Part shown: positions 1-64,000 of the stretch, piece by piece | How positions within the stretch are numbered: the stretch's first letter is position 1 | Layout: each line of letters opens with the position of its first letter | Source: Gloeobacter morelensis MG652769 | GTDB lineage: Bacteria; Cyanobacteriota; Cyanobacteriia; Gloeobacterales; Gloeobacteraceae | DNA: 64,000 bases | Reading direction: 5' to 3' | Assembly: GCF_021018745.1 (NCBI RefSeq) | Contig: NZ_CP063846.1 | Coordinates: forward strand, 1 to 64,000 | Program-made: the position numbers and the translations under genes | Notes under the pieces: generated by a model | Databases searched by the model: none | What the model saw: only the letters and a program-made list of their open reading frames with translations | What the model was told of the DNA's origin: nothing

Positions 1-1
1 G

Positions 2-100
2 AAGCTTGCCGGGGCGAGCTACCGGCTCAAAGGGCGCAAGGTGGATCTCGATGCACCGCCCCCCACAGAGGAGGCGGGAAAAAACGGACAGAGTGCCTGA
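2..100 (+). CDS. C-terminal fragment of an unidentified protein (cut by window edge)
   Basis: An open frame enters from the left edge and stops with TGA at 98-100. It gives about 32 residues with a basic stretch (YRLKGRKVDLD) followed by a Pro/Glu-rich tail (PPPTEEAGKNGQSA), which looks like a natural C-terminus. The family cannot be identified from so little. Another frame is also open here, so the choice rests only on plausible composition. Positions 101-266 hold nothing I can support. Confidence 0.35.
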   Translation, partial: KLAGASYRLKGRKVDLDAPPPTEEAGKNGQSA

Positions 101-266
101 AACAAACCGCCTGCAGCCGCAAGCGGGCCAAGAAAGGGGCGATTTGCCAACAGGGCGTGGCCCCGCTGCGGCGGAAGGTGGTCCCTCGAACAGCCTTGAC
201 AAGTACGAAGGCTCAGACGAAGTTAAAAGCGGCCAGAGTTTCCGAAATCTAGCGGCCAGAATTTAA

Positions 267-695
267 AAAATTCACACTCCGGACGGCTCCCCGAACTGGA
301 ACACCATCTTGAAGACCAACGTGGCACTCCTCAAAGAGCGGGTCCGTGCCCGTTGCCCGATGTACGCGGTCGAGCATCCCGAAGCGGCCGAGGCGATCAC
401 CGCCCTCGTCGAGCGCTGGTGCAGCCGCTACTCCGAAGTGCTCAAAGCCGAAACCGAACGGCTCAATCGTGAATACCAGGCCGCCGTCGCCGAGCGCGCC
501 GCCGCACCCGTCGCCGTCGACATCTCAGAACTGCTCAAGCTCGCCCACCACACCCTCGCCCAGGCACAAGCCGGGGCACCGGTGCGTTGGGAAGCCGTCT
601 CGGTCGCGCTGGGCATCGCCACGGGCAGGCGCATGGCCGAGGTCCACTCCTCAGCAACGCCCAAATCCACCTTGAGAGGGATCCCTTTGAGGTAA
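267..695 (+). pseudogene. Remnant of a telomere-resolvase-like tyrosine recombinase
   Basis: The frame is open from the stop at 264-266 to 695; the only starts are weak (TTG at 309), so the 5' end also looks lost. The readable part has a helical region, then near the end the segment VSVALGIATGRRMAEVH. I take this as box I of a tyrosine recombinase, with the first catalytic Arg, in the form seen in the Telomere_res (protelomerase) family reported in cyanobacteria. Right after it the sequence becomes unrelated (TPKSTLRGIPLR) and stops, so the remaining catalytic boxes and the tyrosine nucleophile are missing. It would be inactive if made. Family assignment is from memory of the motif and needs a profile search; an ordinary integrase remnant is the alternative. 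Confidence 0.5.
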
Positions 696-945
696 CAAAA
701 CCGATGGGCACGATTAGCCGCCTCAAGTAAAAGGGCAACTGGCCAAACGACTTCAGTCAGAAGGAGTAAAATTCTCCTAGACTTGATCGGAATAATTGGG
801 GGAAGAACCGACGTGCTCGCGAAGTTACAATGATTCAACAATTGCTTGAACTGGCATCGGACAACCCGGACAGTACATTGCTTGCCGACTGGTTGGTATG
901 AAAACTCTTGATTGAGAAAATATCTGTTTGGAGGAAACAGACAGA

Positions 946-1269
946 ATGATGATTAACATGCAGAGGTCAATTTTGTGGGCTTTCAATGATCTAATTGAAG
1001 GCTTGATCATCAGAACCATGATCCTGCCGAAAGTCAAAATGGTTGCGAAAGAATGGTGGGACGAATGTTCTGTTTCTGAATTAGAAATCCGTAGATCAAC
1101 TCATAGAGTCGGTGTCAACAGCTGGGTTTGTTTCATTGGAGAACGTGAAATTTACATCGACGAGTATTATGGCACAACGATGTCGACGCGAGGAGTTGAA
1201 GCAGCCGTTGAGCGCCTTATGTTCTTGCGCAAATACTACAAAGAGAGGCGGTTTCAAGACTGCCCGTGA
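946..1269 (+). CDS. Hypothetical protein, 107 residues
   Basis: ATG at 946 is preceded by GGAGG at 930-934, about 11 bases upstream; an in-frame TTG at 928 is less likely because it overlaps that ribosome-binding site. The product begins with a hydrophobic/amphipathic stretch (SILWAFNDLIEGLIIRTMIL), followed by a mixed soluble part ending in basic residues (RKYYKERRFQDCP). I recognise no family. The local base composition is clearly lower in GC than the rest of the window, suggesting separate acquisition. Upstream bases 696-945 contain only very short frames. Confidence 0.5.
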   Translation: MMINMQRSILWAFNDLIEGLIIRTMILPKVKMVAKEWWDECSVSELEIRRSTHRVGVNSWVCFIGEREIYIDEYYGTTMSTRGVEAAVERLMFLRKYYKERRFQDCP

Positions 1270-1327
1270 TCAATGTGTGAAAAGTGAAAATATTCACTAG
1301 TTGCCGAACGTGCGGGAGAGGGACAGC

Positions 1328-1582
1328 GTGCAAACAGAAGAAGTTACAAAACTGCTACAAGAAATACTGCGGCCCCAGAGGATCTTTCGGATTATGCACA
1401 CGTTCATCGAACAGCAACCTGCCGACAAGGAGGCCGTGGCCGACCAGCCACCACAATCGGTCCGCAGTTTCTGCAAGAGGGAGGGTTGGAGCGAACCGCA
1501 GCTAGTCAATGGTGCATGGTGGGCCTACCCGCCCAACGCGGTGATGCCAATCCCGGTGCCTGCACTAAAAAGCTTTGACTAG
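1328..1582 (+). CDS. Hypothetical protein, 84 residues
   Basis: GTG at 1328 has a good purine-rich site (GGGAGAGGG, 1314-1322) in front; an in-frame TTG at 1301 lacks one. The protein has an N-terminal helix (TEEVTKLLQEILRPQRIFRIM) and a Trp-rich second half (KREGWSEPQLVNGAWWAYPP) that resembles small DNA-binding or excisionase-type folds, though no motif is decisive. Function unknown. Confidence 0.45.
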   Translation: MQTEEVTKLLQEILRPQRIFRIMHTFIEQQPADKEAVADQPPQSVRSFCKREGWSEPQLVNGAWWAYPPNAVMPIPVPALKSFD

Positions 1583-1658
1583 AGATAGACATCGCGGGCG
1601 GACGGCCTGGGTGCATCTCACTTCACGGTATGCGACCTCGGGGGCGTCACCCACCCCC

Positions 1659-1859
1659 TCATACAACTGGCGCCACATGCTCGTCGAGGTTTCCGAAAAA
1701 AACCCCGCAATCGGCGCAAGTACACCGCACGCTCAGCAGCTTGCCTGGGTGCGCCTCCTCTTCAACGTCCTGGATCTCGACCTCGATCCCGTCGCAGTCC
1801 CGGCAAGGAAGCAATGGGCGGCAATCGCTCTGTTCGTCGAATCGCTCTAAGTTCAGCAT
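1659..1859 (-). CDS. Small putative zinc-binding protein, 66 residues
   Basis: This minus-strand frame has two Cys-x2-Cys type clusters (CRDC near residue 18 and CTCADC near residue 47) separated by an acidic segment, a pattern typical of a small zinc ribbon. It starts 47 bases from the ATPase gene that runs the other way from 1907, so the two would be divergently transcribed; that supports the later start chosen for the ATPase. No clear ribosome-binding site was seen, so it stays tentative. Confidence 0.4.
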   Translation of the reverse strand: MLNLERFDEQSDCRPLLPCRDCDGIEVEIQDVEEEAHPGKLLSVRCTCADCGVFFGNLDEHVAPVV

Positions 1860-1906
1860 TTAGGATTGAATCTGTGCGAATTTCAAAACCAGTCGAGAAG
1901 CTGAAA

Positions 1907-3616
1907 ATGCGAATACCGAGTTTCGAGTTTCGATCCCTACGCAGCATCCAGTACGCCGCATGCGAGAAGGTCCCCCAACTCATGATCATCGCTGGACCGA
2001 ACGGCACGGGAAAAACGACCCTCCTTGAGGCGCTGCGATGGAGGGATGAGAACGGAAACGTCATCCACATCGGGCCGCATCGGGCGATGCGGCGTCAGAA
2101 TGTACAGCAGCGGCAACTGCTGGGGGAAGCGATCTCTTACCGGTCGATTGTGATGAGCGGGGGGGCACCCTCTATTGAGGGCATTCAAATCCTTGGTGGC
2201 AGTGAAGATCATCCAAATTACCTCAAACACGCCCTTTGTCAAATCGAGATGGACCGGCAACAGGCCATCACGCAACGATACGACCGCGATGGTGAAATCG
2301 CAGTCGGCAGCCTTCCGGATCCCTGGAAACCGCTGCGGGAGCTTACCCAAAATCTCCTTCCCCACCTACGATTTGCCAAAATCGATGCCAGCAACCGCAC
2401 TAATGTGCAATGCCTGTGGCAGGTTCAGAATTCCAGTACCCTCGTGGACCTGAACGACCTCAGCTCCGGGGAGAAATCCATCGTCCTGATGTTCTACCCA
2501 CTTATCGAACGGCAAACCCGCTCGATTCTCGCCGGGGTCGAGGACTCCCAAGCCACCCCGATGCCCGCAATCGCCGTGCTCATAGACGAACCAGAGCTGC
2601 ACCTCCACCCAAACCTACAATTGAAAGTGCTCGACTACCTCCGCGTGCTGTCCTCGGAGGAAGGCATGCAGGTGATAGTCGCCACGCATTCGCCGACCAT
2701 TGTCGAGCAGGCCAGTTTTGAGGAGCTCTTCCTCCTGCGCCCGGTGGAACTGGTCGAGCCCGAGGCCAACCAGCTCGTGCCGGTAGCGACGGACGAAGAG
2801 AAACTGCGTCTGCTACGCGAAGTGTTCGGCAACACGTCCAACATCACCGCCATGCAGCCGATCTTGGTGGTGGAAGGCACTGCGGACGCGCAGAGCGGCA
2901 AGGTGGTGCCAGACTGGAAGCTCTACAGAGCAATGCATCCGGGGTTTTTCGCTCTGACCCTCCTGGCCGGAGGAGGCAAGGGCGAGTGCAAGGCGCTCGT
3001 CCGATCCCTGAACGAATTTCTGCCCCAACTTTCAAATAAGCTCAAGGCGTTCGCGCTCTTGGACCGAGATGTAGAAGAGGCGAGCGGCAACGATTCGCTG
3101 AAACTTCTGCCGGTGTCGATGATCGAGAATTTGCTGCTCGACCCGGACTCCATTTGGGAGGCAATCCAGAGCGTGGCGGAGCGCACCGATCTGAGATCCG
3201 TTACTGATGTGGGCGCCAAACTGGATGCCATCCTCGACGCTCTTGAGGACACAGAAGTCGAGCGGCGGGCCATAGCAAGCCTGGGGATCGTCCACTTCCG
3301 CCCGAAAAAGCCTTTGGATGTTATCCCGGAGCAGGCGAGCAGGTTTAATACCGAGGTCAGAGAGCGCTTCGGGGTTGAGGCCGTGGAAAAGGCGAAAGCA
3401 GAAGCAAAAGCGCGGGTCGCCGCGCTGAAGCAGGAGCGCCGTCGCCGGGAGGATTTCCACGGAAAGACGGTGCTCGGCGAGTTTTTCAAAAACCACCTGC
3501 ACAGCACTCCACTGTCGAAGCTGGTCTTCACCTACGAGGCCGCCCGTTACGCGGGTCGCAGGCAGTCGGTGGCCACCTTCTTCGACGAATTGTTTAAGCA
3601 AATCTCTCAAACCTAG
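1907..3616 (+). CDS. AAA ATPase fused to TOPRIM/DUF4435 nuclease domain (PARIS-like, OLD-related)
   Basis: The 569-residue product carries an ABC/RecF-type ATPase: Walker A GPNGTGKTT at about 30-38, signature LSSGEKS near 185, Walker B VLIDEPELHLHP near 222 and switch His in ATHSP near 257. A second domain begins near 319 with VVEGTAD and has LLDRD near 384 and SMIENLLLDP near 405. Known biology: VEG plus LDRD mark TOPRIM nucleases, and the following 'ENxLLDP' is characteristic of DUF4435, the AriB domain of PARIS anti-phage defence, whose AriA partner is this kind of ATPase. Fused single-protein versions exist. The start at ATG 1907 (MRIPSFEF..) has GAGAAG six bases upstream and matches the usual N-terminus of the ATPase; an earlier ATG at 1814 would overlap the divergent small gene. 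Defence function is inference. Confidence 0.8.
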   Translation: MRIPSFEFRSLRSIQYAACEKVPQLMIIAGPNGTGKTTLLEALRWRDENGNVIHIGPHRAMRRQNVQQRQLLGEAISYRSIVMSGGAPSIEGIQILGGSEDHPNYLKHALCQIEMDRQQAITQRYDRDGEIAVGSLPDPWKPLRELTQNLLPHLRFAKIDASNRTNVQCLWQVQNSSTLVDLNDLSSGEKSIVLMFYPLIERQTRSILAGVEDSQATPMPAIAVLIDEPELHLHPNLQLKVLDYLRVLSSEEGMQVIVATHSPTIVEQASFEELFLLRPVELVEPEANQLVPVATDEEKLRLLREVFGNTSNITAMQPILVVEGTADAQSGKVVPDWKLYRAMHPGFFALTLLAGGGKGECKALVRSLNEFLPQLSNKLKAFALLDRDVEEASGNDSLKLLPVSMIENLLLDPDSIWEAIQSVAERTDLRSVTDVGAKLDAILDALEDTEVERRAIASLGIVHFRPKKPLDVIPEQASRFNTEVRERFGVEAVEKAKAEAKARVAALKQERRRREDFHGKTVLGEFFKNHLHSTPLSKLVFTYEAARYAGRRQSVATFFDELFKQISQT

Positions 3617-3641
3617 CGTCCTGGCCCACCAATGACCAGCA

Positions 3642-4169
3642 TTAGGAGTGTTTATGCTCCAGCAACATTTTTAGCTCGGTGAGCAAAGCCGGAACTTCTA
3701 CAAGTTGAACTCGCCCCAGTTCACAGAGGGATTTCCAGGGATCGTTCGAGTCGAGTTCGTCGCGAAGATCGCGGTCGGAACAGCCCAAACGAAAAAGCAG
3801 GAGCGAAAGTGATATCAGTCGACTTTCTACGGGCAATTTGTAAAGGGCACGGGCGAGTTCTTGGCTGATCTTGTAGTTGCGTATCCTCTCGTATTGCCGG
3901 AAATGCCTCGTCTCGGCGAGCAAAGACAATTTGTAGCAGGTTTTCGGAACTTTCCCGACGTCTTCCGCCCAATTAGTGAATAGGTCGTAGGTTTTTCCCA
4001 CCAAGCCTTTTTCTCTATTTTTTTCATTATCCAGATAGAACCAGTCGCAGTAGAGTTTGCGCCGTTTGATCTCAGAATAAGCCACAGCTGGGTCCTGCCA
4101 GTGCTTGCTATTGCTCAACTTTTCGAAATCTTGTCTGGACATGTCAGACGGCAATGGGTAAGTGTCCAT
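3642..4169 (-). CDS. Hypothetical protein, 175 residues, possible plasmid regulator
   Basis: The product is soluble and mostly helical, with a central Lys/Arg-rich part and a Leu-rich C-terminal third. Its organisation (FxxW..D.GK...CY..., then several helices, then LLFRLGCSDRDLRDELDS) loosely resembles the C-terminal half of the protein at 26688-27311, so the two may be distant relatives; this is inference. The start at 4169 (MDTYPLPS) is chosen because the longer frame upstream has foreign-looking composition. It converges with the ATPase gene (25-base gap) and lies downstream of umuC on the same strand. GC is low compared with neighbours. Confidence 0.5.
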   Translation of the reverse strand: MDTYPLPSDMSRQDFEKLSNSKHWQDPAVAYSEIKRRKLYCDWFYLDNEKNREKGLVGKTYDLFTNWAEDVGKVPKTCYKLSLLAETRHFRQYERIRNYKISQELARALYKLPVESRLISLSLLLFRLGCSDRDLRDELDSNDPWKSLCELGRVQLVEVPALLTELKMLLEHKHS

Positions 4170-4350
4170 CGGTATTGAACCCGAATCAAGAATGCAATTG
4201 CGAATGATTTTCGCACAGAACTTCCTGAGATTTCTCATTGAGAAAGAGAGAGCTACAAAAATCGGCACTCCCGAAGTGCAGCAGTTGCGGTCAGGTTGCC
4301 CGTTACGGTGCAACGAGCCCAACCACCTACGTCATGACATGCAAGTGAAC

Positions 4351-5637
4351 CTAAGCATGGACGATCGGCAGGTCGTTCCATTGAGTGGTCCACCTGGGAG
4401 AGAGGAAGGCCGCCCGCGTCCTCCACGGTTGCTCAGTTCCCTCGGCGGCGAAGCGGACGCTACCCCGGCCGAGTTCCCGGTTCATGCCGTCGATCACGCT
4501 CATCAACCTTGCGGGCTGCTGGTTCTTCGGGTCAAAGCCGGGATCGAACAGGCTCAGTTGAATCTCGTTCTCGTCGCAAAGATCCGCCAGCAGCACCCCA
4601 GCTTTGGCGAACGGCACCCCCTCCCGCCACAGAGCGTCGACCAGCTCCCGGGCGTGCCCCAGCAGCACCGGCGTGACGTTGCTGGCCGTGTCCAGTGCGC
4701 ACCTCGCCGACACCGACACTGGGTCGTCGCCGAATCGGCTGGAAGAAGCAAAAACGGCCATCGAGCCCGCCGCCAGGTGTTCCTTGCGCAACTTGCGGGC
4801 GGCGCGGGCCGCGAAACTAGCCACCGCCTCGCTCAGCCCCTGCCGGTCGCAAACCGGCCGGCCGAAAGAACGCGACACGCACGCCGACTTGCGCCGTGGG
4901 GCGGCGGTCTGCAGCGGCAGGCAGGGCAACCCGCGCAGTTCCAGCACCGTGCGCATGCCGACCACGCCCATCCGCTTCTTGACCCACAGGTCGGACAGAT
5001 CGCGCAGCTGCAGTGCGTTGGTCACTCCCGCGTCCTGCGCAAGAGCCTTCTCCCAGCGGCTCCCGATGCCCCAAACGTCCCCGACCGGTAGCTTTGTCAG
5101 TGCCGCTTCTTGGAGAACCCGGTTGCCCGTCAAGTCCATGACGCCTTCGAGCGCCGGCGTCTTCTTGGCCAGCCGGTTTGCTACTTTCGCGAGCGTCTTT
5201 GTCTCGGCAATGCCTATGCTGATGCCTACACCGGTCCACCGCTTCACCACACGGCGTATATGGCGGGCATGTGCATCTAACCGGTCGGCATCTATGTGCG
5301 AGAGGTCCAGAAAAGCCTCGTCGATGCTGTAGATCTCAATCCCAGGTGACAGCGTGCGCAGGGTGTCCATCACCCTTTTGCTGAGCGAACCGTAAAGCGT
5401 GTAGTTGCTGCTGAATACCCGCACCTTGTGCTCCTTGACCGTTTCGCGGACCCGAAAATAGGGCATGCCCTTGGCAAGACCCACCGCCTCGGCTTCTTCG
5501 GAAATCGACACGATCGAGCCGTCGTTGTTCGAAAGCACGATCACCGGCCTGTCCCAGATCCCCGGCACCGCCGCGCGCTCGCAGGCGACGTAGAACCGGT
5601 TGCAGTCGCAAAGTGCTATGGCCGTGATCTTGCCCAC
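4351..5637 (-). CDS. umuC: UmuC-like Y-family translesion DNA polymerase
   Basis: UmuC is the catalytic subunit of DNA polymerase V, which copies damaged DNA together with the cleaved form of UmuD. The 428 residues match the normal family length. Visible motifs: CDCNRFYVACE near residue 10 (first metal-binding Asp and steric gate), YSIDEAFLDLS near 102 (catalytic SIDE), GIAETKTLAKVANRLAK near 140, and the typical C-terminal SPRWTTQWNDLP. The start is GTG 5637, preceded by GAGGAGG. It follows umuD by 10 bases, forming an operon; plasmid-borne umuDC pairs are common. No confident SOS box was found upstream. Confidence 0.95.
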   Translation of the reverse strand: MGKITAIALCDCNRFYVACERAAVPGIWDRPVIVLSNNDGSIVSISEEAEAVGLAKGMPYFRVRETVKEHKVRVFSSNYTLYGSLSKRVMDTLRTLSPGIEIYSIDEAFLDLSHIDADRLDAHARHIRRVVKRWTGVGISIGIAETKTLAKVANRLAKKTPALEGVMDLTGNRVLQEAALTKLPVGDVWGIGSRWEKALAQDAGVTNALQLRDLSDLWVKKRMGVVGMRTVLELRGLPCLPLQTAAPRRKSACVSRSFGRPVCDRQGLSEAVASFAARAARKLRKEHLAAGSMAVFASSSRFGDDPVSVSARCALDTASNVTPVLLGHARELVDALWREGVPFAKAGVLLADLCDENEIQLSLFDPGFDPKNQQPARLMSVIDGMNRELGRGSVRFAAEGTEQPWRTRAAFLSPRWTTQWNDLPIVHA

Positions 5638-5647
5638 CGCGTCCTCC

Positions 5648-6112
5648 TCAGCGCAGCGGGCGGATGGCGTGGGTGGCCACCCCCCAGCAGACGATCTCCA
5701 GCCCGTCTTTGAGGGGCAACGGCAGGTAGAGAGGGTTGTCGGCCGCCAGCTCCGCCCCCCCTGGGTGAAGCCGCAGTCGCTTTACCAGCAGTTCGCCGTC
5801 GAGCGCCGCCACGAGCACGTCACCGTCTTCCGGTTCCAGCGACCGGTCCACCACCAGAAGATCCCTGTCCCAGATCGTCGGATTCATGCTCGCGCCGCTG
5901 ACCCGCACCAGAAAAGTAGCGACCGGATTTTCGATCAGATCGTCGAGGCAAAGGTCATCTTCGAGAAACTCGTCCGCCGGCGAGGGAAAGCCGCAGCTCG
6001 GCCTGGCGCCGAAAAAGCGGAAGGCCAACCCAGTGCCCCTGGACACCCGAAACACTCCGACGACTGCCACACCGAGATCCGACACCCCGCCAACCCCGCA
6101 CCGCATGTCCAA
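5648..6112 (-). CDS. umuD: UmuD-like self-cleaving S24 protein
   Basis: This is the regulatory partner of UmuC; RecA-stimulated self-cleavage activates it. The cleavage site Cys-Gly is visible at about residues 40-41 (SCGFPSP), the nucleophile Ser at about 75 (VSGASMNPT) and the general-base Lys at about 111 (GELLVKRL). The spacings of 35 and 36 residues are close to the 36 and 37 of E. coli UmuD. The N-terminus is about 15 residues longer than usual, so the true start may lie further downstream. First gene of the umuDC operon. Confidence 0.9.
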   Translation of the reverse strand: MDMRCGVGGVSDLGVAVVGVFRVSRGTGLAFRFFGARPSCGFPSPADEFLEDDLCLDDLIENPVATFLVRVSGASMNPTIWDRDLLVVDRSLEPEDGDVLVAALDGELLVKRLRLHPGGAELAADNPLYLPLPLKDGLEIVCWGVATHAIRPLR

Positions 6113-6188
6113 AGCTTACAGCGCACATGAATGTTTGTCCATGTTTTGGCGCTTCCGGACCCCGCGAGCACTCTGGCAAGTCGTTGAC

Positions 6189-6213
6189 AAAAAGGCCCCG
6201 CCGCGGCGGGGCC
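6189..6213 (-). terminator. GC-rich hairpin followed by T5 on the minus strand
   Basis: A 20-base perfect palindrome at 6194-6213 (GGCCCCGCCG and its mirror) is followed on the minus strand by five T. It lies upstream of umuD, isolating the umuDC operon from transcription arriving from the right. Confidence 0.6.
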
Positions 6214-6282
6214 GGAAATCCTTCTCTTTGCAAAGGGATTATCCCACAATTGGATAATTGCCGCAAGTTTACCTGTGGCCCC

Positions 6283-6311
6283 AAAAAAGACCCGGGTGGA
6301 AAACCCGGGTC
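6283..6311 (-). terminator. Rho-independent terminator on the minus strand
   Basis: The stem GACCCGGGT/ACCCGGGTC has a five-base loop and is followed on the minus strand by six T (6288-6283). It sits downstream of the small gene at 6501-6701 and is the first of two consecutive minus-strand terminators. Confidence 0.7.
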
Positions 6312-6500
6312 GCTCCCCTTCCTGTGGACAAGACAAAACGAACTGCTACTTCCCGGACAGGCGTCTCGAGTAAACGGCCCAGCCCTCAGCTTGCGCTACA
6401 GCGCGGGACTCGTGCCATATCATCGCCATCGCCGCCCCCGCACGCCGCATGCCGAGATCGAATCCTTGCACCGCATACAGTAGAAGCCGGTTGCCGGAGA

Positions 6501-6701
6501 TTACCGTTGCTTCTCCCTGTCGCCGTGCAGCTGGATTACACCGTCGATTTTGGATTCGGCCAACTCGACCGTCCGGCCATCGAAAAGTTCAAGGACTACA
6601 AAGCCATCGAAGGGGAAAATCAAAGTGCGCAGGAAGATCCAAGGCAGAGCCTTGAAAAAATAATCAATGACCTTGGTTGTCCAGTCCGATTGCATCAGCA
6701 T
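6501..6701 (-). CDS. Small hypothetical protein with a hydrophobic segment, 66 residues
   Basis: ATG 6701 has AGGAGG about 12 bases upstream. The product has a strongly hydrophobic central part (KALPWIFLRTLIFPFDGFVV), likely membrane-associated, followed by a beta-like tail (LELFDGRTVELAESKIDGVI). A proper terminator follows at 6283-6311, so it looks like a monocistronic gene. Family unknown. Confidence 0.55.
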   Translation of the reverse strand: MLMQSDWTTKVIDYFFKALPWIFLRTLIFPFDGFVVLELFDGRTVELAESKIDGVIQLHGDREKQR

Positions 6702-6763
6702 TGTGGTTAGAAACCTCCTGGGTCGTTGTAAATAGCTTTCCCACGCGAATCAGTACTGGACCT

Positions 6764-7005
6764 TGGTGGGACGCACCGGCGGCACCAGATCAGGCGTTCC
6801 AGGCTCGATTCGGGCAACAAACCCTGCCCGCCGTGGTTGAAATAGACGCGGCCGTCGAGATCCAGTTGAGCGCGCAACGCTTGAAGCATGGCAAACCCAC
6901 CTCTGCTCTGGCTGGCAGGATAGCGCATCCGGCCCGGCAGTCGCCGCCGGGCCGCAAACGCTCTGCGCTCAATTGCCCGAATCACTGGTGGGACGCACCG
7001 GCGGC
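6764..7005. repeat. 20-bp direct repeats bounding a 222-bp inserted segment
   Basis: The 20-mer TGGTGGGACGCACCGGCGGC is present at 6764-6783 and again at 6986-7005. Read on the minus strand, both copies encode ..PPVRPT, the C-terminal end of the exported protein at 6969-9017. After the distal copy the frame continues as KVQY and stops near 6751. The arrangement is that of a gene whose last codons were duplicated around an insertion. Confidence 0.75.
6785..6889 (-). pseudogene. N-terminal fragment of a probable class V aminotransferase
   Basis: Within the 222-bp insert, an ATG at 6889 opens a frame reading LRAQLDLDGRVYFNHGG and onward to LERLIW, where it runs into the direct repeat. 'YFN(Y/H)GGQG' near the N-terminus is typical of a cyanobacterial class V (NifS-like) aminotransferase family. 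Upstream in the insert is a hairpin (6931-6953, GGCCCGGC/GCCGGGCC) that could be the terminator of a gene originally lying before it. It looks like a scrap of chromosomal DNA. Identification rests on a short motif. Confidence 0.4.
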
Positions 7006-9017
7006 GGCACGACGTACTGGTTGTGGGCATTCATAAATTCCACCAGCTCGGTATAGTAATCGCCCCGGGGCCGGGGCAGCCGGTCGCCCTGCACGTTCGC
7101 TTCGATGTCCATGTCGCGGCTGCCCGTGTCGGAGACGTACCAGCCGTAATCGCGCAGCGCCCGCAGGATCTTCTTGGTGAGGGTATCGAGCTTCTTGCCG
7201 TTGGCGAGGACGAAATTGTCGATATCGGCGTTGGTCAGATCCGGATCCAACCGCACCAGCGCCCCGTAGGGCAGATACCCCTGGTTGAGGCCCTTGGCCT
7301 TGTCCGACTGGTAGCCGCCGTCCATGCCCCGGCCCGGATAGACCAAGGCCGCCATGATCCAGTCGGTCGGACCCATCAAGGCGTGGCCGATATCGGCATT
7401 GTCCAATAGTTCGCTGTCGTGCATCGTGCCGCCCACCCCGGTGATCTTCGCGGCGTTGTAGCCCCCCGCCTTGTCCCCGAGGTGCGGCAGCTGGTTGATG
7501 GGCTCGCCGTAGCGGCTGACCGTATCGCCGTCGTAGCTGCCGCAACCGGGGCGGTAGTGGTAGTACTCGGTCTCCCAGAAGCTGCCGTCCGATTCTTTAA
7601 AGACGTGGTGGACCACCGAGTCGTTGGAGTTGTCGGGGGTGACCGGGCCGTTGTTGGTGTTGCCCCCCGAGCGCACCGCCGGGTTGATCGCATCTTTGAG
7701 CCGGACGGTGCCGTCCCCGCGCGGACCGCCGCTGTAGGGATTGTAGTAGACGTCGGGGCAATCGCCGGTGGAACCGTCGCCGTCGCCCACCATCGCCTGG
7801 CGCACCGGGTCGGCGGGCTCGCCGTACATATGGCCGGTGCCGTTGGAGTCGTCGCTGTCGGTGGTGCCGAAGTTGATCTTCCGCCAGGGCTTGCCGTCTT
7901 TGAAGCGGGCTCTATCGATAAGCAGATGGGGCCATTCGGCCTTGCCGGGGACTTGCTTGTAGAAGTACGAATCGATCGACAGTGGCTTCAGGTACGGCGG
8001 CAACCCGTCACCCTGCATCTTGCTCGACCAGGTGGAGGGCTTCCAGGCGTCTATCTGGTCCTTGGTTTTTCTGAGGTCGTGACCGCTTCTGCGGTAGAAA
8101 TCGACCACCGCCTCGCGCAGGGCCAACTGGTCGCCCTCGGACTTGAACCAGGCGGTCTTCGGGTTTTCGTCGGCCTCCCAGCCGCCGCTCGAACTCGGCT
8201 TGCCGATGTAACCGACGATGTCCTCGGTGCTCACACCGTCCAGGTTGTCGGCGCTGGGGGTGTCGTAATCGCTCGACCACGACAGGCCGCCGCCGGAGGA
8301 AGCCGACGAGCCGACCACGAAGTCGAGAACCGTCGACCAGACACCCTTGCCACCGATTTGGGCAAGGGCCTGCAGCGTGTGGCTGCCTTCGGAGAGCCCC
8401 GCAACGGACCAGCCGTTGGCCGTGGTCGGGTTGGGGTTGCCCCCGAGCCACCAGGGACTGTAGTTTTCTTGCCAGACCTCCGAACCGTCGATGAAGAACT
8501 CCACTTTGGTTGCTGTTACGCTCGGCTTGGCCTCGACATAGATTTTGCTGCCGGCGTTCACTGTGGCACCGTCGACAAGACCCGCCAGGGAGACGGTGGC
8601 GGAGGAGGTGGAGCCGACCGTAAAGTCGAGCACCGAGGACGTATAAACGTTACTACCTTCGAACGCCTTCGCCTGGATGGTGTGGCTGCCGGAGGGGAGA
8701 CCGGACACCGAATAGCCGTTGCACTTGCCGTTGGAGTCGCCTCCGTGGCAATACGGCGCGACATATTCGGTGCGCAGCAATTTCCCATCTTGATAGAACT
8801 CGACTTTGTCTGCCGAGCCACCCGAGAGCTTCGCCTCGACGTAAATCACGGCGGAGGCGTCGAGAGCCGCACCGTCGGCCAGGCCCGACAGTGAAACGCT
8901 CAGAGCGGCCTCAACTCGTTCTGCAGGCAACAAAAGTACAACTGCAGAAATAGCCGCCGACATTAAAGCCTTCGTCTTAGTGGATTCATACACGGATCCA
9001 CCTTTGCGCACTATCAT
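6969..9017 (-). CDS. Exported protein with two Ig-like domains
   Basis: The 682-residue product has a signal peptide (MSAAISAVVLLLPAERVEA), then two repeats of about 95 residues (SVSLSGLADGAALDASAVIY.. and TVSLAGLVDGATVNAGSKIY..). Each contains 'VEA.....KVEFY.DG' and 'GSHT.QA.A', a bacterial Ig-like fold often found in surface or carbohydrate-related proteins. The remaining 430 residues contain Gly/Asn/Asp-rich segments with DxDG motifs; I do not recognise this domain. AAGGAG lies eight bases before ATG 9017. The C-terminus was changed by an insertion (see repeat at 6764-7005): the present end is PPPVRPTSDSGN, the presumed ancestral one PPVRPTKVQY. Confidence 0.65.
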   Translation of the reverse strand: MIVRKGGSVYESTKTKALMSAAISAVVLLLPAERVEAALSVSLSGLADGAALDASAVIYVEAKLSGGSADKVEFYQDGKLLRTEYVAPYCHGGDSNGKCNGYSVSGLPSGSHTIQAKAFEGSNVYTSSVLDFTVGSTSSATVSLAGLVDGATVNAGSKIYVEAKPSVTATKVEFFIDGSEVWQENYSPWWLGGNPNPTTANGWSVAGLSEGSHTLQALAQIGGKGVWSTVLDFVVGSSASSGGGLSWSSDYDTPSADNLDGVSTEDIVGYIGKPSSSGGWEADENPKTAWFKSEGDQLALREAVVDFYRRSGHDLRKTKDQIDAWKPSTWSSKMQGDGLPPYLKPLSIDSYFYKQVPGKAEWPHLLIDRARFKDGKPWRKINFGTTDSDDSNGTGHMYGEPADPVRQAMVGDGDGSTGDCPDVYYNPYSGGPRGDGTVRLKDAINPAVRSGGNTNNGPVTPDNSNDSVVHHVFKESDGSFWETEYYHYRPGCGSYDGDTVSRYGEPINQLPHLGDKAGGYNAAKITGVGGTMHDSELLDNADIGHALMGPTDWIMAALVYPGRGMDGGYQSDKAKGLNQGYLPYGALVRLDPDLTNADIDNFVLANGKKLDTLTKKILRALRDYGWYVSDTGSRDMDIEANVQGDRLPRPRGDYYTELVEFMNAHNQYVVPPPVRPTSDSGN

Positions 9018-9262
9018 CGCTGTTACTCCTTCTTGGGGTAGCCGGGGCGGATCTGTGGTGGAGAGGCCCCGGTTACAAATTTTCTCAATCTTTGACTGTG
9101 GGTTTGCCTAGAGGCGGACCGTAAGTGCACACGGTCGGTGTATCGTTGTTCGTCTCTATGAAATTACTCCGATCGAATCTGGAAGAATTTTACTCCTTCT
9201 GAACCTGGTTGACCAGTTGGTTGCTGCTCCTTTCTCGTCTCGGCGGGTGGCACTTTGTGGGC

Positions 9263-9307
9263 AAAAAAACATGCAGCAGTTCTTATTGGTTGGATACGAA
9301 CTGCTGC
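9263..9307 (-). terminator. Terminator of the FG-GAP gene
   Basis: The stem GCAGCAGTTC/GAACTGCTGC (9273-9282 and 9298-9307) has a 15-base loop. On the minus strand it is followed by a short spacer and seven T (9269-9263). It lies just after the stop of the gene at 9338-10279. The rest of 9018-9262 carries no gene that I can see. Confidence 0.75.
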
Positions 9308-9337
9308 TGCGGTACTTGCCCGGCTATTGCTTGTTCG

Positions 9338-10279
9338 TCAGCGTGGCCCGGCCATCGCCCAATTGAGTTCGCCAACGGGTGACATCGGGGCCGCTAAAAG
9401 CAGGTTCGCACCCTTGAGCAGCCAAGCCGTGTTGGCACCGGTGGTAAAGCTGCGCCAAACGATGTCGGCTTCGCCGTCGCCGTTGTAGTCGCCAACGGCC
9501 CCCACGAAATTGAGGCTGGAGCCGTCGAGCACAAGAGTCGGCAGATGGATCTCAGAACGCAACACCGTGCCCTCCATCAGCCACACGGTATTTTCGCCAG
9601 TTCCGTAGTTGCGCCAAAACAGATCCGTCTGGCCGTCGAAGTCAAAGTCCGCGCTCCCCTCGATTTGCCAACCCGTATACTCCACTGGCTGCAGAGCGAT
9701 CGAGCCGAGCCGGACTGCACCGTCCATCAACCAAACGGTGTTGGCCCCGGTCTGGTAATTGCGCCAAACGATGTCGGCCTTGCTGTCGCCGTTGAAATCG
9801 CCAGTGCCATCGATCTGCCAGACGTAGTCAGAGACCGGGCTGGAGGGGGCAGCCGAACACAACACTGTACGGTTCATGAACCAGATCGAATTGGCCCCGG
9901 TGGAAAAGTCGCGCCAAAGGATGTCCTGCCAGCCGTCGCCGTCGAAGTCGTCCACCCCCACGGCAAACCAGTAAGTCGACACCGGGTCGAGAGAAACGCT
10001 CTGGCGCATAGCGATGCCGTCCATCAACCAGATGGTGTTTGCACCGGTCTGGTAATGGCGCCAGAGTATATCGGTGTGGCCGTCACCGTCGAAGTCGCCC
10101 TTCTTGTTGGGAATGGCGAGCGGTTCGGCTCCACAAGTGGATGGGTCGCCGCCTTCCTCGGCCAAAACGGCGGCAGGGCCGAGGAAGGCGGCAAGAGCAC
10201 CCGCAAGCAGCCCAAAACCGACCATCGCGGCCTTGCGCGCGGCGGCGCTAGCGCTCACCCCTATCGTCGATTTTTTCAT
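9338..10279 (-). CDS. Exported FG-GAP/VCBS repeat protein
   Basis: A signal peptide (VGFGLLAGALAAFLGPAAVLA) is followed by five or six repeats of about 48 residues built on 'DFDGDG..DILWR...TGANT.WLM.G'. This is the calcium-binding FG-GAP/VCBS beta-propeller repeat. The protein consists of little more than the propeller and is probably secreted or surface-attached; no enzymatic domain is seen. AAGGAG sits seven bases before ATG 10279 and a clear terminator follows. The neighbour 6969-9017 is also exported, so the pair may form a surface module, but each seems to have its own transcription unit. Confidence 0.85.
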   Translation of the reverse strand: MKKSTIGVSASAAARKAAMVGFGLLAGALAAFLGPAAVLAEEGGDPSTCGAEPLAIPNKKGDFDGDGHTDILWRHYQTGANTIWLMDGIAMRQSVSLDPVSTYWFAVGVDDFDGDGWQDILWRDFSTGANSIWFMNRTVLCSAAPSSPVSDYVWQIDGTGDFNGDSKADIVWRNYQTGANTVWLMDGAVRLGSIALQPVEYTGWQIEGSADFDFDGQTDLFWRNYGTGENTVWLMEGTVLRSEIHLPTLVLDGSSLNFVGAVGDYNGDGEADIVWRSFTTGANTAWLLKGANLLLAAPMSPVGELNWAMAGPR

Positions 10280-10442
10280 ATCGACACTCCTTGCGGTCCG
10301 AAAAAGGAGCAGTAGCCCTTGACTTTGAGGGCCTTGAGTTCTTTGTGAATTTGCAGAGCGTATCGCTCACGGCCATCGGCCGTGAGCGACATTATTTCGT
10401 CTTTCAATTTTGGGTTCATTGTTGCTCAAAAAAGGAAAAACT

Positions 10443-10670
10443 TCACATTGCCGCTGCGAATCTAAGAATCAACGTTGACGGAACGACCGACTCTATCAAG
10501 TGCCAAACAACACAAGAAGCACCAAGAATAAGAAAGACCGCGGTTAGCCTAGAGCCATCCGGTGGCACATACAATAGCCAGATGCAGCTCAGGAAGCACA
10601 ACAGAAACGGCAAACCAATCAAACAGTTCAGCGCAATCAACGCTGTGCTTGGAATGGCAGAAATCGGCAT
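10443..10670 (-). CDS. Small membrane protein, 75 residues
   Basis: Two hydrophobic segments are visible (LIGLPFLLCFLSCIWLLYV and LTAVFLILGASCVVWHLI), separated by a short polar loop (PPDGSR). No strong ribosome-binding site was found. The gene is followed on the same strand by the FG-GAP gene. Function unknown. Positions 10280-10442 hold no supported feature. Confidence 0.45.
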   Translation of the reverse strand: MPISAIPSTALIALNCLIGLPFLLCFLSCIWLLYVPPDGSRLTAVFLILGASCVVWHLIESVVPSTLILRFAAAM

Positions 10671-10738
10671 TTTCTAACTCTAACTTGAACGAGTTCCAAC
10701 CGTTGCGGCTTGGCTCACATGGACCGAGCCGCAATGTC

Positions 10739-10840
10739 TCAGCGCTGCACAAAGAAGTTGAGCACCGCCACGAACACTCCGACCACGAGGATAATCAGCA
10801 ACAGTTTCGGATCGATCTTTTTCTTCGACTTGCTTTCCAC
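10739..10840 (-). CDS. 33-residue single-span membrane microprotein
   Basis: GTG at 10840 is preceded by a strong site (ACAAGGAG, six bases before). The peptide begins with a basic cluster (ESKSKKKIDP), followed by one uninterrupted membrane span (KLLLIILVVGVFVAVLNFFV) and stops at 10739. The combination of strong ribosome-binding site, positive-inside start and clean span argues that it is made. It lies between two other genes for small membrane proteins. Confidence 0.6.
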   Translation of the reverse strand: MESKSKKKIDPKLLLIILVVGVFVAVLNFFVQR

Positions 10841-10935
10841 TTTGGACTCCTTGTTGTAGAAACTACCTCAAAAAGGCGATCTTGGGGGATCTTTGTTGGA
10901 CATGGCGATGGAGGTTTTGCTTCATTTGAACGGGT

Positions 10936-11292
10936 TCAAAGAAGAAGAATAACCATTAGCACAGGAACAATAGAGCACAGACCCAACACAACCGCTGTCG
11001 GATGTTCGTACCCGTACGTAAGCAGGTTCTGCGCAAACCCGTGCAGCTTGTGCTGAACGGGTTCTGGCATGAATTTAAAAACATTTGCGATCAACCAGAA
11101 TCGCCCTGCCAGCGAATTAAGCTCGGGAAGAGTTTTTTCTGTGAGACCGCAGGCGGCGTACTCGGCAGCCTTAAGGTTGCCCGTGTAACAAAGAAATAAG
11201 AGTAGCCACACGTTCAAATGCAAAAACACCGCCAATGCACCCACCGAGACCAAAGCGTATGCTGTTAGTACGGACACGACATCGGTCGTCAT
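10936..11292 (-). CDS. Membrane protein paired with the PadR regulator
   Basis: The 118-residue product has an N-terminal span (LTAYALVSVGALAVFLHLNVWLLLFLCY may be one or two) and a C-terminal span (AVVLGLCSIVPVLMVILLL), with a soluble segment between. Its ATG overlaps the stop of the padR-type gene by four bases (ATGA), so the two are translationally coupled and probably act together. Known biology: PadR genes are often paired with genes for membrane proteins that they control. Function unknown. Confidence 0.65.
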   Translation of the reverse strand: MTTDVVSVLTAYALVSVGALAVFLHLNVWLLLFLCYTGNLKAAEYAACGLTEKTLPELNSLAGRFWLIANVFKFMPEPVQHKLHGFAQNLLTYGYEHPTAVVLGLCSIVPVLMVILLL

Positions 11293-11717
11293 AAAATTTC
11301 TCCTGACTCTCGATCATCTGCGTTGCTTGATGCCACCACCGATCGAGCGGTTGGATCGTCGGCGGACGGGGTAGATTGTGCACTTTTATCCTCGACGTAG
11401 TGCGCCTGCCATTCGGCCAGTTTTTCCCGGCGGATTCGCGCGCACTCCAGAAGGTCCAACCCCCTGTCGGTGATGGAGTAGTATTTGCGCCTTCTGCCTC
11501 CGGGCTCAGCAAGCGTTCGGGATTGGATGCATTGCTTTTGTCTGAGGCTGGCAATTGTCGGATACAAGGAACCGCGCGAGAGCGGTCGGATGGAGTTCAC
11601 CTCCCCGAAGGCCGCGAGGACTTGTTGGGAGTGCAATTCCCCCGCGGCCAAAACAATCAAGAGGTCTTCTTCCAGGGGCGACACATGCTCAAGAGAGTCT
11701 TCGGAATGCGGTAGCAC
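11289..11717 (-). CDS. PadR-family transcriptional regulator
   Basis: Winged-helix repressor of 142 residues. The diagnostic core is SRGSLYPTIASLRQKQ (recognition region), followed by the wing GGRRRKYYSITDRGL near residues 70-90. Upstream (11750-11774) lies a palindrome overlapping a TATACT -10 box. Almost the same palindrome precedes the transfer operon at 26467, so this protein is the leading candidate for repressor of its own operon and of conjugation; that link is inference. Confidence 0.85.
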   Translation of the reverse strand: MLPHSEDSLEHVSPLEEDLLIVLAAGELHSQQVLAAFGEVNSIRPLSRGSLYPTIASLRQKQCIQSRTLAEPGGRRRKYYSITDRGLDLLECARIRREKLAEWQAHYVEDKSAQSTPSADDPTARSVVASSNADDRESGEIL

Positions 11718-11748
11718 AATTCAACGGCGGATCGATTTGCTCCGAGTA

Positions 11749-11774
11749 TAATCCTTCCAGAATAAATTTGGAAG
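11749..11774 (-). promoter_or_regulatory. Palindromic operator/promoter of the padR operon
   Basis: On the minus strand CTTCCAAAT, six bases, then TGGAAGGATT run directly into a -10-like TATACT. The palindrome lies 33-57 bases before the padR start. It matches the element at 26512-26535 in 19 of 19 arm positions. The remainder of 11718-11929 contains no supported gene. Confidence 0.55.
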
Positions 11775-11929
11775 TTTTTTCGTTCGAGAATTTCGTAGCC
11801 CGGCGCCGTTGGGGAAAAGTTCATCGGGCGACCGCGATCTGCCGCGCGAACGGCAACGATCTTGGAATGCTTCTCCAGAACAAAGCTCAAACCGCCAGAT
11901 TCCCATGCTGACCGGAGCGCAACGACAAG

Positions 11930-12544
11930 TCAGCCGAGGCGCCAGCCGTCATCGAAGCGGCTGAAGGTCGCCTCGGCCGTCAATTCGTCCTTCCATTCGA
12001 GGGTATAGGAGAAGTAGAGTGCGTACTTTTGGGTGCCGGCGAAGCGGGTGTCGGCCAACATTTGCTTGACTTGCAATCCGACGGGGGTCGGCACCCATTT
12101 GTACGAGTAGCTTGCCCTGGCGCGGCCGTCGGACGCCTCACTCACACCAGTTATGCCCGACAGCCGCTTTCGCGCCAGGACGACATCCCACTGATCGCCG
12201 TAGCGGGGCCAATTTTCCGCCTCTGCGTGCTTCTTGCCCGCGGGAGTGAGACGAAGCTCGAAACCGTTGACGGGAAGACCGGCCAGGTATCCGGGTTTTT
12301 GGGCGGGTGCCAGGAAAATAAACCCCAGCCGTTTCAAAGAAGAGTACAGGGGATCCGAGAGGGACGAACCGGTGAGGAACCGCTCGTAGATCTGGCCCAC
12401 TTGGCGCGATGCGATGGAGTTGGGCCGAAAGAGAGCGGACTCCTTCAGCAGCTCCAGCGCTTTCTCCCGAGAGAGCCCGGACCGACCGCCGCAGCCGACG
12501 GCGGCGAACGTGGACATTCCCACAACAAAGCACCTTCTGAACAC
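11930..12544 (-). CDS. Putative lipoprotein, 204 residues
   Basis: GTG 12544 has GGAGG seven bases upstream. A short signal segment (FVVGMSTFAAVGCGG) ends in a lipobox-like AVGC, predicting lipidation of Cys18. The mature part is alpha/beta with several Trp/Tyr residues (ENWPRYGDQWDVVLARK, ALYFSYTLEWKDELTAEATF) and no recognised domain. It is the last gene of the minus-strand cluster starting at 15922, behind a membrane protease. Function unknown. Confidence 0.6.
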   Translation of the reverse strand: MFRRCFVVGMSTFAAVGCGGRSGLSREKALELLKESALFRPNSIASRQVGQIYERFLTGSSLSDPLYSSLKRLGFIFLAPAQKPGYLAGLPVNGFELRLTPAGKKHAEAENWPRYGDQWDVVLARKRLSGITGVSEASDGRARASYSYKWVPTPVGLQVKQMLADTRFAGTQKYALYFSYTLEWKDELTAEATFSRFDDGWRLG

Positions 12545-12613
12545 TTCACACCCTCCATGCGGTGTATAGGACGGTCTGCTGCAGGTGGGCCAGAGAACGC
12601 CACGGTGCGGCTC

Positions 12614-13126
12614 TCAAATACGCCGCTTCCTTCCATGCACGAACATACGCCCCAGAAGGACAATGCACTGACCCCCGTCGAAACCGAGGGCCGGCAGCAA
12701 GTTGAGAAGCCCGTAGGAGCGGGAAACGGACGCGGCTATGGAAAAGGCATCGGTGCGATCGAGCCGTTCCCACTTGGATAGGCGTTGCCATACCCCTTCC
12801 CCCGGTCCCGAGTAAACAGCACTGGCAAACATCAAAAGGACCGCCAGGGCGAGGTTGGTCAACGGACCCGCAAGGAACACCGGCAGCCAGCGGATGCCTT
12901 CCGACTCGCCTTCCATGATGATGGAGCCGGAGATGGGGAGCGCCTTGACTGTGTACTTGGTACGTCCAGGCTCTGCGGATTGCCAGATCACCGGGCCGAG
13001 ACCAATGGAGAAAGAGCCCACCGGCACGCGCAGCCACAAAGCCGCGATCAGGTGCCCGATCTCGTGCGCGACAATGCACAGCACCGACAGGCACATCGAA
13101 AGGATCATTGTGGCGATTAGGCCCAT
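12614..13126 (-). CDS. M50-type site-2 membrane metalloprotease, short form
   Basis: The zinc-binding motif HEIGH is seen near residue 21 in the first span, and LLPALGFDGG near 150 corresponds to the second metal-ligand motif (NxxPxxxLDGG), with Asp present. At about 170 residues it lacks the PDZ domain and extra spans of RseP, so it is a minimal site-2 protease cutting within membranes. ATG 13126 is preferred; a GTG at 13159 in frame is possible. It lies within a cluster of TPR, membrane and lipoprotein genes. The substrate is unknown; a regulatory or envelope target is inference. Confidence 0.8.
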   Translation of the reverse strand: MGLIATMILSMCLSVLCIVAHEIGHLIAALWLRVPVGSFSIGLGPVIWQSAEPGRTKYTVKALPISGSIIMEGESEGIRWLPVFLAGPLTNLALAVLLMFASAVYSGPGEGVWQRLSKWERLDRTDAFSIAASVSRSYGLLNLLPALGFDGGQCIVLLGRMFVHGRKRRI

Positions 13127-13177
13127 TGCATCCACGCGTGCCGGGCTTGAAAAAGGCACCGACGAATACAGAGTACC

Positions 13178-13444
13178 CTACGCACCGCTGCGACCTCTAC
13201 CGCGCAAGAATGGCAATTGCACACGCCGCCGAATACGCACGTTTTGCCAAACGAGTACGGCCACGAAGGCGATGGCCGGAAACTGGTACGCCGTCTCGGG
13301 CCACCTGATTTGAAGAAGCGACCAACAGAGGGTGCAACCCAGTGGCAACAGACGCCCGACCTCGAAGTCGAGCCGGTCGGAACCGGACTGAAGGCGGGCG
13401 GGCGCCGATCCACGAGTTTCTTTCTCCCACCACCAGCGGTTCAT
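13178..13444 (-). CDS. Small membrane protein coupled to the TPR gene
   Basis: The ATG at 13444 overlaps the stop of the TPR gene (ATGA), so translation is coupled. The 88 residues contain two moderately hydrophobic segments (LLPLGCTLCWSLLQI and FPAIAFVAVLVW) followed by a very basic tail (NVRIRRRVQLPFLRGRGR). No family recognised. The next gene is the M50 protease. Confidence 0.45.
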   Translation of the reverse strand: MNRWWWEKETRGSAPARLQSGSDRLDFEVGRLLPLGCTLCWSLLQIRWPETAYQFPAIAFVAVLVWQNVRIRRRVQLPFLRGRGRSGA

Positions 13445-15621
13445 AGCGAAGCCACCTTCTCGTTTGATTTTCCTTTGTCAAGCTGGCGCTCGGAGGCTTT
13501 GAAAGCGCGCTTGTCGGCCTCGCTGAGGTTCGCCGTCAGGCGCCCGGGCGAGCTGTTGAGGATCTCGCGCCCTTGCCTGTCGATCACGGTCAGCGTGTCG
13601 CCTTGCTGGGCGACCGTATAACCGCTTTTGCGCATCTCGAAGGTGCGCTCCTCGCCGCCCCCGCGATAGGTGTCGAGCAACCTGCGCGCGGTTTTCTCGA
13701 CTTGCTGGGCCTCACGCTCCGTCCGGAAATCGACTTTGACGCTCTTGTCGGAAGACACGGTGTCGTTCAACTTCTGCAGGCCGGTCTCAAGGGCATTGCC
13801 CGCGGCGGATATGGCGGATGAGACACTGCTCGCGGCGGCGGTTATCCAGCGCTTGAACGTGCCTTCCTTCACGCTGGAAGCCAGTTGGTTCTTGATGATT
13901 GTGAACACCGGCACGGACGACTGCGAGCGTGTCATTGAGCGGGCCTTCGCATTGTCTTTGCGGCTAGCGGCATGGTCCCCAAGCGCGGCATGGACTTTGG
14001 CACGTAGTTGGTAAGTATCCGGATTATTCGGATCCAGCTTGAGGGACTTTTCCAGGTGCTGCATGGCTTTGAAATGGTCTCCTCCGCGGTGGGCGTCGAA
14101 GGCGGCCGACGACTCGCCGCTCGCTTCGTTAACCTGGCTTTGCTTAGCGAGATCCTGGGCCGCTTCGTCAGTTCTGCCGAGCGCGATGTGCTCTTGGGCA
14201 CGCAGTGTGTAGGCGTAGTTGTGGCTGGGGTAGATGCGAATGGCGGCCGTGTAGTCTTTAACCGCTTCCCGGTGGTTGCCGAGCTTGGAATGGCACTCGG
14301 CCCGCATGTTGTGCGAGTGGATGTTGGTCGCAAACGCCGAGTTGAGTGCCATGTGGTCGTCGGTGTCCCAGCCCAACTTGAAAATGTGGGCCTGCGAATG
14401 GGCAATGGCCTTCGTGTAGTCGCCGATCGCACCCTGAGTGTCGCCGATCTCTTCCCGGGTGTCGGCACGGTACATGTAAACGTCCCACGGCGGGAGATAG
14501 TCGTGTTTTTCCGGGTCGCCGTCGAGCCACTCGGTTCTGCGTTGGTCAAGGTCGACGGCCTTTTTGTTGTGTTCGAGGGCGGTGCCGTGATCACCCAGTG
14601 CCGTGTGCACCTGCGCCAGAACGACGTGGTGGGAGGGTTCGTCGCGATTTAAGCGAACGGCTTCGTTCGCCAGGGCAAGCGCGCGGTTCTTGTCGCCGTT
14701 CTCGAGGGCATGGGAGGCCTCCAAGCCATGCGCAGAGGCCCTGTCCCTGTCCGCTTCTCTAGAGCCGCCGAAGCTGGCCGCATAAGCGTCGGCGCGTTTG
14801 TGGAGGGTATCGACGATGACAACAGGATCGGAGGTTTGCTTCAGGGCTTTGGTGTAAGAAGCGATGGCACCGCGGTGATCGCCAAAAAACGCCTGCTCCC
14901 GCGCGACGGCCAGGATCGCGGGCGTGTCCTGCGGGCCGTTTTCCCGCCCGCGATCAGCGGCAATTCGGGGCGGGGTCGGGCCGCCAAGGGCCGGGCCGGC
15001 CTCAACCCGCCCGCCCGCCGGGTCGCCCAGATGTGCTTGCGAGGGCGCAAGTGGGGGTGCGGCGGCGGTCTCAGACTGCGCGGCCGACGCGGGCGCTTGG
15101 GCAGCTTGGAGAGCGGGAGGGGGAGCGGCAGCAACGGCCGTGGCGGGCCGATTCGCAGCGGTGACGGCAACGCCTTCGGCGGGCCGCTCCGCGGCCGGAG
15201 CATGAGGGGCGGGATCTTCGGCGAACTTGTTCACCGCGACCACACCCCTGCTGCGCTGGTAAAACGCTTCGCCGTTGACCTTGACCGTGGCGGCGCCCTT
15301 GACCTCCTCAGCGGCTTTGGCCCGCCCGGCGGCAGCGGGCGTGGCGGGGGAGCCCATGGCTGCTTCGAGGAGTTTCGCCTGGCGGACCGTGAGCTTGTCG
15401 ATCTCGGGCTTTTGCCCTTCAGTGCCCCTGTAGACGATTTCCCGGCCGATTTTAATCTCGATTCTCTGCGCTTTGTCCGGTTCTTTGAGGGCCTTGCCTT
15501 TGCGCAGAGTGTCGAAAAGTTTTTTGACGAAATCGCCGACGATGTCAACGGCGACATCGGCAACATCCGCCATGTTGTTGCCGATTTCTTTTGCTTGTGG
15601 GGAAGTGTCTTGTAGTGCCAT
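13441..15621 (-). CDS. Tetratricopeptide-repeat protein, 726 residues
   Basis: The N-terminal 100 residues are a separate domain of unknown type (DVAVDIVGDFVKKLFDTL). A low-complexity Ala/Pro linker follows, then at least seven TPR units (e.g. GDHRGAIASYTKALKQ, GDTQGAIGDYTKAIAHS, GNHREAVKDYTAAIRIYP, GRTDEAAQDLAKQ, GDHFKAMQHLEKSLKLDP), and a C-terminal non-repeat region ending in a basic tail. No signal peptide or span is seen, so it is presumably cytoplasmic and mediates protein assembly. ATG 15621 has GAGG upstream; the frame extends further to 15681 without a ribosome-binding site. It lies two genes after the coupling protein and may belong to the transfer operon. Confidence 0.8.
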   Translation of the reverse strand: MALQDTSPQAKEIGNNMADVADVAVDIVGDFVKKLFDTLRKGKALKEPDKAQRIEIKIGREIVYRGTEGQKPEIDKLTVRQAKLLEAAMGSPATPAAAGRAKAAEEVKGAATVKVNGEAFYQRSRGVVAVNKFAEDPAPHAPAAERPAEGVAVTAANRPATAVAAAPPPALQAAQAPASAAQSETAAAPPLAPSQAHLGDPAGGRVEAGPALGGPTPPRIAADRGRENGPQDTPAILAVAREQAFFGDHRGAIASYTKALKQTSDPVVIVDTLHKRADAYAASFGGSREADRDRASAHGLEASHALENGDKNRALALANEAVRLNRDEPSHHVVLAQVHTALGDHGTALEHNKKAVDLDQRRTEWLDGDPEKHDYLPPWDVYMYRADTREEIGDTQGAIGDYTKAIAHSQAHIFKLGWDTDDHMALNSAFATNIHSHNMRAECHSKLGNHREAVKDYTAAIRIYPSHNYAYTLRAQEHIALGRTDEAAQDLAKQSQVNEASGESSAAFDAHRGGDHFKAMQHLEKSLKLDPNNPDTYQLRAKVHAALGDHAASRKDNAKARSMTRSQSSVPVFTIIKNQLASSVKEGTFKRWITAAASSVSSAISAAGNALETGLQKLNDTVSSDKSVKVDFRTEREAQQVEKTARRLLDTYRGGGEERTFEMRKSGYTVAQQGDTLTVIDRQGREILNSSPGRLTANLSEADKRAFKASERQLDKGKSNEKVASL

Positions 15622-15652
15622 TTCACAATCCTCAATGTTCGCGGCGCTAAAA

Positions 15653-15922
15653 CTAGAAAACGAGTATTTCGGGGTTGCCATCCAGTGAAAGGCTGGAGAG
15701 ATCTGGTAGACGCGGGCACCGATCGGTCAAATCCAACAGCACCCTGTCATTTTCTTTTTTGAAAACAAGCAAACCGTTGTATTCTATTTCAAGTTTTTCG
15801 GGCACGTAGCCGGCCGGGCAGCTGATGCAATCGACCATCCGGTTGCCCTCTATAAAACAAACCGAAATGTCTTCGCAGAAAAACTCGATGGTGTCCTCGG
15901 TTGGGGTTGTGTCGTGCGGCAT
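15653..15922 (-). CDS. Hypothetical protein, 89 residues
   Basis: GGGAG lies before ATG 15922. The acidic small protein (pairs of Cys at CEDISVC and CISC) is predicted mainly beta. It sits 15 bases after the virD4-type gene and 31 bases before the TPR gene, thus inside the same minus-strand operon. No family recognised. Confidence 0.6.
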   Translation of the reverse strand: MPHDTTPTEDTIEFFCEDISVCFIEGNRMVDCISCPAGYVPEKLEIEYNGLLVFKKENDRVLLDLTDRCPRLPDLSSLSLDGNPEILVF

Positions 15923-15937
15923 TTTATACTCCCGTAA

Positions 15938-17611
15938 TCAATACAAATTTTCCGGATCGGCTTCGGGTGGCACCGGCAGCAGGGCCTCGGCCTCGGCCTG
16001 CCTCTTCTTGATGTCTTCTCCGGTCACCTCCTGCTGCTGGCGGTTGCCTTCGATAAGTTTCTTGCGCATGCGGGGCCAGGCGTCGGCGCACTTTTTCACT
16101 TCCTTGAGTTCGGCATTTGAAATTTTGATCGCGCGGCGGATCGGGATGTAACCCTCGTTGCCCCTCCGGAATCCGGGACTGAGGGCGATGACATGCCCGC
16201 GCAACAACCGCAAAAACTGGGCCGGTTCAAAAAGCTTGCGCGCTTGGACCTGATCGGAGGTGTTGTTGCTGCCTTTGCCGCCGGAGCTGCCCCTCGACTT
16301 GGTTTTGTACTCGATTTGCTGCTCGCCCAGGGTGTTGGCAAACTCCTCGGCCGACTTGAACTCGCCGGGGTTGAAGATGAGTTTGGTGGCCAGGGCGCCC
16401 CATATGGAACGGGCTTTCTCTTTGCCATAGACGTCCTCCACTTGGGCAAAATTTTGGAACCCGCACACGGTGACCAGGCCCTTCGAGCGCAATTCGTTGA
16501 TCCACTTGACCAGGTTGGGCAGATACAGGGTCGGCACCTCGTCGAGGGAGAGGATCAGGGGGTCTTTGCGCCGACGGGAAGTGTTGACGATCACGAGCCG
16601 GTCGAGCACGGCGGCGATCAATGGGGCGAGCACGTCGCGCAGTTCGCGGTTCATACCGAGCACCACGATTTGCTTCCCTTCCAAGTACAAAGGCAAGGTG
16701 GTCGTGCCGAGAAACGAATTGAGGACCGACGGCATCACGAAGCGCGAAAACAACAGACTCGCGGTGCCTACGATGCTGGCCACGGTCTTTTCGCTCTCCG
16801 AAAGGGAGATGAATTGATTGAAACTTGCCCGAACCCAGGGGTTGAGCTCGGCTCTTTCGAGGCGGGCCGAGAGGTTCTTCAGGCCGAGCAGCTGCTGACC
16901 CATGAGGATGTCGGGGTACCCGGTGCCTTTCGCCAGCATCAAAATCGCTTGGGTCAGCAGCTTGCCCGCGGGGCCAAAGAATCCGTCCTCTTTGGAACCC
17001 TTGAGATCGAAGTTGGCGTTGATAACCTCGGCGATCTGCCTGGCCGTCTCGGCGTCCTGCTCGTCGCGCAGGAAATCGAGAGGGTTGACCACGAGCGATT
17101 CGGGAAAGGTGGGCGCAAAAACATGGACCTTATACCCGTGCTTGACAGCGTAAGTGACGACGGTCTCGCACTGCGACTCGTCGGGGTACTTGTAGTCGTA
17201 CAGCAAAATCGGGAAGCCCTGACGCACCGCATCCCGGAGCATGGGATCGATCGCGCTAAATGTTTTGCCGCTGCCGGGTTGACCGACGACGCCGACGCCG
17301 CGCTCGGTGTTCGGCAGGTCGAGGCAGTGCGAGTAGTCCTTGCCCAATAAGCCGTCGGCGGGCAGGCCGATGCGCAGGGCCACCTCGTTGTGCTTGGCGG
17401 CCTTGCGCTGCTTCATGGCCTCGCGGCGGGCGGCCGTCGTCTCGACCTTGTCGCCAAAGCGACTGGTGCCGAGCTTGCTCTTGCGCGAAGAATTTGAGCC
17501 CCTGCGACTCAACTGCAAAAAAGCGAAGAGCGCCCCCGCCCCGAGAAGGCTCAGGTTCTCGGCGCTGCTAACGAAAGGGACAACGTACTCCTTGAAAACG
17601 TCCTGGGGCAT
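15938..17611 (-). CDS. virD4: VirD4/TraG-type coupling ATPase
   Basis: The coupling protein links the relaxosome to the transfer channel and pumps DNA. One N-terminal membrane segment is visible (NLSLLGAGALFAFLQL), Walker A GQPGSGKT at 110-117, and Walker B LILSLDEVP near 350 followed by NELRSKGLVTVCGFQNFAQ, a typical coupling-protein segment. The 557 residues are in the family range; the short membrane anchor (one instead of two clear spans) is a small oddity. Last of the recognisable channel genes; order VirB9-like then VirD4. Confidence 0.92.
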   Translation of the reverse strand: MPQDVFKEYVVPFVSSAENLSLLGAGALFAFLQLSRRGSNSSRKSKLGTSRFGDKVETTAARREAMKQRKAAKHNEVALRIGLPADGLLGKDYSHCLDLPNTERGVGVVGQPGSGKTFSAIDPMLRDAVRQGFPILLYDYKYPDESQCETVVTYAVKHGYKVHVFAPTFPESLVVNPLDFLRDEQDAETARQIAEVINANFDLKGSKEDGFFGPAGKLLTQAILMLAKGTGYPDILMGQQLLGLKNLSARLERAELNPWVRASFNQFISLSESEKTVASIVGTASLLFSRFVMPSVLNSFLGTTTLPLYLEGKQIVVLGMNRELRDVLAPLIAAVLDRLVIVNTSRRRKDPLILSLDEVPTLYLPNLVKWINELRSKGLVTVCGFQNFAQVEDVYGKEKARSIWGALATKLIFNPGEFKSAEEFANTLGEQQIEYKTKSRGSSGGKGSNNTSDQVQARKLFEPAQFLRLLRGHVIALSPGFRRGNEGYIPIRRAIKISNAELKEVKKCADAWPRMRKKLIEGNRQQQEVTGEDIKKRQAEAEALLPVPPEADPENLY

Positions 17612-17648
17612 CTTTCACCTTCGGCTCGTGTGGCGTTCGATGGTCGAG

Positions 17649-18545
17649 TCATCGCCGTGCGGGGTCTTCCCCAAACGGGATGGACGCACCGCGCAGCGAC
17701 AAATTTTGAGAAGCGGCTTGGTTCTGGGGGAGCGACAGATTCCCCACGGGGCCGTTTTCGCTGGCTGGCGGCGCACCGCCGCCAGCCAGTCCCATGCCCG
17801 CAAGCCGGGTCACGAACGCCATCGACAGCCCCGCCGCCCGGGCGGAGCCTTCGAGGGGCTCGCCACCCCTGACGGCGGCCACGAATTCTCTGACTTTGCC
17901 GATGAGCGGGCTGTTCTCAGGCACCAAACCAGACGACCTGGCACTCGCCAGTCCCCTGAGCACGTCGTCGATTGTCGCCCTGCGCGAACCGGCCCCAAGA
18001 TCGATGAAGGCGGTCCCGGCGGAATCCGGATGGACAGTGACGCTGGTGTATTCGGGCTTCGGCGCCAACCAACGTCCGCTTCGATCGCGGACCGGCCCTA
18101 CGGCCACGATTTGGAAGCGATACCGCTTGAAAGTGCCCCTGGGGGTCTCATTGATGAGCGTCAGATATCCGTAGGGGCCGTAGGTCAAGGCGGAGTTTTT
18201 GGACCGCTTCACCTGGCGCAGGTGAAGCACCCTGGCTCCGCAATCGTCCGATTGCCCGCCCTGTTGCCCAGAAGAAACGGCAGACTCGACGAGGCAGGAA
18301 TCGTCTTCAATCGCTATCCGTGACTCGTCATCGAGCCAAATTTTGCGAATGATCTCGCCAGTAGGCAGGAAATCGAGATCAAGACTGGCCCCCGGCCAGA
18401 CTTTTATGACGGGCGGTGGATTGCCCTTGAGGCCGTCGGCGGTGCTCGCAAACATGCCACGGGAGGCGGGCGCGGCGTCCGCTGCAGACCCAACACCGAC
18501 GCAAAGCGCCAGGGCGAAGACCCCGGCGAGTGGAATTCTTTTCAT
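17649..18545 (-). CDS. VirB9-like outer-membrane channel component
   Basis: The 298-residue exported protein (signal peptide ending SAADAAPA) has a central beta domain with 'LDLDFLPTGEIIRKIWLDD' and 'GYLTLINETPRGTFKRYRFQIV', the arrangement of VirB9/TrbG/TraK N-terminal domains. The C-terminal third is Gly/Ser/Ala-rich. Known role: with VirB10 and a lipoprotein it forms the outer-membrane core complex. Its ATG overlaps the stop of the virB10-type gene (ATGA). No separate VirB7-type lipoprotein was found nearby. Confidence 0.7.
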   Translation of the reverse strand: MKRIPLAGVFALALCVGVGSAADAAPASRGMFASTADGLKGNPPPVIKVWPGASLDLDFLPTGEIIRKIWLDDESRIAIEDDSCLVESAVSSGQQGGQSDDCGARVLHLRQVKRSKNSALTYGPYGYLTLINETPRGTFKRYRFQIVAVGPVRDRSGRWLAPKPEYTSVTVHPDSAGTAFIDLGAGSRRATIDDVLRGLASARSSGLVPENSPLIGKVREFVAAVRGGEPLEGSARAAGLSMAFVTRLAGMGLAGGGAPPASENGPVGNLSLPQNQAASQNLSLRGASIPFGEDPARR

Positions 18546-19999
18546 CGCTCAAGCTCCACGGTCTTGTTGACGACTATCTGCACCGGCGTTTTCGCCGCCA
18601 GGAACCAGATGTTCGCCCTGGCGGCGGCGGCGGCGATCGCCTGCTGGCTTCTGCTTGCCAAGTTGCCGCTTACTGCCCCGGCGCCCCCTTCTATGATCCC
18701 GGCAATTAGGTTGATGGGCGGGTACTGCACGCTCGCGCCGACTCCGCCCGCCCCCGAAAACATGGACTGCGACGTGGCGCGGTTGAACAACTGCGCCCCT
18801 TTTTGGGCGGCGGCGGCGGCGGCCTGCCCAAAATCCTGAGAAGCGTACTCGGGTCCGCGATCGTTCAGGTTGTTCGCGATGAGCGGCCGGCCCTGGGAGC
18901 CCTGCACCCAAATCGCGTCCGCGGGCAGATCCGTCGCCAACCGCCTCCCGTCGACACTCTGCAAAACGGTCGTCGCCACCATGAGGACGAAACCGTTGCT
19001 TGAGACGCCCTTGAGCCGCGCCACGATCTCGGTCCCCGCAGGAAGCGCCACGGTGTTGTCGTCGAAAAGCAGGTCAGTGCTCAAACGCACGGTGGCCTGC
19101 TGCTGCAGCGAACCTTCGGAGATCTGGTTGCCTTCTGCAACGAGGGGGTTGACGATTTCGCCCTCGGCGGTGCTCGACACCAGCAATTGCCTCGCCAGCC
19201 TCCCTCTCAAAACTGGCACCTCCGCGCTCGCGAACTGGGTCGGGGCGTCGGCGGTTTCTTGCGGGGGGGGAACCCGGGATCCGCCGGCCATGGAGGCAGA
19301 CGCGCGCTCGGGCACCCTCGCCGAGTACTGCGCGTGCCTTATGGCGCCGTAGCTGCCCGACAGGGAAAGAGCTTGCCCCTGCGCCATCTGGGGCTTTTGC
19401 TGATCGGTGCTCACATTGGCCGTCGCGGTGACGGGCGGAGCCTGGGGGTAGGCAGGGGGCGCAGGGGCAAGGGGTGCAGTGGGGGCAGGGGGCGGCGGGA
19501 GCACCCGGACCGGCGGGCTGGCGGGCTTCGAAGCGGTTGTTGTGGAAGCGCCGGAGCCTCCGATGTCTTTGATCTGGTCGTCCTGTTTGCCGAGGGCGGC
19601 CTCGGTCTTCAGATTGCCCGTCGGGTCCTCGGGCGGTTCTTCCGCTTTGGGGGCGGCCTGGGCAACCGGGGCCGGGGCCGCTTTCGGGGCATAGTTGCCT
19701 CCCATGACCAGGAGCCCCCCAAACAAAAACACGACGCCGAGTCCGGTGCCCACGGCGCCGGCTTTCACAAGTGGGTTGTTCCAAAGCGCCCCGGTTTTGG
19801 GCAGTTCCGCCTCTTCCTCGCCGTCCGACTCGGATTCTTCGAGTTCGGCGGCAAGATCGACCGGCTCACTAGGTACAGGACCGGCTTTGGCGGCGATCCC
19901 GGCGAGCTGGGCAATTTCTTCTTCGCTGGGCTGGCGGTGGCCGTTGCCGGCGGCAACGGTGGAGTCGGGCTCGCCCTTGAAACTATCTGGGTTCATCAC
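18542..19999 (-). CDS. virB10: VirB10-type core-complex protein
   Basis: The layout is classic: an acidic cytoplasmic N-terminus, one span (AVGTGLGVVFLFGGLLVMGG near 95), a long Pro-rich periplasmic region and a C-terminal domain with LPAGTEIVARLKGV.. and a beta-barrel core ending in a hydrophobic helix-rich part. VirB10 spans both membranes and senses ATP use by the channel motors. Length 485. It overlaps the VirB8-like gene by four bases. Confidence 0.85.
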   Translation of the reverse strand: MMNPDSFKGEPDSTVAAGNGHRQPSEEEIAQLAGIAAKAGPVPSEPVDLAAELEESESDGEEEAELPKTGALWNNPLVKAGAVGTGLGVVFLFGGLLVMGGNYAPKAAPAPVAQAAPKAEEPPEDPTGNLKTEAALGKQDDQIKDIGGSGASTTTASKPASPPVRVLPPPPAPTAPLAPAPPAYPQAPPVTATANVSTDQQKPQMAQGQALSLSGSYGAIRHAQYSARVPERASASMAGGSRVPPPQETADAPTQFASAEVPVLRGRLARQLLVSSTAEGEIVNPLVAEGNQISEGSLQQQATVRLSTDLLFDDNTVALPAGTEIVARLKGVSSNGFVLMVATTVLQSVDGRRLATDLPADAIWVQGSQGRPLIANNLNDRGPEYASQDFGQAAAAAAQKGAQLFNRATSQSMFSGAGGVGASVQYPPINLIAGIIEGGAGAVSGNLASRSQQAIAAAAARANIWFLAAKTPVQIVVNKTVELER

Positions 20000-20760
20000 A
20001 AATTACCCCGTTCGAGATCGCGGATGGCGTAAATTTCCAGGCCCGCCTGCCGTATTGAATAGACCTGCACCTCCAGCGGCGTCGAGCCCGGTACAACGGG
20101 CGGATCGACCGCCCTCAAGAAAACGGATTTGTTGAAAGATAAGGGCTTGACAATTTCTCCTTTTTGGTAGATGTCCAAATTGGCCACGACGTCGACACGC
20201 CAGCGGCCTTCGCCGAGCTTCTGGGGATCAGAGGTGTGCGACACGGTGAAGACCGTCTGGGTGTTTCCACCGAACACCCCGGCGGGTGTGAGCTGCGCCA
20301 GTTTCTCCAAAAACTTGCCCCTGAAATCCGCCGAAAGGGACGCGGACGCTTGCCAGGCCGCCGTCGTCACCCTGGAGCTGCTGCCGTTGATCGAGTAACC
20401 GGCGTCCGGGCGGGGCTTGTTGATCTGTGCCAGATCCTCCGGTGGCAACTGGCCGGACCAATTCATGAGCATCGTGAGGGTGGTGGCGGTGAACCGGCGG
20501 ATTGTCTCGGCTGAGCGCTCGTTGTGCGGTATCGGCCCCACCCGCAACGGCTCGCCGCTGTACCTCTCGACGAGCACCGGGGGTGGTTTGTTGGCGAGCC
20601 CCACGAGCACGGCACCTTGGAACGCCAGCAGCACCAAAGAAAGGCAGCTCGCCCCAGCGCCGACGACCTCCAGGATCAACCGGTAATCGCGCTGCGGTTT
20701 GTTGAGCACTCCGACCCCGGGGACCGCGCTGCGGCTTTTGGGTTTTCCGATTCCGAGCAT
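19996..20760 (-). CDS. VirB8-like inner-membrane channel component
   Basis: One membrane span near the N-terminus (VGAGASCLSLVLLAFQGAVLVGLA) is followed by a periplasmic domain of about 180 residues with 'GRWRVDVVANLDIYQKG' typical of the NTF2-like VirB8/TraE fold. Start: ATG 20760 has GGAGG nine bases upstream; the GTG at 20787 overlaps the previous stop and lacks such a site. The family assignment combines topology and position between VirB6-like and VirB10 genes. Confidence 0.65.
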   Translation of the reverse strand: MLGIGKPKSRSAVPGVGVLNKPQRDYRLILEVVGAGASCLSLVLLAFQGAVLVGLANKPPPVLVERYSGEPLRVGPIPHNERSAETIRRFTATTLTMLMNWSGQLPPEDLAQINKPRPDAGYSINGSSSRVTTAAWQASASLSADFRGKFLEKLAQLTPAGVFGGNTQTVFTVSHTSDPQKLGEGRWRVDVVANLDIYQKGEIVKPLSFNKSVFLRAVDPPVVPGSTPLEVQVYSIRQAGLEIYAIRDLERGNL

Positions 20761-20783
20761 TGGCGCATTCCTCCAAATTTTGA

Positions 20784-21848
20784 TCACTTCAGGGTCCTGA
20801 CAGCGGCAGTGACCGCGTTGGAAATGCCCATGAACACCGCCATCCCGCCGAAGCTGGCCATGGCTAGAGCCAGCACGGGTGCGAGCAGACCGATAAACAT
20901 CGGGAACCAGAGGCTGTCTCCCGCCTCCGCGTTGACGGTGACGGTGGCGGCGACCCCCACGCAGATATTGAAAGACAGCTTCGCGAGCCCCATGGAAATA
21001 AACCCGGAAAGCCAGGCGTAGAGGGGTTTGCCGCCGATGGGCAGCAAAGAACCGGCGACGGCCAGAGGACCCATTACGCCGACCATCAAGGCGGACATTT
21101 CCAGCAAATTGCTAAATGCGAACTGCATGGCCATAAAGATGGCCTGGATGGCGGCCTCCCAGGCGGGCCTCCAAAATGCGTTCAATTTGCCCAGCATCGT
21201 GTTCCAGACGGCACCAGCTGGATTGTTGGCCACTTGGGCGGCTTGCAACGCTTTGCTCACGGTGTCGTTGTAAGTATCCTGAACTTTCTTCACCCAGTTC
21301 CAACCGGCTTTGTCTTGGTAAGGCTTCAAAATGTCGGCAACTTCCTGCTTGGAGTCGCTTAGACATTTGAGCTGTTTGTCGTTTGCGAATCTTCGGCAAC
21401 GATCGACCACCTGGCCGATTTGTTGTTGCGCCGAGGTCTGACCTTTGACCTGGTTATAGGCGTCTTTGAGTTGGACAAATCCGATAGTCGATTCGAGGAG
21501 GTCGTCGTTGACTTCTTTGATCAAATTGCGCATTTCGAGCGTCCCGGTGCGGAGGGTCTGGGCGCCGTTGGTCAGCAAGGTGACGACCAGAATTGGCCAG
21601 ATGAGCTCTCCCCAGGATTTGTAATAGTCTCCCTGAAGACTGTCTTTAAACCAATTGACGACAAAGAAGATCAGACACACCCCCGCGAAGGTGAGGGAAA
21701 GGCCGACGATGGCGGGGTAGACACCCGGGCCGTTGATCACGTTTTCCCAGGTAGGGTCCCAGGCTTTGGCCACCGCGCCGGCGGTGTCCTGGGCCTGCTT
21801 GGTCATGTCTACCGGCCCGAGCTGGGCGACAAGCGCGGCGAATGGCAT
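20784..21848 (-). CDS. VirB6/TrbL-like polytopic channel protein
   Basis: The 354-residue protein has about five to six spans (e.g. YPAIVGLSLTFAGVCLIFFV, ELIWPILVVTLLTNGA and a C-terminal VLALAMASFGGMAVFMGIS) and a large central soluble loop with coiled-coil character. This is the layout of VirB6/TrbL, the inner-membrane pore protein. It lies between a VirB5-like secreted protein and VirB8-like gene, as expected in such operons. Confidence 0.7.
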   Translation of the reverse strand: MPFAALVAQLGPVDMTKQAQDTAGAVAKAWDPTWENVINGPGVYPAIVGLSLTFAGVCLIFFVVNWFKDSLQGDYYKSWGELIWPILVVTLLTNGAQTLRTGTLEMRNLIKEVNDDLLESTIGFVQLKDAYNQVKGQTSAQQQIGQVVDRCRRFANDKQLKCLSDSKQEVADILKPYQDKAGWNWVKKVQDTYNDTVSKALQAAQVANNPAGAVWNTMLGKLNAFWRPAWEAAIQAIFMAMQFAFSNLLEMSALMVGVMGPLAVAGSLLPIGGKPLYAWLSGFISMGLAKLSFNICVGVAATVTVNAEAGDSLWFPMFIGLLAPVLALAMASFGGMAVFMGISNAVTAAVRTLK

Positions 21849-21860
21849 CGTCCTGCAGCC

Positions 21861-22649
21861 TCAAAATAGGGTGGCGGATTCGGAGACCAACCCGGTACGG
21901 ACCGCCTCTGCAGTCGCCCGGGACTGATCCGCACGGTTCTGCTCGTCCATAGCCTCGGCCATTTCTGCGTTGACCAGAGTGCTCCACTGCTGGCCCTGCT
22001 GGGCCAAATAGTTGTCGGTTCTCAGCCCGCCCACGAGCGTGCCGAGGTTGCTGTTTTGCAGAAGCAACGCCTCCACCTGGCTGTAGCTGGGAAGGTTCCA
22101 GCACCCCCCCCAACCGGCACTGAGGGTGCATATGCCCGGACCAAGCGCCGTCCCGAGGGCCAGTGCCCCGGCGTTGGCCACCATGACGCTGTTGGTGTAC
22201 TCGATGTTGTCCTTCGTGTTTTGCTGGCCCTGCGCCCCGAGAACGGCACTCACGGCCGCGCGGGCGGATTGCCTGTCCGCTTCATTTGCGGCAAAGGATT
22301 TCCTGGAGGTCAGGTTGGTGTTGAAAAAATCTGGGATCGAATCGGCGGTGATCAGCTTGTCCAGCTGCTGCCTCACAACATTCGGATCCGGGATGCCCAG
22401 CACGCCGAGCGCGTCATTGATCGCGGTGGACACCTCATTCTGGAGGGTAACGAAGATGTTGGGAATCGAAAACTGTGCTATCCAATCGGTCAAAGACGTG
22501 AGGTAGGACTCAAACAGCCGTATGAATGGGGTAAAGGGATTGGCCGCTTGAGCGTGGGCGGGCCTAGCCGGCACCACCGTGACGGCGAAAGCCACCAGCA
22601 AAACGGCGAGCGTGCGCAGATGACGTCTATTGATCTTGCTCGTGCTCAT
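21861..22649 (-). CDS. Secreted VirB5/TrbJ-like protein
   Basis: The frame is longer, but ATG 22649 begins with an excellent signal peptide (TLAVLLVAFAVTVVPARPAHA) and has GAGG upstream. The mature 230 residues are mainly helical with an Ala/Gln-rich C-terminus (AEMAEAMDEQNRADQSRATA). Size, export and position just after virB4 and before virB6 suggest the minor pilus component VirB5/TrbJ; similarity is only structural, so the call is moderate. Confidence 0.6.
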   Translation of the reverse strand: MSTSKINRRHLRTLAVLLVAFAVTVVPARPAHAQAANPFTPFIRLFESYLTSLTDWIAQFSIPNIFVTLQNEVSTAINDALGVLGIPDPNVVRQQLDKLITADSIPDFFNTNLTSRKSFAANEADRQSARAAVSAVLGAQGQQNTKDNIEYTNSVMVANAGALALGTALGPGICTLSAGWGGCWNLPSYSQVEALLLQNSNLGTLVGGLRTDNYLAQQGQQWSTLVNAEMAEAMDEQNRADQSRATAEAVRTGLVSESATLF

Positions 22650-22693
22650 CGTCCCGGTTCCTCGGTGGGGTTTATATAAAATCGACCGGTGGG

Positions 22694-25438
22694 TCAATCC
22701 GTTCGAGATCGGATTGACGTAACCAGTTGGTCTGAGAAGTGAGCAATCGCCCGGTATTTGTCGCCGTGCTCTGCAAAAGCCCGGTTGCGCGCGGCCTGCT
22801 CGTCGCGGTTGTTGGCCACGACACCGAGCAGCCGCGTGCCCGGATAGAACCGCGTCTCGGTGATTCTGCCACTTTGCTGGATGAACCACTTTGAATAAAT
22901 CCCGTTGGGATCCGGGTAGAACGCCTCGCTGGAAGCTTTACGGACGATCTCCTCAGGAATCTGTAGAATGTCCACGAAGCTTTTGACCGCCGATTCCTGT
23001 ATACGTCCGATGCATTTTGTCGTCATGTTGTCGAGTATTTTGCTTGCCGAGGGGGCCTTGGCAATGGTGACGCAGTCCTGAGCGGAGACGAACGGGTGGA
23101 TGCCAGATTTAGCCCCGTTGGCAAACAACCGGGCGATCATATCCGACACTTCGTCAAACTCGAAGAGGATCGGGGATTCGTCGCAAAAAAAGGCACTCGC
23201 CATTGAAGAGAGCGCCCGTCGCAGACCGGCGCCATAGGCAGACAAGGCAAGGACTGCGGCGTCGTTATCGTCCGAGAGGTTTGTCAACGCGAAGACCAAT
23301 AACTTCGAATCGGTCCGGAAAGTCGACGGTTTGGAGATGCTGCGCCCGACCGAAGACTTCATCCAGTAGTTCAGTTGCAGCCGGATGAAGTGCATGGCCT
23401 GCCTCGCCCTGTCGTCGTCCTCGGCGGTCCCGATCCGGCCTAGGTCGACAAATTGCGGAAAATCCTCGAGTGTGGGGCTCTCGCGCCACTCCGCGCTGCC
23501 GAGGCCGCGTTCGGCCGCCAGTTCATACCGGCGTTGTATAGCGGTATCGGCCAAGTAGGCGTCGAGGGCAAGAACTATGACGGACTTGATGCTGGTCGCC
23601 ATCAAAGGATCGGTGATCTTGCCCAAGATCATGGTGTTGAGGGCGCCCTGCAAAAACGACTTCCAGTCGTTCGTGCGGTCATTCAATTGCTTTTCGGTGA
23701 GCGACATCCTAGCCAAGTTGGGCCGCTCCATCAAATTGGAGCACTCGCTGGCAATATCGAAGTAGCTGCCCCCGACGAAGCGGGTGAAGTCTGTGAACGT
23801 TGACGAGCCATCCGGCTTGGGAAAGTCGATGGCGACGACGGGGTAATCCCTCGCCAGGTATTCGAGCATGTAACGCGCGAACTTGACCGATTTGCCCGAC
23901 CGCGTGGCACCGAAGATGCCAACCGCCTCGTGCTTGTCGACGCAGTCGATAAGCAGGGGAGACCCCCCCTCTTCGCATATGTATTCGACACCCTGGCGGT
24001 CGCCGACCTGGGTACCCACAAGCGGCATCAGACCGGGCGTTTCGCTCGACAGGAAGGTCAGTCTCCTGTCGAACGGCCTGAGCAGCAGTGCCTCGGCGCA
24101 GACCGGCAGGGTTTGCAACCAGACCCGCCAGGCGTACAATTTTTCGCGCAGCACGAGGCACGGCCTGCGAAAAAGGCTTTCCATTTGCCTGCAGGCGTCG
24201 TTGAGCTGGGTGCGCGTGGGGCGGTGGACCAGAATGGCAACGGCCGCGTAGACGGCCAATTCGCCGTCGTACATTTTTTCCTGCGCCGTCTCCGCGCGCT
24301 TTGCCTTGACTTTCGCGACCACGTCCGTTTTGACCTTGGTGGCCGTGGTGTCGGCCTGTTTGCCGACGCGCTGGACGAGATTTTTGATCACTTCGTCGTT
24401 GCCGCGCGTCAGCTGGCAGAAAAATTCGGTTTCGCGCACATCGGTGCGCGAAAGTATTTCCCAAACCGACCGCAGCTGCGCCCGCTTGTTCAGCCAACCG
24501 CCGGGCTTGTCGATCATCGTCATCACGCCGATGTAGTCGTGGGCTTCTTCCGGGGCGTGCCCGTCCTCTCCCGGCACCTTGCAGGTCAACTTGACCCACT
24601 CTTCGTTGTCTTCCGGCGCCCCGCTTTCGAGCAATCGAGTATGGACATGCACATCCGAATGGATTTCTTCGCGCAGCGTTTTCTCCCCGACTACCAGCAG
24701 TTGCGGCAGGGCGCGAGGAGCGGTGCCGTTGAATCGCCGCCAGAGGTTGCGCCAAAGTACCGTTTCAGACATCGGCTTGACTTCGAGTTCGAGCTTGTTG
24801 GCGAGCATCTGCTGGTAGCGGCAGAATCCCTCGTCGAATGCCTTGATCATCAGCGAGCGCAAGAACCGCTCCTTGCGTTCAGACGCCGTGCCCTGCAGGG
24901 TGTGGTAGGCTCGCTCGGCTTTGCTGATGGCCCGTTCTATCCAGTCCTCGCCCTGGGCATCCGGTTCGATGGTGTAGGTGCAGTAGACATGCCAAAATTT
25001 GGGCTTGCGCACCCCTTCTCCAGTGATCTCCCGCACCCGCGCCCGCTCGGAGTGCATTAAAAAGCGATACTCCAATGACGGACTGGCGGCGGCGAGCTTT
25101 TCCAGTTGCGCCTGGCGCTCGGTGTCGCTTGAGAACGATCCGATGTGGAAGGTGAGGTGCTCCCCCACCGGCAAATCCTTGAGACCCGCTTCGAGCTTGT
25201 CGAAAACGGGCTCGATTTGCTCTTTGCTCAATCCGCTGTGTATGGGCCGCAAAGACCACCCAAACACCCAGACGTGGGCACCATTGGGCTTTTCGAGGTA
25301 GAAAGCGCCGACGCGAAGGCCGCGTAATTCGAAGCGGACGGTGGTGCGCAGATGCAGATAGTCCTCGAAGGGGGTGGCGGTTTGCCCCTGTTTGATGGCT
25401 TGCTTGCCGATTTTTTTGCGTTTGTTCTGCTTGTCCAC
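22694..25438 (-). CDS. virB4: VirB4-type conjugative transfer ATPase
   Basis: The largest channel ATPase; it drives pilus assembly and substrate passage. The 914-residue product shows the long N-terminal domain and a C-terminal motor with Walker A GATRSGKS near residue 507, Walker B ILFEFDEVSDM near 757, and the typical HPFVSAQD..TIAKAPSASKILDN stretch. GTG 25438 with GAGG at proper spacing is chosen; the frame stays open to 25795 but there reads Pro/Ser/Arg-rich shadow sequence antisense to the VirB3 region. An unusually long gap (176 bases) separates it from the VirB3-like gene. Confidence 0.92.
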   Translation of the reverse strand: MDKQNKRKKIGKQAIKQGQTATPFEDYLHLRTTVRFELRGLRVGAFYLEKPNGAHVWVFGWSLRPIHSGLSKEQIEPVFDKLEAGLKDLPVGEHLTFHIGSFSSDTERQAQLEKLAAASPSLEYRFLMHSERARVREITGEGVRKPKFWHVYCTYTIEPDAQGEDWIERAISKAERAYHTLQGTASERKERFLRSLMIKAFDEGFCRYQQMLANKLELEVKPMSETVLWRNLWRRFNGTAPRALPQLLVVGEKTLREEIHSDVHVHTRLLESGAPEDNEEWVKLTCKVPGEDGHAPEEAHDYIGVMTMIDKPGGWLNKRAQLRSVWEILSRTDVRETEFFCQLTRGNDEVIKNLVQRVGKQADTTATKVKTDVVAKVKAKRAETAQEKMYDGELAVYAAVAILVHRPTRTQLNDACRQMESLFRRPCLVLREKLYAWRVWLQTLPVCAEALLLRPFDRRLTFLSSETPGLMPLVGTQVGDRQGVEYICEEGGSPLLIDCVDKHEAVGIFGATRSGKSVKFARYMLEYLARDYPVVAIDFPKPDGSSTFTDFTRFVGGSYFDIASECSNLMERPNLARMSLTEKQLNDRTNDWKSFLQGALNTMILGKITDPLMATSIKSVIVLALDAYLADTAIQRRYELAAERGLGSAEWRESPTLEDFPQFVDLGRIGTAEDDDRARQAMHFIRLQLNYWMKSSVGRSISKPSTFRTDSKLLVFALTNLSDDNDAAVLALSAYGAGLRRALSSMASAFFCDESPILFEFDEVSDMIARLFANGAKSGIHPFVSAQDCVTIAKAPSASKILDNMTTKCIGRIQESAVKSFVDILQIPEEIVRKASSEAFYPDPNGIYSKWFIQQSGRITETRFYPGTRLLGVVANNRDEQAARNRAFAEHGDKYRAIAHFSDQLVTSIRSRTD

Positions 25439-25614
25439 GTTCGTCCTCGGTGTCGCTGTCGGTGACCAACTGGTGGGGGCGGGCGGCGGGGAACAAGACG
25501 GCACCGGCGACCGCCGCCCGGATATGCGAAAACCTGGCTTATTGGAGCAAAGCGACGGGGGCGAACCGCGGAATTCGCACATCTGCCGCGCCCACCCGTC
25601 CGGGCATCCGGCGA

Positions 25615-25974
25615 TCACCCTTCGCCGCCATCGGCGGTGTGTCTGTCCGCAAAGGTCAGGGGCAGGTAGCGCTGGTGTCCCAGTACCCACCTCGGGCGGT
25701 TCTGGAATTTGCCCAGGTAACCCCAGGCCCGCCTGTAGGTGAGGACGTAGTAGGTGCTGCACAGCCAGGCGGCAAAAACGACGGTAGGCATCCACCCGAC
25801 GTCAAGACCGCAGAGCGGCAGTATCCCCTGCGTGACCGTCATGGTCAGAACCAGCAGCCCCACCCACGGCATGAACTGATCCGCGGGTATGGGACCCAGC
25901 GAGGGCCGGGTCCCGAGGATCTGGTTCACGGTCCGCACTTCGCCCGGGTGGGCTTGGGTTGTGGTCGGTGCCAT
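25615..25974 (-). CDS. VirB3/TrbD-like membrane protein
   Basis: The 119 residues contain two spans (MPWVGLLVLTMTVTQGILPL and VVFAAWLCSTYYVLTYR) and a C-terminal segment rich in Arg/Trp (GKFQNRPRWVLGHQRYLPL). This matches VirB3, which helps assemble VirB4 at the membrane and is usually encoded just before it, as here. Assigned from topology and position. Confidence 0.65.
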   Translation of the reverse strand: MAPTTTQAHPGEVRTVNQILGTRPSLGPIPADQFMPWVGLLVLTMTVTQGILPLCGLDVGWMPTVVFAAWLCSTYYVLTYRRAWGYLGKFQNRPRWVLGHQRYLPLTFADRHTADGGEG

Positions 25975-25993
25975 TTCCGTGAACCCTCGCAGG

Positions 25994-26467
25994 TTAGGGG
26001 AAGATCAAAGTCGTCGCAAGGCTAGCCAGCTGCACGCCGATGAAGACCATCGCGGGCGTTTGGGCGGTCGCCTGCCAGTCCTCTTCTTGGCGGATGCTGT
26101 GCAGCACCTTGAAGATGGAGACCAGCAAGTAAAGGCCAAAGATGGCCCGGCCGCCGTTGAAGGCCATGTCGGAGATCGTTTTGGAGACCGGGAAGGCCTG
26201 GGCCACGGATTGCTGTGCCGTGTCGAATAGGTAGGCGTGGGCGGGCTCCTGCCCGTTGGCCAGGAAGACCACCACCGGCAACGCCATATACGCGAAACGT
26301 TGGAACGACTGCTTGTTCTCAGCGAGCCAGGATTTGGCTTCGACGACGAATTTCATGGCGTTCAACCTGGCAACCAGGGGGTTGCCGTTGTAAGCGGCGG
26401 TCAGAGCCGCCCATTTTTCGACGACCCATGCGTCGAACGGATCGAAAAGTCTCCAGAACAAACTCAT
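25994..26467 (-). CDS. VirB2/TrbC-like pilin candidate
   Basis: First gene of the transfer operon, 157 residues. A long basic leader precedes a signal-peptide-like span (YMALPVVVFLANGQEPAHA), after which the mature part would have two more hydrophobic segments (GGRAIFGLYLLVSIFKVL and MVFIGVQLASLATTLIFP). Prepilins of the VirB2/TrbC type have such a leader and a two-span mature subunit. The 70-residue leader is longer than usual. GGGAG lies upstream of ATG 26467, and a palindromic operator at 26512-26535. Confidence 0.55.
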   Translation of the reverse strand: MSLFWRLFDPFDAWVVEKWAALTAAYNGNPLVARLNAMKFVVEAKSWLAENKQSFQRFAYMALPVVVFLANGQEPAHAYLFDTAQQSVAQAFPVSKTISDMAFNGGRAIFGLYLLVSIFKVLHSIRQEEDWQATAQTPAMVFIGVQLASLATTLIFP

Positions 26468-26511
26468 GGCAGTGTTTACTCCCGAAAATGCATGATTGAT
26501 TGTTGAAGCTG

Positions 26512-26535
26512 AATCCTTCCAAATTCATTTGGAAG
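26512..26535 (-). promoter_or_regulatory. Palindromic operator upstream of the transfer operon
   Basis: On the minus strand CTTCCAAAT, five bases, TGGAAGGATT, ending about 45 bases before the VirB2-like start. The arms are identical to the element before padR (11749-11774). On the other side it faces the gene at 26688, so it could control both directions. Confidence 0.55.
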
Positions 26536-26687
26536 AACCTTACAAGCAATATCTGTACACGCGCCCGACGAGTGCTGTCAAGGGGTTAATTCCAAATAAA
26601 TTGACCCGGAAGATATTTGATCCAAAAACTTACGAAACCAAGTTTTTAAGGGAGACAATAGGATTGTCGTGTGAGTCGAATTCGGCG

Positions 26688-27311
26688 ATGTCCAACCGGA
26701 GTGAATGTGTGGAAGAAAAGAAGCTGATGACTTTTCCGAATGGCCTGGAGGAGCTGCTTGAAGGTGCGAACCCCGGCGAATCGATCGCGAAAATGCTGGA
26801 GAGTGTAAATCCAGAAAGCACAGCCCTTGCGATCGTCTTCGTGCGAGCGATGCTGGAATCGGGTCACTGGCCGACGGAGTCTTTGGGCTACCACCTGGTC
26901 CGGCCCAAACGGAGGGTGAGAATGCTCACCCGCAAGCAAGGCGACAGGAATTACATCTCGTTCGGCGAACTTTGCTACGACTACGGGATCAGCCCAAGCA
27001 CCGGATACCAACGGGCCGATTACGCCGATCCGAACAAGTTTCCGCGCTTCGAGGCGATCCGCAAAACCGAATGCACCATGACATTGCTGGAAGTACTCTC
27101 GAGGTCGGACATCGACGACGAACTTTTCGACGTCCTGGCATCCCTTCTGGAACTCAATTGTCCCGAGCGGTTGATCTCCGAAGTGTTGAGCCGCCCTGAG
27201 CCGCTCGAAGAAGCCTGGAAACTGGCCCACAAAATCAGAATCAGCAGGCTCTCAGCGCTGGAGAATCTTGAGCGAAAACGGGCAGAGCGCGTGAACTCCA
27301 AAGCAACATGA
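26688..27311 (+). CDS. Hypothetical protein, possible regulator divergent from the transfer operon
   Basis: The product (207 residues from ATG 26688; ATG 26727 is also possible) is soluble, with an acidic helical N-terminus, a basic central patch (RPKRRVRMLTRKQGDR) and then a segment ISFGELCYDYGISPSTGYQRADYA that could be a helix-turn-helix. Its C-terminal half resembles in layout the protein at 3642-4169. Being divergent from the transfer operon, with an operator between, it is a candidate local regulator; this is inference. The frame upstream to 26496 is low-GC and probably non-coding. Confidence 0.5.
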   Translation: MSNRSECVEEKKLMTFPNGLEELLEGANPGESIAKMLESVNPESTALAIVFVRAMLESGHWPTESLGYHLVRPKRRVRMLTRKQGDRNYISFGELCYDYGISPSTGYQRADYADPNKFPRFEAIRKTECTMTLLEVLSRSDIDDELFDVLASLLELNCPERLISEVLSRPEPLEEAWKLAHKIRISRLSALENLERKRAERVNSKAT

Positions 27312-27675
27312 TCGGTCCATTCGGGGCCACCCGCCCGGTGGCACAGGCAAAAACGCCGCTGCCGCACGACCATTCGCCGCATACGACCAGCTCCGAATGC
27401 CACGCTCTAAGAGTGAGGGCGACAAAATCGTCGCCCTTGTCGCCCTCGTCGCCCCGGCATTCGACCACGGGAGGTTCGTACACTCCCTGCAACACGCGCG
27501 GCAGGGCAACAATGGACAATTTGTGCGGACGGTCACCCCCGTAGACTCCTAGATTACCGGCCCGATCTAAGCGCAGCGGCGTCGCATCCCAACGACCCAA
27601 CAGCTCAACGACCATGAAAGAGCCCGCGAACCCGATGTTCAGGGCGGCGATTTCGCGCGACGTTTGTACCGACAT
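27241..27675 (-). CDS. Hypothetical protein, 144 residues
   Basis: ATG 27675 is preceded by a GGGGG purine run and, further up, AT-rich promoter-like sequence (TATAAT on both strands around 27685-27711). The product looks beta-rich and compact (GFAGSFMVVELLGRWDATPL, LVVCGEWSCGSGVFACATG). It overlaps the end of the convergent gene at 27311 by 71 bases, so one of the two 3' ends may be shorter in function. No family recognised. Confidence 0.4.
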   Translation of the reverse strand: MSVQTSREIAALNIGFAGSFMVVELLGRWDATPLRLDRAGNLGVYGGDRPHKLSIVALPRVLQGVYEPPVVECRGDEGDKGDDFVALTLRAWHSELVVCGEWSCGSGVFACATGRVAPNGPIMLLWSSRALPVFAQDSPALRAC

Positions 27676-27805
27676 CCACACCCCCTATAATTTGGCTTTT
27701 CGGCAATATAATCACCTGAGGCCGGTCACGGCAACACCCGTCATCCTTAAGATTTCTTAAGCGGCTTGCTACTGTTGTACACTTGAGTTTAGACAGGACT
27801 TTTTT

Positions 27806-27976
27806 ATGGACGCCGTCGTCGGTTTTCTTCGGTTGATCTGGGTTGTGGCGCTCTTCGCCGCGAAGGCGGCGTTCGCTGTCGCCAATGGGATCTTGTGGTT
27901 GATCGCCGTCGTGGCCACTGCCAACACCGCCGGAATGAACGCCGTCGAGCGGACACGCCGAAAGCCCGGCTGGTAG
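27806..27976 (+). CDS. 56-residue membrane protein
   Basis: ATG 27806 has a weak AGGA eight bases upstream. The product contains two adjacent hydrophobic segments (VVGFLRLIWVVALFAAKAAF and GILWLIAVVATANTAG) and a basic tail (ERTRRKPGW). Upstream there is an inverted repeat CTTAAGATTTCTTAAG (27746-27761) next to a plausible promoter. The hairpin at 28014-28030 follows. Function unknown. Confidence 0.5.
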   Translation: MDAVVGFLRLIWVVALFAAKAAFAVANGILWLIAVVATANTAGMNAVERTRRKPGW

Positions 27977-28013
27977 GCCTCCGGTCTGTATTGGCGTCGA
28001 ATGCTCACAATAG

Positions 28014-28030
28014 GCCGCCCTTTAGGCGGC
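28014..28030. terminator. Short GC hairpin between convergent genes
   Basis: GCCGCC, five-base loop, GGCGGC. It lies between the 56-residue gene ending at 27976 (+) and the large gene ending at 28032 (-), so it may serve both. There is no T-run, so the call is weak. Confidence 0.35.
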
Positions 28031-28031
28031 T

Positions 28032-31000
28032 TCAATGTTCGAACCCGGTACCTTTGGAATGCTTCAACGACGCCTTCCCCTCTACACGGTGCCCCATCTT
28101 GAGGAACCTGCTGACGTCGTCTGGGCATAGGCTGTTGCGAGCGACTTTGCCTTCGACAACCGAGAGGATCACCCCGCGCTGTGCGGCGTTGACCGTCAGG
28201 TTTATTACGTCGCCCCGCAGAACGTAGCGGTTTCCTTCATACAGCCTGCGGCCTCCATCGATCGGCCGACCCCTGGAGGCGAGGATTTTGCAGGCAGCCG
28301 CCACCACGTCCCTCTCAATTTTCGCGTGGGAGGCGAGATCGGCGTCCATCATGCGCAGCACCTTCTCGACGGGCGGCTTGCCGTCTTTGTGGCTTTTACC
28401 CACCCTCGCGATCATATCGAGGTAGGGTTTCTCCATTGCAGCCGCAGCCCGGTACCAATCTCGCAGCTTTGACAGGGTGTCTCCCGGGTCGGCCACACCG
28501 GGAGACTGTGAAAGGTATTCGCCCAAGCGGGGGTTGACTCGCTCGATCATCTCGTGGACAACGGCCATGGCGGGGACGGAGGGGACATCCGCGGGCGCAT
28601 CGACATTCGGAATCGATAGATCAGAGGCCGTCTGAGAACCGACCAGGACTTCCGGTCCCGTGGGGGTTTTGGTGAGCGAGACAGATGCTTGCGAATTCTC
28701 GGAAACGTAGGGAAATTCCGCTGCGAAGGCGGGGGTATCCGGCTCGCGCTGCACAGACTGAGGCGGGGTTTCCAAGTGATGACCATCGGCGGCACCAACG
28801 GTCGCGGGAACCACCGTCGGTGCCGTTGTGCCGATAACGGTCTGGGGCTCTACCAGCGATCGAACCGTTTCTTTGGAAGTCGCATGCGGCGCCAACCGGC
28901 TCGGGTCTTGTATGGCGTGGGGCGCGGAGGTGTCCGGGGGCACCTCGACTGCGGGCGAGGCATCGAGCCTGACGTCAGCAACTTGCATCTCGCCCTCTAG
29001 CTCGGGCGCGGCCTGCTCGATGCGATTCAACTGGGGCAAGTCGATCCCGAGCATGTCGCGGGCCGTGTCCCTGCCGTCGAACGCGGCCAGGCGCGTTCCC
29101 TTGCTGTAAAGGGTGTCCAGCACGGCGCCTATGTGTTCTTTGGGCACAGCCAGGACCATCTGATCCCCGCTGGAGACAAACTCGGCACCCGCCGAGCGCA
29201 GAAGGTCCGTGTCCAGGTAAAACTTGCTTCCAATGGATTTCGATTTGACCGTCTGCAGCACATACCCGCCGCCTGCATTGAATCGCCGATCGGCCTTGAG
29301 GGTCAAGGCAGCGTCGGGGTGCGACTTGGCCTGGCCCCGGCGGTGGGTTCGCTCGTCGACGAAGCGCAAAACGTCTGCCGGGGTGGGAAGGACGACGGGT
29401 TCGCGTTCAAGTTTCTCGAAAAAGTCGTACCCCTGGGGCGCAAGCACGCCCTGCCGAACATCGCCGCGGTGATCGGTGAAATTGACGAGTTTGCCGTGAA
29501 ATTTCTCGAAGGCGCGCAAGACATTGCCGGTGAAAAGCTGCCGCTCCTCGCGGTTCGCCCCTTGGCGCTGGTCGAACAGTTCCAGAACCGGGGTGCCCAC
29601 CAGATCCGTCTCGGCGCTTTCCAGCTGGAAGTCTTCTCCGGTGTTGATCTGGCTGAACGGCAAAACGATCTCCTTGGCGGGATCGGCAACAAGGATCGCC
29701 ATTCGCCAGTTACTTGGGAGCGCCGGATTTGCGCCTTCGTGGGGCGACGCCCAGACCTGATCGACGACGCCGTACATGAAGTTGCCCGATTTCGTCGTAA
29801 GCCGCACCCGCGTCCCGGTGGGAAAAGCACCCACCGTGTCGGTCACCCGCGCAAGATGGCGGGACAATTTGTCGCTGTATGCCTGGCGTTTCTTTTGCGG
29901 TAGGCTCGCGAGTTTGGCACGTTCGAACTCGGCCGTCCCCTCGCACAATTGCCCGATGAGCGAAGCGGCCCGGAGCACCGATACCCGCTCGCAATCTTCG
30001 AGGGCGGTGGTCTCAGCAAGCCCCACCGCCCCGGCCACGCGCCCTAACACCTCCGCTGAGGTCAAAGGTTTGCGCGTCGTCTTCGCGTCGATCACCTCCA
30101 GCGCGACACCGGAGGCGAACGGGCTGTCGATGCCCTCGATGGCCGGCACCACCTCCAACGTCCCGACGGTGCGCGCGTCGAGATCGAGCGTCTCGGCCTC
30201 CAGCACCGATTCGCCCAGGGCAGCCTGCCGCTCGACGTAGGCGTTGTACTCCGTCTCGATGAGGTCGTAGAGCTTTTCTTGTTCGGCGATAGGGAGCAAT
30301 GGGATGCGCCCGGTCACGCGCGCGATTGCGTTCTCGTCGTAGGGATTTTCCCCAGTTCCGAGGGGGTGGTCGAGCCTGGCGTGCAAATCGGGGTAACCGT
30401 CCATGAGTTCCTTGACCACCCTGTCCCCGTACTCGTTCATGAAGTCGGGCACGTCACGCACGGTGACGGCGGTGGTGCGCGCGGCGGTGGTGTTCGCATT
30501 GAGGCTCGCCATTTTCTTGGCCAGCACCGCCCCGGGCCTCTTCTCCGCCGGGATGTCCGCCATCAGCAGCGTGTAGTTCGGTGGTACCACCTGGCCGGTA
30601 CGGTGCACCCGGCCGAGCATTTGCATGAACACGTCGATGTTCCGTTCGGGTTGAGCCACGATGAGGTGCCTGCGGCGCTGGTCGGCCACCTCGCGGCTCG
30701 CGTGCAGGCTGATGCCTGTGCTGCCGCTGCGGTTGAGGATCACGCAGTCGAGATCACCCGCGTTATAGGCACGGACCGTTTCGATGTTGGCGGCTTTGCT
30801 GCACTCGTCCGCGCCGCGGCGGTCGTAATAGCCCCGGCCGCCGCTGTAACGCACGACGTCCTTGCGCCCGGTGATCTCGCCGACTTTGAAACCGGCCTCG
30901 GTCAGCCTCGACTTGATGTGATCGATGGGGCTGATGGGCATCGAGCCGAAGTCCGTCTCGCGGATCGTTTCTCGGATCGACTCGAAAAGCCTGACCGCGT

Positions 31001-33905
31001 AGGGACCGAGTTCGGAATCGGTCAACTGGCGGTACTCCTTTTTGCCGAAAGCGTCGCCCATGCAGATGTCCCGCGAACGCACCAGGTAGCGCTCCAGCAG
31101 CCCCCCGAAGTCCAAATCCATGCCATCGCCCGGGCGCAGGTCGTTCTGGTCGGCGTATTCGCCGATGAAACTGCCCATCGTGTTCGCGACGGCGACGAGG
31201 GGCTTTTGGGCGCGGCCGGTGGCCGGGTCAGGGTTGCGCAGCACCGCGATGGCATGGTCGGCAGTCGCCTCGGCTTTCAAACTCAAGAGCATCTGGTCGA
31301 TCAGGTTGTGCATGATCGCCGTGAAGTTGGTGCTGGTGCAACCGGCCTGGCCGATGGAATTGTCCCGGGCGATGGCCTTGGCCTCCGCTTTGAAGGATTG
31401 ATCCAGCTTGGACACACCGGACTCTTTGGCTCGGTCGAATTCGAGGATCGATCGCAAGATGCCAGCCACGTTCTCCGCGGTGGGACGATCGACGGGCACG
31501 GTGACGCACTCGAAGCTCACCCCCTCGAAACTGCGCTCGCGGCGCACGTACTGGCCCGACAGGGCGAGCATCGTCGCGAGGCCCTGCTGCATGGGGACGC
31601 TCCCCTTTTGGATAAGACCGACGAGCGCTTCCAAACTGCCGACCGCGTGGCGCATGTCGGTGCGGCTGTAGAGGGTCATCACCGAGGGGCTCTTCGCGTA
31701 GGTGGCTGACGAGTAAAGCACGCCCTGGGCAGAAGACACCAGTTCGCGGGCGAACTCCCCCCGGCTTTTTCCGGACGATTCGCCCTCCGGCCCGCCCGCT
31801 TCGTGCGCCTCATCGAGGATAAGCAGCGACCGGGGCGCCATCGCACGCAGGAAGTCCCGCCGCAGCGTGTCCTCGCCCTTGACGGTTTGCATCTGGGAAT
31901 AAGTCGTGAAGATCCCCTCGTAAGAACTCCCCAGGTTCCCCGTTTGAATGGCCTGCTGCATCTGCAGCTTGTGGTTGTCGGTGTCGGTTTTTAGGCGGGA
32001 ACCGTCCGGCATCGGCACATTCAGATTCGAATTGGTGGGGAAGGGTTTGAAGCCCTGCATCCCGACGGCGGCCAGATCCCTGCCCATGTCCGCGTACAGG
32101 TCGGGTTTGCAGGTCACAAACAGCGGAATCCGACCGGTGCGGTTAGCGTAGCGGATGATGGCGGCGGCGACGCGCCCCTTGCCGATGCCGGTCTGATCCC
32201 CGTTGATAGCCCCCAAGCCGTTGTCGATGGCGTCGATGGCCATGGCCGTGGCGTCCACCTGCTCCGCCGCGAGCGCCGAAAAAAGTTCGCCCTCGTCGCG
32301 GAACCCCAGTTTGTCGCGCACGTACTCGTCGAGCGGCCCGACGCGCCTTTCGAGTGCGTCGAGGGCCTTGGAGAACACCAGCTCCAGGTTGCGGGGGATG
32401 AGCGTGCCGATGGCTGGCCCGCGGCTTTTCGGGCGGTAGGGAACTTGCAGCGGGGCGCTTCCTTCGGACGGAGTGCCCGGATTTCGATCTTCCTGATTTT
32501 GCACGCTCATTCCTCCCCCGTGTAACTCATCGCCTGCAACCACTCTTCCAATTCCACCTCTGCCTCTGCCAGATACGTCGCGGGCTCCAGCGGGGCTTCT
32601 ATCGGCAGCCAGTCCATCACCCCCAGCAAGCGCAACCGCTCCCTGAGTTCGTAATTGTCCACTGTGAGCGCCCTCGCCACCGATGCGGGAGTCGGCTCCT
32701 GCCGGTCGATCTCCACCAGGTGAAACATCCGACCGGAAATCAGGTAGTGCCTCACCAGCGCCAGAGCGTCCTGGAAACTCCCTTGCGCCAGCAGCAGCTT
32801 CTGCACCCGATCCGACAGCAGCTCCATGTACTCCGTTTCCGTCCGCACCGGCAATCTCCCCTCCCGCAATTCCACCGCCGCGAGCAATTCCGCCTGCGAG
32901 TCCCCGAGGGGCGGCTCCCACATCCACGGGCCGGTCGCGCTCCCATCTTTGTTCATGCACCAACTCCTCAAGTTGTTCAAAACTGCCGTATACTCTGGGC
33001 ACAGCGGCGGCCGGCAACGGCCGCGAAGAAATCCCGCGCCCTTCGATGCGCACCACGTCGACCGGGTACCCGGTGCCTTGGCGGCCATAGACCCCGCGGG
33101 CGATCGAGTAATGATCCACGACGTTGTAGTTGTCGTAAAGGGTTTTGTAGAATGCCCTGGCCGACCGGGTGTGATACTTTTCGGAGCGACGCGATTCGTC
33201 CCCCAATTTGCCTCCCAGTATGAGCACCGCCCTTCCGCCGTCCCGCATCGCCGCAAGTGCCTTCAAAGCGATAGCATGATCGACTTCGAGGGTCGGATAA
33301 TAACCGGTGTCGAACGGACGACCCCCTGCAGATTCCGCCAGCCGCCCAAAAGGTGGGTTGGCGACGACGACATCGAATTTCTCCACGGGCACGAACGAAG
33401 TGGCGTCCTCTCCCGTCACCCTCCCCATCCCCTGCAAACGCAACTCCTCCGCTCGCAGGGGATTTAGTTCGTTCGCCCAGACCCGAAGCGGGTCAGCCAG
33501 CAGCAGCAGCGCGCCGTGCCCGGCGGTCGGTTCGTAAACGCTTTTTCCAGGCCCGACGCCCGCTTGCAGCCCGGCCAACAAGGCGAGGGGCACAGGTGTG
33601 CTGTACGCCTGCCGGGCGATCGAGGTACTGGTGCGGGTACCCAGGGTAGGTTGCCTGGCATACAGATCGCACATTTGCCGGTAAGCGTCCACGGAATCGG
33701 AGGCCCCAGTAACCAGCCCGCGCGCCACCCTGACAATGGCCTTCTCGCAAGCCTCTTCGATCATTTTTGCGGCCTCGGTGCCCCCCTGGACCGGCTGGCC
33801 TAGGACTTCGCCGGCCAGCGCCCGCGCCTCCACAACGCTCGCGAAACGGCGTCCCTTGAGTAGCTCCTGCGAAAACGCCTCGACGAGGGCGCCTTCGTCA
33901 TGCAC
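28032..33905 (-). CDS. N6-adenine methyltransferase plus Strawberry-notch-like helicase (DarB-like)
   Basis: A single open frame of 1957 codons. N-terminal half: methyltransferase with EPTAGHGALL near 125 (SAM-binding motif I) and NPPFG near 183 (catalytic NPPF). C-terminal half: helicase with TGIGKGR near 573 (Walker A), LILDEAHEAGG near 695 (DEAH) and MLGRVHRTGQ near 1098 (motif VI), in the form of Strawberry-notch ATPases; about 700 further residues are unassigned. Known relative: phage P1 DarB, a methyltransferase-helicase that protects injected DNA from restriction. Between the halves (32507-32956) the frame reads Gly/Ala/Arg-rich while another gene runs in the +1 frame. The helicase could also start on its own: ATG 32510 overlaps the stop of that inner gene (ATGA), and GTG 32504 has GGGGGAGG upstream. 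So the product may be one fused protein or two. GTG 33905 has GGAGG five bases before it. Confidence 0.8.
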   Translation of the reverse strand: MHDEGALVEAFSQELLKGRRFASVVEARALAGEVLGQPVQGGTEAAKMIEEACEKAIVRVARGLVTGASDSVDAYRQMCDLYARQPTLGTRTSTSIARQAYSTPVPLALLAGLQAGVGPGKSVYEPTAGHGALLLLADPLRVWANELNPLRAEELRLQGMGRVTGEDATSFVPVEKFDVVVANPPFGRLAESAGGRPFDTGYYPTLEVDHAIALKALAAMRDGGRAVLILGGKLGDESRRSEKYHTRSARAFYKTLYDNYNVVDHYSIARGVYGRQGTGYPVDVVRIEGRGISSRPLPAAAVPRVYGSFEQLEELVHEQRWERDRPVDVGAAPRGLAGGIARGGGIAGGEIAGADGNGVHGAAVGSGAEAAAGAREFPGRSGAGEALPDFRSDVSPGGDRPAGADSRIGGEGAHSGQLRTQGAVALAGGDGLAADRSPAGARDVSGRGRGGIGRVVAGDELHGGGMSVQNQEDRNPGTPSEGSAPLQVPYRPKSRGPAIGTLIPRNLELVFSKALDALERRVGPLDEYVRDKLGFRDEGELFSALAAEQVDATAMAIDAIDNGLGAINGDQTGIGKGRVAAAIIRYANRTGRIPLFVTCKPDLYADMGRDLAAVGMQGFKPFPTNSNLNVPMPDGSRLKTDTDNHKLQMQQAIQTGNLGSSYEGIFTTYSQMQTVKGEDTLRRDFLRAMAPRSLLILDEAHEAGGPEGESSGKSRGEFARELVSSAQGVLYSSATYAKSPSVMTLYSRTDMRHAVGSLEALVGLIQKGSVPMQQGLATMLALSGQYVRRERSFEGVSFECVTVPVDRPTAENVAGILRSILEFDRAKESGVSKLDQSFKAEAKAIARDNSIGQAGCTSTNFTAIMHNLIDQMLLSLKAEATADHAIAVLRNPDPATGRAQKPLVAVANTMGSFIGEYADQNDLRPGDGMDLDFGGLLERYLVRSRDICMGDAFGKKEYRQLTDSELGPYAVRLFESIRETIRETDFGSMPISPIDHIKSRLTEAGFKVGEITGRKDVVRYSGGRGYYDRRGADECSKAANIETVRAYNAGDLDCVILNRSGSTGISLHASREVADQRRRHLIVAQPERNIDVFMQMLGRVHRTGQVVPPNYTLLMADIPAEKRPGAVLAKKMASLNANTTAARTTAVTVRDVPDFMNEYGDRVVKELMDGYPDLHARLDHPLGTGENPYDENAIARVTGRIPLLPIAEQEKLYDLIETEYNAYVERQAALGESVLEAETLDLDARTVGTLEVVPAIEGIDSPFASGVALEVIDAKTTRKPLTSAEVLGRVAGAVGLAETTALEDCERVSVLRAASLIGQLCEGTAEFERAKLASLPQKKRQAYSDKLSRHLARVTDTVGAFPTGTRVRLTTKSGNFMYGVVDQVWASPHEGANPALPSNWRMAILVADPAKEIVLPFSQINTGEDFQLESAETDLVGTPVLELFDQRQGANREERQLFTGNVLRAFEKFHGKLVNFTDHRGDVRQGVLAPQGYDFFEKLEREPVVLPTPADVLRFVDERTHRRGQAKSHPDAALTLKADRRFNAGGGYVLQTVKSKSIGSKFYLDTDLLRSAGAEFVSSGDQMVLAVPKEHIGAVLDTLYSKGTRLAAFDGRDTARDMLGIDLPQLNRIEQAAPELEGEMQVADVRLDASPAVEVPPDTSAPHAIQDPSRLAPHATSKETVRSLVEPQTVIGTTAPTVVPATVGAADGHHLETPPQSVQREPDTPAFAAEFPYVSENSQASVSLTKTPTGPEVLVGSQTASDLSIPNVDAPADVPSVPAMAVVHEMIERVNPRLGEYLSQSPGVADPGDTLSKLRDWYRAAAAMEKPYLDMIARVGKSHKDGKPPVEKVLRMMDADLASHAKIERDVVAAACKILASRGRPIDGGRRLYEGNRYVLRGDVINLTVNAAQRGVILSVVEGKVARNSLCPDDVSRFLKMGHRVEGKASLKHSKGTGFEH
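32507..32956 (-). CDS. 149-residue protein nested in the methyltransferase-helicase frame
   Basis: It starts at ATG 32956, with GAGGAG seven bases upstream, and stops at 32507 where the helicase start overlaps (ATGA). The product has ordinary protein composition, with acidic helices (AELLAAVELREGRL, TVDNYELRERLRLLGVMDWL, TYLAEAEVELEEWLQAM), whereas the outer frame over the same bases is low-complexity. Codon positions thus point to this frame as the selected one. No family recognised; given its neighbours it may be an accessory of the antirestriction proteins. Confidence 0.65.
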   Translation of the reverse strand: MNKDGSATGPWMWEPPLGDSQAELLAAVELREGRLPVRTETEYMELLSDRVQKLLLAQGSFQDALALVRHYLISGRMFHLVEIDRQEPTPASVARALTVDNYELRERLRLLGVMDWLPIEAPLEPATYLAEAEVELEEWLQAMSYTGEE

Positions 33906-34179
33906 CGCAGCCTCCACGGCCTTCGACCCGGGAACGGACCGGGTCGGCGTAGAATCCTTGCAATTTGTCGATCAACACCGCGCTCTGGGTCTGCGAGTAC
34001 ACAACTTCGCCATCCCACAGCATCTCCAGAAGACCGGGGGGAGGGTCGATCGGCAACCAACCGACCCTGTCGGCTCCGGGTCTGTCGAACATATGCGCGA
34101 CGATCCGGCCATCGACGCGAATTTGAACCACCCGGGGTCGGCGCTGTGGCGCGGGCTCGCTTTGGCTTTGATCCGGCAT
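33898..34179 (-). CDS. Hypothetical protein, 93 residues
   Basis: ATG 34179 has GGAG seven bases upstream. The product is beta-rich with a clear central part (RVVQIRVDGRIVAHMFDRPG, GLLEMLWDGEVVYSQTQSAVL). Its stop overlaps the start of the methyltransferase gene, so they are co-translated. No family recognised. Confidence 0.6.
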   Translation of the reverse strand: MPDQSQSEPAPQRRPRVVQIRVDGRIVAHMFDRPGADRVGWLPIDPPPGLLEMLWDGEVVYSQTQSAVLIDKLQGFYADPVRSRVEGRGGCGA

Positions 34180-34263
34180 GGCGAAACTCCAAAATGGGAC
34201 AGGCAAAAATTTTACATTCTTTGTTCGGAATAATTCAAATCCCTGCGAGCGAATTTCTTCGGT

Positions 34264-36420
34264 TCAAGGTTCGTATTCTGTACCCCGTTGGATGGCGTCG
34301 AAGGTGTCGTCGAAGTGTTTGCGCAATGCCCGCTCCCTCTCTATACCGGCGCTCCGAGCAGCTATCTTCTGAGCCTGGAGGCTGTGCGAGAGGATGGCGC
34401 GGACCTCTTCCGCGCGGTGCCCCGCTTTGAAGGCCATGGCCGCCAATTCCTTGTCGGTCGCTCTGCCGGCTCGGCGCCGCTTGAGCATCCGTAGGTATTT
34501 CTGATACAGCAATCGGCTCGCGTCTCCCTGCGGAGTCAGCGGCGTCGCAAGGAGGCCACCGCCTTCTCCACCCTCACGACCGAATTCGACAAGGTCTGCT
34601 GCTGCTTCTGCATCGGCAGTACGGCCATGTACCATATCAAACCCACGATGGCCGCGGTCTGCAGGGCCATCACCCCGCCCACTGCCCACGGGTTGAAAAT
34701 CCACTTGAGGGTCCGCCCCACGCTCTTCTGCTCCTCCACCTGCGCGGCCAGATCCGCTATCGGCTGATCGAGGTACTCGCGCGTTATCGCCAACTGCTTG
34801 GTCACCTGCTCGGACCACTTGGCTATCGACGCCTCGATCACTTTGCGGTTGGCCTCGCCCTGATCCTGGTTGGCCTTCACCTGCTTGCCCAGTTTCTCCG
34901 TCCAATCCTCCAGGCTGCCTTCGAACGATTTTTGCATCGATTCGGTCACCTTCCTCTGGAGATCGCTCCATTCTCCTATCGCCTGGTCCAGGCTCTGCTG
35001 GGTCTGGCGCATTTCTATCTCGGTGGCCAGGCGCTTGTGCTCGTCCGACAGACGATTCATCGCCGCTAACAGATTCACCAGTTCGTTCTGGCGCTGCTGG
35101 CCGATGAGCTTCAAAACCAAATCCGATTGGGCCTGGCGCTGATCGAAGGCGCCGATCATCTCCGCCACCCCCTTGAGGGAAGTGCGAACTGTCAGCAGCA
35201 GATCGCTGTGCGAAATCAATTTCTCCGTCTGTACAGTTTGAGAATTCTCCAACCTCCCCAGAAGCTCCGCCGTCTGCTTCACCCAATCCGGGATGTCGAG
35301 AAGGGGCGTCAGTTTCTCGATCGAACTTTCCGTTTGTGCTGACGACACTTCCTGGGCTTTGCCCAGCCGCTGTACCCCCTCCGACAGCTCCGCCAACCGC
35401 TCTTTGTGGATCCGCACCAGGGACGCCCGCAGCTCCTCGACCGAAGTCAGCAGGTCCGCCAGCATCGGCCGCCAATTTTCCGGCGGACTGTGCCCCTCCG
35501 GTTCCGGCCCGCTCCCGGGCTCCGGCTGGCGGTTTGCATGCCGGGGTCTGCCCAGCTGCTCCAGGCGCTCCTGAACCCTGTCGAGATCCGCACGGTTCAC
35601 CCCCGGGACTGGGTGCGCGGTCGTCGGGTTGTCGTTCGAGTTCATGGCTCACTCCAAGGTAATTTTTCAAACCGTTCAAAGTAAACGCTTTGCCCAGGGA
35701 CGCTCCCCGGACGGCCACCGGACAGTCTTTCAGCCTGTAGCTGATCCCACAGGCCCGCCCGTCCGGACCGAGGTGCGTCCGCACGTCCACCCCGCGCGAC
35801 GACAGGCGGCCCACCAATTCCCGGACCGTCATTGAACTGCGCGCCTCGGCCAAAACCGCATACTGCAAACGGGTTTTGTTGCTAACGGCGCCACGGGCGA
35901 GCATCTCGCGTTCTTCTTTTTGGGCGGTGCGCACGAGGGGCACCGCGTTGTTCACCGGCTGCAGCCCGAACTCCGCCTCTATTCGCCTGCAGGCCCGTTG
36001 CCCACGCCACCAGTCGTGGCGATCCGAGATCACCCCGCCGTCGAGCGCCACCCTGCAAGCGACGACGTGCAAGTGGGGGTGTTCTGTGTCCCGGTGGCGA
36101 ATGTACACGGCCTGGGTTTTGGCGAGATCGAATCCCATCAGTTCCAGGTACCGGTTCGCGATTTCCGCCATGCGGTCGTTTTCGGAGCACCTATCGTCCG
36201 CCAGCCGCTCCCCCGGCGGGAAAGCGATCGCGACGTGGTAAACGGGTTTGTGCAACGCCGGACGCAGACGGGCGCTGACGCGGAATTCGGCGGCGAGGGA
36301 TTCGGGATCGGTACCGGCCATCGACCCCCCCACGATCTCGGGCCGCTTTCGCTCCAGCAGCGCGTAGCGCAACACCGAGGCGAAGCCGCGCCCTTTAGAC
36401 TGCTTGGCGATCATCGGCAC
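34264..36420 (-). CDS. Conjugative relaxase with a nested gene
   Basis: The relaxase nicks one strand at oriT, becomes attached to it through a Tyr and leads it into the channel. The N-terminal domain (1-260) has HRDTEHPHLH at 109-118, the three-His metal motif of the Pfam Relaxase/MOBP group; Tyr19 (VLRYALLE) is the likely nucleophile. From about residue 260 to 630 the frame is Gly/Asp/Arg/Pro-rich and coincides with the nested gene 34536-35645. After that a normal helical C-terminus returns (LLYQKYLRMLKRRRAGRATD..), evidence that the outer frame really is read through. This recalls RSF1010 mobA, which contains mobB in another frame. Its start overlaps the end of the MobC-like gene. Confidence 0.85.
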   Translation of the reverse strand: MPMIAKQSKGRGFASVLRYALLERKRPEIVGGSMAGTDPESLAAEFRVSARLRPALHKPVYHVAIAFPPGERLADDRCSENDRMAEIANRYLELMGFDLAKTQAVYIRHRDTEHPHLHVVACRVALDGGVISDRHDWWRGQRACRRIEAEFGLQPVNNAVPLVRTAQKEEREMLARGAVSNKTRLQYAVLAEARSSMTVRELVGRLSSRGVDVRTHLGPDGRACGISYRLKDCPVAVRGASLGKAFTLNGLKNYLGVSHELERQPDDRAPSPGGEPCGSRQGSGAPGAAGQTPACKPPAGARERAGTGGAQSAGKLAADAGGPADFGRGAAGVPGADPQRAVGGAVGGGTAAGQSPGSVVSTNGKFDRETDAPSRHPGLGEADGGASGEVGEFSNCTDGEIDFAQRSAADSSHFPQGGGGDDRRLRSAPGPIGFGFEAHRPAAPERTGESVSGDESSVGRAQAPGHRDRNAPDPAEPGPGDRRMERSPEEGDRIDAKIVRRQPGGLDGETGQAGEGQPGSGRGQPQSDRGVDSQVVRAGDQAVGDNARVPRSADSGSGRAGGGAEERGADPQVDFQPVGSGRGDGPADRGHRGFDMVHGRTADAEAAADLVEFGREGGEGGGLLATPLTPQGDASRLLYQKYLRMLKRRRAGRATDKELAAMAFKAGHRAEEVRAILSHSLQAQKIAARSAGIERERALRKHFDDTFDAIQRGTEYEP
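34536..35645 (-). CDS. MobB-like coiled-coil membrane protein nested in the relaxase gene
   Basis: ATG 35645 has TTGGAG about seven bases upstream. The 369-residue product is a long coiled coil (e.g. HKERLAELSEGVQRLGKAQE, RLSDEHKRLATEIEMRQTQQ) with one membrane span near the end (VGGVMALQTAAIVGLIWYMA) and a short coiled tail. It is encoded entirely within the relaxase frame, shifted +1. In RSF1010 the similarly nested MobB is a membrane protein that stabilises the relaxosome and contacts the coupling protein; the same role is inferred here from position and topology, not from sequence identity. Confidence 0.75.
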   Translation of the reverse strand: MNSNDNPTTAHPVPGVNRADLDRVQERLEQLGRPRHANRQPEPGSGPEPEGHSPPENWRPMLADLLTSVEELRASLVRIHKERLAELSEGVQRLGKAQEVSSAQTESSIEKLTPLLDIPDWVKQTAELLGRLENSQTVQTEKLISHSDLLLTVRTSLKGVAEMIGAFDQRQAQSDLVLKLIGQQRQNELVNLLAAMNRLSDEHKRLATEIEMRQTQQSLDQAIGEWSDLQRKVTESMQKSFEGSLEDWTEKLGKQVKANQDQGEANRKVIEASIAKWSEQVTKQLAITREYLDQPIADLAAQVEEQKSVGRTLKWIFNPWAVGGVMALQTAAIVGLIWYMAVLPMQKQQQTLSNSVVRVEKAVASLRRR

Positions 36421-36925
36421 CGATCAGCTGTTCGCGGACAATTTTCAACTGGGCGATCAAGTCGCCCAACAATTCCGGGGGAACGGGAGAAGCCACCCCG
36501 CGGTTCAGGTGACGCAGGTACTGGTTAAGCAGACAACCGATTCGCCCAAGTTCAACATAAACAAGCTGGTTCACGCCGGGCACCCGGACCACGTCGGCAG
36601 GCGGCTGCCCCAGCGCGGCCAGCCTCACAAAATCGGCGCGGCTAAGGCCGCTGAGCGCCGCCCGCTCGTCGATGACGCTCAGCTGGGCAGCCGTCAGCCT
36701 GAAAACGACCCGCTTCTGTGCACCTCCCCGAATTGGCGCATCGGGGAAACCGTCTTTGCCATCCGAAGCCGTGGAGGTTTGCGACTCCATAGGCTTTAGC
36801 GCCCCAAGCGCGAGGCTGCGGCAATAATCGCTCCGGTCCATGCCCGCCTCCCGGGCGCGCTCGTCGATGATACGCACCTGCTCGATGCTCGCTCGGATCT
36901 CTATGCGTCTGTCTAGATTTTTCAT
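36395..36925 (-). CDS. Relaxosome accessory protein with two MobC/ribbon-helix-helix-like halves
   Basis: The 176 residues contain two similar units: RIEIRASIEQVRIIDERARE..GMDRSDYCRSLALG (about 5-40) and RVVFRLTAAQLSVIDERAAL..GLSRADFVRLAALG (about 72-107). Each is a beta strand plus two helices as in MobC-type DNA-binding proteins, which bind oriT and help the relaxase. Usually one unit dimerises; here two are joined in one chain. A C-terminal part (LNQYLRHLNRG..LIAQLKIVREQL) fits the MobC family. ATG 36925 is preferred to the upstream open frame. It overlaps the relaxase start. Confidence 0.75.
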   Translation of the reverse strand: MKNLDRRIEIRASIEQVRIIDERAREAGMDRSDYCRSLALGALKPMESQTSTASDGKDGFPDAPIRGGAQKRVVFRLTAAQLSVIDERAALSGLSRADFVRLAALGQPPADVVRVPGVNQLVYVELGRIGCLLNQYLRHLNRGVASPVPPELLGDLIAQLKIVREQLIGADDRQAV

Positions 36926-37079
36926 CGCCACGACCACCCGCCCGGACAGCAGATGCCCCGGGCCATAACTTGCTTCCCCGGGCGATCCGGAGCCGGGCAC
37001 CGGGCACTCGCGCCCTGCCTTTCCAGAGATAGGTCAACCGCAAGGGCGCAGCGTTTCGTTGCCATCGGCAGCCGCCCCT

Positions 37080-37766
37080 TCATCGCTGCACGAATTGTTC
37101 GTTGCAAACGCCGCAACGGACCTTGAGACTTTCCTTGCCCCAGCAGTTTGCGGCGCAATTCGGGCAGGTGAATTTCAATTTGTCTCGGCGCTGCTTTTGG
37201 GCGGTCTCGCCGCCTTCGCCCCCTTCCTCGACCCCTGTGGCAGGGAATTGGCCTCCGCGCCAAGGCAACAAGTGGCCATCGGGCATTTTGCGAAAGGCAC
37301 GCTCGAAAGGGCCGTTCTCCTGCACGAGGTGATGCACCTTCTTGCCAGTCTGTTTTCCGCCCGGCTCGCCCGTCGAAGTGGGAAGCAGACCGATCTGCAC
37401 CATTTTTGAAGCCCACCGCTTGTCGTGGTATCCACAACTGGGAGGCTTGCCTTCAAGATGCCTCCACAAATGGCACATCTCGTGGCACAAAGTTGCCATG
37501 ACGTCGGCCAACGGCCGATCCAGCGTGTCCGGGTTAAGGGATATCTCGTGGACGCGATCGGTCCGCTTTTCCCAACGCTCCGGGGCGAAAAACCCGAAAG
37601 AGCGGTTGTGTCTGGAAAAATTCAAGATGCAGTGCGGCAGACCGTTGCCGAAAAGCTCTTTGTTGAAATAATTGAAAGCCGCTTGGTAGGCCGACCACTG
37701 CTCTGTGGTCGGCGGTTTTTCCATCGTACGATGGAACGCCGTTTCCCCAGCTGTTTGTGGGACCAT
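37080..37766 (-). CDS. SprT-like zinc metalloprotease-fold protein
   Basis: GGAGG lies just before ATG 37766. The 228-residue protein has HEMCH at 95-99 with a later His (SCGYHDKRW) completing the zinc site, and a C-terminal zinc ribbon with CPNC and CGVC near the end. This is the SprT/Spartan-type fold, whose eukaryotic member degrades DNA-protein crosslinks. SprT-like genes are common on conjugative plasmids, where the exact target is unclear. First gene of the minus-strand mobilisation operon. Positions 36926-37079 carry no gene I can support. Confidence 0.85.
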   Translation of the reverse strand: MVPQTAGETAFHRTMEKPPTTEQWSAYQAAFNYFNKELFGNGLPHCILNFSRHNRSFGFFAPERWEKRTDRVHEISLNPDTLDRPLADVMATLCHEMCHLWRHLEGKPPSCGYHDKRWASKMVQIGLLPTSTGEPGGKQTGKKVHHLVQENGPFERAFRKMPDGHLLPWRGGQFPATGVEEGGEGGETAQKQRRDKLKFTCPNCAANCWGKESLKVRCGVCNEQFVQR

Positions 37767-37960
37767 GGCACCTCCGTCAGTGTAACCCACCCCAAACCAT
37801 CCGGGCAAAGGGTTCCGTCAATCCAAGGATATTCCGATTTTTCTCGGAAGTTTTCAACTCGGAAGATTTTTTGGTATCATTGCCGCGTCGGACGTGATGT
37901 CATGACATGTCAGGGCATGGCACTGCACGGCATATCGTTACATTCGCGCGCGAGGTTTCG
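37767..37960. promoter_or_regulatory. Divergent control region; candidate centromere or oriT
   Basis: This 194-base AT-richer region separates the mobilisation operon from the parM-like operon. It contains TTCCGA/TCGGAA (37832-37849), two copies of CTCGGAAG 15 bases apart (37843-37850, 37858-37865) and a 12-base palindrome ATGTCATGACAT (37897-37908). Such repeats are expected of a partition centromere and its auto-repressor. A nick site cannot be placed. Confidence 0.4.
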
Positions 37961-39037
37961 ATGGTGAAGGAAGTGATCGCGGGGTTCGACGCCGGCAGCA
38001 CGGAGGTACGCCTTTACGACGGTTCGCGGATGATCCGGTTGCCGTCGGTGCTTTCGAAGGAAACGGCCCGGGCGCGCGGGCTGGAGGCAGAGGGGGTGCT
38101 TGGCCAGGAGAATCCTGGGCGCGTCGAAGGGAGCACCCTCAAAGTAAAGCGCGCGGCGGGAGGGGCGACTTACCTGTTGGGTGCGGAGGCGCACGGGGGC
38201 ACAAACCCCCGCGCCCTGGCGGACGGTTCGAAAGACGATCCGGACGTGCAGCTGTTTTTAGACGCGGCCCTGGGCGAACTGGCGGACGGCGATGCAGAGA
38301 TCAAGGCGCACGTCGCGACCCACTGCCCGATGGGCGAGTGGCTCGAAGGCCACAGACGCGAATCGATCAAGCGGCTTTTGGAGGGGCGGCGCACGCTGAT
38401 CGTCGGGAGCAGGCAAGTCGCCGTTGACGTGTCGGTGCTGGAGGTCGGCCCGGAGGCCGTGCCGGTGCTGTATTTTCTGCAGGCGAGGCGGGAGCTGCGC
38501 AAAGGGACGGCCTACAAAGTCGCCAACTTTGGCGGGTTCAGCCTAGACGCCGGTTACATCGCGGGAAATCTTGTGCAAGCCTCCCACAGCAGGCACTTCG
38601 AAGGCGGCCTGGACACGGCGCGCGTCGAAGCGGTTGCCGATCACTTGGTGAGGAACGGGCTGTTCGGGGTGTCGAGATCGCGGATTCGCTCTGCCATCGT
38701 CAGGGGCTCCAACCGGTACGTGCACGAGAACATGCAGGTGATCGACTTTTCGGCCGTCCTTGAGGAGGCCGAGGAGGATTACGCCCGCCAAAAGATAGCC
38801 GATCTGACGGCCCTGTGGCGCAACGTGCCCGCGGACCAGGTGGTAGTGGACGGGGGCGCCACCACCCCCCTCATCATGGGCAAGCTGCTGCACCAATACC
38901 CGAAGGCGACTGTGGTCCCGGAACACCTGGCCAGGCTCAGCCACGTCATGGGGCTGTACCACCGGGCGGTGTCGTTGCACGAACGGGCGGCCGAGAAGCA
39001 CCCGAAACCGGGAGCCAAGGAGGCAAGCCGTGCTTGA
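37961..39037 (+). CDS. parM: ParM-like actin-family ATPase
   Basis: This protein would form filaments that push plasmid copies apart. The 358 residues show the actin-fold phosphate loops: GFDAGSTEVRLY near 8 (phosphate 1), VANFGGFSLDAGYI near 185 (phosphate 2; the usual second-loop Gly/Thr pattern is modified) and VVDGGATTPLIMG near 295 (adenosine motif). ATG 37961 has GAGG five bases upstream. It overlaps the next gene, as usual for parMR operons. Confidence 0.8.
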   Translation: MVKEVIAGFDAGSTEVRLYDGSRMIRLPSVLSKETARARGLEAEGVLGQENPGRVEGSTLKVKRAAGGATYLLGAEAHGGTNPRALADGSKDDPDVQLFLDAALGELADGDAEIKAHVATHCPMGEWLEGHRRESIKRLLEGRRTLIVGSRQVAVDVSVLEVGPEAVPVLYFLQARRELRKGTAYKVANFGGFSLDAGYIAGNLVQASHSRHFEGGLDTARVEAVADHLVRNGLFGVSRSRIRSAIVRGSNRYVHENMQVIDFSAVLEEAEEDYARQKIADLTALWRNVPADQVVVDGGATTPLIMGKLLHQYPKATVVPEHLARLSHVMGLYHRAVSLHERAAEKHPKPGAKEASRA

Positions 39038-39455
39038 ACGACCGATTGAGAGACTCGCAGAAAGGGGGGCGGTGCCGCAGCTGCAGCTGCGGGAGAACCT
39101 GAACAACCCGGACGACTGGGTGATCGAGGCGGTCCGGGCTCACCTGTTGACCGAAGCCCAAGCCAGCTGCCCCCGTGTGTTCAAGCAGGTGCTGGCGGCG
39201 GGGCTTCGGGCGGGGGGCCATTACGAGCAGGCCGTCGCCTGGATACGTTCGCAGCTGCACAATCTGGCGCCGTGGCAGCAAGAGCGGATAGAAGTCCGGC
39301 TCGCTAGTACCGCACGGGAGATTGCACGCGCCACCGATGCCCAAAAATCCCTAGGCGAGAGGACCCATGTGCACCGGCCGCCCTCGATCGCCGATGGGGA
39401 CGAAAACAGCGACGACGATCTGGCAGACAACTTCGACTTGATGGGGATTGGATGA
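39030..39455 (+). CDS. Putative ParR-like partition partner, 141 residues
   Basis: GTG 39030 overlaps the end of the actin gene and has GGAGG six bases upstream. The protein is helical in its first 100 residues (NNPDDWVIEAVRAHLLTEAQ, RVFKQVLAAGLRAGGHYEQA) and ends in an acidic disordered tail (DGDENSDDDLADNFDLMG). ParR adaptors follow parM, bind the centromere with a small N-terminal domain and contact the filament with the C-terminus; that role is inferred from position. No obvious ribbon-helix-helix was seen. Confidence 0.6.
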   Translation: MLERPIERLAERGAVPQLQLRENLNNPDDWVIEAVRAHLLTEAQASCPRVFKQVLAAGLRAGGHYEQAVAWIRSQLHNLAPWQQERIEVRLASTAREIARATDAQKSLGERTHVHRPPSIADGDENSDDDLADNFDLMGIG

Positions 39456-42073
39456 TGGTCACGATTGGCAACTTTTCGCCGGTGCACAGAAAGCTCTTCC
39501 ATGCCGCGACGGCTTCCTCTCTGCTCACCACGGGCTGGTGCCTCGGCCAGTTTCCGGCCTTGGCCCAAAGCACTCGGACAATCGCGAACGCCAAAACGCA
39601 AGGGATTGAGATGGCGCGGGATGTGTTCGAAAGCCAGCGCAACGGAGCCCAGGAGCTGTACCCCGTCAACTTTGGCGGCTCCGATTGGAATTGGACACAG
39701 CCGATTACGGCACAAAACTCACAAAGTTCCGTGAACGGCGGACCCGACATTGAGCCGGGGCGCGCCGCGTCGCCGATGACAATTCTTGAGGAAGTAACCG
39801 TCACGGCAACCCGCAGACCGACAAAAGAGAAAGACACCACCGTCGCGACCTACGTGGTCGACACGCGGGACATCCGTTCGACGGGGGCGGTCACGGTGAC
39901 CGACAGCCTTGTGCTCGTGCCCGGGTTACAATTTGCCCCCGGCCTGGGCGGGGTGCGCAACTTCGGCAACAACTACCTGCGCGGCTTCAACGACCAACGC
40001 TTTCTGGTGCTGCGAGACGGGGTACCCGTCAACCGCCCGGACAACAACAGCAGCGACATCTCCCGTTTCGGCATTGCCGATGTGGAGCGCGTTGAAGTCT
40101 TCTCCGGCGGGGCGGCGTTACGCTACGGGGCCGGGGCGGTTGGCGGTGTGATCAACATCATCAGCGAGACACCCAAGGGACCGCCGAAACTTACCCTCGC
40201 CTATGAGACGGGCTCCTACGGCTTCAGCCGGTACCTGGCCAAATACGGGGGAGGCGACGACGGTTTTAGTTACAACCTGGCTTTTTCTAGCGTGGTCGCC
40301 TTCAACAACTACCCTTACAGTTACACGCTGCCGAATAGCGCCCTGTTCTATGGCCCCGGAGACTTAACGCCCGCCGGCATTCCCCTTTACGGCCTGCTGC
40401 GGCCGGAAGTCGGACCGCCGATCGCGGTATCGGGCAGGGCAGACCAGTCCTATGCCGCGAGCGACACCTACGCGGCGAAACTGAGTTTCAAGCCGGATCC
40501 GTACAATTCCCTGACCCTGAGACTCAACCAGCAGGAGAGCAAAAACGCCTTCGTTTCGCCTGGCAGCACCATTTACCCATACGGGGTGTGCAGGGGCGGC
40601 GCGAACCTGAACGGTAACGGGACCCTGTCTGGATCGCGGTTCCTGCCGGTGGACCCGAACGGCAACGAGCTGCCTTGCGACACCCAGCGCTACCTCCCGA
40701 ACACGGCAACCACCAGCTTCATCGCTTCGAGATTCGCCTTCAACGCCAGCGCCGACGGACGGATCCAGTTCCCCACGGGCCGGTCTTACCCCTCTGCCGA
40801 AGCGGCCACTGCAAACGTCGCCTTCGGGGAACAGAGCACCCAGTCGGAGAGCCAGGTGACGCTTTTCTGGAACCACGAACCGGATCCACGGTTCAGCCTA
40901 AAGTCCTACCTACATTTCTTCCGCTTCACCCAACCGGTGTATCAACCGGACTTCTTCTACAACACGAATGTCCTGGCTCCCATCACCGGCTTGACGCCAC
41001 CCGGACAGTTCGCACGGCTTCCCGTGGTGGCCCCTATCCCTTTCGGCGAGGGAAGCCGGTTCGAGGCCCAATCGCTCCTCGACGCGCGCCTCTCTCCCGG
41101 ACAGATCCTCTCGCTCGGCGTCAATTTCCAGCAAGACCGATCCTTCACGCGCTTCGAGACGGGCTTTGCAGACAGAACCCTTTCGCGAACTTCGTTGTTC
41201 GTCGTGGACGACATCAACTTCAGTCATGAGCTGCAGGCCAACGTGGGATTTCGCTACACCATCAGCGACCGATTCGGTTCTAATCTCACACCGGCAGCGG
41301 GGCTGAGGTACAGCCCGAACCGGTTCATTTCGTTGCGGGGCAACTGGTCCCAGGTGCTCGCGCTGCCCCCGATAGACGAGCTGTTCACCTTCGAGGGTGG
41401 GGCACCATTCGCGAGCAATCCGAACCTTCAACCCGAAACGGGGATCACCTACGATGTCGGCGTGGACATCAACCCCTCGGAGAACTTGGGCATCCGCCTC
41501 ACTTACTTCAACACGTACTTCGACAACTACCGCATCGCAGTCGCCGAGCAGAACACAAACCCCCTGAGCGCCTTCCCGCTCATCTTCAGGGCGCAGAATG
41601 TCGGCAGCCGCTACGCAAGCGGTTTCGAGCTGGCGGGTAACTGGTTTTTGAGCCCGCAATTGAGATTGCGGGTGGCCTGGAGCAACACCGATGCCCGGCC
41701 TTACGGCCGGGCCGACGGCACCGATCAGTCGCTCTACCCCTTTTTCTTCGGCTACCAGGACCCGGGAGTACCGTTCAACAACGTCGTCGCCAACCTCACC
41801 TATTCCAACCAGGGGTGGCTCGTCTCGCTGCTGGGCCGCTACGACAGCGGCAAGCGCCGCGGGTTCGCAGGCGGCTCAATTCCACAAGGGGGGGGCGATT
41901 TTGTGCCTTCTTGGGCCACCCTAGACCTGAACTTTGAGGTGCCGATCGTACCTACCTTCACAATCACCGGTGGCGTGCTGAACGTTACCGACACACAGTA
42001 CGAATACCTCAGCGGAGTCCCGGCCCCAGGCACCACGTTCAGGGTCGGCGCAAGGATGGAGCTCGGGGGTTGA
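39452..42073 (+). CDS. TonB-dependent outer-membrane receptor
   Basis: The 873-residue protein has a signal peptide (ATASSLLTTGWCLGQFPALA), a TonB-box-like LEEVTVTATRR near 110, a plug domain (DSLVLVPGLQFAPGLGGVRN, YLRGF, VLRDGVPVNRPDNN, VERVEVFSGGAALRYGAGAVGGVINI) and a beta-barrel with 'SNPNLQPETGITYDVGVD' near the end. Such receptors import iron-siderophores, cobalamin or sugars; the substrate cannot be read. It is unusual that the ATG overlaps the stop of the partition gene (ATGA), putting an import gene in the segregation operon. The final residue is Gly rather than the usual aromatic. Confidence 0.88.
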   Translation: MMVTIGNFSPVHRKLFHAATASSLLTTGWCLGQFPALAQSTRTIANAKTQGIEMARDVFESQRNGAQELYPVNFGGSDWNWTQPITAQNSQSSVNGGPDIEPGRAASPMTILEEVTVTATRRPTKEKDTTVATYVVDTRDIRSTGAVTVTDSLVLVPGLQFAPGLGGVRNFGNNYLRGFNDQRFLVLRDGVPVNRPDNNSSDISRFGIADVERVEVFSGGAALRYGAGAVGGVINIISETPKGPPKLTLAYETGSYGFSRYLAKYGGGDDGFSYNLAFSSVVAFNNYPYSYTLPNSALFYGPGDLTPAGIPLYGLLRPEVGPPIAVSGRADQSYAASDTYAAKLSFKPDPYNSLTLRLNQQESKNAFVSPGSTIYPYGVCRGGANLNGNGTLSGSRFLPVDPNGNELPCDTQRYLPNTATTSFIASRFAFNASADGRIQFPTGRSYPSAEAATANVAFGEQSTQSESQVTLFWNHEPDPRFSLKSYLHFFRFTQPVYQPDFFYNTNVLAPITGLTPPGQFARLPVVAPIPFGEGSRFEAQSLLDARLSPGQILSLGVNFQQDRSFTRFETGFADRTLSRTSLFVVDDINFSHELQANVGFRYTISDRFGSNLTPAAGLRYSPNRFISLRGNWSQVLALPPIDELFTFEGGAPFASNPNLQPETGITYDVGVDINPSENLGIRLTYFNTYFDNYRIAVAEQNTNPLSAFPLIFRAQNVGSRYASGFELAGNWFLSPQLRLRVAWSNTDARPYGRADGTDQSLYPFFFGYQDPGVPFNNVVANLTYSNQGWLVSLLGRYDSGKRRGFAGGSIPQGGGDFVPSWATLDLNFEVPIVPTFTITGGVLNVTDTQYEYLSGVPAPGTTFRVGARMELGG

Positions 42074-42101
42074 AAAAAACCTCGACACGCCGCACCACCT
42101 T

Positions 42102-42117
42102 GTATCTTGATAGATAC
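42102..42117. promoter_or_regulatory. Small palindrome before the glycosyltransferase gene
   Basis: GTATCT, four bases, AGATAC, lying 23 bases before the ATG at 42140. It is a possible operator. The spacing does not fit the NtcA consensus (GTA-N8-TAC). Confidence 0.3.
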
Positions 42118-42139
42118 GTGAAGCTTGTGTTACATCCGC

Positions 42140-43420
42140 ATGACTCACTTTGGGATCGTCGCCCCGGCCGCTGACGGGCATAGCCGCCCGATGGCGGCCT
42201 TGGGCCGCGAGCTTATCGCCCGTGGCCACCGGTGCACGTTTTTCGCGGTGCAGGACTGGGAGAAGAAGGTGCTCGCCGAGGGACTGGAGTTCGCGGCGAT
42301 CGGCCGTGAGGAATACCCCCCAGGGAGCTGGCCAGAGGTGCTGATTCGGTTGGGCCGCACGGACGGACTGGAAAATTTCAACTTCACCATCGCCACCTAC
42401 CGCTCTGAGGCCCAAATCCTTTGCAGAGAAGTCCCGGCGTTGGCCAAGTCGCTGGGCGTCGAGGCGCTTCTGGTGGATCAGAGCGAACCGGCTGGCGCGA
42501 CGGTTGCCGACCGACTCGGACTACCTTACATAACGGTGTGCTGCGCCCTGATGCTGAACCAGGAAGACACCGTGCCACCCCCGGTTTTCGGCTGGCGGCA
42601 CGAAGGTGGGGTTTGGGCCAGGTTGCGCAATCGCTTGGGCTATGCGTTGCTCAACCGGATCTCCGGCTCCATCTGGAAAGTGCTGGTCGATGCGCGCAAC
42701 GAGTGGGGGCTGCCCCCGCAGGCCGGGTACAACGACACCTGCTCGAAACTCGCCCAGATCAGCCAGCAACCGCGTGATTTCGAGTACCCCCGGCGCGAAC
42801 TTCCGGACAGCTTCCATTTCTGCGGGCCGCTTAGATCTCCTATGGGACCGCAGGCGACAGATTTCCCTTGGGAACGCCTGGACGGGAGACCGCTCGTGTT
42901 CGGGTCTTTGGGAACTTTGCAGAACCGCAAGCCGAGGCTCTTGAGGTTGATGGCCTCGGCTTGCGCGGATCTCGATGTCCAACTCGTGCTTGCCCACCTG
43001 GGGGCCGTTGACGAAGAGGAAGCATCCGCTCTACCCGGTCGACCGATCGCCGTGCGCTGGGCTCCCCAAATGCAGATCCTCTCGAAGGCGTCGCTGTGTA
43101 TCACCCACTGTGGCCTCAACACGGTCCTGGAAAGTCTGAGCTTCGCGGTGCCGATGGTGGGTTTGCCGGTGGCTCACGATCAACCCGGTACCGCAAGCCG
43201 CATCGACTGGACCGGGACCGGTGTCGTTCTGGAGCATCGCAAGCTGAACGAGTCGGGTCTCCGCCTTGCGGTTCAGCGCGTCCTGGGCGATCCAAATTTT
43301 GCGCGCGCAGCAATTAGCCTTCGCCAATCGATCCTCGAAGCAGGAGGGGTCGCTAGAGCGGGGGATGTGTGCGAACTAGCAGCGCGCACGTGTAAGCCGG
43401 TTGTCAGCCCCCCCTGTTGA
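42140..43420 (+). CDS. UDP-glycosyltransferase-like (GT1/MGT family)
   Basis: The 426 residues have a GT-B fold. The N-terminal acceptor half starts IVAPAADGHSRPMAALGREL, and the C-terminal donor half contains the signature AVRWAPQMQILSKASLCITHCGLNTVLESLSFAVPMVGLPVAHDQPGTA, shown here only as landmarks: VRWAPQ near 300, HCGLNT near 320, VGLPVAHDQ near 338. Relatives glycosylate carotenoids (CrtX), macrolides or sterols. No ribosome-binding site is obvious; a TTG at 42125 is an alternative. It may be transcribed with the receptor. Confidence 0.85.
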   Translation: MTHFGIVAPAADGHSRPMAALGRELIARGHRCTFFAVQDWEKKVLAEGLEFAAIGREEYPPGSWPEVLIRLGRTDGLENFNFTIATYRSEAQILCREVPALAKSLGVEALLVDQSEPAGATVADRLGLPYITVCCALMLNQEDTVPPPVFGWRHEGGVWARLRNRLGYALLNRISGSIWKVLVDARNEWGLPPQAGYNDTCSKLAQISQQPRDFEYPRRELPDSFHFCGPLRSPMGPQATDFPWERLDGRPLVFGSLGTLQNRKPRLLRLMASACADLDVQLVLAHLGAVDEEEASALPGRPIAVRWAPQMQILSKASLCITHCGLNTVLESLSFAVPMVGLPVAHDQPGTASRIDWTGTGVVLEHRKLNESGLRLAVQRVLGDPNFARAAISLRQSILEAGGVARAGDVCELAARTCKPVVSPPC

Positions 43421-43458
43421 CGGAAACAACAACGAGACTGTGCGCCTGCCGCAACGTC

Positions 43459-44394
43459 TTAGCTTTCTGCTTCTCTTACGCGTTCTTGGCCCCATAGCGC
43501 GAGCTGCGTACGGTTTTTGCAACTAGTTTTTTCGAGCATATTGAGGAGGTGTTTCTTGACGGCACGCTCGGTACTGCCAATCTGCTCCGCTATTTCCTTG
43601 TTTTCGGAGCCGTCTTTCATCAGCACAGCCAAAACCCTCAATTCTCCGTTTGTCAGTTCTTCGTTTCCGGGCAGAAAAAGTCTGAAATACTCGTTTACTC
43701 TCATTTGAAGCTGGCCCACAACACGGTCCAGTGCGCGTTCTTTGCTGATAGCTCTGCTGATCTGTTTGGCAGCGTCGAGCATGGCTGCGCAGTCCGTTTT
43801 CGGCCACGCCCTGGGTCGGGAGTGAATGCAGGCGATCGCCCCGGGAAATGGAAACTCTCCGAAAACCAAGGGCGTAAAGGCCAGCGCGCGATCCGCCTTC
43901 CAAGGCCAGGCTTCCCTGAAGCCCTTCAGAGAGGGGTGCTCTTCGAACAACTCCAAATCTTCGATACAAATTTGATTCGGAGAGGGAGACAGGTTGAGCT
44001 TCAAAGCTAACTCGATACCCTCTGGGCTACCAGCAAGACGCAACAGCGGTTCGAAGACGCTCAGTTTGTGTGGATGATTGCTGCGGCTTGCAAAACCCTG
44101 CACAGCACTGTCGGCAAGAGTATTTGCACAATCCGCTTCCCAAAAATGCTCATTGAGGATGACATAATCGACCCCAAGCTTGGATCTCAGTTCGGTTGCA
44201 TGTTCCACAAGCAAATCTGAAAGGTTTTTAAACTTTTCGATATCGTCTATGTATTGACGAGCGAAATCGGATGATGACAAAAATTCACCCAACAAAGGCA
44301 GTGGTACACTGGACAAACTGTCAAGAGGTCTTTGTTCTTTACTCACGCTGCTTTCGGAATAGTTCTCTTCAGGAATTGAATTCTCAGTACCCAT
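43459..44394 (-). CDS. LuxR-type transcription regulator with a GAF-like sensor
   Basis: The C-terminus carries a LuxR/NarL helix-turn-helix: LTNGELRVLAVLMKDGSENK near 253 followed by EIAEQIGSTERAVKKHLLNM. The first 230 residues look like a GAF-type ligand or light-sensor domain (ELRSKLGVDYVILNEHFWEA, PFPGAIACIHSRPRAWPK). ATG 44394 has GAGGGAG upstream, better than the in-frame TTG 44412. It converges with the glycosyltransferase gene (38-base gap). The signal and targets are unknown. Confidence 0.8.
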   Translation of the reverse strand: MGTENSIPEENYSESSVSKEQRPLDSLSSVPLPLLGEFLSSSDFARQYIDDIEKFKNLSDLLVEHATELRSKLGVDYVILNEHFWEADCANTLADSAVQGFASRSNHPHKLSVFEPLLRLAGSPEGIELALKLNLSPSPNQICIEDLELFEEHPSLKGFREAWPWKADRALAFTPLVFGEFPFPGAIACIHSRPRAWPKTDCAAMLDAAKQISRAISKERALDRVVGQLQMRVNEYFRLFLPGNEELTNGELRVLAVLMKDGSENKEIAEQIGSTERAVKKHLLNMLEKTSCKNRTQLALWGQERVREAES

Positions 44395-44682
44395 AAATGC
44401 CGACTCCCTCAAAAGCCGTGTAGGCCCAAGTCAAGAATTGCAACTTCTTTCGTCGAGATTTTACTGATCATATAGTGCAATGGCCAGCCTGAGCAAGTCG
44501 CCCACTCTCCCATATCGCACCCGGTGTAATTTTCCGAGAAGTGAGGACAACAGGCGTCACAATGGGATCACTTTTTATTTTATATTAGTATTACTTTTTC
44601 TTCTTGTATTCTCTTATAACTTCGCTTTCTAAGAGCAGTTTGAGAATTTTTTGTACCTACGAATCCACTAACAAGAATACGA

Positions 44683-44704
44683 ATAGTGTCCAAAAGGACA
44701 CTAT
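44683..44704. repeat. Perfect inverted repeat in a non-coding stretch
   Basis: ATAGTGTCC, AAAA, GGACACTAT. It lies in the 389-base AT-rich gap 44395-44783, where no gene is visible. It could be an operator, a terminator without T-run, or the mark of an old element. It is 80 bases beyond the stop of the tandem helix-turn-helix gene. Confidence 0.5.
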
Positions 44705-44783
44705 CCAGCAGTAACCTTGCTTGCTACATTCTCCAGACATAGGGCAAGACCATCGAATACATACAGCCCTCGACAAACAGTCC

Positions 44784-45257
44784 CTACGTACCTCTGGTGA
44801 TATGTTTCTCAATAAACTCTCGTGCGTCTGCGTCTTTGACGAGCCAAGTTTTGCCCTGGACTTTGGTTGCTGGCAATTTCGAGTCGTACTTACCCCCGCG
44901 GCCGGTGATTGCTTTTATGACGGTAGAACGATGTTTGCCGATGGCGCGTGCGATTTCGTCGGTAGTCCAATAAACCTTCTCTTCCTCTTCCGACGAGTCG
45001 AGCTCCACAACCTCTCCTGTGGCAAACCAGTCCATGAATGCCCTGGCATGGGCATCGGGGACATAGAGCAACTGGCCGAAACGGATCGCGGGAAGAGCAC
45101 CTGGGTACCTCCCGATGCCGTTGATGGCATCCACCACGGTTTGTCGGTGGATTCCCAAAGATTGCGAGATTTCCGAGGGCGACCAGTACCCTTCCAAAGT
45201 GGCTTCTTTTCCGCCAGAACCGCCCTCTTGCACGATCACAACCCAGGATAAATGCAC
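44784..45257 (-). CDS. Tandem helix-turn-helix (excisionase/AlpA-like) protein
   Basis: Two copies of an AlpA/excisionase-like domain occur in 157 residues: YWSPSEISQSLGIHRQTVVD near 24 and YWTTDEIARAIGKHRSTVIK near 94. Each is followed by 'LPA....G...V.DA.AR.F'. An acidic linker (LDSSEEEEK) separates them. Such proteins bind DNA as regulators or recombination directionality factors. The start is uncertain: GTG 45257 or a nearby GTG. The gene is low in GC and flanked by long palindromes. Confidence 0.65.
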   Translation of the reverse strand: MHLSWVVIVQEGGSGGKEATLEGYWSPSEISQSLGIHRQTVVDAINGIGRYPGALPAIRFGQLLYVPDAHARAFMDWFATGEVVELDSSEEEEKVYWTTDEIARAIGKHRSTVIKAITGRGGKYDSKLPATKVQGKTWLVKDADAREFIEKHITRGT

Positions 45258-45385
45258 CCAACTTTACCGCAAGCTTGGTCATAGCCCGCAGCGGTGCGAA
45301 AAAAATCCCCCCCCTTCCCTTTACGAGTGAGACATTCGAGGGTAAGCTTGTGACCAAAGTCAAAGCATACGATACGCATGCACGA

Positions 45386-45413
45386 AGACGCCCGGGCACG
45401 TGCCCGGGCGTCT
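45386..45413. repeat. 28-bp perfect palindrome
   Basis: AGACGCCCGGGCAC followed directly by its reverse complement, with no spacer. It lies between two divergent genes (starting at 45257 and 45520), so it is not at a 3' end as a terminator would be. It may be a protein-binding site. Confidence 0.75.
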
Positions 45414-45519
45414 CCAAATTCCCTCCCTGCCTTCCACCGGCCAAAGTGACAGCAGGGATGGTGCAAAGCATGCGTTCATTGCATGCCTCACGCACCAACG
45501 TTTTCGAGGAACGTCGGTT

Positions 45520-46098
45520 ATGGATAGTTTACTGCCGAAAGCACCTGCCGCAATAGGTTGCACAGTCGACCATTGCCAGCAAAACAACCTTTTCGCAACG
45601 GTTCCAAGCCCACCGGGCGAAATCCACATCCACTGTTACCCGGATCGGTGCTTTCCTACCTCAATCGTCGCTGCGGCACTGCGCTCGGCGGCCCAAGGAA
45701 TCAACGTGATGTTTGCACAGTTGCTTGCCAACGGCCCCGAGCAAGGGCCGGATCTTCCGATCCACCTCGGTCCGTGCTTCTTTTGGGTTCGCCCTGCTCT
45801 GACCCGAACCGTGGAACACTCGATGCTCGGCGAAACAGAGCGTCGGGCAGTCGTGGCGATGTGGCAGTATCTCTTGGTTCGCTCTGGCACTTTCGATCTA
45901 ATTGTTCTAGATGAGATCGGGTTGGCGATCCATCTGGGCTTGCTCTGCGAGCAGGACGTCGCTCGATTCCTGATCACCCGACCGCCCCATCAGGACGTGG
46001 TGCTCTGTGGCAGCGCCATACCAGCTTCCTTTGAGCGGTTGGCCTCTCATTGGACAGAGAGCCGCTCCTCCGAATATTCGGAGGAGCTAAGGTTGTGA
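45520..46098 (+). CDS. Adenosyltransferase-like P-loop protein of the cyanobacterial type
   Basis: The 192-residue product resembles a cyanobacterial family related to cob(I)yrinic acid adenosyltransferase: a degenerate nucleotide loop IHCYPDRCFPTSIVAAAL near 32, FAQLLANGPEQGPD.., FDLIVLDEIGLAIHLGL near 132 (Walker B with Asp-Glu) and RPPHQDVVLCGSAIP. The first loop lacks the GKT of true Walker A sites, as in other members. Role unknown; enzymatic cobalamin adenosylation is doubtful. GAGGA lies nine bases before ATG 45520. The gene's 3' end carries a 24-bp palindrome. Confidence 0.7.
   Translation: MDSLLPKAPAAIGCTVDHCQQNNLFATVPSPPGEIHIHCYPDRCFPTSIVAAALRSAAQGINVMFAQLLANGPEQGPDLPIHLGPCFFWVRPALTRTVEHSMLGETERRAVVAMWQYLLVRSGTFDLIVLDEIGLAIHLGLLCEQDVARFLITRPPHQDVVLCGSAIPASFERLASHWTESRSSEYSEELRL
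46064..46087. repeat. 24-bp perfect palindrome at the end of a gene
   Basis: GCTCCTCCGAAT followed by its reverse complement, inside the last codons of the gene ending at 46098 and just before the convergent gene ending at 46104. It would form a strong hairpin in both transcripts, so it is probably a shared terminator-like structure, but there is no T-run. Confidence 0.6.
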
Positions 46099-46103
46099 GC
46101 AAC

Positions 46104-46391
46104 TCAAGCCGACTGGCCGAGAGAACTCAAAAACCGGGCCGCTTCCTCTTGGAGGCGGTCGTTGAGCCTGGAATCTTCGATTCGGGCGCTCCAGCCACGC
46201 AGGAAGAGCGATTTTTCCATCTGCAATTTCGCCGAGGCGTATTCGGCCATACGCCTAGGGATGCCGTTCTTCGCCCAATACACGAGCGTGGTGTGGTGCA
46301 CTTCGAGCAGAGCCGCCAGCTGCCTGAGAGGCAGACGGCGAACGTGTTCGTGGGTGAGTTGGACTCGCACGGGGATATCGGCAGCAGGCAT
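46104..46391 (-). CDS. Small helix-turn-helix protein
   Basis: The central segment LTHEHVRRLPLRQLAALLEV..HHTTLVYWAKNGIPRRMAEY has the shape of a DNA-binding helix-turn-helix: two helices, then a recognition helix with basic residues. Start uncertain: ATG 46391 (95 residues) is used, but the open frame reaches 46481. It converges with the gene at 45520. Probably a plasmid regulator. Confidence 0.5.
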   Translation of the reverse strand: MPAADIPVRVQLTHEHVRRLPLRQLAALLEVHHTTLVYWAKNGIPRRMAEYASAKLQMEKSLFLRGWSARIEDSRLNDRLQEEAARFLSSLGQSA

Positions 46392-46661
46392 ATTTCGGCG
46401 ACAGTACCACCGCATCCACTTTACCGCAGCCCCCCCGAAAGTAAAAGGAGAGTGCCGCACGGCCAAGCAATTTTTCACCAACGGTTGACCTTACAGCAAG
46501 GGAGATTTATTATCTAAGCGGTGGTCCATGACCACCAAATGTGGAGTCGAAACCAAACCGCCACCACGCTGTCGGCAGAACCTTTTGTTGCGGTTCCTGC
46601 CTGCGAACTTGGCGTGTCGGGCTTCCCGAAGGGCTTTTCCCCAGTCCCCCGGTCCCGACAA

Positions 46662-46687
46662 AAAAACCGCCTTGCCGGGCGGTTTTT
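46662..46687 (+). terminator. Strong intrinsic terminator, possibly bidirectional
   Basis: The stem AAACCGCC/GGCGGTTT has a six-base loop and is followed on the plus strand by T5; the A-run before the stem gives T on the other strand. No plus-strand gene precedes it (46482-46660 has none that I can support), so it ends some short RNA or blocks readthrough into the gene at 46715. Confidence 0.75.
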
Positions 46688-46714
46688 GGACAATAAAAAT
46701 CTCTAGGAGACAGT

Positions 46715-47482
46715 ATGGCACACTCAGTCGTACTTGCGGAAGCTCATGTGCTATTTGGCGCTCCGCATTCCCGCAACTTTTCCAAAGCGACCGCCCGTCT
46801 TGCAAACCTGGGCGACGGGCTTGCCGGAAAAAGGGCAGTCAGATCGGCCGATCGCGGGCCGTTCAAAGGCTGTGACTGCCACGGCTTGGGCTACCGAATC
46901 AGGCGTATTCCATGCGAGTTCAGCAGGTCGAACGGCAGATTGGTGCCGATCGAATGGACGGAGGAGCGCGTACCCTGCAGCGGTTGTCGACCCGAGTCGC
47001 ACCGCGGCACCGCGCTGATCCACCCACCGTTCGCTCGATGCACAGGGCGGCGGCCAGCCGCCCTGTTCAATAAACCGACATGCATGGAGAAGGCCATGAC
47101 CAGACCAAAATCTGACAAAGACGGTCCCAAAGCCAAAACCATCACCGCAGCGGCGACGGTGGCCGAGTTCCTCGGTTGCACCGTTCCCACCGGCTGCTCG
47201 TCGCGCGAGGCGGCGGAAGCAATCTCTAAACATTTCGGGGGCTTGGAGCGGCGTACGCTCGAACTGGGGCAACGGGTGGCTTTTCTCGAAGCGCTTGTCA
47301 CCCAGCTGCATCAGACAAACGATCGCAACGAGCAAGTCGAAATTTTGGCCCGCCAGGTGACGCTTTTGAAGGCTGGCGCGCGGGCTGCCTGCCGACAGAG
47401 GGATCTGGCACTGGCGGAGCTTGCCAGTTTAAAAGCGCAAGTCGAATCGGGTTTCGCCTTGAAAGCTGGGGCAGCAGCATGA
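46715..47482 (+). CDS. Hypothetical protein; may be two genes in one open frame
   Basis: ATG 46715 has GGAG five bases upstream. The first 115 residues contain Cys clusters (CDCHGLGY near 53, VPCSGC near 87) suggesting zinc binding. The last 128 residues form a separate unit starting MTRPKSDKDG at ATG 47096, which has its own GGAG six bases upstream, and are mainly coiled coil (LERRTLELGQRVAFLEAL). Between them lies a hairpin ACAGGGCGGC/GCCGCCCTGT (47040-47065). No stop codon divides the two, so they may be a recent fusion or overlapping genes. No family known. Confidence 0.5.
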   Translation: MAHSVVLAEAHVLFGAPHSRNFSKATARLANLGDGLAGKRAVRSADRGPFKGCDCHGLGYRIRRIPCEFSRSNGRLVPIEWTEERVPCSGCRPESHRGTALIHPPFARCTGRRPAALFNKPTCMEKAMTRPKSDKDGPKAKTITAAATVAEFLGCTVPTGCSSREAAEAISKHFGGLERRTLELGQRVAFLEALVTQLHQTNDRNEQVEILARQVTLLKAGARAACRQRDLALAELASLKAQVESGFALKAGAAA

Positions 47483-47501
47483 ACAGACATCGGAGGTCGA
47501 C

Positions 47502-47780
47502 ATGAGCCTCGTTCCCTACTTTTCTGCCGTCCATGAACGCGCACTGCGGGCGGATCTGGAGGCGTTTAGAGAATTGAGAGACTGGATCGAAAAATCGGTC
47601 CTCATACCCCAGGTTGTTGCTCAGCTGAGAAACGTCGGCGGCGAACGGAACGGCGCAGTCTTCTTCAACCCCAGCGACATCCAAGCCTACAGGCTCGTCC
47701 TGGGGCGGATCGCCGAATTGGATAAGTCCGTGCTTTTCCCACCGCCAGGTCCACCGCTTTCCGAAGCGGAGGCGACGTAG
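47502..47780 (+). CDS. Hypothetical protein, 92 residues
   Basis: ATG 47502 is preceded by GGAGG at ideal spacing. The product is soluble and helical (ALRADLEAFRELRDWIEKSV, SDIQAYRLVLGRIAELDKSV) with a Pro-rich end. It follows the previous gene by 19 bases and precedes the GIY-YIG gene by 5, so the three are probably one operon. No family recognised. Confidence 0.65.
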   Translation: MSLVPYFSAVHERALRADLEAFRELRDWIEKSVLIPQVVAQLRNVGGERNGAVFFNPSDIQAYRLVLGRIAELDKSVLFPPPGPPLSEAEAT

Positions 47781-47785
47781 GTAGT

Positions 47786-48157
47786 ATGCGCTTGAACCCG
47801 AAAAGTCAGACTGCCATCTGCTACCTGCTGCACTTCGCGCAGCCGTACCACCACGCACTGCACTACCTGGGCTCAGCCGTGGACCTCGAAGCGCGCCTGG
47901 CTCGCCACGCTGCGGGCAACGGTTCGCGGCTATTGGCGGCGGTGGCGGCGGCGGGCATCCCCTGGCAGGTGGCCAGAACCTGGCAAGGCGGCCGAGATCT
48001 AGAAGCGCAGCTCAAGAAACGGAAGTCCAATCCGTCGCTGTGCCCGATTTGCAGCGCCAGGGGCACCGCAAGCGCTCCCGCACAGAGGAGGCGGGGTAAT
48101 CCCCCCCCAAGACACCCCGCCAACCACCCATTCGCAGAGAAAAATTATGAAAGCTAA
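47786..48157 (+). CDS. GIY-YIG-like nuclease domain protein
   Basis: The 123 residues begin with CYLLHFAQPYHHALHYLGSA.., the paired strands of a GIY-YIG domain (here YLL..HYLG), followed by LEARLARHAAGNGSRLL and LEAQLKKRKSNPSLCPIC, which matches the short GIY-YIG proteins seen on phages and plasmids. The C-terminal 40 residues are Pro/Arg-rich and probably disordered. Whether it cuts DNA is unknown; the catalytic Arg (ARL.RH) and Glu (DLEAQLK) positions appear present. Confidence 0.7.
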   Translation: MRLNPKSQTAICYLLHFAQPYHHALHYLGSAVDLEARLARHAAGNGSRLLAAVAAAGIPWQVARTWQGGRDLEAQLKKRKSNPSLCPICSARGTASAPAQRRRGNPPPRHPANHPFAEKNYES

Positions 48158-48184
48158 AGCCGGACCTCATGACGGAGGTTCTGG

Positions 48185-48388
48185 ATGACTCTTTCCCGCC
48201 CCAGTATCCGTCGAACAGACCCCAGAATCATGCTCGAAACAAGGGAAGTTGCCTTGTTCTTCTGGTTTGTGTTTCGGACCCTTGTTTTCTTGAAGGTGGC
48301 AACAGCAACAGCAACCCGAAAAACTTGTGGAGCGTGGAAAACCGCCCGTGCTCCTCCAAAGAAAAACCGCCCCGAGGGGGACGGCTGA
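48185..48388 (+). CDS. Small membrane protein, 67 residues
   Basis: ATG 48185 has GGAGG six bases upstream. A basic N-terminus (MTLSRPSIRRTDPRIMLETR) precedes one span (EVALFFWFVFRTLVFLKV), then a basic tail. A hairpin (CCGCCCC/GGGGaCGG, about 48367-48383) overlaps its end. Another frame is open here but lacks a ribosome-binding site. Function unknown. Confidence 0.5.
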   Translation: MTLSRPSIRRTDPRIMLETREVALFFWFVFRTLVFLKVATATATRKTCGAWKTARAPPKKNRPEGDG

Positions 48389-48405
48389 CTAATTATTTGC
48401 TTTGG

Positions 48406-48690
48406 TCATATTTTATCATTTTTCGCCGCATATAGCGGTGTCGTTTTGTTGTCTTTATACAACTTTTTAACTTCGAAAATTGACCCGGTAATTCGGTTCG
48501 ATCCACGATCCAAATAGGGCAAGAACGCGATAGAATCTCCAAAACCACATTTAGGAGAAAGGTACCCCAAACCTGGAACTACCCCGCTATTTATAGCGAT
48601 GTGGATCAAATAGGTGGATGGCGTGGTGGCACACGCCAGTCCGGGTTGGGGCAACCTGTCGCATTCAACCCCACAGGTCGACACCGCCAT
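48406..48690 (-). CDS. Hypothetical protein, 94 residues
   Basis: ATG 48690 has CGGAG eight bases upstream. The C-terminal half is well formed (GFGDSIAFLPYLDRGSNRITGSIF), the N-terminal half less so. Low GC. It lies upstream of the replication gene, on the other strand. Weak call. The rest of 48389-48792 holds two small hairpins (48620-48637 and 48706-48720) and may include part of the replication origin, but no iterons were seen. Confidence 0.35.
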   Translation of the reverse strand: MAVSTCGVECDRLPQPGLACATTPSTYLIHIAINSGVVPGLGYLSPKCGFGDSIAFLPYLDRGSNRITGSIFEVKKLYKDNKTTPLYAAKNDKI

Positions 48691-48792
48691 GATTCTAACT
48701 CCGAGCGCCGCGAAGCGGCGTTTGACAGAGCACTTTTTGCGGTTTTGCGGGCTCTTCGCCCGTCGCCGTAGACGCGCACCCCCGGGCCGCCG

Positions 48793-51700
48793 GTGAGCGG
48801 CGAGACACTCCTACCGATGGACACGGGTGGCTACGGCAGCCACCCGGACAACCCCCTCAACGAACACGCTCCCAGGCGGCACGACCTGTTCGGGCGGGTG
48901 GTCAAACCGGACCCGCCCTTTGCTTTCGGGTCGCGCGCGCCCTGTCCCATTTGCCAGTCGCTTACTTGTGGCGTCGCCAAAGACCAGCGGGTGTTCTGCC
49001 GCTCGGGGGCCACCGAAGCGACCGGCTACGACTATCTGGGGGAGCTGCGCAATCGCGACGGCCGCCGGGCGGGCCACTTTGCGCCGAAGGGCCGCGGGCT
49101 CTCCAGGCGGTCCAGGAGGCGCAAAGGGCTGGTGGACATCGGATGGCTTTTTTCCAGGCCGGTGCTGCTCGAACCTGCCACCAGGCTCGACTGGGAAAAC
49201 AGCGGCGTCGGGGCCGCGCTGTACGAACTGTGCGTGCGCGAGCACCCGGAGCACGAGGGCTGGCTCGGCACCGGTGTGGATCCATTCACGGGCGGGCGCA
49301 CCGGTTTCTACCAGTGGAAACCTCGCTGGAAAGGCTTTGCCACGGCCCCAGGGGTCCACCGAGGCAGTGGCAAACACAAAGAACCGCCCAAATACCTTTC
49401 CCCAAAGGGATACGCGCTGGAGCCTGTGTTTCTGCCGGTGCCCGAGCAGGTACGCGAACGCGTCGAGACGCGCTACCCGCACTTGGTGGACAGGTCGTTG
49501 CCTTTCTGGCTTTGGGTGATGCGCAACCCCGGCATCCGCGTGATCGTCACCGAGGGCCTCAAGAAAGCCGGTTCTTTGCTGTGGAGCGGCATCCCCGCCG
49601 TTTCGATTCCCGGGGTGGGCACCTGCAGGCCGCACGGCGTTCTGCATCCGTGGCTCGCCGCGTTGTCGGAAGGGGGCCGCGAAATCCTGCTCACCTTCGA
49701 CAACGACATTGCCCTCAAAAGCTCCGTGCGCCTGGCTCTGGGCGTGCTCGGTCGCCTGCTGGGCAAATCGGGTGCCCAGGTGCGGGTGCCCCAGATTCCC
49801 GACGGCCCGGACAAGGGCATAGACGACTGGAAGGTATCCCGGGGCGAGGACGCCTTGCTCGCGGTGCTCGATTCGGCACCGACTTATCACGATTGGCTTC
49901 TGGGTATCCCCGCGCTGCCCGAGGGGGTCGAGCACGTCCGCATCTGCGAAGCGGACATCAAGGACATACTCGCCGGCCGACAGTTGCCGTGGATGACCTG
50001 GCTCAAGTCGGGTCTGGGCACCGGCAAAAGCGCGGCGCAGATCCCGGTGGTGGCGAGCGCCGCTACGGCCCTGGTCACCGTCCACCGCATCGATCTAGTG
50101 CGCCAGCTGGGGCAGCGCCTGGGCACGGCCAACTACCTGAGCCACTCGTTGGCCAGCCCCAAGATGGCCTGTTGCATCGACAGCCTGCACAAACTGCTGC
50201 AGGAGGAGTACGAGGTGCTAATCCTCGACGAGGTGGAGCAGGTGCTGCGCCACCTGTGCGGCGAGACGGTAGCCCGGGGCGGCCACATCGACGAGATCCT
50301 CGACGTGCTGCTGCGGGTGATGGACCGGGCGAAGCACGTCGTCGTGGCCGACGCCCATCTCGGCCCGCTCACCTACCGCAAGCTGCACCGGGCGGGCGAA
50401 ACGCTGTTTATCGAGAACACCCACCGCACCGGTGGCAAGATGTTCCGCCGCCACCCCAGGCGCGAACACCTGCAGGCGGCTTTTTACCTGGCTCTCGACG
50501 GCGGCGAGCGGGCCGTTTACTGCGCCAACTCCAAAAAGGAAATCAAGGCGCTCGCGGAGACCCTCGCGCGGGAGTACCCGCACCTGAAGGGGCTGGCCGT
50601 CCACGCCGACAACCGGGGGGACGATGTCAAAGATTTTTTGGCCAACATCGATCTGAAGGCACTCGAACTGGACTACCTCCTGTACAGCCCCTCGATCTGC
50701 ACCGGCTACAGTATCCAGGCGAGGCACTTCGACCGCTTGTTCTTGTCCGGGGTGGCGGGCATCAACACGCCGTTCGATCTGTTTCAGCAGCAGGGACGAT
50801 TGCGCCACCCGCTCGGCGGGACGGTCGATTTTTGGATCGACAGCCGCGGCCGGGGCAGCTTCGTGCGCTCGCGGTTCGTGAGCGACGCCTACGAGCTCAT
50901 CGAGCGGCAAAGCTACGCCGATCCGTTCACCACCGAGCGGCGCCGGTGGTTCAGCGACCTGTTCGCCCTGGTCCGCGAGGTCGAATCGAACGGCCGGTTG
51001 CACCTGCGCGAAATTTTCGAGGTTTTGGCCGAGGACGAGGGACACACCGTCGCCGACGCCCCGGCGCTTGCCAAATCTGCCGAGGCGACGGCTGCCGAGC
51101 GCGCCAAACTCGGCCGGGCGCAAATCAAGCACGCGCGCCTGGTAGGTCTTCTGGGCGCCCCAGACGCTTCGCCCGCCCGCTACAACCGTCTGGTCGAGCT
51201 GCAGAAGACGCGCGGCTACCTGCCCCTCGGGGAGATTTACGAGTGCGAACGGTACCGCTTGCGCAACTTCTACGGCCGACCCGTCAGCCCGGAGCTGATC
51301 GAGGACGACGACGAGGGACGGCTCAAAGCCAAGATTCGCCGGTTCGAACCGCTGTTGTGGTCGCAGGAGGAACTGCGGCAGCGGGATGCCGACCGGGCGG
51401 AAGACTACAGAGAAACCAGGCCCAACTACCGCCTGCAGAACCGGGTGATGTGGGAGTTGCTCGAATCGACAGGGCTGCTGGCCGGGTGCGATCTCCACAC
51501 CCGTGCGCTTCCGGAGATCGCGGCGGCGGACCTCGATCGCTTCGTAGAAGTGGCTCTAGCCCGCCGCTCGGAAATCTACGGGCTGTGGCACCTCACCCTG
51601 CCGCAAGACTTCAAAGCCAAGCCCATGCAGTTTTTGCGCACCCTGCTCACGCGCCTGGGCCTGAAGCTGACCTGCCAGCAGCGCCGGGTTCCCATCGCGG

Positions 51701-52104
51701 ATCCCAGGGTGTCACAACCAAAAAAATCAGGATCTATAGACAAGCAACAACCGGCCCGTGACACCGGCAGCGCGGTGCGGGGCAATCCCCGTGTCCGCTT
51801 TTACAGGCTCTGCGGTGAGACGTTGGAGCAAATGCTCGCGCTTTGTGAGCAACAGGCTCAGCTCTATCACAACCAGCGGGCGATCGAGCGCATGGTGGCC
51901 GTCCAGGCGGAGGCGCACGGTTTGGTCAGAGCGGATTTTTTTGATTACCTCGGCGATCACTTCGGTCCTTTGCGGCCTTGCTTTGAGCAGTGGCTCGACG
52001 CGCTGCTCGACGAAGCGTTGCCGGCGTTGGCGGTGGCCCACAAATACGCCCGCGTCGGCGTGCTTTCGGCCCAAGCAGAGGCCGAGCATCCCCCAGATAC
52101 GTAA
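48793..52104 (+). CDS. cyRepA1: CyRepA1-family plasmid replication protein
   Basis: This 1103-residue protein has the architecture of the CyRepA1 family of cyanobacterial plasmid initiators: an N-terminal zinc motif (CPICQSLTCG near 51), a DUF3854/TOPRIM-like region (TEGLKKAGSLLWSGIPAVSI near 252, LTFDND near 299, KGIDDW near 340), and a helicase region with Walker A GLGTGKSA near 406, LILDEVEQ near 477 and FQQQGRLRHP near 664. It should be a primase-helicase that starts plasmid copying. GTG 48793 is used; ATG 48817 is also possible and neither has a strong ribosome-binding site. A 27-base palindrome follows its stop. Confidence 0.88.
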   Translation: MSGETLLPMDTGGYGSHPDNPLNEHAPRRHDLFGRVVKPDPPFAFGSRAPCPICQSLTCGVAKDQRVFCRSGATEATGYDYLGELRNRDGRRAGHFAPKGRGLSRRSRRRKGLVDIGWLFSRPVLLEPATRLDWENSGVGAALYELCVREHPEHEGWLGTGVDPFTGGRTGFYQWKPRWKGFATAPGVHRGSGKHKEPPKYLSPKGYALEPVFLPVPEQVRERVETRYPHLVDRSLPFWLWVMRNPGIRVIVTEGLKKAGSLLWSGIPAVSIPGVGTCRPHGVLHPWLAALSEGGREILLTFDNDIALKSSVRLALGVLGRLLGKSGAQVRVPQIPDGPDKGIDDWKVSRGEDALLAVLDSAPTYHDWLLGIPALPEGVEHVRICEADIKDILAGRQLPWMTWLKSGLGTGKSAAQIPVVASAATALVTVHRIDLVRQLGQRLGTANYLSHSLASPKMACCIDSLHKLLQEEYEVLILDEVEQVLRHLCGETVARGGHIDEILDVLLRVMDRAKHVVVADAHLGPLTYRKLHRAGETLFIENTHRTGGKMFRRHPRREHLQAAFYLALDGGERAVYCANSKKEIKALAETLAREYPHLKGLAVHADNRGDDVKDFLANIDLKALELDYLLYSPSICTGYSIQARHFDRLFLSGVAGINTPFDLFQQQGRLRHPLGGTVDFWIDSRGRGSFVRSRFVSDAYELIERQSYADPFTTERRRWFSDLFALVREVESNGRLHLREIFEVLAEDEGHTVADAPALAKSAEATAAERAKLGRAQIKHARLVGLLGAPDASPARYNRLVELQKTRGYLPLGEIYECERYRLRNFYGRPVSPELIEDDDEGRLKAKIRRFEPLLWSQEELRQRDADRAEDYRETRPNYRLQNRVMWELLESTGLLAGCDLHTRALPEIAAADLDRFVEVALARRSEIYGLWHLTLPQDFKAKPMQFLRTLLTRLGLKLTCQQRRVPIADPRVSQPKKSGSIDKQQPARDTGSAVRGNPRVRFYRLCGETLEQMLALCEQQAQLYHNQRAIERMVAVQAEAHGLVRADFFDYLGDHFGPLRPCFEQWLDALLDEALPALAVAHKYARVGVLSAQAEAEHPPDT

Positions 52105-52124
52105 TTCGCTCGCTGGTTGCGCCC

Positions 52125-52151
52125 GGCCCGCGGCAAAGTTTGCCGCGGGCC
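52125..52151. terminator. 27-base palindrome between convergent genes
   Basis: GGCCCGCGGCAAA, one central G, TTTGCCGCGGGCC: 13-bp arms without mismatch. It lies 20 bases after the replication gene and 9 bases before the end of the minus-strand gene at 52161, so it probably terminates both, although T-runs are absent. Confidence 0.6.
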
Positions 52152-52160
52152 GATGATCAG

Positions 52161-53624
52161 TCAATCCTCTGCGGACGTGCTGCCGTTTGCTGCCTGTCGC
52201 CGGTGATTGGTTCGGCCGAGAAGAAGCGGCAGCAAACCTTGTAGACCAATTATCAAGGTGAGCAATTCGTTCGCGTCGCCGATTTCGAGATTCAGTTGTG
52301 GAAGAACAACATAGACGGCCAGCAGCAGGACGCCGCCCATGCTGGCCATTGTCGCCGCCCCCCTGGCAACTGCCTTTGCACCGCCAACCAAGAAGGGCCA
52401 GGCAGCTTTGAAAGCGGAATCGAGAGACAGTCCCGAGGACAGCTTTGTGGTGAAGACTGGTGGCGAAGCGGCGAGTTCGTCGTCGAGATGGCCCTGGTGG
52501 CCCTTCAACCAGGCACCGGCAATCCGCTCAAGGAGGTCGTGGACTTTGTCAGGCGTGGATAGGTGGGGCCGTCGGAGTTCCTGGGCGGCCCCGCGGAGGT
52601 TTTTTGCCATCGCGGGGTAAACACCGAAAGTGCGCTCCAGGAACTTGGCGAGGCCGACCGCGTCTTTCGCCACCTCGTCGCGAAAGACGCGGTCGCCGAA
52701 GCGGCTGTTGGGGGCGTGCAGTTGCATTTCCACCTTCAGCAGCAGGCCGACGACGCGGTCGGCAAAGCGCTCGTCGGCCTGTCCGCTGTCCCAAACGAGG
52801 AGCGCCGTCATGGTCAACAGCCGCGCGTCCATGTAAACCAAACCGCCCAGGGCGGCACCCAAAACGCCCATGCCGAAGATCTCCTTCGACAGAACGAGCA
52901 CCCGGCGCAGGGTAGAATCCGGATCGGGGAACAGTCCCGTCAGACCGCCAAAAACAGCCGCGGCGACCAACCCGCCCAAAACTAGGGCCAGGGACTGCCA
53001 AACCTCCAGCAGATGCCCCCCCGACTCTTCGAATGTCGGGGCGGCCGGGCCGAATTCCTCCGGGACTTTCGATCCGTCGCGCCGGAAGATCGCGAACACC
53101 AAGCGATTCGACCCCAGAATCAGCGCCAGCAGCGGGATACCGGCGACTATTGTTCCCGATGCGAGGATGGCGAGGGCCTGCGGTTCGCTCCACAGGCGCT
53201 GGTGAAGCTGCGCCCGCGACAAAGTGGCACCGATCGCGGCGAGCGGGAAGCAGATCGCCACGACGATCTGCACCCAAACCAGCAGCCTGTTGAACCAGGC
53301 GTCGACCGTGGCGTTGCGGGCCTCGGCCACGGAGAGCCTTTTTGCGTAGCGCCGGTGCTGTTTGGGCACGTTGAGCTCCAAATCTTCATCGGTTGCTGCG
53401 AGCATCGTTTGCACCAACCGCCCGTGCCGCCCGCTCGTTCGCAGAGCGGCCTGTCTTTTGAACCCCATCGACTGCTCTCTCCACCATGCCTGCACAATTG
53501 TCGCGGGGTCGAGACTCACCGACTGTTTGACGCCGGTCGAAGGTCGATCGTCTAGCTTGGCCAATTCGGCCGCCAGCTTGGCGTATCCTTCTTTTGGCCA
53601 ATCGGAAAAATTATCGAAATTCAT
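52161..53624 (-). CDS. Polytopic membrane protein downstream of a sigma factor
   Basis: The 487 residues have a soluble N-terminus (about 115 residues), then spans such as LVWVQIVVAICFPLAAIGAT, ALAILASGTIVAGIPLLALI, SLALVLGGLVAAAVFGGLTG and GMGVLGAALGGLVYMDARLL, a long soluble region, and two more near the end (MASMGGVLLLAVYVVLPQL, LLTLIIGLQGLLPLLL). No family recognised. It starts four bases after the sigma-factor gene, an arrangement typical of sigma/anti-sigma pairs; acting as a membrane anchor or anti-sigma for that factor is inference. Confidence 0.65.
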   Translation of the reverse strand: MNFDNFSDWPKEGYAKLAAELAKLDDRPSTGVKQSVSLDPATIVQAWWREQSMGFKRQAALRTSGRHGRLVQTMLAATDEDLELNVPKQHRRYAKRLSVAEARNATVDAWFNRLLVWVQIVVAICFPLAAIGATLSRAQLHQRLWSEPQALAILASGTIVAGIPLLALILGSNRLVFAIFRRDGSKVPEEFGPAAPTFEESGGHLLEVWQSLALVLGGLVAAAVFGGLTGLFPDPDSTLRRVLVLSKEIFGMGVLGAALGGLVYMDARLLTMTALLVWDSGQADERFADRVVGLLLKVEMQLHAPNSRFGDRVFRDEVAKDAVGLAKFLERTFGVYPAMAKNLRGAAQELRRPHLSTPDKVHDLLERIAGAWLKGHQGHLDDELAASPPVFTTKLSSGLSLDSAFKAAWPFLVGGAKAVARGAATMASMGGVLLLAVYVVLPQLNLEIGDANELLTLIIGLQGLLPLLLGRTNHRRQAANGSTSAED

Positions 53625-53628
53625 AACT

Positions 53629-54297
53629 TTACCCCCGAAAGTAGTCGGAAAAATCCTTCGGAACCAAAAACCTCAACTGGCGCAACGCCACCTTCTCCAA
53701 GCGTTTGACCTCTGGCACTTCGAGGTTGAGCCGCTCGGCCACCTCCGCTTTTTGAAGCGGAGGTACCCAAAAGTACAAAAATTTGATCAGCTGCCGTTCT
53801 CTGGGCCGCAATCGGCGAAGAGCGGCCTCCAAGGCGGCGCGTAGCGGGTAATCGACGGGGTGCGGGGGTGGAGAAACAAAAGCCTCAAAGTTTTGCAACC
53901 TGCAAACCTCCAGGGCGTTGTGGTAGCGGTTTTCGGCCCCTTTAGCCCGTTTGATTTCAGCCCATGCGTGCGATTTATACAGCCAATTTCGGAAGCTGCC
54001 CCTCCGGGAATCGTACTTTTTAGCCGCTGCTGGCAAGCTTGCCCAAATCTCCTCGACGAGGTTGCGGGCCGCAGCTTCGGCGAAGCCGAAGAATTTGACG
54101 TGTTTGAACAGTCCTGCCGTGTGGCGCCGCCGCAGCAGCGCCATCAAGTCCCCGAGTCGGCAGGTCAACCGCCGCCGCTCCGAAGCCTCCTGCGCCCGAA
54201 CAAGCGAGACCTGCAGCTCGACCAGCTCGCGGACTGCTTCGCAGTCGTCCAAAAACTCGGTCGCCCACTTGTCCTCAACCGACTCAGTTTCCAACAC
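53629..54297 (-). CDS. ECF-like sigma-70 family factor
   Basis: The 222-residue protein has a region 2-like part (EEIWASLPAAAKKYDSRRGS, FRNWLYKSHAWAEIKRAK) and a region 4-like helix-turn-helix (LRPRERQLIKFLYFWVPPLQ, KAEVAERLNLEVPEVKRLEK). It would direct RNA polymerase to a dedicated promoter set, perhaps plasmid genes. Cotranscribed with the membrane protein at 52161. The sequence is divergent from standard ECF groups. Confidence 0.75.
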   Translation of the reverse strand: MLETESVEDKWATEFLDDCEAVRELVELQVSLVRAQEASERRRLTCRLGDLMALLRRRHTAGLFKHVKFFGFAEAAARNLVEEIWASLPAAAKKYDSRRGSFRNWLYKSHAWAEIKRAKGAENRYHNALEVCRLQNFEAFVSPPPHPVDYPLRAALEAALRRLRPRERQLIKFLYFWVPPLQKAEVAERLNLEVPEVKRLEKVALRQLRFLVPKDFSDYFRG

Positions 54298-54625
54298 GGC
54301 CTCCTTTCCGGAACAACAATTCCCCTAAATAGTCAATGCCTTCGCCGACTGCACAATCGGAGGCGAATATCGATTGCACCGAAAAAACGGAGCCAAAAAT
54401 ATTACAGATCTGAACAGAACAGCGGGGCGAGCCCCCGGGTCAGGGATCGATCACTGTGTAGCGGCTTGTGGATGTGCAGGCGCCGGCACTTTGCCGGTTG
54501 CCAAGACCGGTGTGGCGGTGGATGCGGCCGTGGCGCAATAAGCGGGCAGCGCAACCGGCTGCAGAAGGGGCAGTTAGCGCAAGGACAATCGGTCTTCGGA
54601 GTCGGGAAACACGGCGTCCGAAACG

Positions 54626-54653
54626 CCCAGCCCGTCGGCCCGGCCGGGCTGGG
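54626..54653 (+). terminator. Hairpin before the response-regulator leader
   Basis: CCCAGCCC, 12 bases, GGGCTGGG, followed after ten bases by TATTTTTG. In the 615-base gap 54298-54912 I see no confident gene. An 81-codon frame from ATG 54671, ending with overlap on the ATG of the regulator, is possible but of poor composition; a -10-like TACACT (54656-54661) suggests a transcript with a 240-base leader. Confidence 0.4.
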
Positions 54654-54912
54654 GGTACACTATTTTTGTAATGCCTAAAGTTGGGGTTGCCCGCGTGGCT
54701 TTGCCACAGCTGCCAGAGGGCCGACATTTTCTCGAAGACACAATCGACCGGAAGCTCGACAGGGCGTGTATCCGGTCGTCGTCGAGCCGTGGCTTTGAGC
54801 GACCCGGTGGGGTGCCGCGATCTGACCGCGGATCCGTGGGGGAGTACCCAGGGGCCGCCGAAGACCCTTGCCAGGTACAGGGGAGAGCCGCCCGAAGTGC
54901 CGAGTTTTTGGC

Positions 54913-55542
54913 ATGACGAACCCAACCACACCCATCAAAATTTTGCACATCGACGATCACCCGGCGGCGCGGAGGGCACTCAAAATCATCGTCGAGCAAT
55001 TTCTCGGCGACGGATTCGAGCTGATCGGGCAGGCCGCGGGTGGAGAGCAAGGGATCGAAATGGCACTGCGACTGAAGCCGGATGTCGTTCTGCTCGATAT
55101 TTCGATGCCCCCGGGCATCGATGGCAACCGGACCGCCGGGTCGATATTCGAAGGCTGGCCCGAGGCAAAGATTTTGCATTACACCGGCAATTGGAGCGGC
55201 ACGCTGGCGCGTTCGCTTGCAGCGGGAAAGGTGGCCGGATATTGTTACAAGATATGCAGCGACGAAGAATTGGCGAACGCCATTCGTGCAGCGCATGCTG
55301 GCGAATCCGGCATACGGCCCGCCGAAGATGCAGGCCGAGCGCCGAGCGCGATTGAGCCGTCTGTTGAACCGCAAGCTTCTGAAGCACCGTCCCATAAAAA
55401 AACAACGCCCACCGCCACGACCCAATCACCGCCGCCTGCAGAGAAACCGGAGACGCGGCCAAACCCCGCCGGGGGATGGCTCGCCAAAGTGTGGAGCCGC
55501 TTGAAGGCGGCGGTGCCGAGAAAGCCGGATCGGCGCTTGTGA
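54913..55542 (+). CDS. Response-regulator receiver without a DNA-binding domain
   Basis: The first 125 residues are a NarL-type receiver: IDDHPAARRALK (acidic pocket), VVLLDISMPPG with phospho-acceptor Asp near 60, HYTGN near 88 (switch Thr) and CYKICSDEEL near 110 (Lys). The linker IRAAHAGESGI is what normally precedes a LuxR helix-turn-helix, but here it is replaced by a Pro/Thr-rich tail ending in basic residues (KVWSRLKAAVPRKPDRRL). It is probably a phosphate-dependent protein-protein switch. No histidine kinase is present in the window. Confidence 0.8.
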   Translation: MTNPTTPIKILHIDDHPAARRALKIIVEQFLGDGFELIGQAAGGEQGIEMALRLKPDVVLLDISMPPGIDGNRTAGSIFEGWPEAKILHYTGNWSGTLARSLAAGKVAGYCYKICSDEELANAIRAAHAGESGIRPAEDAGRAPSAIEPSVEPQASEAPSHKKTTPTATTQSPPPAEKPETRPNPAGGWLAKVWSRLKAAVPRKPDRRL

Positions 55543-55546
55543 CTGT

Positions 55547-58393
55547 TTACTGCTCTGGCGTCCCGATTCCAGTCAGCAGTTCCAAGACGTACAAACCGAG
55601 TTCTTTGTTCAGGCCGAGGTTGTGGTGGTTGCAGCCGTGCCTGAACAGGCACGTGGGACACCCGGCTTCGCACCGGCAACTTGCCGCCAGTTCGAGGGCG
55701 CTCTGGATAAACTCATCGAAGCGATCGAAAAGGGCTTCCGAGGCCCCGGTCCCGCCTGGACTGGCGTCGTAAAAAAGTGTCGCGGTGCCGTGCAACTGGG
55801 GATGCTCCAAGAACGTGGCCCCGGCGAGGTCGTGGCCGCCCATCAACAGCTGCAGCGGGACCGCCTGGGACAGCAGGTGTTCGAAGGAGTGCATCGCCAC
55901 CCAGATGTCTTCCCCTTCCCAAGGTTCTTCGATGCCACTGCGCTGCATTTTTGTACGCACGGCGAACGCCCGCTCCTCAACGGCCGAACGCAGGGGCGGG
56001 TTCAGCTCGACCGAGAGCATGGGCGCTTCAAAGGCGAGGCGGTAGGGGGTGGGGAAAGCGTGAGTCTCCGTGGCATCGTTCACGCCCACCTGCTTGGTCG
56101 GGGTGCGGCAGAAGGGGCAGACGGCCCCACGCACGGGGCGGCGGTGGTTCTGGCATTGGGCGTTGGCGCAGGCGTTTTTGCGCGATGTGCGCTCCAGGTT
56201 ATAACCCGTGATCAGGGTGGCAACGTTGCCCCACGAGAGGGTTAAACGCCCCCGCCCCTCGGAGATCGGGGTGGTTTGGACGCGCGGCTCCGCCAACCGT
56301 TCCTTCTGCTCGATGTCGATTTGCGAAATGGCCCTGGTGCGGTACTCCGGGTCCTCGCCCAACCTGCGGGCCACCGCCCGCTTGCGCCAGCAGTCGAGGC
56401 CCTCGACTTTGTAAAAAGCCTCCTGATGCTCCCCGTCCAGGCAAAGGTAAATCGCCTCCGGATGGGCTTCCATGTAGGCGAAGAGGGCAGAGAGTTCCTC
56501 GATCGTCTCGTCCGTGTCGGCGTCCACAAGGCGGAAAGAGTCGCCAGCATCACCGCGAAGGCCCACCTCAGAGTGAGGAAAGCCGGGTGCCGTCAGCCTG
56601 AGTCCCCGCTCGCGCAGATGGCCGCGGCGAACGAGACTTTCGGCAACACGGCTTGCGGCTTTGCCGAACAGCGGCTCGATCCCATCGACCTGCAAGTGCG
56701 ACTCCGCGCAGGCGCACTTGAGGTGCGCTGCGAGCAGGGAAGGGTAGTCGGCGTTGAAAGCGGCCTGTTCGGGAGGGGCAGTGAGCAGCTTGCCCGGGTG
56801 CATCGCGTAGTAGGAGTCGAGGGGGTTGCTCGCCACGGGCAAGAACACCACCAGGCCGGGTCCAGAACGGCCGCAGCGACCGGCCCGCTGGCGGGTGGCC
56901 ATCAGCGAGCCCGGGTAGCCACGCAGCAGCACGGCGTCGACGGAGGGCAGGTCGAGTCCCGCTTCGAGGGCGCTGGTGGTGACGACGACCCGCACGTCGC
57001 CAGAGCGTAGGGCCTCTGTGATCCGGGCGCGTTGCTCTGGCCGAACCGAGCCGTAAAACAGGCTCACCTGGGAGGTCCGGCCCGCGAGGAGGCGATCACC
57101 GCGCATCATTCTGCGGATCAGGGTGAGGAGCGACTTGGCGGCCGAGCGCGAGTTGCAAAACACCAATCCCGAGATGCCCTGCCTGAGCCATTCGAGGACG
57201 ATTTTCGCCGATTCCGGGTTGGCCGAGCCGGTGGGTTGCAAGGATACGAATGTCTTCTCGCCCACAGCCGCCCCGCTGTGGGAGACGACGGCCAGGCGCT
57301 CGGGTGTGTGCGCACGACCGGTCAACGCCAGGGCCATTTGTTCCGGGTTGCCGACCGTGGCTGAAGCAAGCACGAACTGCAAACGATCGCTGTCCCCTCC
57401 GACGGTGTCCACGGCCAGCCGCAGTCGGCGCACCAGGCTCGCCATATGAGCCCCGAAGTTGCCGGTGTAGATGTGGGCCTCGTCGAGGACGACCCACCGC
57501 AGCCGGCGCAGGTATTCCCGCCAGCCTCGCCATTCCTCGGCGTGCTTGATCTTGTACAGCCAGAAGTGAAGGATGTCTGGGTTCGCCGCGAGCAGTCGGG
57601 GAGGCCCGGGCGAAAAAACTTCCCGGCGGGACGGAAGGTCGGTGTCGCCGGAGAGGGCGCGGATCTTGAGCCCCCCGTCGAGTCCGGCGTCCAGTTGTTC
57701 GAGCTTGCTCAGTTGGTCGTAGAGCAGGGCCTTGAGCGGGTAGAGGTACAGCGCCGTGACATTCGGATCGGCGAGGCAAGACTCGAAGATGGCCGGATTG
57801 AAGCACAGGGTTTTTCCGGAGGCGGTCGGTGTGCACAGCATCAAATCTTGTCCGGAGCGCAGCCGGGTGAGAGCCTCCGCCTGATGGGAGTAGAGACTTT
57901 GAACCCCTGCGCTGGCAAGCGCCCGAGCCAGCTCGTCTGGCAGATCACCCGGCAACTCCTCGGTTTGTGCCTGCCTGCCGGGGGTGACAGAGATGTGGTG
58001 TGCGGTGCCCGAGAAGGCTGTCGCGAAAGCGCGAAAGCGCGGATCGGTGATCTGGGCCGATGTGGCATCGGTGCCACCGCTCCCCTGCGGCGATCCGGAT
58101 GGCGAAGGCGATGCACGGATGTCGCCGTCGGCCGGCCGGTCCCCCGCGCTCGGGGGGGACAACTGGCCACGATTCAGGGCCTGCTCCCAGTGTGGGTAAC
58201 TCACGATGCGTCCGCCGGCGAATTCGACATACACGCGGCCGGACAGCACCGCCGAAATCATCCCCTTGCCGTGAGCCGGACTCTGGACCTTCGCGCCCTT
58301 GCGCAACCAAGCCGGAGGCCCGCTGCCGTCGGAGCTTTCCCTGGAGGCGCGAATGATTTCGGCTTGCAAGTTGTCCTCTTCGGGTCTCTCCAT
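55547..58393 (-). CDS. MrfA/YprA-like DEAD-box DNA helicase
   Basis: The 948-residue helicase has an N-terminal Tudor-like segment (GAKVQSPAHGKGMISAVLSG) near 25, Walker A CTPTASGKT near 185, LDEAH near 301, and helicase C motifs (VVTTSALEAGLDLPSVDAVL, RQRAGRCGRSG near 495). Near the end it has a four-Cys cluster (CRCEAGCPTCLFRHGC), the signature of MrfA, which takes part in repair of mitomycin-type DNA damage. ATG 58393 has GAGG upstream. It converges with the receiver gene (4-base gap). Confidence 0.85.
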   Translation of the reverse strand: MERPEEDNLQAEIIRASRESSDGSGPPAWLRKGAKVQSPAHGKGMISAVLSGRVYVEFAGGRIVSYPHWEQALNRGQLSPPSAGDRPADGDIRASPSPSGSPQGSGGTDATSAQITDPRFRAFATAFSGTAHHISVTPGRQAQTEELPGDLPDELARALASAGVQSLYSHQAEALTRLRSGQDLMLCTPTASGKTLCFNPAIFESCLADPNVTALYLYPLKALLYDQLSKLEQLDAGLDGGLKIRALSGDTDLPSRREVFSPGPPRLLAANPDILHFWLYKIKHAEEWRGWREYLRRLRWVVLDEAHIYTGNFGAHMASLVRRLRLAVDTVGGDSDRLQFVLASATVGNPEQMALALTGRAHTPERLAVVSHSGAAVGEKTFVSLQPTGSANPESAKIVLEWLRQGISGLVFCNSRSAAKSLLTLIRRMMRGDRLLAGRTSQVSLFYGSVRPEQRARITEALRSGDVRVVVTTSALEAGLDLPSVDAVLLRGYPGSLMATRQRAGRCGRSGPGLVVFLPVASNPLDSYYAMHPGKLLTAPPEQAAFNADYPSLLAAHLKCACAESHLQVDGIEPLFGKAASRVAESLVRRGHLRERGLRLTAPGFPHSEVGLRGDAGDSFRLVDADTDETIEELSALFAYMEAHPEAIYLCLDGEHQEAFYKVEGLDCWRKRAVARRLGEDPEYRTRAISQIDIEQKERLAEPRVQTTPISEGRGRLTLSWGNVATLITGYNLERTSRKNACANAQCQNHRRPVRGAVCPFCRTPTKQVGVNDATETHAFPTPYRLAFEAPMLSVELNPPLRSAVEERAFAVRTKMQRSGIEEPWEGEDIWVAMHSFEHLLSQAVPLQLLMGGHDLAGATFLEHPQLHGTATLFYDASPGGTGASEALFDRFDEFIQSALELAASCRCEAGCPTCLFRHGCNHHNLGLNKELGLYVLELLTGIGTPEQ

Positions 58394-58555
58394 GCCGTCA
58401 ACCTCGTTGCAAATGGTGTATTGAGGGCTCACCGCTTACCGATGCCTCTCGGGGCAGCCGAAGGGAAGCCACGCACGGAAACGGTTGCACGCCGCCGGTT
58501 CCAAACCGCACGCCGGACGATCGAGTGCTTGCACGGTAGAGATCCGACCATCGGT

Positions 58556-58936
58556 TCAAGGGACGAGGCGTCCGAAGGCGACCAGCCGCCTGTCTGCGTC
58601 CCGCAACCGATTTTGCAACGCCACCACAATGGCTGCGGATTCGACGTTCAGTCCTTCGGTTGTCAGCCGCTTGAAATTGAGCAGAAGGTCAACATCACTG
58701 CGCGAATACAAGCGGTAGCCCATGTTTCCACGGCTCCTCTGTGGGAGGAGCAAACCCCGCCGTTCGTATTTGCGGATCGTTTGTGGGTGCAGTCCTGTCA
58801 GCGTCGAAGCCACAGATATGGTGTACACCGGTTGATGCTGGTTGCAACCCGGTCCACCCTCGCCTCGGCGCGGTTCGGCGTCGAGGGCATGACGCCGGTC
58901 CTCTGAATGGGCGGTACTCTCATCGGGCCGCTTCAT
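58556..58936 (-). CDS. MerR-family regulator (HspR-like)
   Basis: GGAGG lies six bases before ATG 58936. After a polar N-terminal 35 residues comes YTISVASTLTGLHPQTIRKY, then ERRGLLLPQRSRGNMGYRLY and SRSDVDLLLNFKRL: a MerR helix-turn-helix and wing close to HspR, the heat-shock repressor. Short (126 residues), with no obvious effector domain. It overlaps the end of the methyltransferase gene by 17 bases. Confidence 0.8.
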   Translation of the reverse strand: MKRPDESTAHSEDRRHALDAEPRRGEGGPGCNQHQPVYTISVASTLTGLHPQTIRKYERRGLLLPQRSRGNMGYRLYSRSDVDLLLNFKRLTTEGLNVESAAIVVALQNRLRDADRRLVAFGRLVP

Positions 58937-59810
58937 CTGCCACCTCCCCTCGCTCCAGTAACAGCACGCCGCCAGTAAGCTGGCACACAAACCTCCAAGC
59001 ACTCTCGGAGCAGAATGTCTTGGCCAGCTTGTACGACCAGGTTGGGAGTGTGCCGCGTCCCAGACGGTATCCCTCCTCCAGAAACGAATTAAAGCGAACC
59101 GGTCTCCAGCCGAACCTGGAGAAAAATTCAGGCCCTTCTTGGGGAGCGAATCGCAGACGGATGTCCGGTCTGTGTTTGTCTATCCGTTTCTGGGCGACCA
59201 GCATGGCACTCGGGGACAGCAGATCCGTCAACCACCATCGAAAATTGGCTTGCCGGTGGAGGTCCACCGCCAGCCCCGACACTTGCTCGGGGGATAGGTA
59301 AGGGAGCAGCCCTTCGGTGCAGACGGCGACTTCGCAGTGTAGCTCGGCCAGTTCGAAAAACAACGGCTGCCGGGCCGCTGCATCCGTCACGTCAATGGGG
59401 TACGAGCGACGGTGGCAAATCGGGCGGTCGTCGATCAGCCGGGCCTCTTTGTGGGCAATCACTTCGGGGAGATCCACTTCGACCCACCAAAGGTGGTTGG
59501 GTACCGGCAACCGATACGGCCTGGTGTCGAGCCCCGCCCCCAAGTTCAACACCGCACCGACCCCGCGCTCGTTGACGGCTTCGAGCACCAGGTCGTCGAA
59601 CAGCCTCGTGCGCACCGAGTATGAGGCAGAAGCGTGTTTGGCCGATTTGCCCGGCAGCGATGCCGCAAGGGTGACACCCCTAAGACCGGACAACTTTTGA
59701 GCGAGGTGATCACGGAAGAGCGCGTCCTTTCGGTTGAATTCGATCGCCCTGTATGCCGCCATGATCAGCGCGGTTTCGTAGACGGCTTCAATGGCCGTAT
59801 CGGTTTGCAT
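58920..59810 (-). CDS. SAM-dependent O-methyltransferase (LCM/PPM1-like)
   Basis: The 296 residues show the leucine-carboxymethyltransferase-like fold common in bacteria: YSVRTRLFDDLVLEAV near 64, VLNLGAGLDTRPYRL near 87 (SAM-binding motif I), WWVEVDLPEV near 108 and CTEGLLPYLSPEQ near 164. Relatives methylate polyketides or other small carboxylic/hydroxyl compounds; the substrate here is unknown. Confidence 0.85.
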   Translation of the reverse strand: MQTDTAIEAVYETALIMAAYRAIEFNRKDALFRDHLAQKLSGLRGVTLAASLPGKSAKHASASYSVRTRLFDDLVLEAVNERGVGAVLNLGAGLDTRPYRLPVPNHLWWVEVDLPEVIAHKEARLIDDRPICHRRSYPIDVTDAAARQPLFFELAELHCEVAVCTEGLLPYLSPEQVSGLAVDLHRQANFRWWLTDLLSPSAMLVAQKRIDKHRPDIRLRFAPQEGPEFFSRFGWRPVRFNSFLEEGYRLGRGTLPTWSYKLAKTFCSESAWRFVCQLTGGVLLLERGEVADEAAR

Positions 59811-59903
59811 CGTTGCCTCCGTGTGTGTAAGAAAGACCGTTCATCTGTCTGCAAGTGGACCGTCAACTGCCGAGGTGGGCATGCCAGACCCACCGGAATA
59901 CAA

Positions 59904-60590
59904 CTACCGGGTTCGAAACTTATCGGGGCCGTCGAGCGAAGTGTATCCGTCAAGCATGTCGCGGGCCTCGTTCAACTTTTCCCGCAGCCGTGTTTGCAGG
60001 AGGTACAAGACTATGGGATCCGGCAGCTCCATCTCTTCGTGTGCCATGTTTTCAAGTTCTATTCCCAACAAGATCTTCTTCACCAGTGCGTCCACTTCCG
60101 CGCACGCCGCCGTGGCAGAGCTGTACAGTCTCTGTAAGTTTTGCACCGCGCGGCTGCACAGAGTGCGGTACTCCTCGTGATCTTCCGATGCCTCCGACAA
60201 AGCGAGAAGACGGGACATCCGTTGCAGTTTCAGCGCGAGGATCTCCCGCTCCTTTCCCATCTTTTCCCGTTCCACTAGCACCGGCGCAAGCTTTGCAAAG
60301 AGCGCCGCCGCAGGCCCGCGGGAATCCGCCTCCACGGCACGGACTTCATCCAGATCGAAATTGTGTTTTTCGTAGTCGAGTTTGCCGGCTGCGCAAACGA
60401 TCGGCCGGATCGTTTCTACATCGTTCCGTGTGGTGGCCAAAACGATCCACCAACGGCAGCTGCGGTCCGAGGCAACCCCTGTCCTTTCTAAACTTTTTCG
60501 TCGCTTTGGAATCAGAGCGAACCTGAGATAAGCCGTTGCCGCCAGTGGAAGACCGGCGAATGCGATGACTAACAACTCCAACAAAAACAC
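59904..60590 (-). CDS. Membrane-anchored hypothetical protein, 228 residues
   Basis: An N-terminal span (LLELLVIAFAGLPLAATAYL) anchors a long cytoplasmic helical region with many Glu/Arg/Leu (REKMGKEREILALKLQRMSR, YLLQTRLREKLNEARDMLDG), partly coiled coil. No family recognised. It lies between the methyltransferase and the gene at 60605 on the same strand. Confidence 0.6.
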   Translation of the reverse strand: MFLLELLVIAFAGLPLAATAYLRFALIPKRRKSLERTGVASDRSCRWWIVLATTRNDVETIRPIVCAAGKLDYEKHNFDLDEVRAVEADSRGPAAALFAKLAPVLVEREKMGKEREILALKLQRMSRLLALSEASEDHEEYRTLCSRAVQNLQRLYSSATAACAEVDALVKKILLGIELENMAHEEMELPDPIVLYLLQTRLREKLNEARDMLDGYTSLDGPDKFRTR

Positions 60591-60604
60591 TGCCCGGGCT
60601 CCGA

Positions 60605-61099
60605 TTATATTGGTTCGCCTTCGACATTCCCTAGCAACAGAGCTTTTGGACCGATCGCTTCTGGTGTCAGAACGTCCCCTCTTTCGAACATCTTTCCTGT
60701 GACGGTGGGCAGGGACACGATGCCTATTCCGCTGGTGTAATCGTTTCCTCGGCAGATTCCGAATCTTTGCGCTTGTCTAAATTGCTCTAAGTCCGATTCC
60801 ACAACTTCGCACAGTTCGATTTTGGAAATGGTGGCGATTGGCCAGTTTTGCATGGCTCGATTGGGCGGCTTTTTGGCGTTGTTCCACTGGTTGGGCTGAA
60901 GACCAATTCTCGCCACTTGATTTCTGTGTTCAATCACCCTCGCAATTGCCTTCAAAGTATGCTTGGTTCTGCTAGAGGGCCAATTTTGCACATCTGCTTC
61001 CGTGTGAAAGAATATGGCAAATGTCGACACAAAAATGAAAACAGCAAAAGCTATGGTTTTAATGCGAATCGACACCATCGACTTAACGTCTTCACCCAT
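60605..61099 (-). CDS. Single-span hypothetical protein, 164 residues
   Basis: GGAGG lies eight bases before ATG 61099. One N-terminal span (IAFAVFIFVSTFAIFF) is followed by a soluble, probably periplasmic part with two Cys (IELCEVVES, RFGICRGND) that could form a disulphide. It overlaps nothing and lies 14 bases before the gene at 60590. Low GC. Function unknown. Confidence 0.6.
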   Translation of the reverse strand: MGEDVKSMVSIRIKTIAFAVFIFVSTFAIFFHTEADVQNWPSSRTKHTLKAIARVIEHRNQVARIGLQPNQWNNAKKPPNRAMQNWPIATISKIELCEVVESDLEQFRQAQRFGICRGNDYTSGIGIVSLPTVTGKMFERGDVLTPEAIGPKALLLGNVEGEPI

Positions 61100-61156
61100 T
61101 CGGGTATCCTCCACGGGATGCGTAATTTTTCAAACAACTTTGGGGTTGCTCCTGCA

Positions 61157-61600
61157 TCAAAATGACAATCCGTCGGCGTCATTGGCCTCCGAAGCCGCTG
61201 GTCGCTGTTTCGGTTCGCTATACTCCATAGGGGCTTCTGCTGTTTTTTGCTTTCGAGCTCCGGTTAAAGCCCGCATCCCGTTAAACGGATGGAATTTATT
61301 GGCTATCAATTGGATCACTTTTTCTTTGACGCCCAACTCTTCGCGGGTTGCAGCGGAATATTTGCCCCGTGTTTCGCAAAGTAAGCGCCCTTCGACGACA
61401 GCCCCAGCTCCTTCTCTAAAATTCTTGTGGGCCTCTACCGCCAAATTTCCAAATGCGATCAATTGGATTTCGTACCCTTCTTCGCCGTCGCCATGGACAA
61501 TTTCGAACCCAAGCCGCATCGACACGCAAGCGAGACCTTCTCTTGAATACCTCAGTTCTGGACAATCAAGTATTGTTCCACTCAAAACTGCAACGTTCAT
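61157..61600 (-). CDS. ssb: Single-stranded DNA-binding protein
   Basis: The 147-residue OB-fold protein (MNVAVLSGTILDCPELRYS.. , FGNLAVEAHKNFREGAGAVV, GRLLCETRGKYSA) ends in an acidic tip DADGLSF, the equivalent of the DDDIPF tail through which SSB recruits repair and replication proteins. It would protect the strand entering during conjugation. GGAGG at ideal spacing before ATG 61600. Confidence 0.88.
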   Translation of the reverse strand: MNVAVLSGTILDCPELRYSREGLACVSMRLGFEIVHGDGEEGYEIQLIAFGNLAVEAHKNFREGAGAVVEGRLLCETRGKYSAATREELGVKEKVIQLIANKFHPFNGMRALTGARKQKTAEAPMEYSEPKQRPAASEANDADGLSF

Positions 61601-61628
61601 GCTTTTCCTCCGTTTTGACTGTCGGTTA

Positions 61629-61808
61629 CTAGTTGTTTTTATGAAAATCGATCAACCTACCTTCGATCATTTTCCAGTCGTTGGTCACTTTATTGAATGA
61701 GGTTTCTAACTTTTCGATTGAGTACTGTAGCATAAGTGCTCCCTGCACTAGCCCGCCTGGAGCAATTCTGGGCGTTCCTCCCGGAACATAACTACAGGCT
61801 TTGCCCAT
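61629..61808 (-). CDS. 59-residue hypothetical protein upstream of ssb
   Basis: The frame runs from ATG 61808 to TAG 61629. After a Gly/Pro-rich start (GKACSYVPGGTPRIAPGG) comes a helical part (LMLQYSIEKLETSFNKVTND). It lies 28 bases before ssb on the same strand and is divergent from the gene at 61895. There is no clear ribosome-binding site. Probably cotranscribed with ssb. Confidence 0.45.
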   Translation of the reverse strand: MGKACSYVPGGTPRIAPGGLVQGALMLQYSIEKLETSFNKVTNDWKMIEGRLIDFHKNN

Positions 61809-61894
61809 TTTATGATCTTTTTGTATACTAAATATCTTTAAATAAGCTCCAGTTTTTGATAGAATGTTTATGTTGTATTGCGGGAGATTAAGTA

Positions 61895-62305
61895 ATGACT
61901 AAAAGGTCAATCATAGTTCAAGACAACGGTCAGACAGCGGCTGCTATCAAGGAGCCTGCTCAAGATTCAGCCACCGAAGCAACTCCGAACACACGTGCGC
62001 GCAAGCCAAGAGAAAGCCAAACCGATAGGGCAATCAGAGAGGTCAAAGAGCTTCTAAAGCTCAAACTCCAGGTTCAAAAAGATCAGGAACAGATTGGGTT
62101 GATCAGACCCACCATCGAGAAGCTGTTTTCCTGTGCCGACATTACTGAAGAGGAAGCTCAAAACATTCTCGTTAGACTGGATCAGCTTGAGCACTGCCTG
62201 ACACGCAAAGAACAATATCGAGTTGCAAAAGAAAAGGCCAAAGCGGCTTTTGCGCTTTTTGATGAAGCGGAAATACAACCAGAGGCACCCCCGGACTCGA
62301 ACTGA
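61895..62305 (+). CDS. Coiled-coil hypothetical protein, 136 residues
   Basis: GGGAG lies eight bases before ATG 61895. The disordered polar N-terminus (50 residues) is followed by a coiled coil (AIREVKELLKLKLQVQKDQE, QNILVRLDQLEHCLTRKEQY) and an acidic tail. Divergent from the small gene at 61808; the AT-rich gap contains TATACT promoter-like sequence. Function unknown. Confidence 0.6.
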   Translation: MTKRSIIVQDNGQTAAAIKEPAQDSATEATPNTRARKPRESQTDRAIREVKELLKLKLQVQKDQEQIGLIRPTIEKLFSCADITEEEAQNILVRLDQLEHCLTRKEQYRVAKEKAKAAFALFDEAEIQPEAPPDSN

Positions 62306-62323
62306 AACCCTCGGAGTTTTCTG

Positions 62324-62734
62324 ATGGAGCCTGAACAGATCAATCAGTTTGCCATTGTCCATCGTTGGCTTGGGGCACCCGGAACTTATTGCTATGGTTC
62401 CAGACGCAGCGATGCTTACGGGCTAAACCGAAACAGCAAGGTGCATATCGTGGCTCTGCAGACGCTTACGCACAAGCGCCTTAGATTGCAGCCGGGGCAC
62501 AGCCTCTGCGGGCTCGCTCCAGAAAAACTGGAGGGCATTGACTTTGGAGGATCCTGGCCGCTTCGACTGCCTCAAATTCTATGTTCAGCCTGCAAAAAAC
62601 GCTCTGCAAATTTCGGGCTGCATCGATTTCCAGAAACAGCAGGTATTTTGGCCAGGCCAAAGCCCGATCCTACCACCGACGGAAAAATCGTCTCTGAGCG
62701 TGATGGGTTGCAAAGCCAAGATCTGCCGTTCTGA
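62324..62734 (+). CDS. Hypothetical protein, 136 residues
   Basis: GGAG lies six bases before ATG 62324, 18 bases after the previous gene. The N-terminal 60 residues look natural (INQFAIVHRWLGAPGTYCYG, SKVHIVALQTLTHKRLRLQP); the rest has a Cys pair (LCSACKKRSANFG). From 62538 a second frame also looks protein-like, so a frameshift is possible. Function unknown. Confidence 0.45.
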   Translation: MEPEQINQFAIVHRWLGAPGTYCYGSRRSDAYGLNRNSKVHIVALQTLTHKRLRLQPGHSLCGLAPEKLEGIDFGGSWPLRLPQILCSACKKRSANFGLHRFPETAGILARPKPDPTTDGKIVSERDGLQSQDLPF

Positions 62735-62762
62735 ATTCTCTTCTGTTGACCTCCTCTGCGGC

Positions 62763-63998
62763 CTAAAGGCGCGCAGATTCCTTCTCGCATCGGCATTTCT
62801 GCCTTTGCTTCGGGTGGGTTCCTGCTTCATTGCCTGCTGCCTTTGTTGCCAAAGGTCTTACGCTGGCTCCACAGGCGTTTAAGGGGCGTTGAAACAACCC
62901 CCCTGACCTCTCCCCGAGTCCCTGGGCGAGGATGTTCTTCGCTGCATTTTCATCTCGATCGTGCTCACTTTTGCACTCAGGACACCTCCATCGCCGCACC
63001 CATAGCGGCTTCGGACCATCCTTGTGCTGACAGTTTGAGCAGATCTGAGACGAGGCGAAGGACCGGCCGACTTTGACAAGTTCCCGTCCATACTTGAGCG
63101 CCTTGGCCTCCAGCATCGACACGAACTTCCCAAAACCGGCATCGTGGAACGATTTGGCTAGCCAGGTCCGTCCCAACCCTTTCACGCACAAGTCCTCGAC
63201 CACCACCACTTGGTTCTCGTGGAGCAGCTGCGTCGAGAGCTTGTGCAAGAAATCTGCACGCTTGTCGGCTATCCGGGCATGCAGCCGCGCCACCTTCAGA
63301 CGCTGTTTACCGCGATTCTTGCTGCCTTTGGCTTTGCACGACAACGACCGCTGCAAGCGTCCCAGCTTGCGTTCGAGTTTGCGGAATATCCGAGGGTTGT
63401 CCTGCTTGTTGCCGTCGCTCATCGTCGCAAAAGTCTGCAAGCCCAGGTCGATGCCCACAACCTGTTGCCTCTGAGGCAGAGGAGTAGCCTGTACCTCACA
63501 GACGAAGCTCACGAAGTAACGCCCGGCTTTGTCCTTGATCACCGTGGCACTCGAAGGCACTGAGGGCAGGGGACGAGACCATGCAAGTGGGATATGTCCG
63601 ACTTTGGCGATGTAGACGCAGTTGGAATGGACCGAAAAACCGTTGCGGGTGAAGCGAATCGCTTGCTTATCGGTCTTGTTTTTGAAGCGGGGAGGACCAA
63701 TTTTCGCCCCCTGGCGCCTGCCGGCCACCGAGTCGAAAAAGTGCTTGAAGGCAGTGTGCAAATCCCGCAAAGATTGAATGAGGGCATCGACAGACACTTC
63801 CGCCAGCCAGCGGCGCTCGACGGTTTGCTTTGCCTGGGTAATCACCCGCTTCTGGAGTTCGGTGTCGTTGAGGTAGGGTTCGCCCCGATCGTAGGCTTCG
63901 TTGCGCAGGCGCAGACCGTCGTTATAGACGACACGGGCACAGCCAAAGGTCTTGGCGAGCAGCACTTGCTGGCCGGGATGGGGGTAGAGTCGATAGCG
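62763..63998 (-). mobile_element. tnpB: IS200/IS605-family TnpB gene, 5' end beyond the window
   Basis: TnpB is the RNA-guided nuclease of IS200/IS605 elements and ancestor of Cas12. The frame enters from the right edge in good register (RYRLYPHPGQQVLLAKTFGC). RuvC residues are visible in GIDLGLQTFA, VVVEDLCVKGLG and HDRDENAAKNI, and the zinc ribbon in CSNCQHKDGP and CPECKSEH, so the nuclease looks intact. About 412 codons are visible. No TnpA gene lies in the window. The guide RNA would be expected to overlap the 3' end near 62700-62900, but element ends cannot be placed. Confidence 0.88.
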
Positions 63999-64000
63999 GA

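What the first reader, a model, noticed from the sequence alone, without database searches (positions are those of the whole stretch)
32507..32956. A second nested gene joins methyltransferase and helicase modules of a DarB-like protein
Seen: the 1957-codon frame contains a 150-codon segment that is low-complexity in the long frame but a well-formed 149-residue protein in the +1 frame, with GAGGAG and ATG; its stop overlaps ATG 32510 at the helicase start. The frame then returns to that of the methyltransferase. Two models: a genuine fusion with an overlapping gene, or three coupled genes whose outer frame is open by chance. The same trick in the adjacent relaxase operon suggests a shared organising principle.
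Basis: partly seen in the sequence, partly recalled or inferred. Interest (0 to 1): 0.75.

Follow-up and report, generated by a model that had tools for sequence, protein, structure and literature searches.

The report
Hidden gene inside an anti-restriction gene
The stretch of DNA that encodes the floppy tether between the two enzyme halves of a plasmid anti-restriction-type protein also encodes, in another reading frame, a separate small folded protein; the same double coding is kept in plasmids and phages of very different bacteria, and none of the five annotated relatives that I inspected lists the small gene.

Summary
Outer ORF 28032-33905(-) (1957 codons) fuses an N6-adenine methyltransferase to a Strawberry-notch/SNF2 helicase. 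Its low-complexity linker overlaps a 149-codon +1-frame gene (32507-32956) with GAGGAG and ATG; its TGA overlaps ATG 32510. It is not chance. I collected relatives by helicase alone: of 152 distinct ones, about 149 carry a homologous +1 gene at the same place, with no match in other frames or decoys. In 62 divergent representatives the outer frame has 0 stops where about 165 are expected after synonymous reshuffling. Substitution pattern, codon usage and fold prediction (pLDDT 86.6) say the inner protein is real. Suppressed change at inner synonymous sites and the absent helicase start in 54 of 54 viral members say the outer fusion is real too. Un-nested homologues exist, two just upstream of a helicase (one annotated, WP_017291918.1). 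So fusion-with-overlapping-gene holds and 'open by chance' fails. The inner family has no Pfam, PHROG, PDB or structural match. Best guess, unproven: a small helicase partner in a DarB-like module that protects or processes incoming DNA. The relaxase neighbour's nested gene resembles known mobB-in-mobA and adds no new principle.

The parts
28032..33905 (-). Outer ORF: methyltransferase - disordered linker - Strawberry-notch/SNF2 helicase fusion (1957 codons from GTG 33905; the ORF listing start is GTG 33917)
   Evidence: Pfam PF13871 E=7e-30, PF13872 E=3e-19
32973..33896 (-). N6-adenine methyltransferase module (residues ~8-315; motifs EPTAGHG and NPPF read by eye)
   Evidence: PADLOC mad2 E=2.4e-12; PF02384 E=0.017, below its cut-off; tblastn alignments start at residues 7-11
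32964..32969 (-). Shine-Dalgarno GAGGAG of the inner gene, inside the outer coding sequence
   Evidence: SD of 4 nt or more at 93% of 146 homologous inner starts versus 12% of internal in-frame ATGs
32507..32956 (-). Inner nested gene, +1 frame, 149 aa, new all-helical family; the same DNA encodes the outer disordered linker
32511..32516 (-). GGAGGA just upstream of ATG 32510 / GTG 32504, a possible second start for helicase alone
   Evidence: comparative support only in cyanobacterial/plasmid members
28032..32510 (-). Helicase part from ATG 32510 (1492 aa); Walker A GDQTGIGKGR and DEAH read by eye
28998..32447 (-). Part of the helicase region conserved among relatives (residues 22-1171 of the 1492)
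   Evidence: 52% identity to Chroococcidiopsis sp. CCNUC1 plasmid pB

Best explanation
One mRNA region makes at least two proteins. Ribosomes starting at GTG 33905 make the 1957-residue methyltransferase-tether-helicase fusion. Other ribosomes start inside that gene at ATG 32956, whose Shine-Dalgarno lies in the codons of the methyltransferase C-terminus, and make the 149-residue helical protein in the +1 frame. In cyanobacterial plasmids, including this one, termination of the inner gene on ATG 32510 may also re-start helicase alone. The outer reading of the segment is a flexible linker that must stay open; the inner reading is the conserved folded protein. Shown by sequence: both frames are maintained, and the inner protein is one family with un-nested members. 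Inferred: internal initiation, and co-production in a set ratio. Guess (about 0.5): the inner protein is a partner of the helicase in a DarB-like module that modifies or protects incoming plasmid or phage DNA against restriction. The lean towards the helicase comes from two relatives where the inner gene is separate and sits directly upstream of the helicase start; in one of these the methyltransferase lies behind the helicase.
For: Relatives were fetched by helicase only; methyltransferase and helicase share one open frame in nearly all, with three exceptions. The +1 frame is open over the linker while +2 averages 11.7 stops. Inner HMM hits in +1 in ~149 of 152 loci, 0 in frames 0 and +2, 0 in decoys. 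The cyanobacterial HMM finds 41 of 46 viral inners it was not built from. Changes fall on inner codon position 3 (56-62% in close pairs), while in the flanking methyltransferase they fall on outer position 3 (64%). 0 outer stops against 165 expected in 62 divergent representatives. Fourfold sites of the inner frame change 0.49-0.89 times as much as those of the flanks. Window codon usage: inner 0.17, outer -0.40, flank 0.23. Fold pLDDT 86.6, pTM 0.83. Un-nested homologues: L248-L252 with neither module nearby; L256 and L335 (WP_017291918.1) upstream of helicase.
Against: No expression, ribosome-profiling or mass-spectrometry data. The outer linker's amino acids are poorly conserved, so 'must stay open' is better shown than 'its sequence matters'; the low fourfold rate could partly reflect local mutation rate or recombination. 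The inner HMMs were built from most of the sequences then searched. Start codons were chosen by best Shine-Dalgarno, which inflates the 93%. Other fused relatives (Xanthomonas, Pseudomonas, Cupriavidus, Bordetella, Vogesella, Acinetobacter phage, P1 DarB) do without a nested gene. The function is guilt by association only.
Confidence: 0.85

Rival explanations
1. Three coupled genes (methyltransferase, inner, helicase); the outer frame is open by chance and no fusion is made.
For: In cyanobacterial/plasmid members an in-frame ATG is common at the helicase start (63 of 83 against 18% in control windows; 23 with Shine-Dalgarno); in the window the inner TGA overlaps ATG 32510 with GGAGGA before it. 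Persicobacter (L017) has the two modules as separate genes.
Against: 0 outer stops where ~165 are expected in 62 divergent representatives; relatives sampled without regard to fusion are nearly all same-frame; 0 of 54 viral members have a helicase start ATG; no stop ends the methyltransferase reading frame before the helicase.
Confidence: 0.05
2. The inner ORF is a by-product: a disordered, hydrophobic-poor linker has few +1 stops, so a long +1 ORF appears without being a gene.
For: Outer linker composition does lower the chance of +1 stops (14% hydrophobic residues).
Against: Inner protein conserved as one family across plasmids and phages; substitutions obey the inner frame; inner identity exceeds outer identity in every compared pair; inner codon usage resembles flanking genes in the window; confident fold; un-nested homologues.
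Confidence: 0.02
3. Programmed +1 frameshifting makes a methyltransferase-inner fusion instead of an independent inner protein.
For: The inner frame is +1 and starts just after the methyltransferase domain; in the window the +1 frame is open 25 codons upstream of ATG.
Against: In many members the +1 frame opens only 0-5 codons before the inner ATG, which carries a Shine-Dalgarno; un-nested homologues are ordinary genes with their own start.
Confidence: 0.04
4. Same dual coding, but the inner protein acts on something other than the helicase: a methyltransferase specificity or regulatory subunit, a virion-packaging adaptor, or an inhibitor of a host restriction enzyme, like P1 Ulx in role.
For: P1 Dar proteins, including Ulx of similar size encoded beside darB, act together against type I restriction (PMC12810830).
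Against: No detectable homology of the inner family to Ulx (hhalign probability 0.1; the Ulx profile holds only three closely related sequences). In L335 and L256 the inner gene stays next to the helicase, not the methyltransferase. Free-standing copies without either module fit an independent activity and keep this rival alive.
Confidence: 0.35

Closest known systems
DarB-like methylase-helicase dyads of polyvalent proteins (phage P1 DarB archetype; PMC5512222)
   Same: N6-adenine methyltransferase fused to an SF2 SWI2/SNF2 helicase, on plasmids and phages; the viral relatives are giant multidomain ORFs
   Different: A conserved +1-frame gene lies in the linker. P1 DarB, Xanthomonas/Pseudomonas/Cupriavidus/Bordetella/Vogesella plasmid homologues and the Acinetobacter phage lack it. 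Text searches of that paper found no mention of an overlapping gene.
mobB inside mobA/repB of RSF1010 (PMC2200642)
   Same: Small gene nested in a different frame of a larger mobile-element gene; the relaxase next door in this window (34264-36420) with its nested 369-aa ORF looks like this kind
   Different: Different proteins; no link to the methyltransferase-helicase
P1 Ulx anti-restriction protein (PHROG 1629)
   Same: ~146 aa, encoded next to darB, works with DarB
   Different: Separate gene downstream, no nesting, no detectable homology
Viral overprinted genes, e.g. the review PMC8227390
   Same: Two proteins from one stretch of DNA read in two frames
   Different: Here in plasmids and, by their contig source, phages of bacteria; the folded frame also exists as un-nested genes

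Membership tests
DarB-like methylase-helicase dyad | N6-adenine methyltransferase domain | tested here: met
   PADLOC mad2 E=2.4e-12; PF02384 E=0.017, below cut-off; NPPF and EPTAGHG motifs by eye
DarB-like methylase-helicase dyad | SF2 SWI2/SNF2-type helicase C-terminal to it in the same polypeptide | tested here: met
   PF13872 and PF13871 above cut-off in the same ORF; same ORF in nearly all relatives
DarB-like methylase-helicase dyad | LPD36 domain N-terminal to the methyltransferase | not tested
   The window ORF starts about 8 residues before the methyltransferase match, leaving little room for an extra domain; LPD36 itself was not searched
DarB-like methylase-helicase dyad | Protects incoming DNA from type I restriction; packaged or transferred | not testable with these tools
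   Needs experiment
Overlapping (dual-coding) gene pair | Inner frame under amino-acid-level selection | tested here: met
Overlapping (dual-coding) gene pair | Outer frame also maintained across the overlap | tested here: met
Overlapping (dual-coding) gene pair | Both products made in cells | not testable with these tools
   Needs proteomics or ribosome profiling
Ulx family (PHROG 1629) | Sequence homology to Ulx | tested here: inconclusive
   hhalign probability 0.1 with a 3-sequence Ulx profile; no PHROG hit for 72 inner sequences beyond scattered weak ones

The most novel reading that the evidence does not exclude
An unannotated family of folded proteins is encoded, almost wherever this clade of fused modules was sampled, inside the tether of a methyltransferase-helicase fusion, from cyanobacterial plasmids to viral contigs and a Bacteroides phage. 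The double coding is an old, selected way to ship a helicase partner with its enzyme from one compact transcript, and gene callers that avoid nested ORFs have hidden a core component of a widespread DNA-entry/anti-restriction module.
Probability: 0.6. Interest if true: 0.85.

Novelty: new variant of a known kind. Interest (0 to 1): 0.78.

Why it matters
Long nested genes on the same strand whose two readings are both kept by selection are rarely shown in bacteria and phages (own knowledge). Here about 150 distinct relatives, from cyanobacteria, several proteobacterial groups and a Bacteroides phage, give strong comparative evidence, and the inner gene is absent from the annotation of all five annotated nested members that I looked at (L013-L016, L213). 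It adds a new protein family to a module linked to DNA entry and anti-restriction, offers a concrete missing component for anyone reconstituting DarB-like enzymes of this clade (a cloned fusion would carry the inner gene unnoticed, and a codon-optimised one would destroy it), and provides un-nested versions with which the two products can be tested apart.

Tried and rejected
tblastn of the 149-aa protein in plasmids and a pattern scan of genome contigs found nothing, because the family diverges fast; helicase-anchored collection and profile searches were needed. Sequencing-error or compensating-indel explanation: rejected, since ~150 distinct records show the same arrangement; one relative (L254) does have a frameshift inside the inner gene. 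Homology to P1 Ulx, tempting by size and neighbourhood: not supported. Homology to PDB or viral predicted structures: Foldseek best E about 1-2, VIA-align Z below 2 (long form) and at most 4.7 with CENP-N, rmsd 3.0 over 62 residues (short form), so uninformative. Pfam, NCBIfam, PADLOC, PHROGs, Rfam: nothing for the inner gene. A Pseudomonas plasmid (L333) has an annotated 167-aa gene (2025-2528) in the +1 frame just upstream of its helicase, inside an open outer frame; no profile match, so not counted as a member. Bcep22-like giant DarB proteins were read about, not examined for a nested ORF. The literature library was searched for a prior report of this nested gene without success; absence there is not proof.

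Full report
WHAT IS THERE. The window is the start of a 172,328-base contig of a 5.1-Mb, three-contig genome; its sampled relatives and hits are cyanobacteria, and it is probably a Gloeobacter-type plasmid (inference from genome sizes and hits). On the minus strand an ORF of 1957 codons (GTG 33905, GGAGG upstream; 1961 from GTG 33917) ends at 28032. Residues ~8-315 are an N6-adenine methyltransferase (PADLOC mad2 E=2.4e-12) and the last ~1490 residues a Strawberry-notch/SNF2 helicase (PF13872, PF13871). Between them the outer reading is low-complexity, and in the +1 frame a 149-codon gene runs from ATG 32956 (GAGGAG 7 nt before it) to TGA 32507, overlapping ATG 32510.

COLLECTING RELATIVES. 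To avoid selecting on the inner gene or on fusion, I aligned only the helicase N-terminus (A1) and fetched relatives from genome contigs, viral contigs and 388 genomes of the class. In 152 distinct junctions the methyltransferase and helicase lie in one uninterrupted ORF; only three with both modules on one strand do not (Persicobacter L017, Bacteroidales L091 and the broken-looking L078). This includes viral contigs whose outer ORF exceeds 3000 codons, and relatives from proteobacterial genomes.

THE INNER GENE IS REAL. In nearly all junctions the +1 frame is open across the linker while the +2 frame averages 11.7 stops. Profiles of the inner protein match ~149 of 152 loci in the +1 frame, never in frames 0 or +2 and never in decoy segments from the helicase body; a profile from cyanobacterial-side sequences alone finds 41 of 46 long viral ones at E<1e-3. 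Between close relatives, differences inside the overlap fall on inner codon position 3 (56-62%), which is outer position 1; in the adjacent methyltransferase they fall on outer position 3 (64%). Inner identity exceeds outer identity in every pair compared at 40-95% inner identity; the alignments follow the inner protein, which favours it at low identity, but the position pattern holds in close pairs. In the window the inner frame has the codon usage of its neighbours (0.17 against flank 0.23) and the outer frame does not (-0.40); among viral members this contrast is weaker. AlphaFold2 with 72 sequences gives a confident all-helical model (pLDDT 86.6, pTM 0.83); a shorter viral form (~95 aa) also folds confidently (pLDDT 92.8) and aligns to the long form by profile (95% probability).

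THE OUTER FRAME IS REAL TOO. Shuffling synonymous codons within each inner gene yields 2.5 outer stops per gene; in 149 genes none is observed, and in 62 mutually divergent representatives 165 are expected and 0 seen. In the window alone the chance of an open outer frame is about 1.3%. Fourfold-degenerate sites of the inner frame, which are first positions of outer codons, change only 0.49-0.72 times as much as those of flanking genes in pairs with 70-97% inner identity (0.89 at 60-70%), as expected if the outer reading also resists change. In 54 of 54 viral members tested no ATG lies at the helicase start, so the helicase there should be made only as part of the fusion; in 63 of 83 cyanobacterial/plasmid members there is one, 23 with a Shine-Dalgarno, so a second, separately initiated helicase is plausible there and in the window.

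UN-NESTED HOMOLOGUES. Profile search of 388 genomes found the inner gene in 55. L248, L249, L250, L251 and L252 are free-standing genes without methyltransferase or helicase nearby; two sit beside a ferritin-like (Dps-type) gene. In L256 and in Leptolyngbya boryana IU 594 plasmid p1 (L335) the inner homologue is a separate 166-aa gene (annotated WP_017291918.1 in L335; E=5e-12) immediately upstream of a helicase; in L335 the methyltransferase is at the other end of the helicase polypeptide. Thus the inner protein does not depend on the overlap, and it keeps company with the helicase start.

WHO LACKS IT. Fused homologues on Xanthomonas, Pseudomonas, Cupriavidus, Bordetella and Vogesella plasmids, an Acinetobacter phage, and P1 DarB show no nested gene of this kind between the modules. 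Bacteroides phage BS-TP4 has a +1 ORF of the right size and place inside a 16-kb CDS, not annotated; its link to the family rests on position, as the profile match is weak.

HOW IT MAY WORK. Most likely one transcript yields the fusion and, by internal initiation, the inner protein; the same DNA serves as a flexible tether in one frame and a folded partner in the other. The associated enzymes point to modification/translocation on incoming DNA, as proposed for DarB-like dyads (PMC5512222). That the inner protein binds the helicase is a guess from gene order; regulation of the methyltransferase, virion packaging or direct restriction inhibition remain open. Origin: the codon usage and the un-nested copies suggest the folded frame is the older reading in this lineage and the linker the overprinted one (inference, moderate).

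NEIGHBOUR. The relaxase ORF 34264-36420 (PF03432 E=2e-28) with its nested 369-aa frame 34536-35645 resembles mobB-in-mobA (PMC2200642). It is a known kind, so no shared new principle is needed.

Noticed in passing
window 34264-36420(-) and 34536-35645(-): MobA/VirD2-type relaxase whose C-terminal part is low-complexity in frame and encodes, in another frame, a 369-aa coiled-coil-like protein with a hydrophobic stretch near its C-terminus; resembles mobB-in-mobA nesting.
   Followed up: partly
L251 3619-4209 and L252 ~2495-3136 (G203, G298): Free-standing inner-family genes directly upstream of a ferritin-like/Dps-type gene in two cyanobacterial genomes of one genus.
   Followed up: partly
L335 (Leptolyngbya boryana IU 594 plasmid p1) 1914-7787: Permuted giant protein, helicase first and methyltransferase behind it, with a separate annotated inner homologue (WP_017291918.1) upstream.
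   Followed up: yes
L333 (Pseudomonas aeruginosa plasmid pPAC1.3a) 2025-2528: Annotated 167-aa helical-looking protein in the +1 frame of an open outer frame just before a Strawberry-notch helicase; possible parallel or very distant relative, no profile match.
   Followed up: partly
L254 (G328:C1:6930000-6935500): A natural member with a frameshift inside the overlap, so that most of the inner frame is now in frame with the helicase.
   Followed up: partly
viral loci L098, L099, L105, L111, L114, L134, L165: Longer outer linkers with extra outer-frame sequence after the nested gene, before the helicase.
   Followed up: no

Follow-up and report, generated by a model that had tools for sequence, protein, structure and literature searches.

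Genes encoded inside relaxase genes are known from plasmid mobilization systems. In RSF1010, mobB and repB overlap mobA (PMC5572225); ColE-type plasmids encode MobB and MobD internally (PMC9282650), and ColE1 has the additional internal gene mbeD (PMC12857230, PMC9282650). In the IncQ1 plasmids RSF1010/R1162, the inner ATG lies at relaxase codon 250, on a His-Glu pair, and opens a 137-aa protein, MobB (PF17511), with one membrane span near its C-terminus. Judging by the title of a 2007 paper by Parker and Meyer, as given in PMC3297438, which cites it, the transport signals of the R1162 relaxase reportedly require MobB.

We analyzed a window of 64,000 nucleotides from Gloeobacter morelensis MG652769 (bases 1–64000 of a contig of 172,328 bp; the genome comprises three contigs and 5.10 Mb), in which a relaxase gene holds a second open reading frame of 369 codons entirely within its own, in the +1 frame. 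The inner ATG, at 35645, lies just beyond the relaxase domain, at codon 257, the equivalent of the IncQ1 position. We consider the best explanation, and quite a probable one, to be a nested pair of the mobA/mobB type, borne by a plasmid with type IV secretion genes. The features concerned are as follows.

36395–37000, minus strand: relaxosome accessory gene, MobC/NikA-like, ribbon-helix-helix, upstream of and overlapping the relaxase start (Pfam NikA-like PF21983, E = 4e-22)
34264–36420, minus strand: outer gene, relaxase (mobA-like), 718 aa from a GTG
35647–36414, minus strand: relaxase domain, outer residues 1–256, motif HRDTEHPHLHVV (Pfam and comparison with the closest relative)
35652–35655, minus strand: GGAG, Shine-Dalgarno-like, 6–7 nt ahead of the inner ATG
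34536–35645, minus strand: inner gene, +1 frame, 369 aa, helical/coiled coil (mobB-like), with its own ATG and a homologue in the closest relative
34617–34673, minus strand: predicted membrane span, inner residues 325–343 (best 19-residue hydropathy 1.96)
34264–34535, minus strand: outer C-terminal helical tail, about 91 aa, beyond the inner stop (aligned to the tail of the closest relative)
15938–17611, minus strand: type IV coupling protein of the same plasmid (Pfam TraG-D_C, E = 1.6e-26; TrwB_AAD_bind, E = 5.5e-25)
18542–19999, minus strand: VirB10/TrbI-like protein of the same plasmid (Pfam TrbI, E = 1.3e-5, below cut-off)

The outer protein probably starts at the conserved ATG at 36414, which would give it 716 aa. 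It matches Pfam Relaxase (PF03432) over residues 26–153 (E = 2.2e-28; 99.6 bits, above the cut-off of 24.6), and its best NCBIfam match is TraI/MobA(P) (NF041893), at 75 bits and thus under that model's 250-bit cut-off; the IncQ1 plasmid, in contrast, is typed MOBQ. The relaxase motif, HRDTEHPHLHVV, contains three His residues and no HEN motif. Across the overlap, the outer translation becomes 21% Gly, 14% Ala and 10% Arg, and hydrophobic residues fall to 11% from 30% before it, returning to 24% after it. The tail that follows is 26% identical to its counterpart in the closest relative (z = 4.3) and has no match in a Pfam search. Its appearance had suggested RepB_primase_C, a candidate that Pfam did not support and that we do not claim; unlike RSF1010 MobA, the outer protein ends in a short helical piece, and the Pfam search found no RepB-type primase domain in it.

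Read in the inner frame, the overlap has a GC1/2/3 of 0.64/0.40/0.81, against 0.66/0.48/0.79 for the relaxase domain in its own frame, so that its base composition by codon position fits the inner frame and not the outer. Shine-Dalgarno-like sites comparable to the GGAG stand before other inner ATGs (AGGAG in ColE1 and in the relatives L003 and L006). The inner product is predicted to be helical with one C-terminal membrane span, which lies directly behind an LKWIFNPW motif and 26 residues before the C-terminus (24 in IncQ1 MobB, 34 in the Plesiomonas/Serratia-type protein L034). An earlier note, made from the sequence alone, had given both frames with exact coordinates (35645–34536 within 34264–36420), had described a relaxase frame of odd composition between two normal ends and had assigned the inner gene its own ATG and ribosome-binding site, all of which holds here. 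It had also called the product a coiled coil with a membrane span; the span stands, and the coiled coil is backed only as 'helical', because the AlphaFold2 model consists of helices at low confidence (mean pLDDT 43.5).

Profile searches with the inner protein gave no Pfam or NCBIfam family and no convincing PHROGs family; weak matches to LMBR1, SMC and tape-measure families were set aside as coiled-coil noise. Against Mobilization_B (PF17511) it gave no match up to E = 1, a Pfam search gave none against MbeB_N (PF04837), and a profile comparison with MobB returned a probability of 4.5% (E 0.009 as a single comparison). With no family match and a borderline profile comparison, the MobB-like role that we propose is argued from position, frame, helical make-up and membrane span, that is, from placement and build and not from PF17511 membership.

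The closest relative is L003 (G006:C66; the same contig as L038), from a metagenome-assembled genome of an uncultured cyanobacterium. Its relaxase domain is 46% identical to that of the window, and its relaxase gene holds a 291-aa +1 ORF at the same place. Homology between the two inner proteins is evident from BLASTP (E = 4e-17), and both have a VG..LKWIF.PW motif before the membrane span. Across the overlap, conservation between the window and L003 is strong in the inner frame (z = 14.2) and absent from the outer (z = −0.1); outside it, the relaxase domain and the tail beyond the inner stop are both conserved, the tail continuing the relaxase frame in the window and in L003 alike. Because the inner frame alone is conserved within the overlap and both flanks are conserved outside it, the outer protein appears to cross the overlap as an unconserved linker. 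On this comparison, selection acts on the inner frame as protein throughout the overlap, and the outer frame links conserved sequence on either side. The sequence shows a relaxase gene read through as a single protein made of relaxase domain, low-complexity linker and conserved helical tail. The earlier note's view of a real gene nested in a relaxase gene after the manner of RSF1010 is borne out.

In closer pairs of nested relaxases, both frames are conserved in the overlap, with outer-frame z values of 12.7 for L006/L036 and 25.8 for L034/L094. In these pairs, the least conserved outer position is 1 (the inner wobble base) in the overlap and 3 in the relaxase domain. A clear homologue of the window inner protein was found in one relative only, L003, and the collections contained no further plasmids at 70–90% identity. 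None turned up among the plasmid records for either the window or the L003 inner protein, a scan of viral contigs with the inner alignment gave no match, and a scan of genome contigs returned only L038 and a weak planctomycete match.

Set beside the described systems, the window pair resembles IncQ1 mobA/mobB in that the inner gene lies fully inside the relaxase gene in the +1 frame and encodes a protein with one membrane span near the C-terminus, and it differs in the lack of a detectable MobB sequence match and in size. The inner protein, with its 369 aa, is the largest that we examined, compared with 291 aa in L003, 166–228 in other proteobacterial plasmids, 172 for ColE1 MbeB and 137 for IncQ1 MobB, in agreement with the note's claim of a much larger version. 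The Plesiomonas/Serratia pairs (L034 and L094) nest a +1 gene that starts at the same codon, and the L034 relaxase is 39% identical to that of the window, but their inner proteins (166–167 aa) are members of Pfam Mobilization_B (E = 3.7e-13 for L034, with matches also for L094 and the IncQ1 plasmid L091) and their outer tails are RepB-type primases. An IncQ2-type plasmid (L093) and an Aeromonas sobria plasmid (L092) likewise have a MOBP relaxase gene in which a nested coiled-coil membrane protein starts at the same codon in the +1 frame, with other outer tails and with inner proteins of about 200–228 aa whose sequences are not detectably related to that of the window. ColE1 mbeB also encodes, in the +1 frame of a relaxase gene (mbeA), a membrane-spanning mobilization protein, but its relaxase is of the HEN type, its product belongs to MbeB_N and its start lies in another alignment column.

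To place the arrangement more widely, relaxases were gathered from relatives, plasmid records and a sample of the phylum (30 of 386 genomes with a match), and called nested when an ORF in the +1 frame, 120 aa or longer (a threshold of our own), started near the end of the relaxase domain. Nine of 73 rows of the relaxase tree qualified (the window, L003, L006, L036, L025, L034, L094, L092 and L093), a proportion that is not a frequency because L034, L092, L093 and L094 were fetched for an annotation or match that suggested an inner gene. Hydropathy gives no membrane span for the inner proteins of L006 and L036. The inner frame is missing from most of the cyanobacterial relaxases sampled, an outcome that the note had named as counting against a nested gene; the nearest relative, on the other hand, keeps the frame intact and conserved. 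The nested state changes at least four times on the tree, in which support for the deep branches is weak.

In 9 of 11 cases, the inner ATG occupies a single alignment column, in the +1 frame, on a Tyr or His codon followed by Glu or Asp; these are the window, L003, L006, L036, L034, L094, L092, L093 and IncQ1, the alignment of the last being partly gapped, and the inner starts of L025 and ColE1 fall outside the column. Because frame and relaxase codon are the same, we read the arrangement as IncQ-type and not as an independent invention, and the independent origin proposed in the note is not supported, since the inner genes of IncQ1 and of two proteobacterial plasmid groups start in the same column and frame. 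The shared placement favors common descent, re-use of a ready-made ATG being a possible alternative. The window pair is thus, by placement and not by inner-protein homology to MobB, an enlarged relative of the mobA/mobB arrangement.

The same survey bears on whether the inner protein could instead be an unrelated newcomer, produced by overprinting in a Gloeobacter-like lineage and serving some role other than relaxosome tethering, such as surface exclusion or partition. We judge such an origin unlikely: the protein has no detectable family, its profile comparison with MobB is borderline, the nested state has changed repeatedly on the tree and the separate MobB-like genes of Nostocales adjoin a ParA-like gene, but the frame and start column are identical to those of IncQ-type mobB, and the membrane span sits near the C-terminus at the position that it has in IncQ-type MobB.

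Other arrangements of MobB-like genes came to light alongside. On an 8,839-bp plasmid of the same genome (L025, G000:C3), a second relaxase is accompanied by an inner membrane-protein gene (1209–1829, minus strand, 203 aa) that begins inside the relaxase gene in the +1 frame and extends past its stop, an overlap and not a full nesting. The L025 protein aligns with those of L092 and L093 and of the un-nested L089 and L090, and a comparison of this group with the IncQ MobB alignment gives a match (probability 95%, E = 3e-8). In the mobilizable plasmids of Tolypothrix (L089, 1627–2370) and Nostoc (L090, 2404–3144), the MobB-like coiled-coil membrane protein has a gene of its own, which shares an operon with a ParA-like ATPase, the L090 operon being divergent from mobC and a relaxase. 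A single function may thus exist in interchangeable nested and free-standing forms. In the gene tables of L034, L037, L091 and L094, the inner MobB or MbeB is listed and the enclosing relaxase is missing (the PLSDB table is incomplete by its own account), and relaxase surveys that rely on such plasmid gene tables can overlook relaxases.

A different reading of the locus takes it as three consecutive genes, a short relaxase, a coiled-coil gene and a small helical gene, with the outer frame open by chance and not translated as one protein. How far an open outer frame speaks against this depends on the expectation for this DNA. When the codons of the inner gene were shuffled synonymously, 7.5 outer-frame stops were expected in the window and none is seen, and the outer frame stayed open in 0 of 5,000 shuffles. 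This uncorrected test was dropped, as it over-predicts −1-frame stops 2.2-fold in 15 ordinary window genes (111 observed versus 248 expected); codon-context bias in this plasmid inflates naive overlap tests. With the over-prediction shown by this control taken into account, the window P is corrected to about 0.03. The shuffle test is unbiased in AT-richer relaxases (ratio 1.06), and in the AT-richer relatives both frames are open against expectation. Calibrated stop-avoidance P values are about 2e-5 for L003, 0.001 for L036, 0.012 for L006 and 0.034 for the window, and the test is uninformative for L034 and L025; that all six loci are open has P of about 2e-12 if they are independent. The outer frame of the window taken singly is accordingly weak evidence by this measure, and the family is strong evidence.

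In the ordinary genes of the window, such as 48793–52104 (plus strand), −1-frame stops reach only 45% of the synonymous-shuffle expectation, and one −1 frame of an ordinary window gene is open by chance for 988 codons. Because chance-open −1 frames are this common, openness of the outer frame is less telling in the window, and its continuity there leans on L003 and the conserved tail.

A three-gene layout would fit these common chance-open frames, the corrected P of 0.034 and the unconserved outer sequence between the window and L003. We nonetheless hold it to be improbable. In L003, which is less GC-rich, 11 outer-frame stops are expected and none is found, and L006 and L036 avoid stops in the same manner; the conserved tail shares the relaxase frame in both L003 and the window; in that frame, relatives such as L034 have a primase domain at this position; and the closer pairs retain outer-frame similarity over the overlap.

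That the inner ORF is no gene at all, only an unexpressed chance opening in a GC-rich gene with few +1-frame stops (2.5 per 100 codons), can be dismissed as extremely improbable, since its 369 codons exceed every +1 frame of the 15 ordinary window genes (maximum 240; maximum 159 in 59 non-nested cyanobacterial relaxase ORFs), the L003 homologue is conserved in its own frame, which excludes chance short of an error in L003, codon-position GC fits the inner frame, and GGAG and ATG are in place.

For the nested mobA/mobB-type pair that we prefer, the following working can be envisioned. Ribosomes would initiate the inner gene at its own GGAG on the shared mRNA, so that both proteins are made together. 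The inner protein would sit in the inner membrane with its coiled coil in the cytoplasm, where it could keep the relaxosome (relaxase, MobC-like protein and oriT DNA) near the coupling protein encoded at 15938–17611, as is thought for R1162/RSF1010 MobB. The overlap would be tolerated because the relaxase needs merely a flexible linker there.

The gene that adjoins the relaxase contains a second case.

28032–33917, minus strand: DarB-like N6-methylase/strawberry-notch helicase gene, adjoining the relaxase gene (Pfam Helicase_C_4, E = 7e-30; AAA_34, E = 3e-19)
32507–32956, minus strand: second nested gene, +1 frame, 149 aa, ATG at 32956, in the methylase-helicase linker (conservation in cyanobacteria)

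The methylase-helicase dyad has been described (PMC5512222). Its linker is 27% Gly in the host frame, and the +1 frame reads like an ordinary protein, with GAGGAG ahead of its ATG. Among the cyanobacterial homologues examined, all those ordered methylase-linker-helicase have an ORF at the same place and in the same frame (Chroococcidiopsis L097, Leptolyngbya L098, Picosynechococcus L099 and genomes G020, G083, G209, G316 and G405); in Leptolyngbya boryana L101, which has a different domain order, it was not found. The inner frame is conserved and the outer is not between the window and G083 (z = 18.9 versus −0.4), with 6.4 versus 1.3 for L097 and an inner z below 3 for several other homologues. 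Four residues of the window protein, Trp13, Pro15, Arg50 and Pro118, do not vary among seven aligned sequences. Position-matched +1 ORFs are also present in methylase-helicase genes of the alphaproteobacterium Thalassospira (L100) and of viral contigs L115–L119, with z values (below 3.5) too low to establish a sequence relation, and the distant proteobacterial homologues L120–L124 showed no comparable +1 ORF. Uncorrected stop-avoidance values for this gene carry the bias that the control revealed for GC-rich genes.

The second nested protein has no Pfam or PHROGs match. Its AlphaFold2 model has a pLDDT of 48.5, and a structure search with this model and that of the first inner protein was set aside, both being too poor. 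The gene is in none of the plasmid records' gene lists, drawn from the incomplete PLSDB gene table, and we found no description of it in the open-access literature; it is apparently undescribed.

Taken together, the relaxase pair is a known kind of arrangement, enlarged, and its notable features are its size, the clean split between a conserved frame and a linker frame, and the second nested gene next to it. As a 1.1-kb nested pair in which one frame is conserved and the other serves as a linker, it shows overprinting in nature on a large scale, and it widens the range of the mobA/mobB arrangement to include an early-branching lineage of cyanobacteria. Nested genes are suppressed by gene callers and in annotation, with the result that relaxosome proteins are overlooked or, as in several plasmid records, the relaxase itself goes unlisted. 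We lean toward a broader view, in which nesting is a recurrent device of transferable elements: the disordered linkers of multidomain transfer proteins would host +1-frame genes, and this plasmid would have two side by side, the second, in the DarB-like linker, representing an apparently undescribed family that is conserved in cyanobacterial plasmids and has position-matched counterparts in an alphaproteobacterium and viral contigs. This second gene, to which the same reasoning led, suggests that the linkers of plasmid and phage multidomain proteins merit a systematic search.
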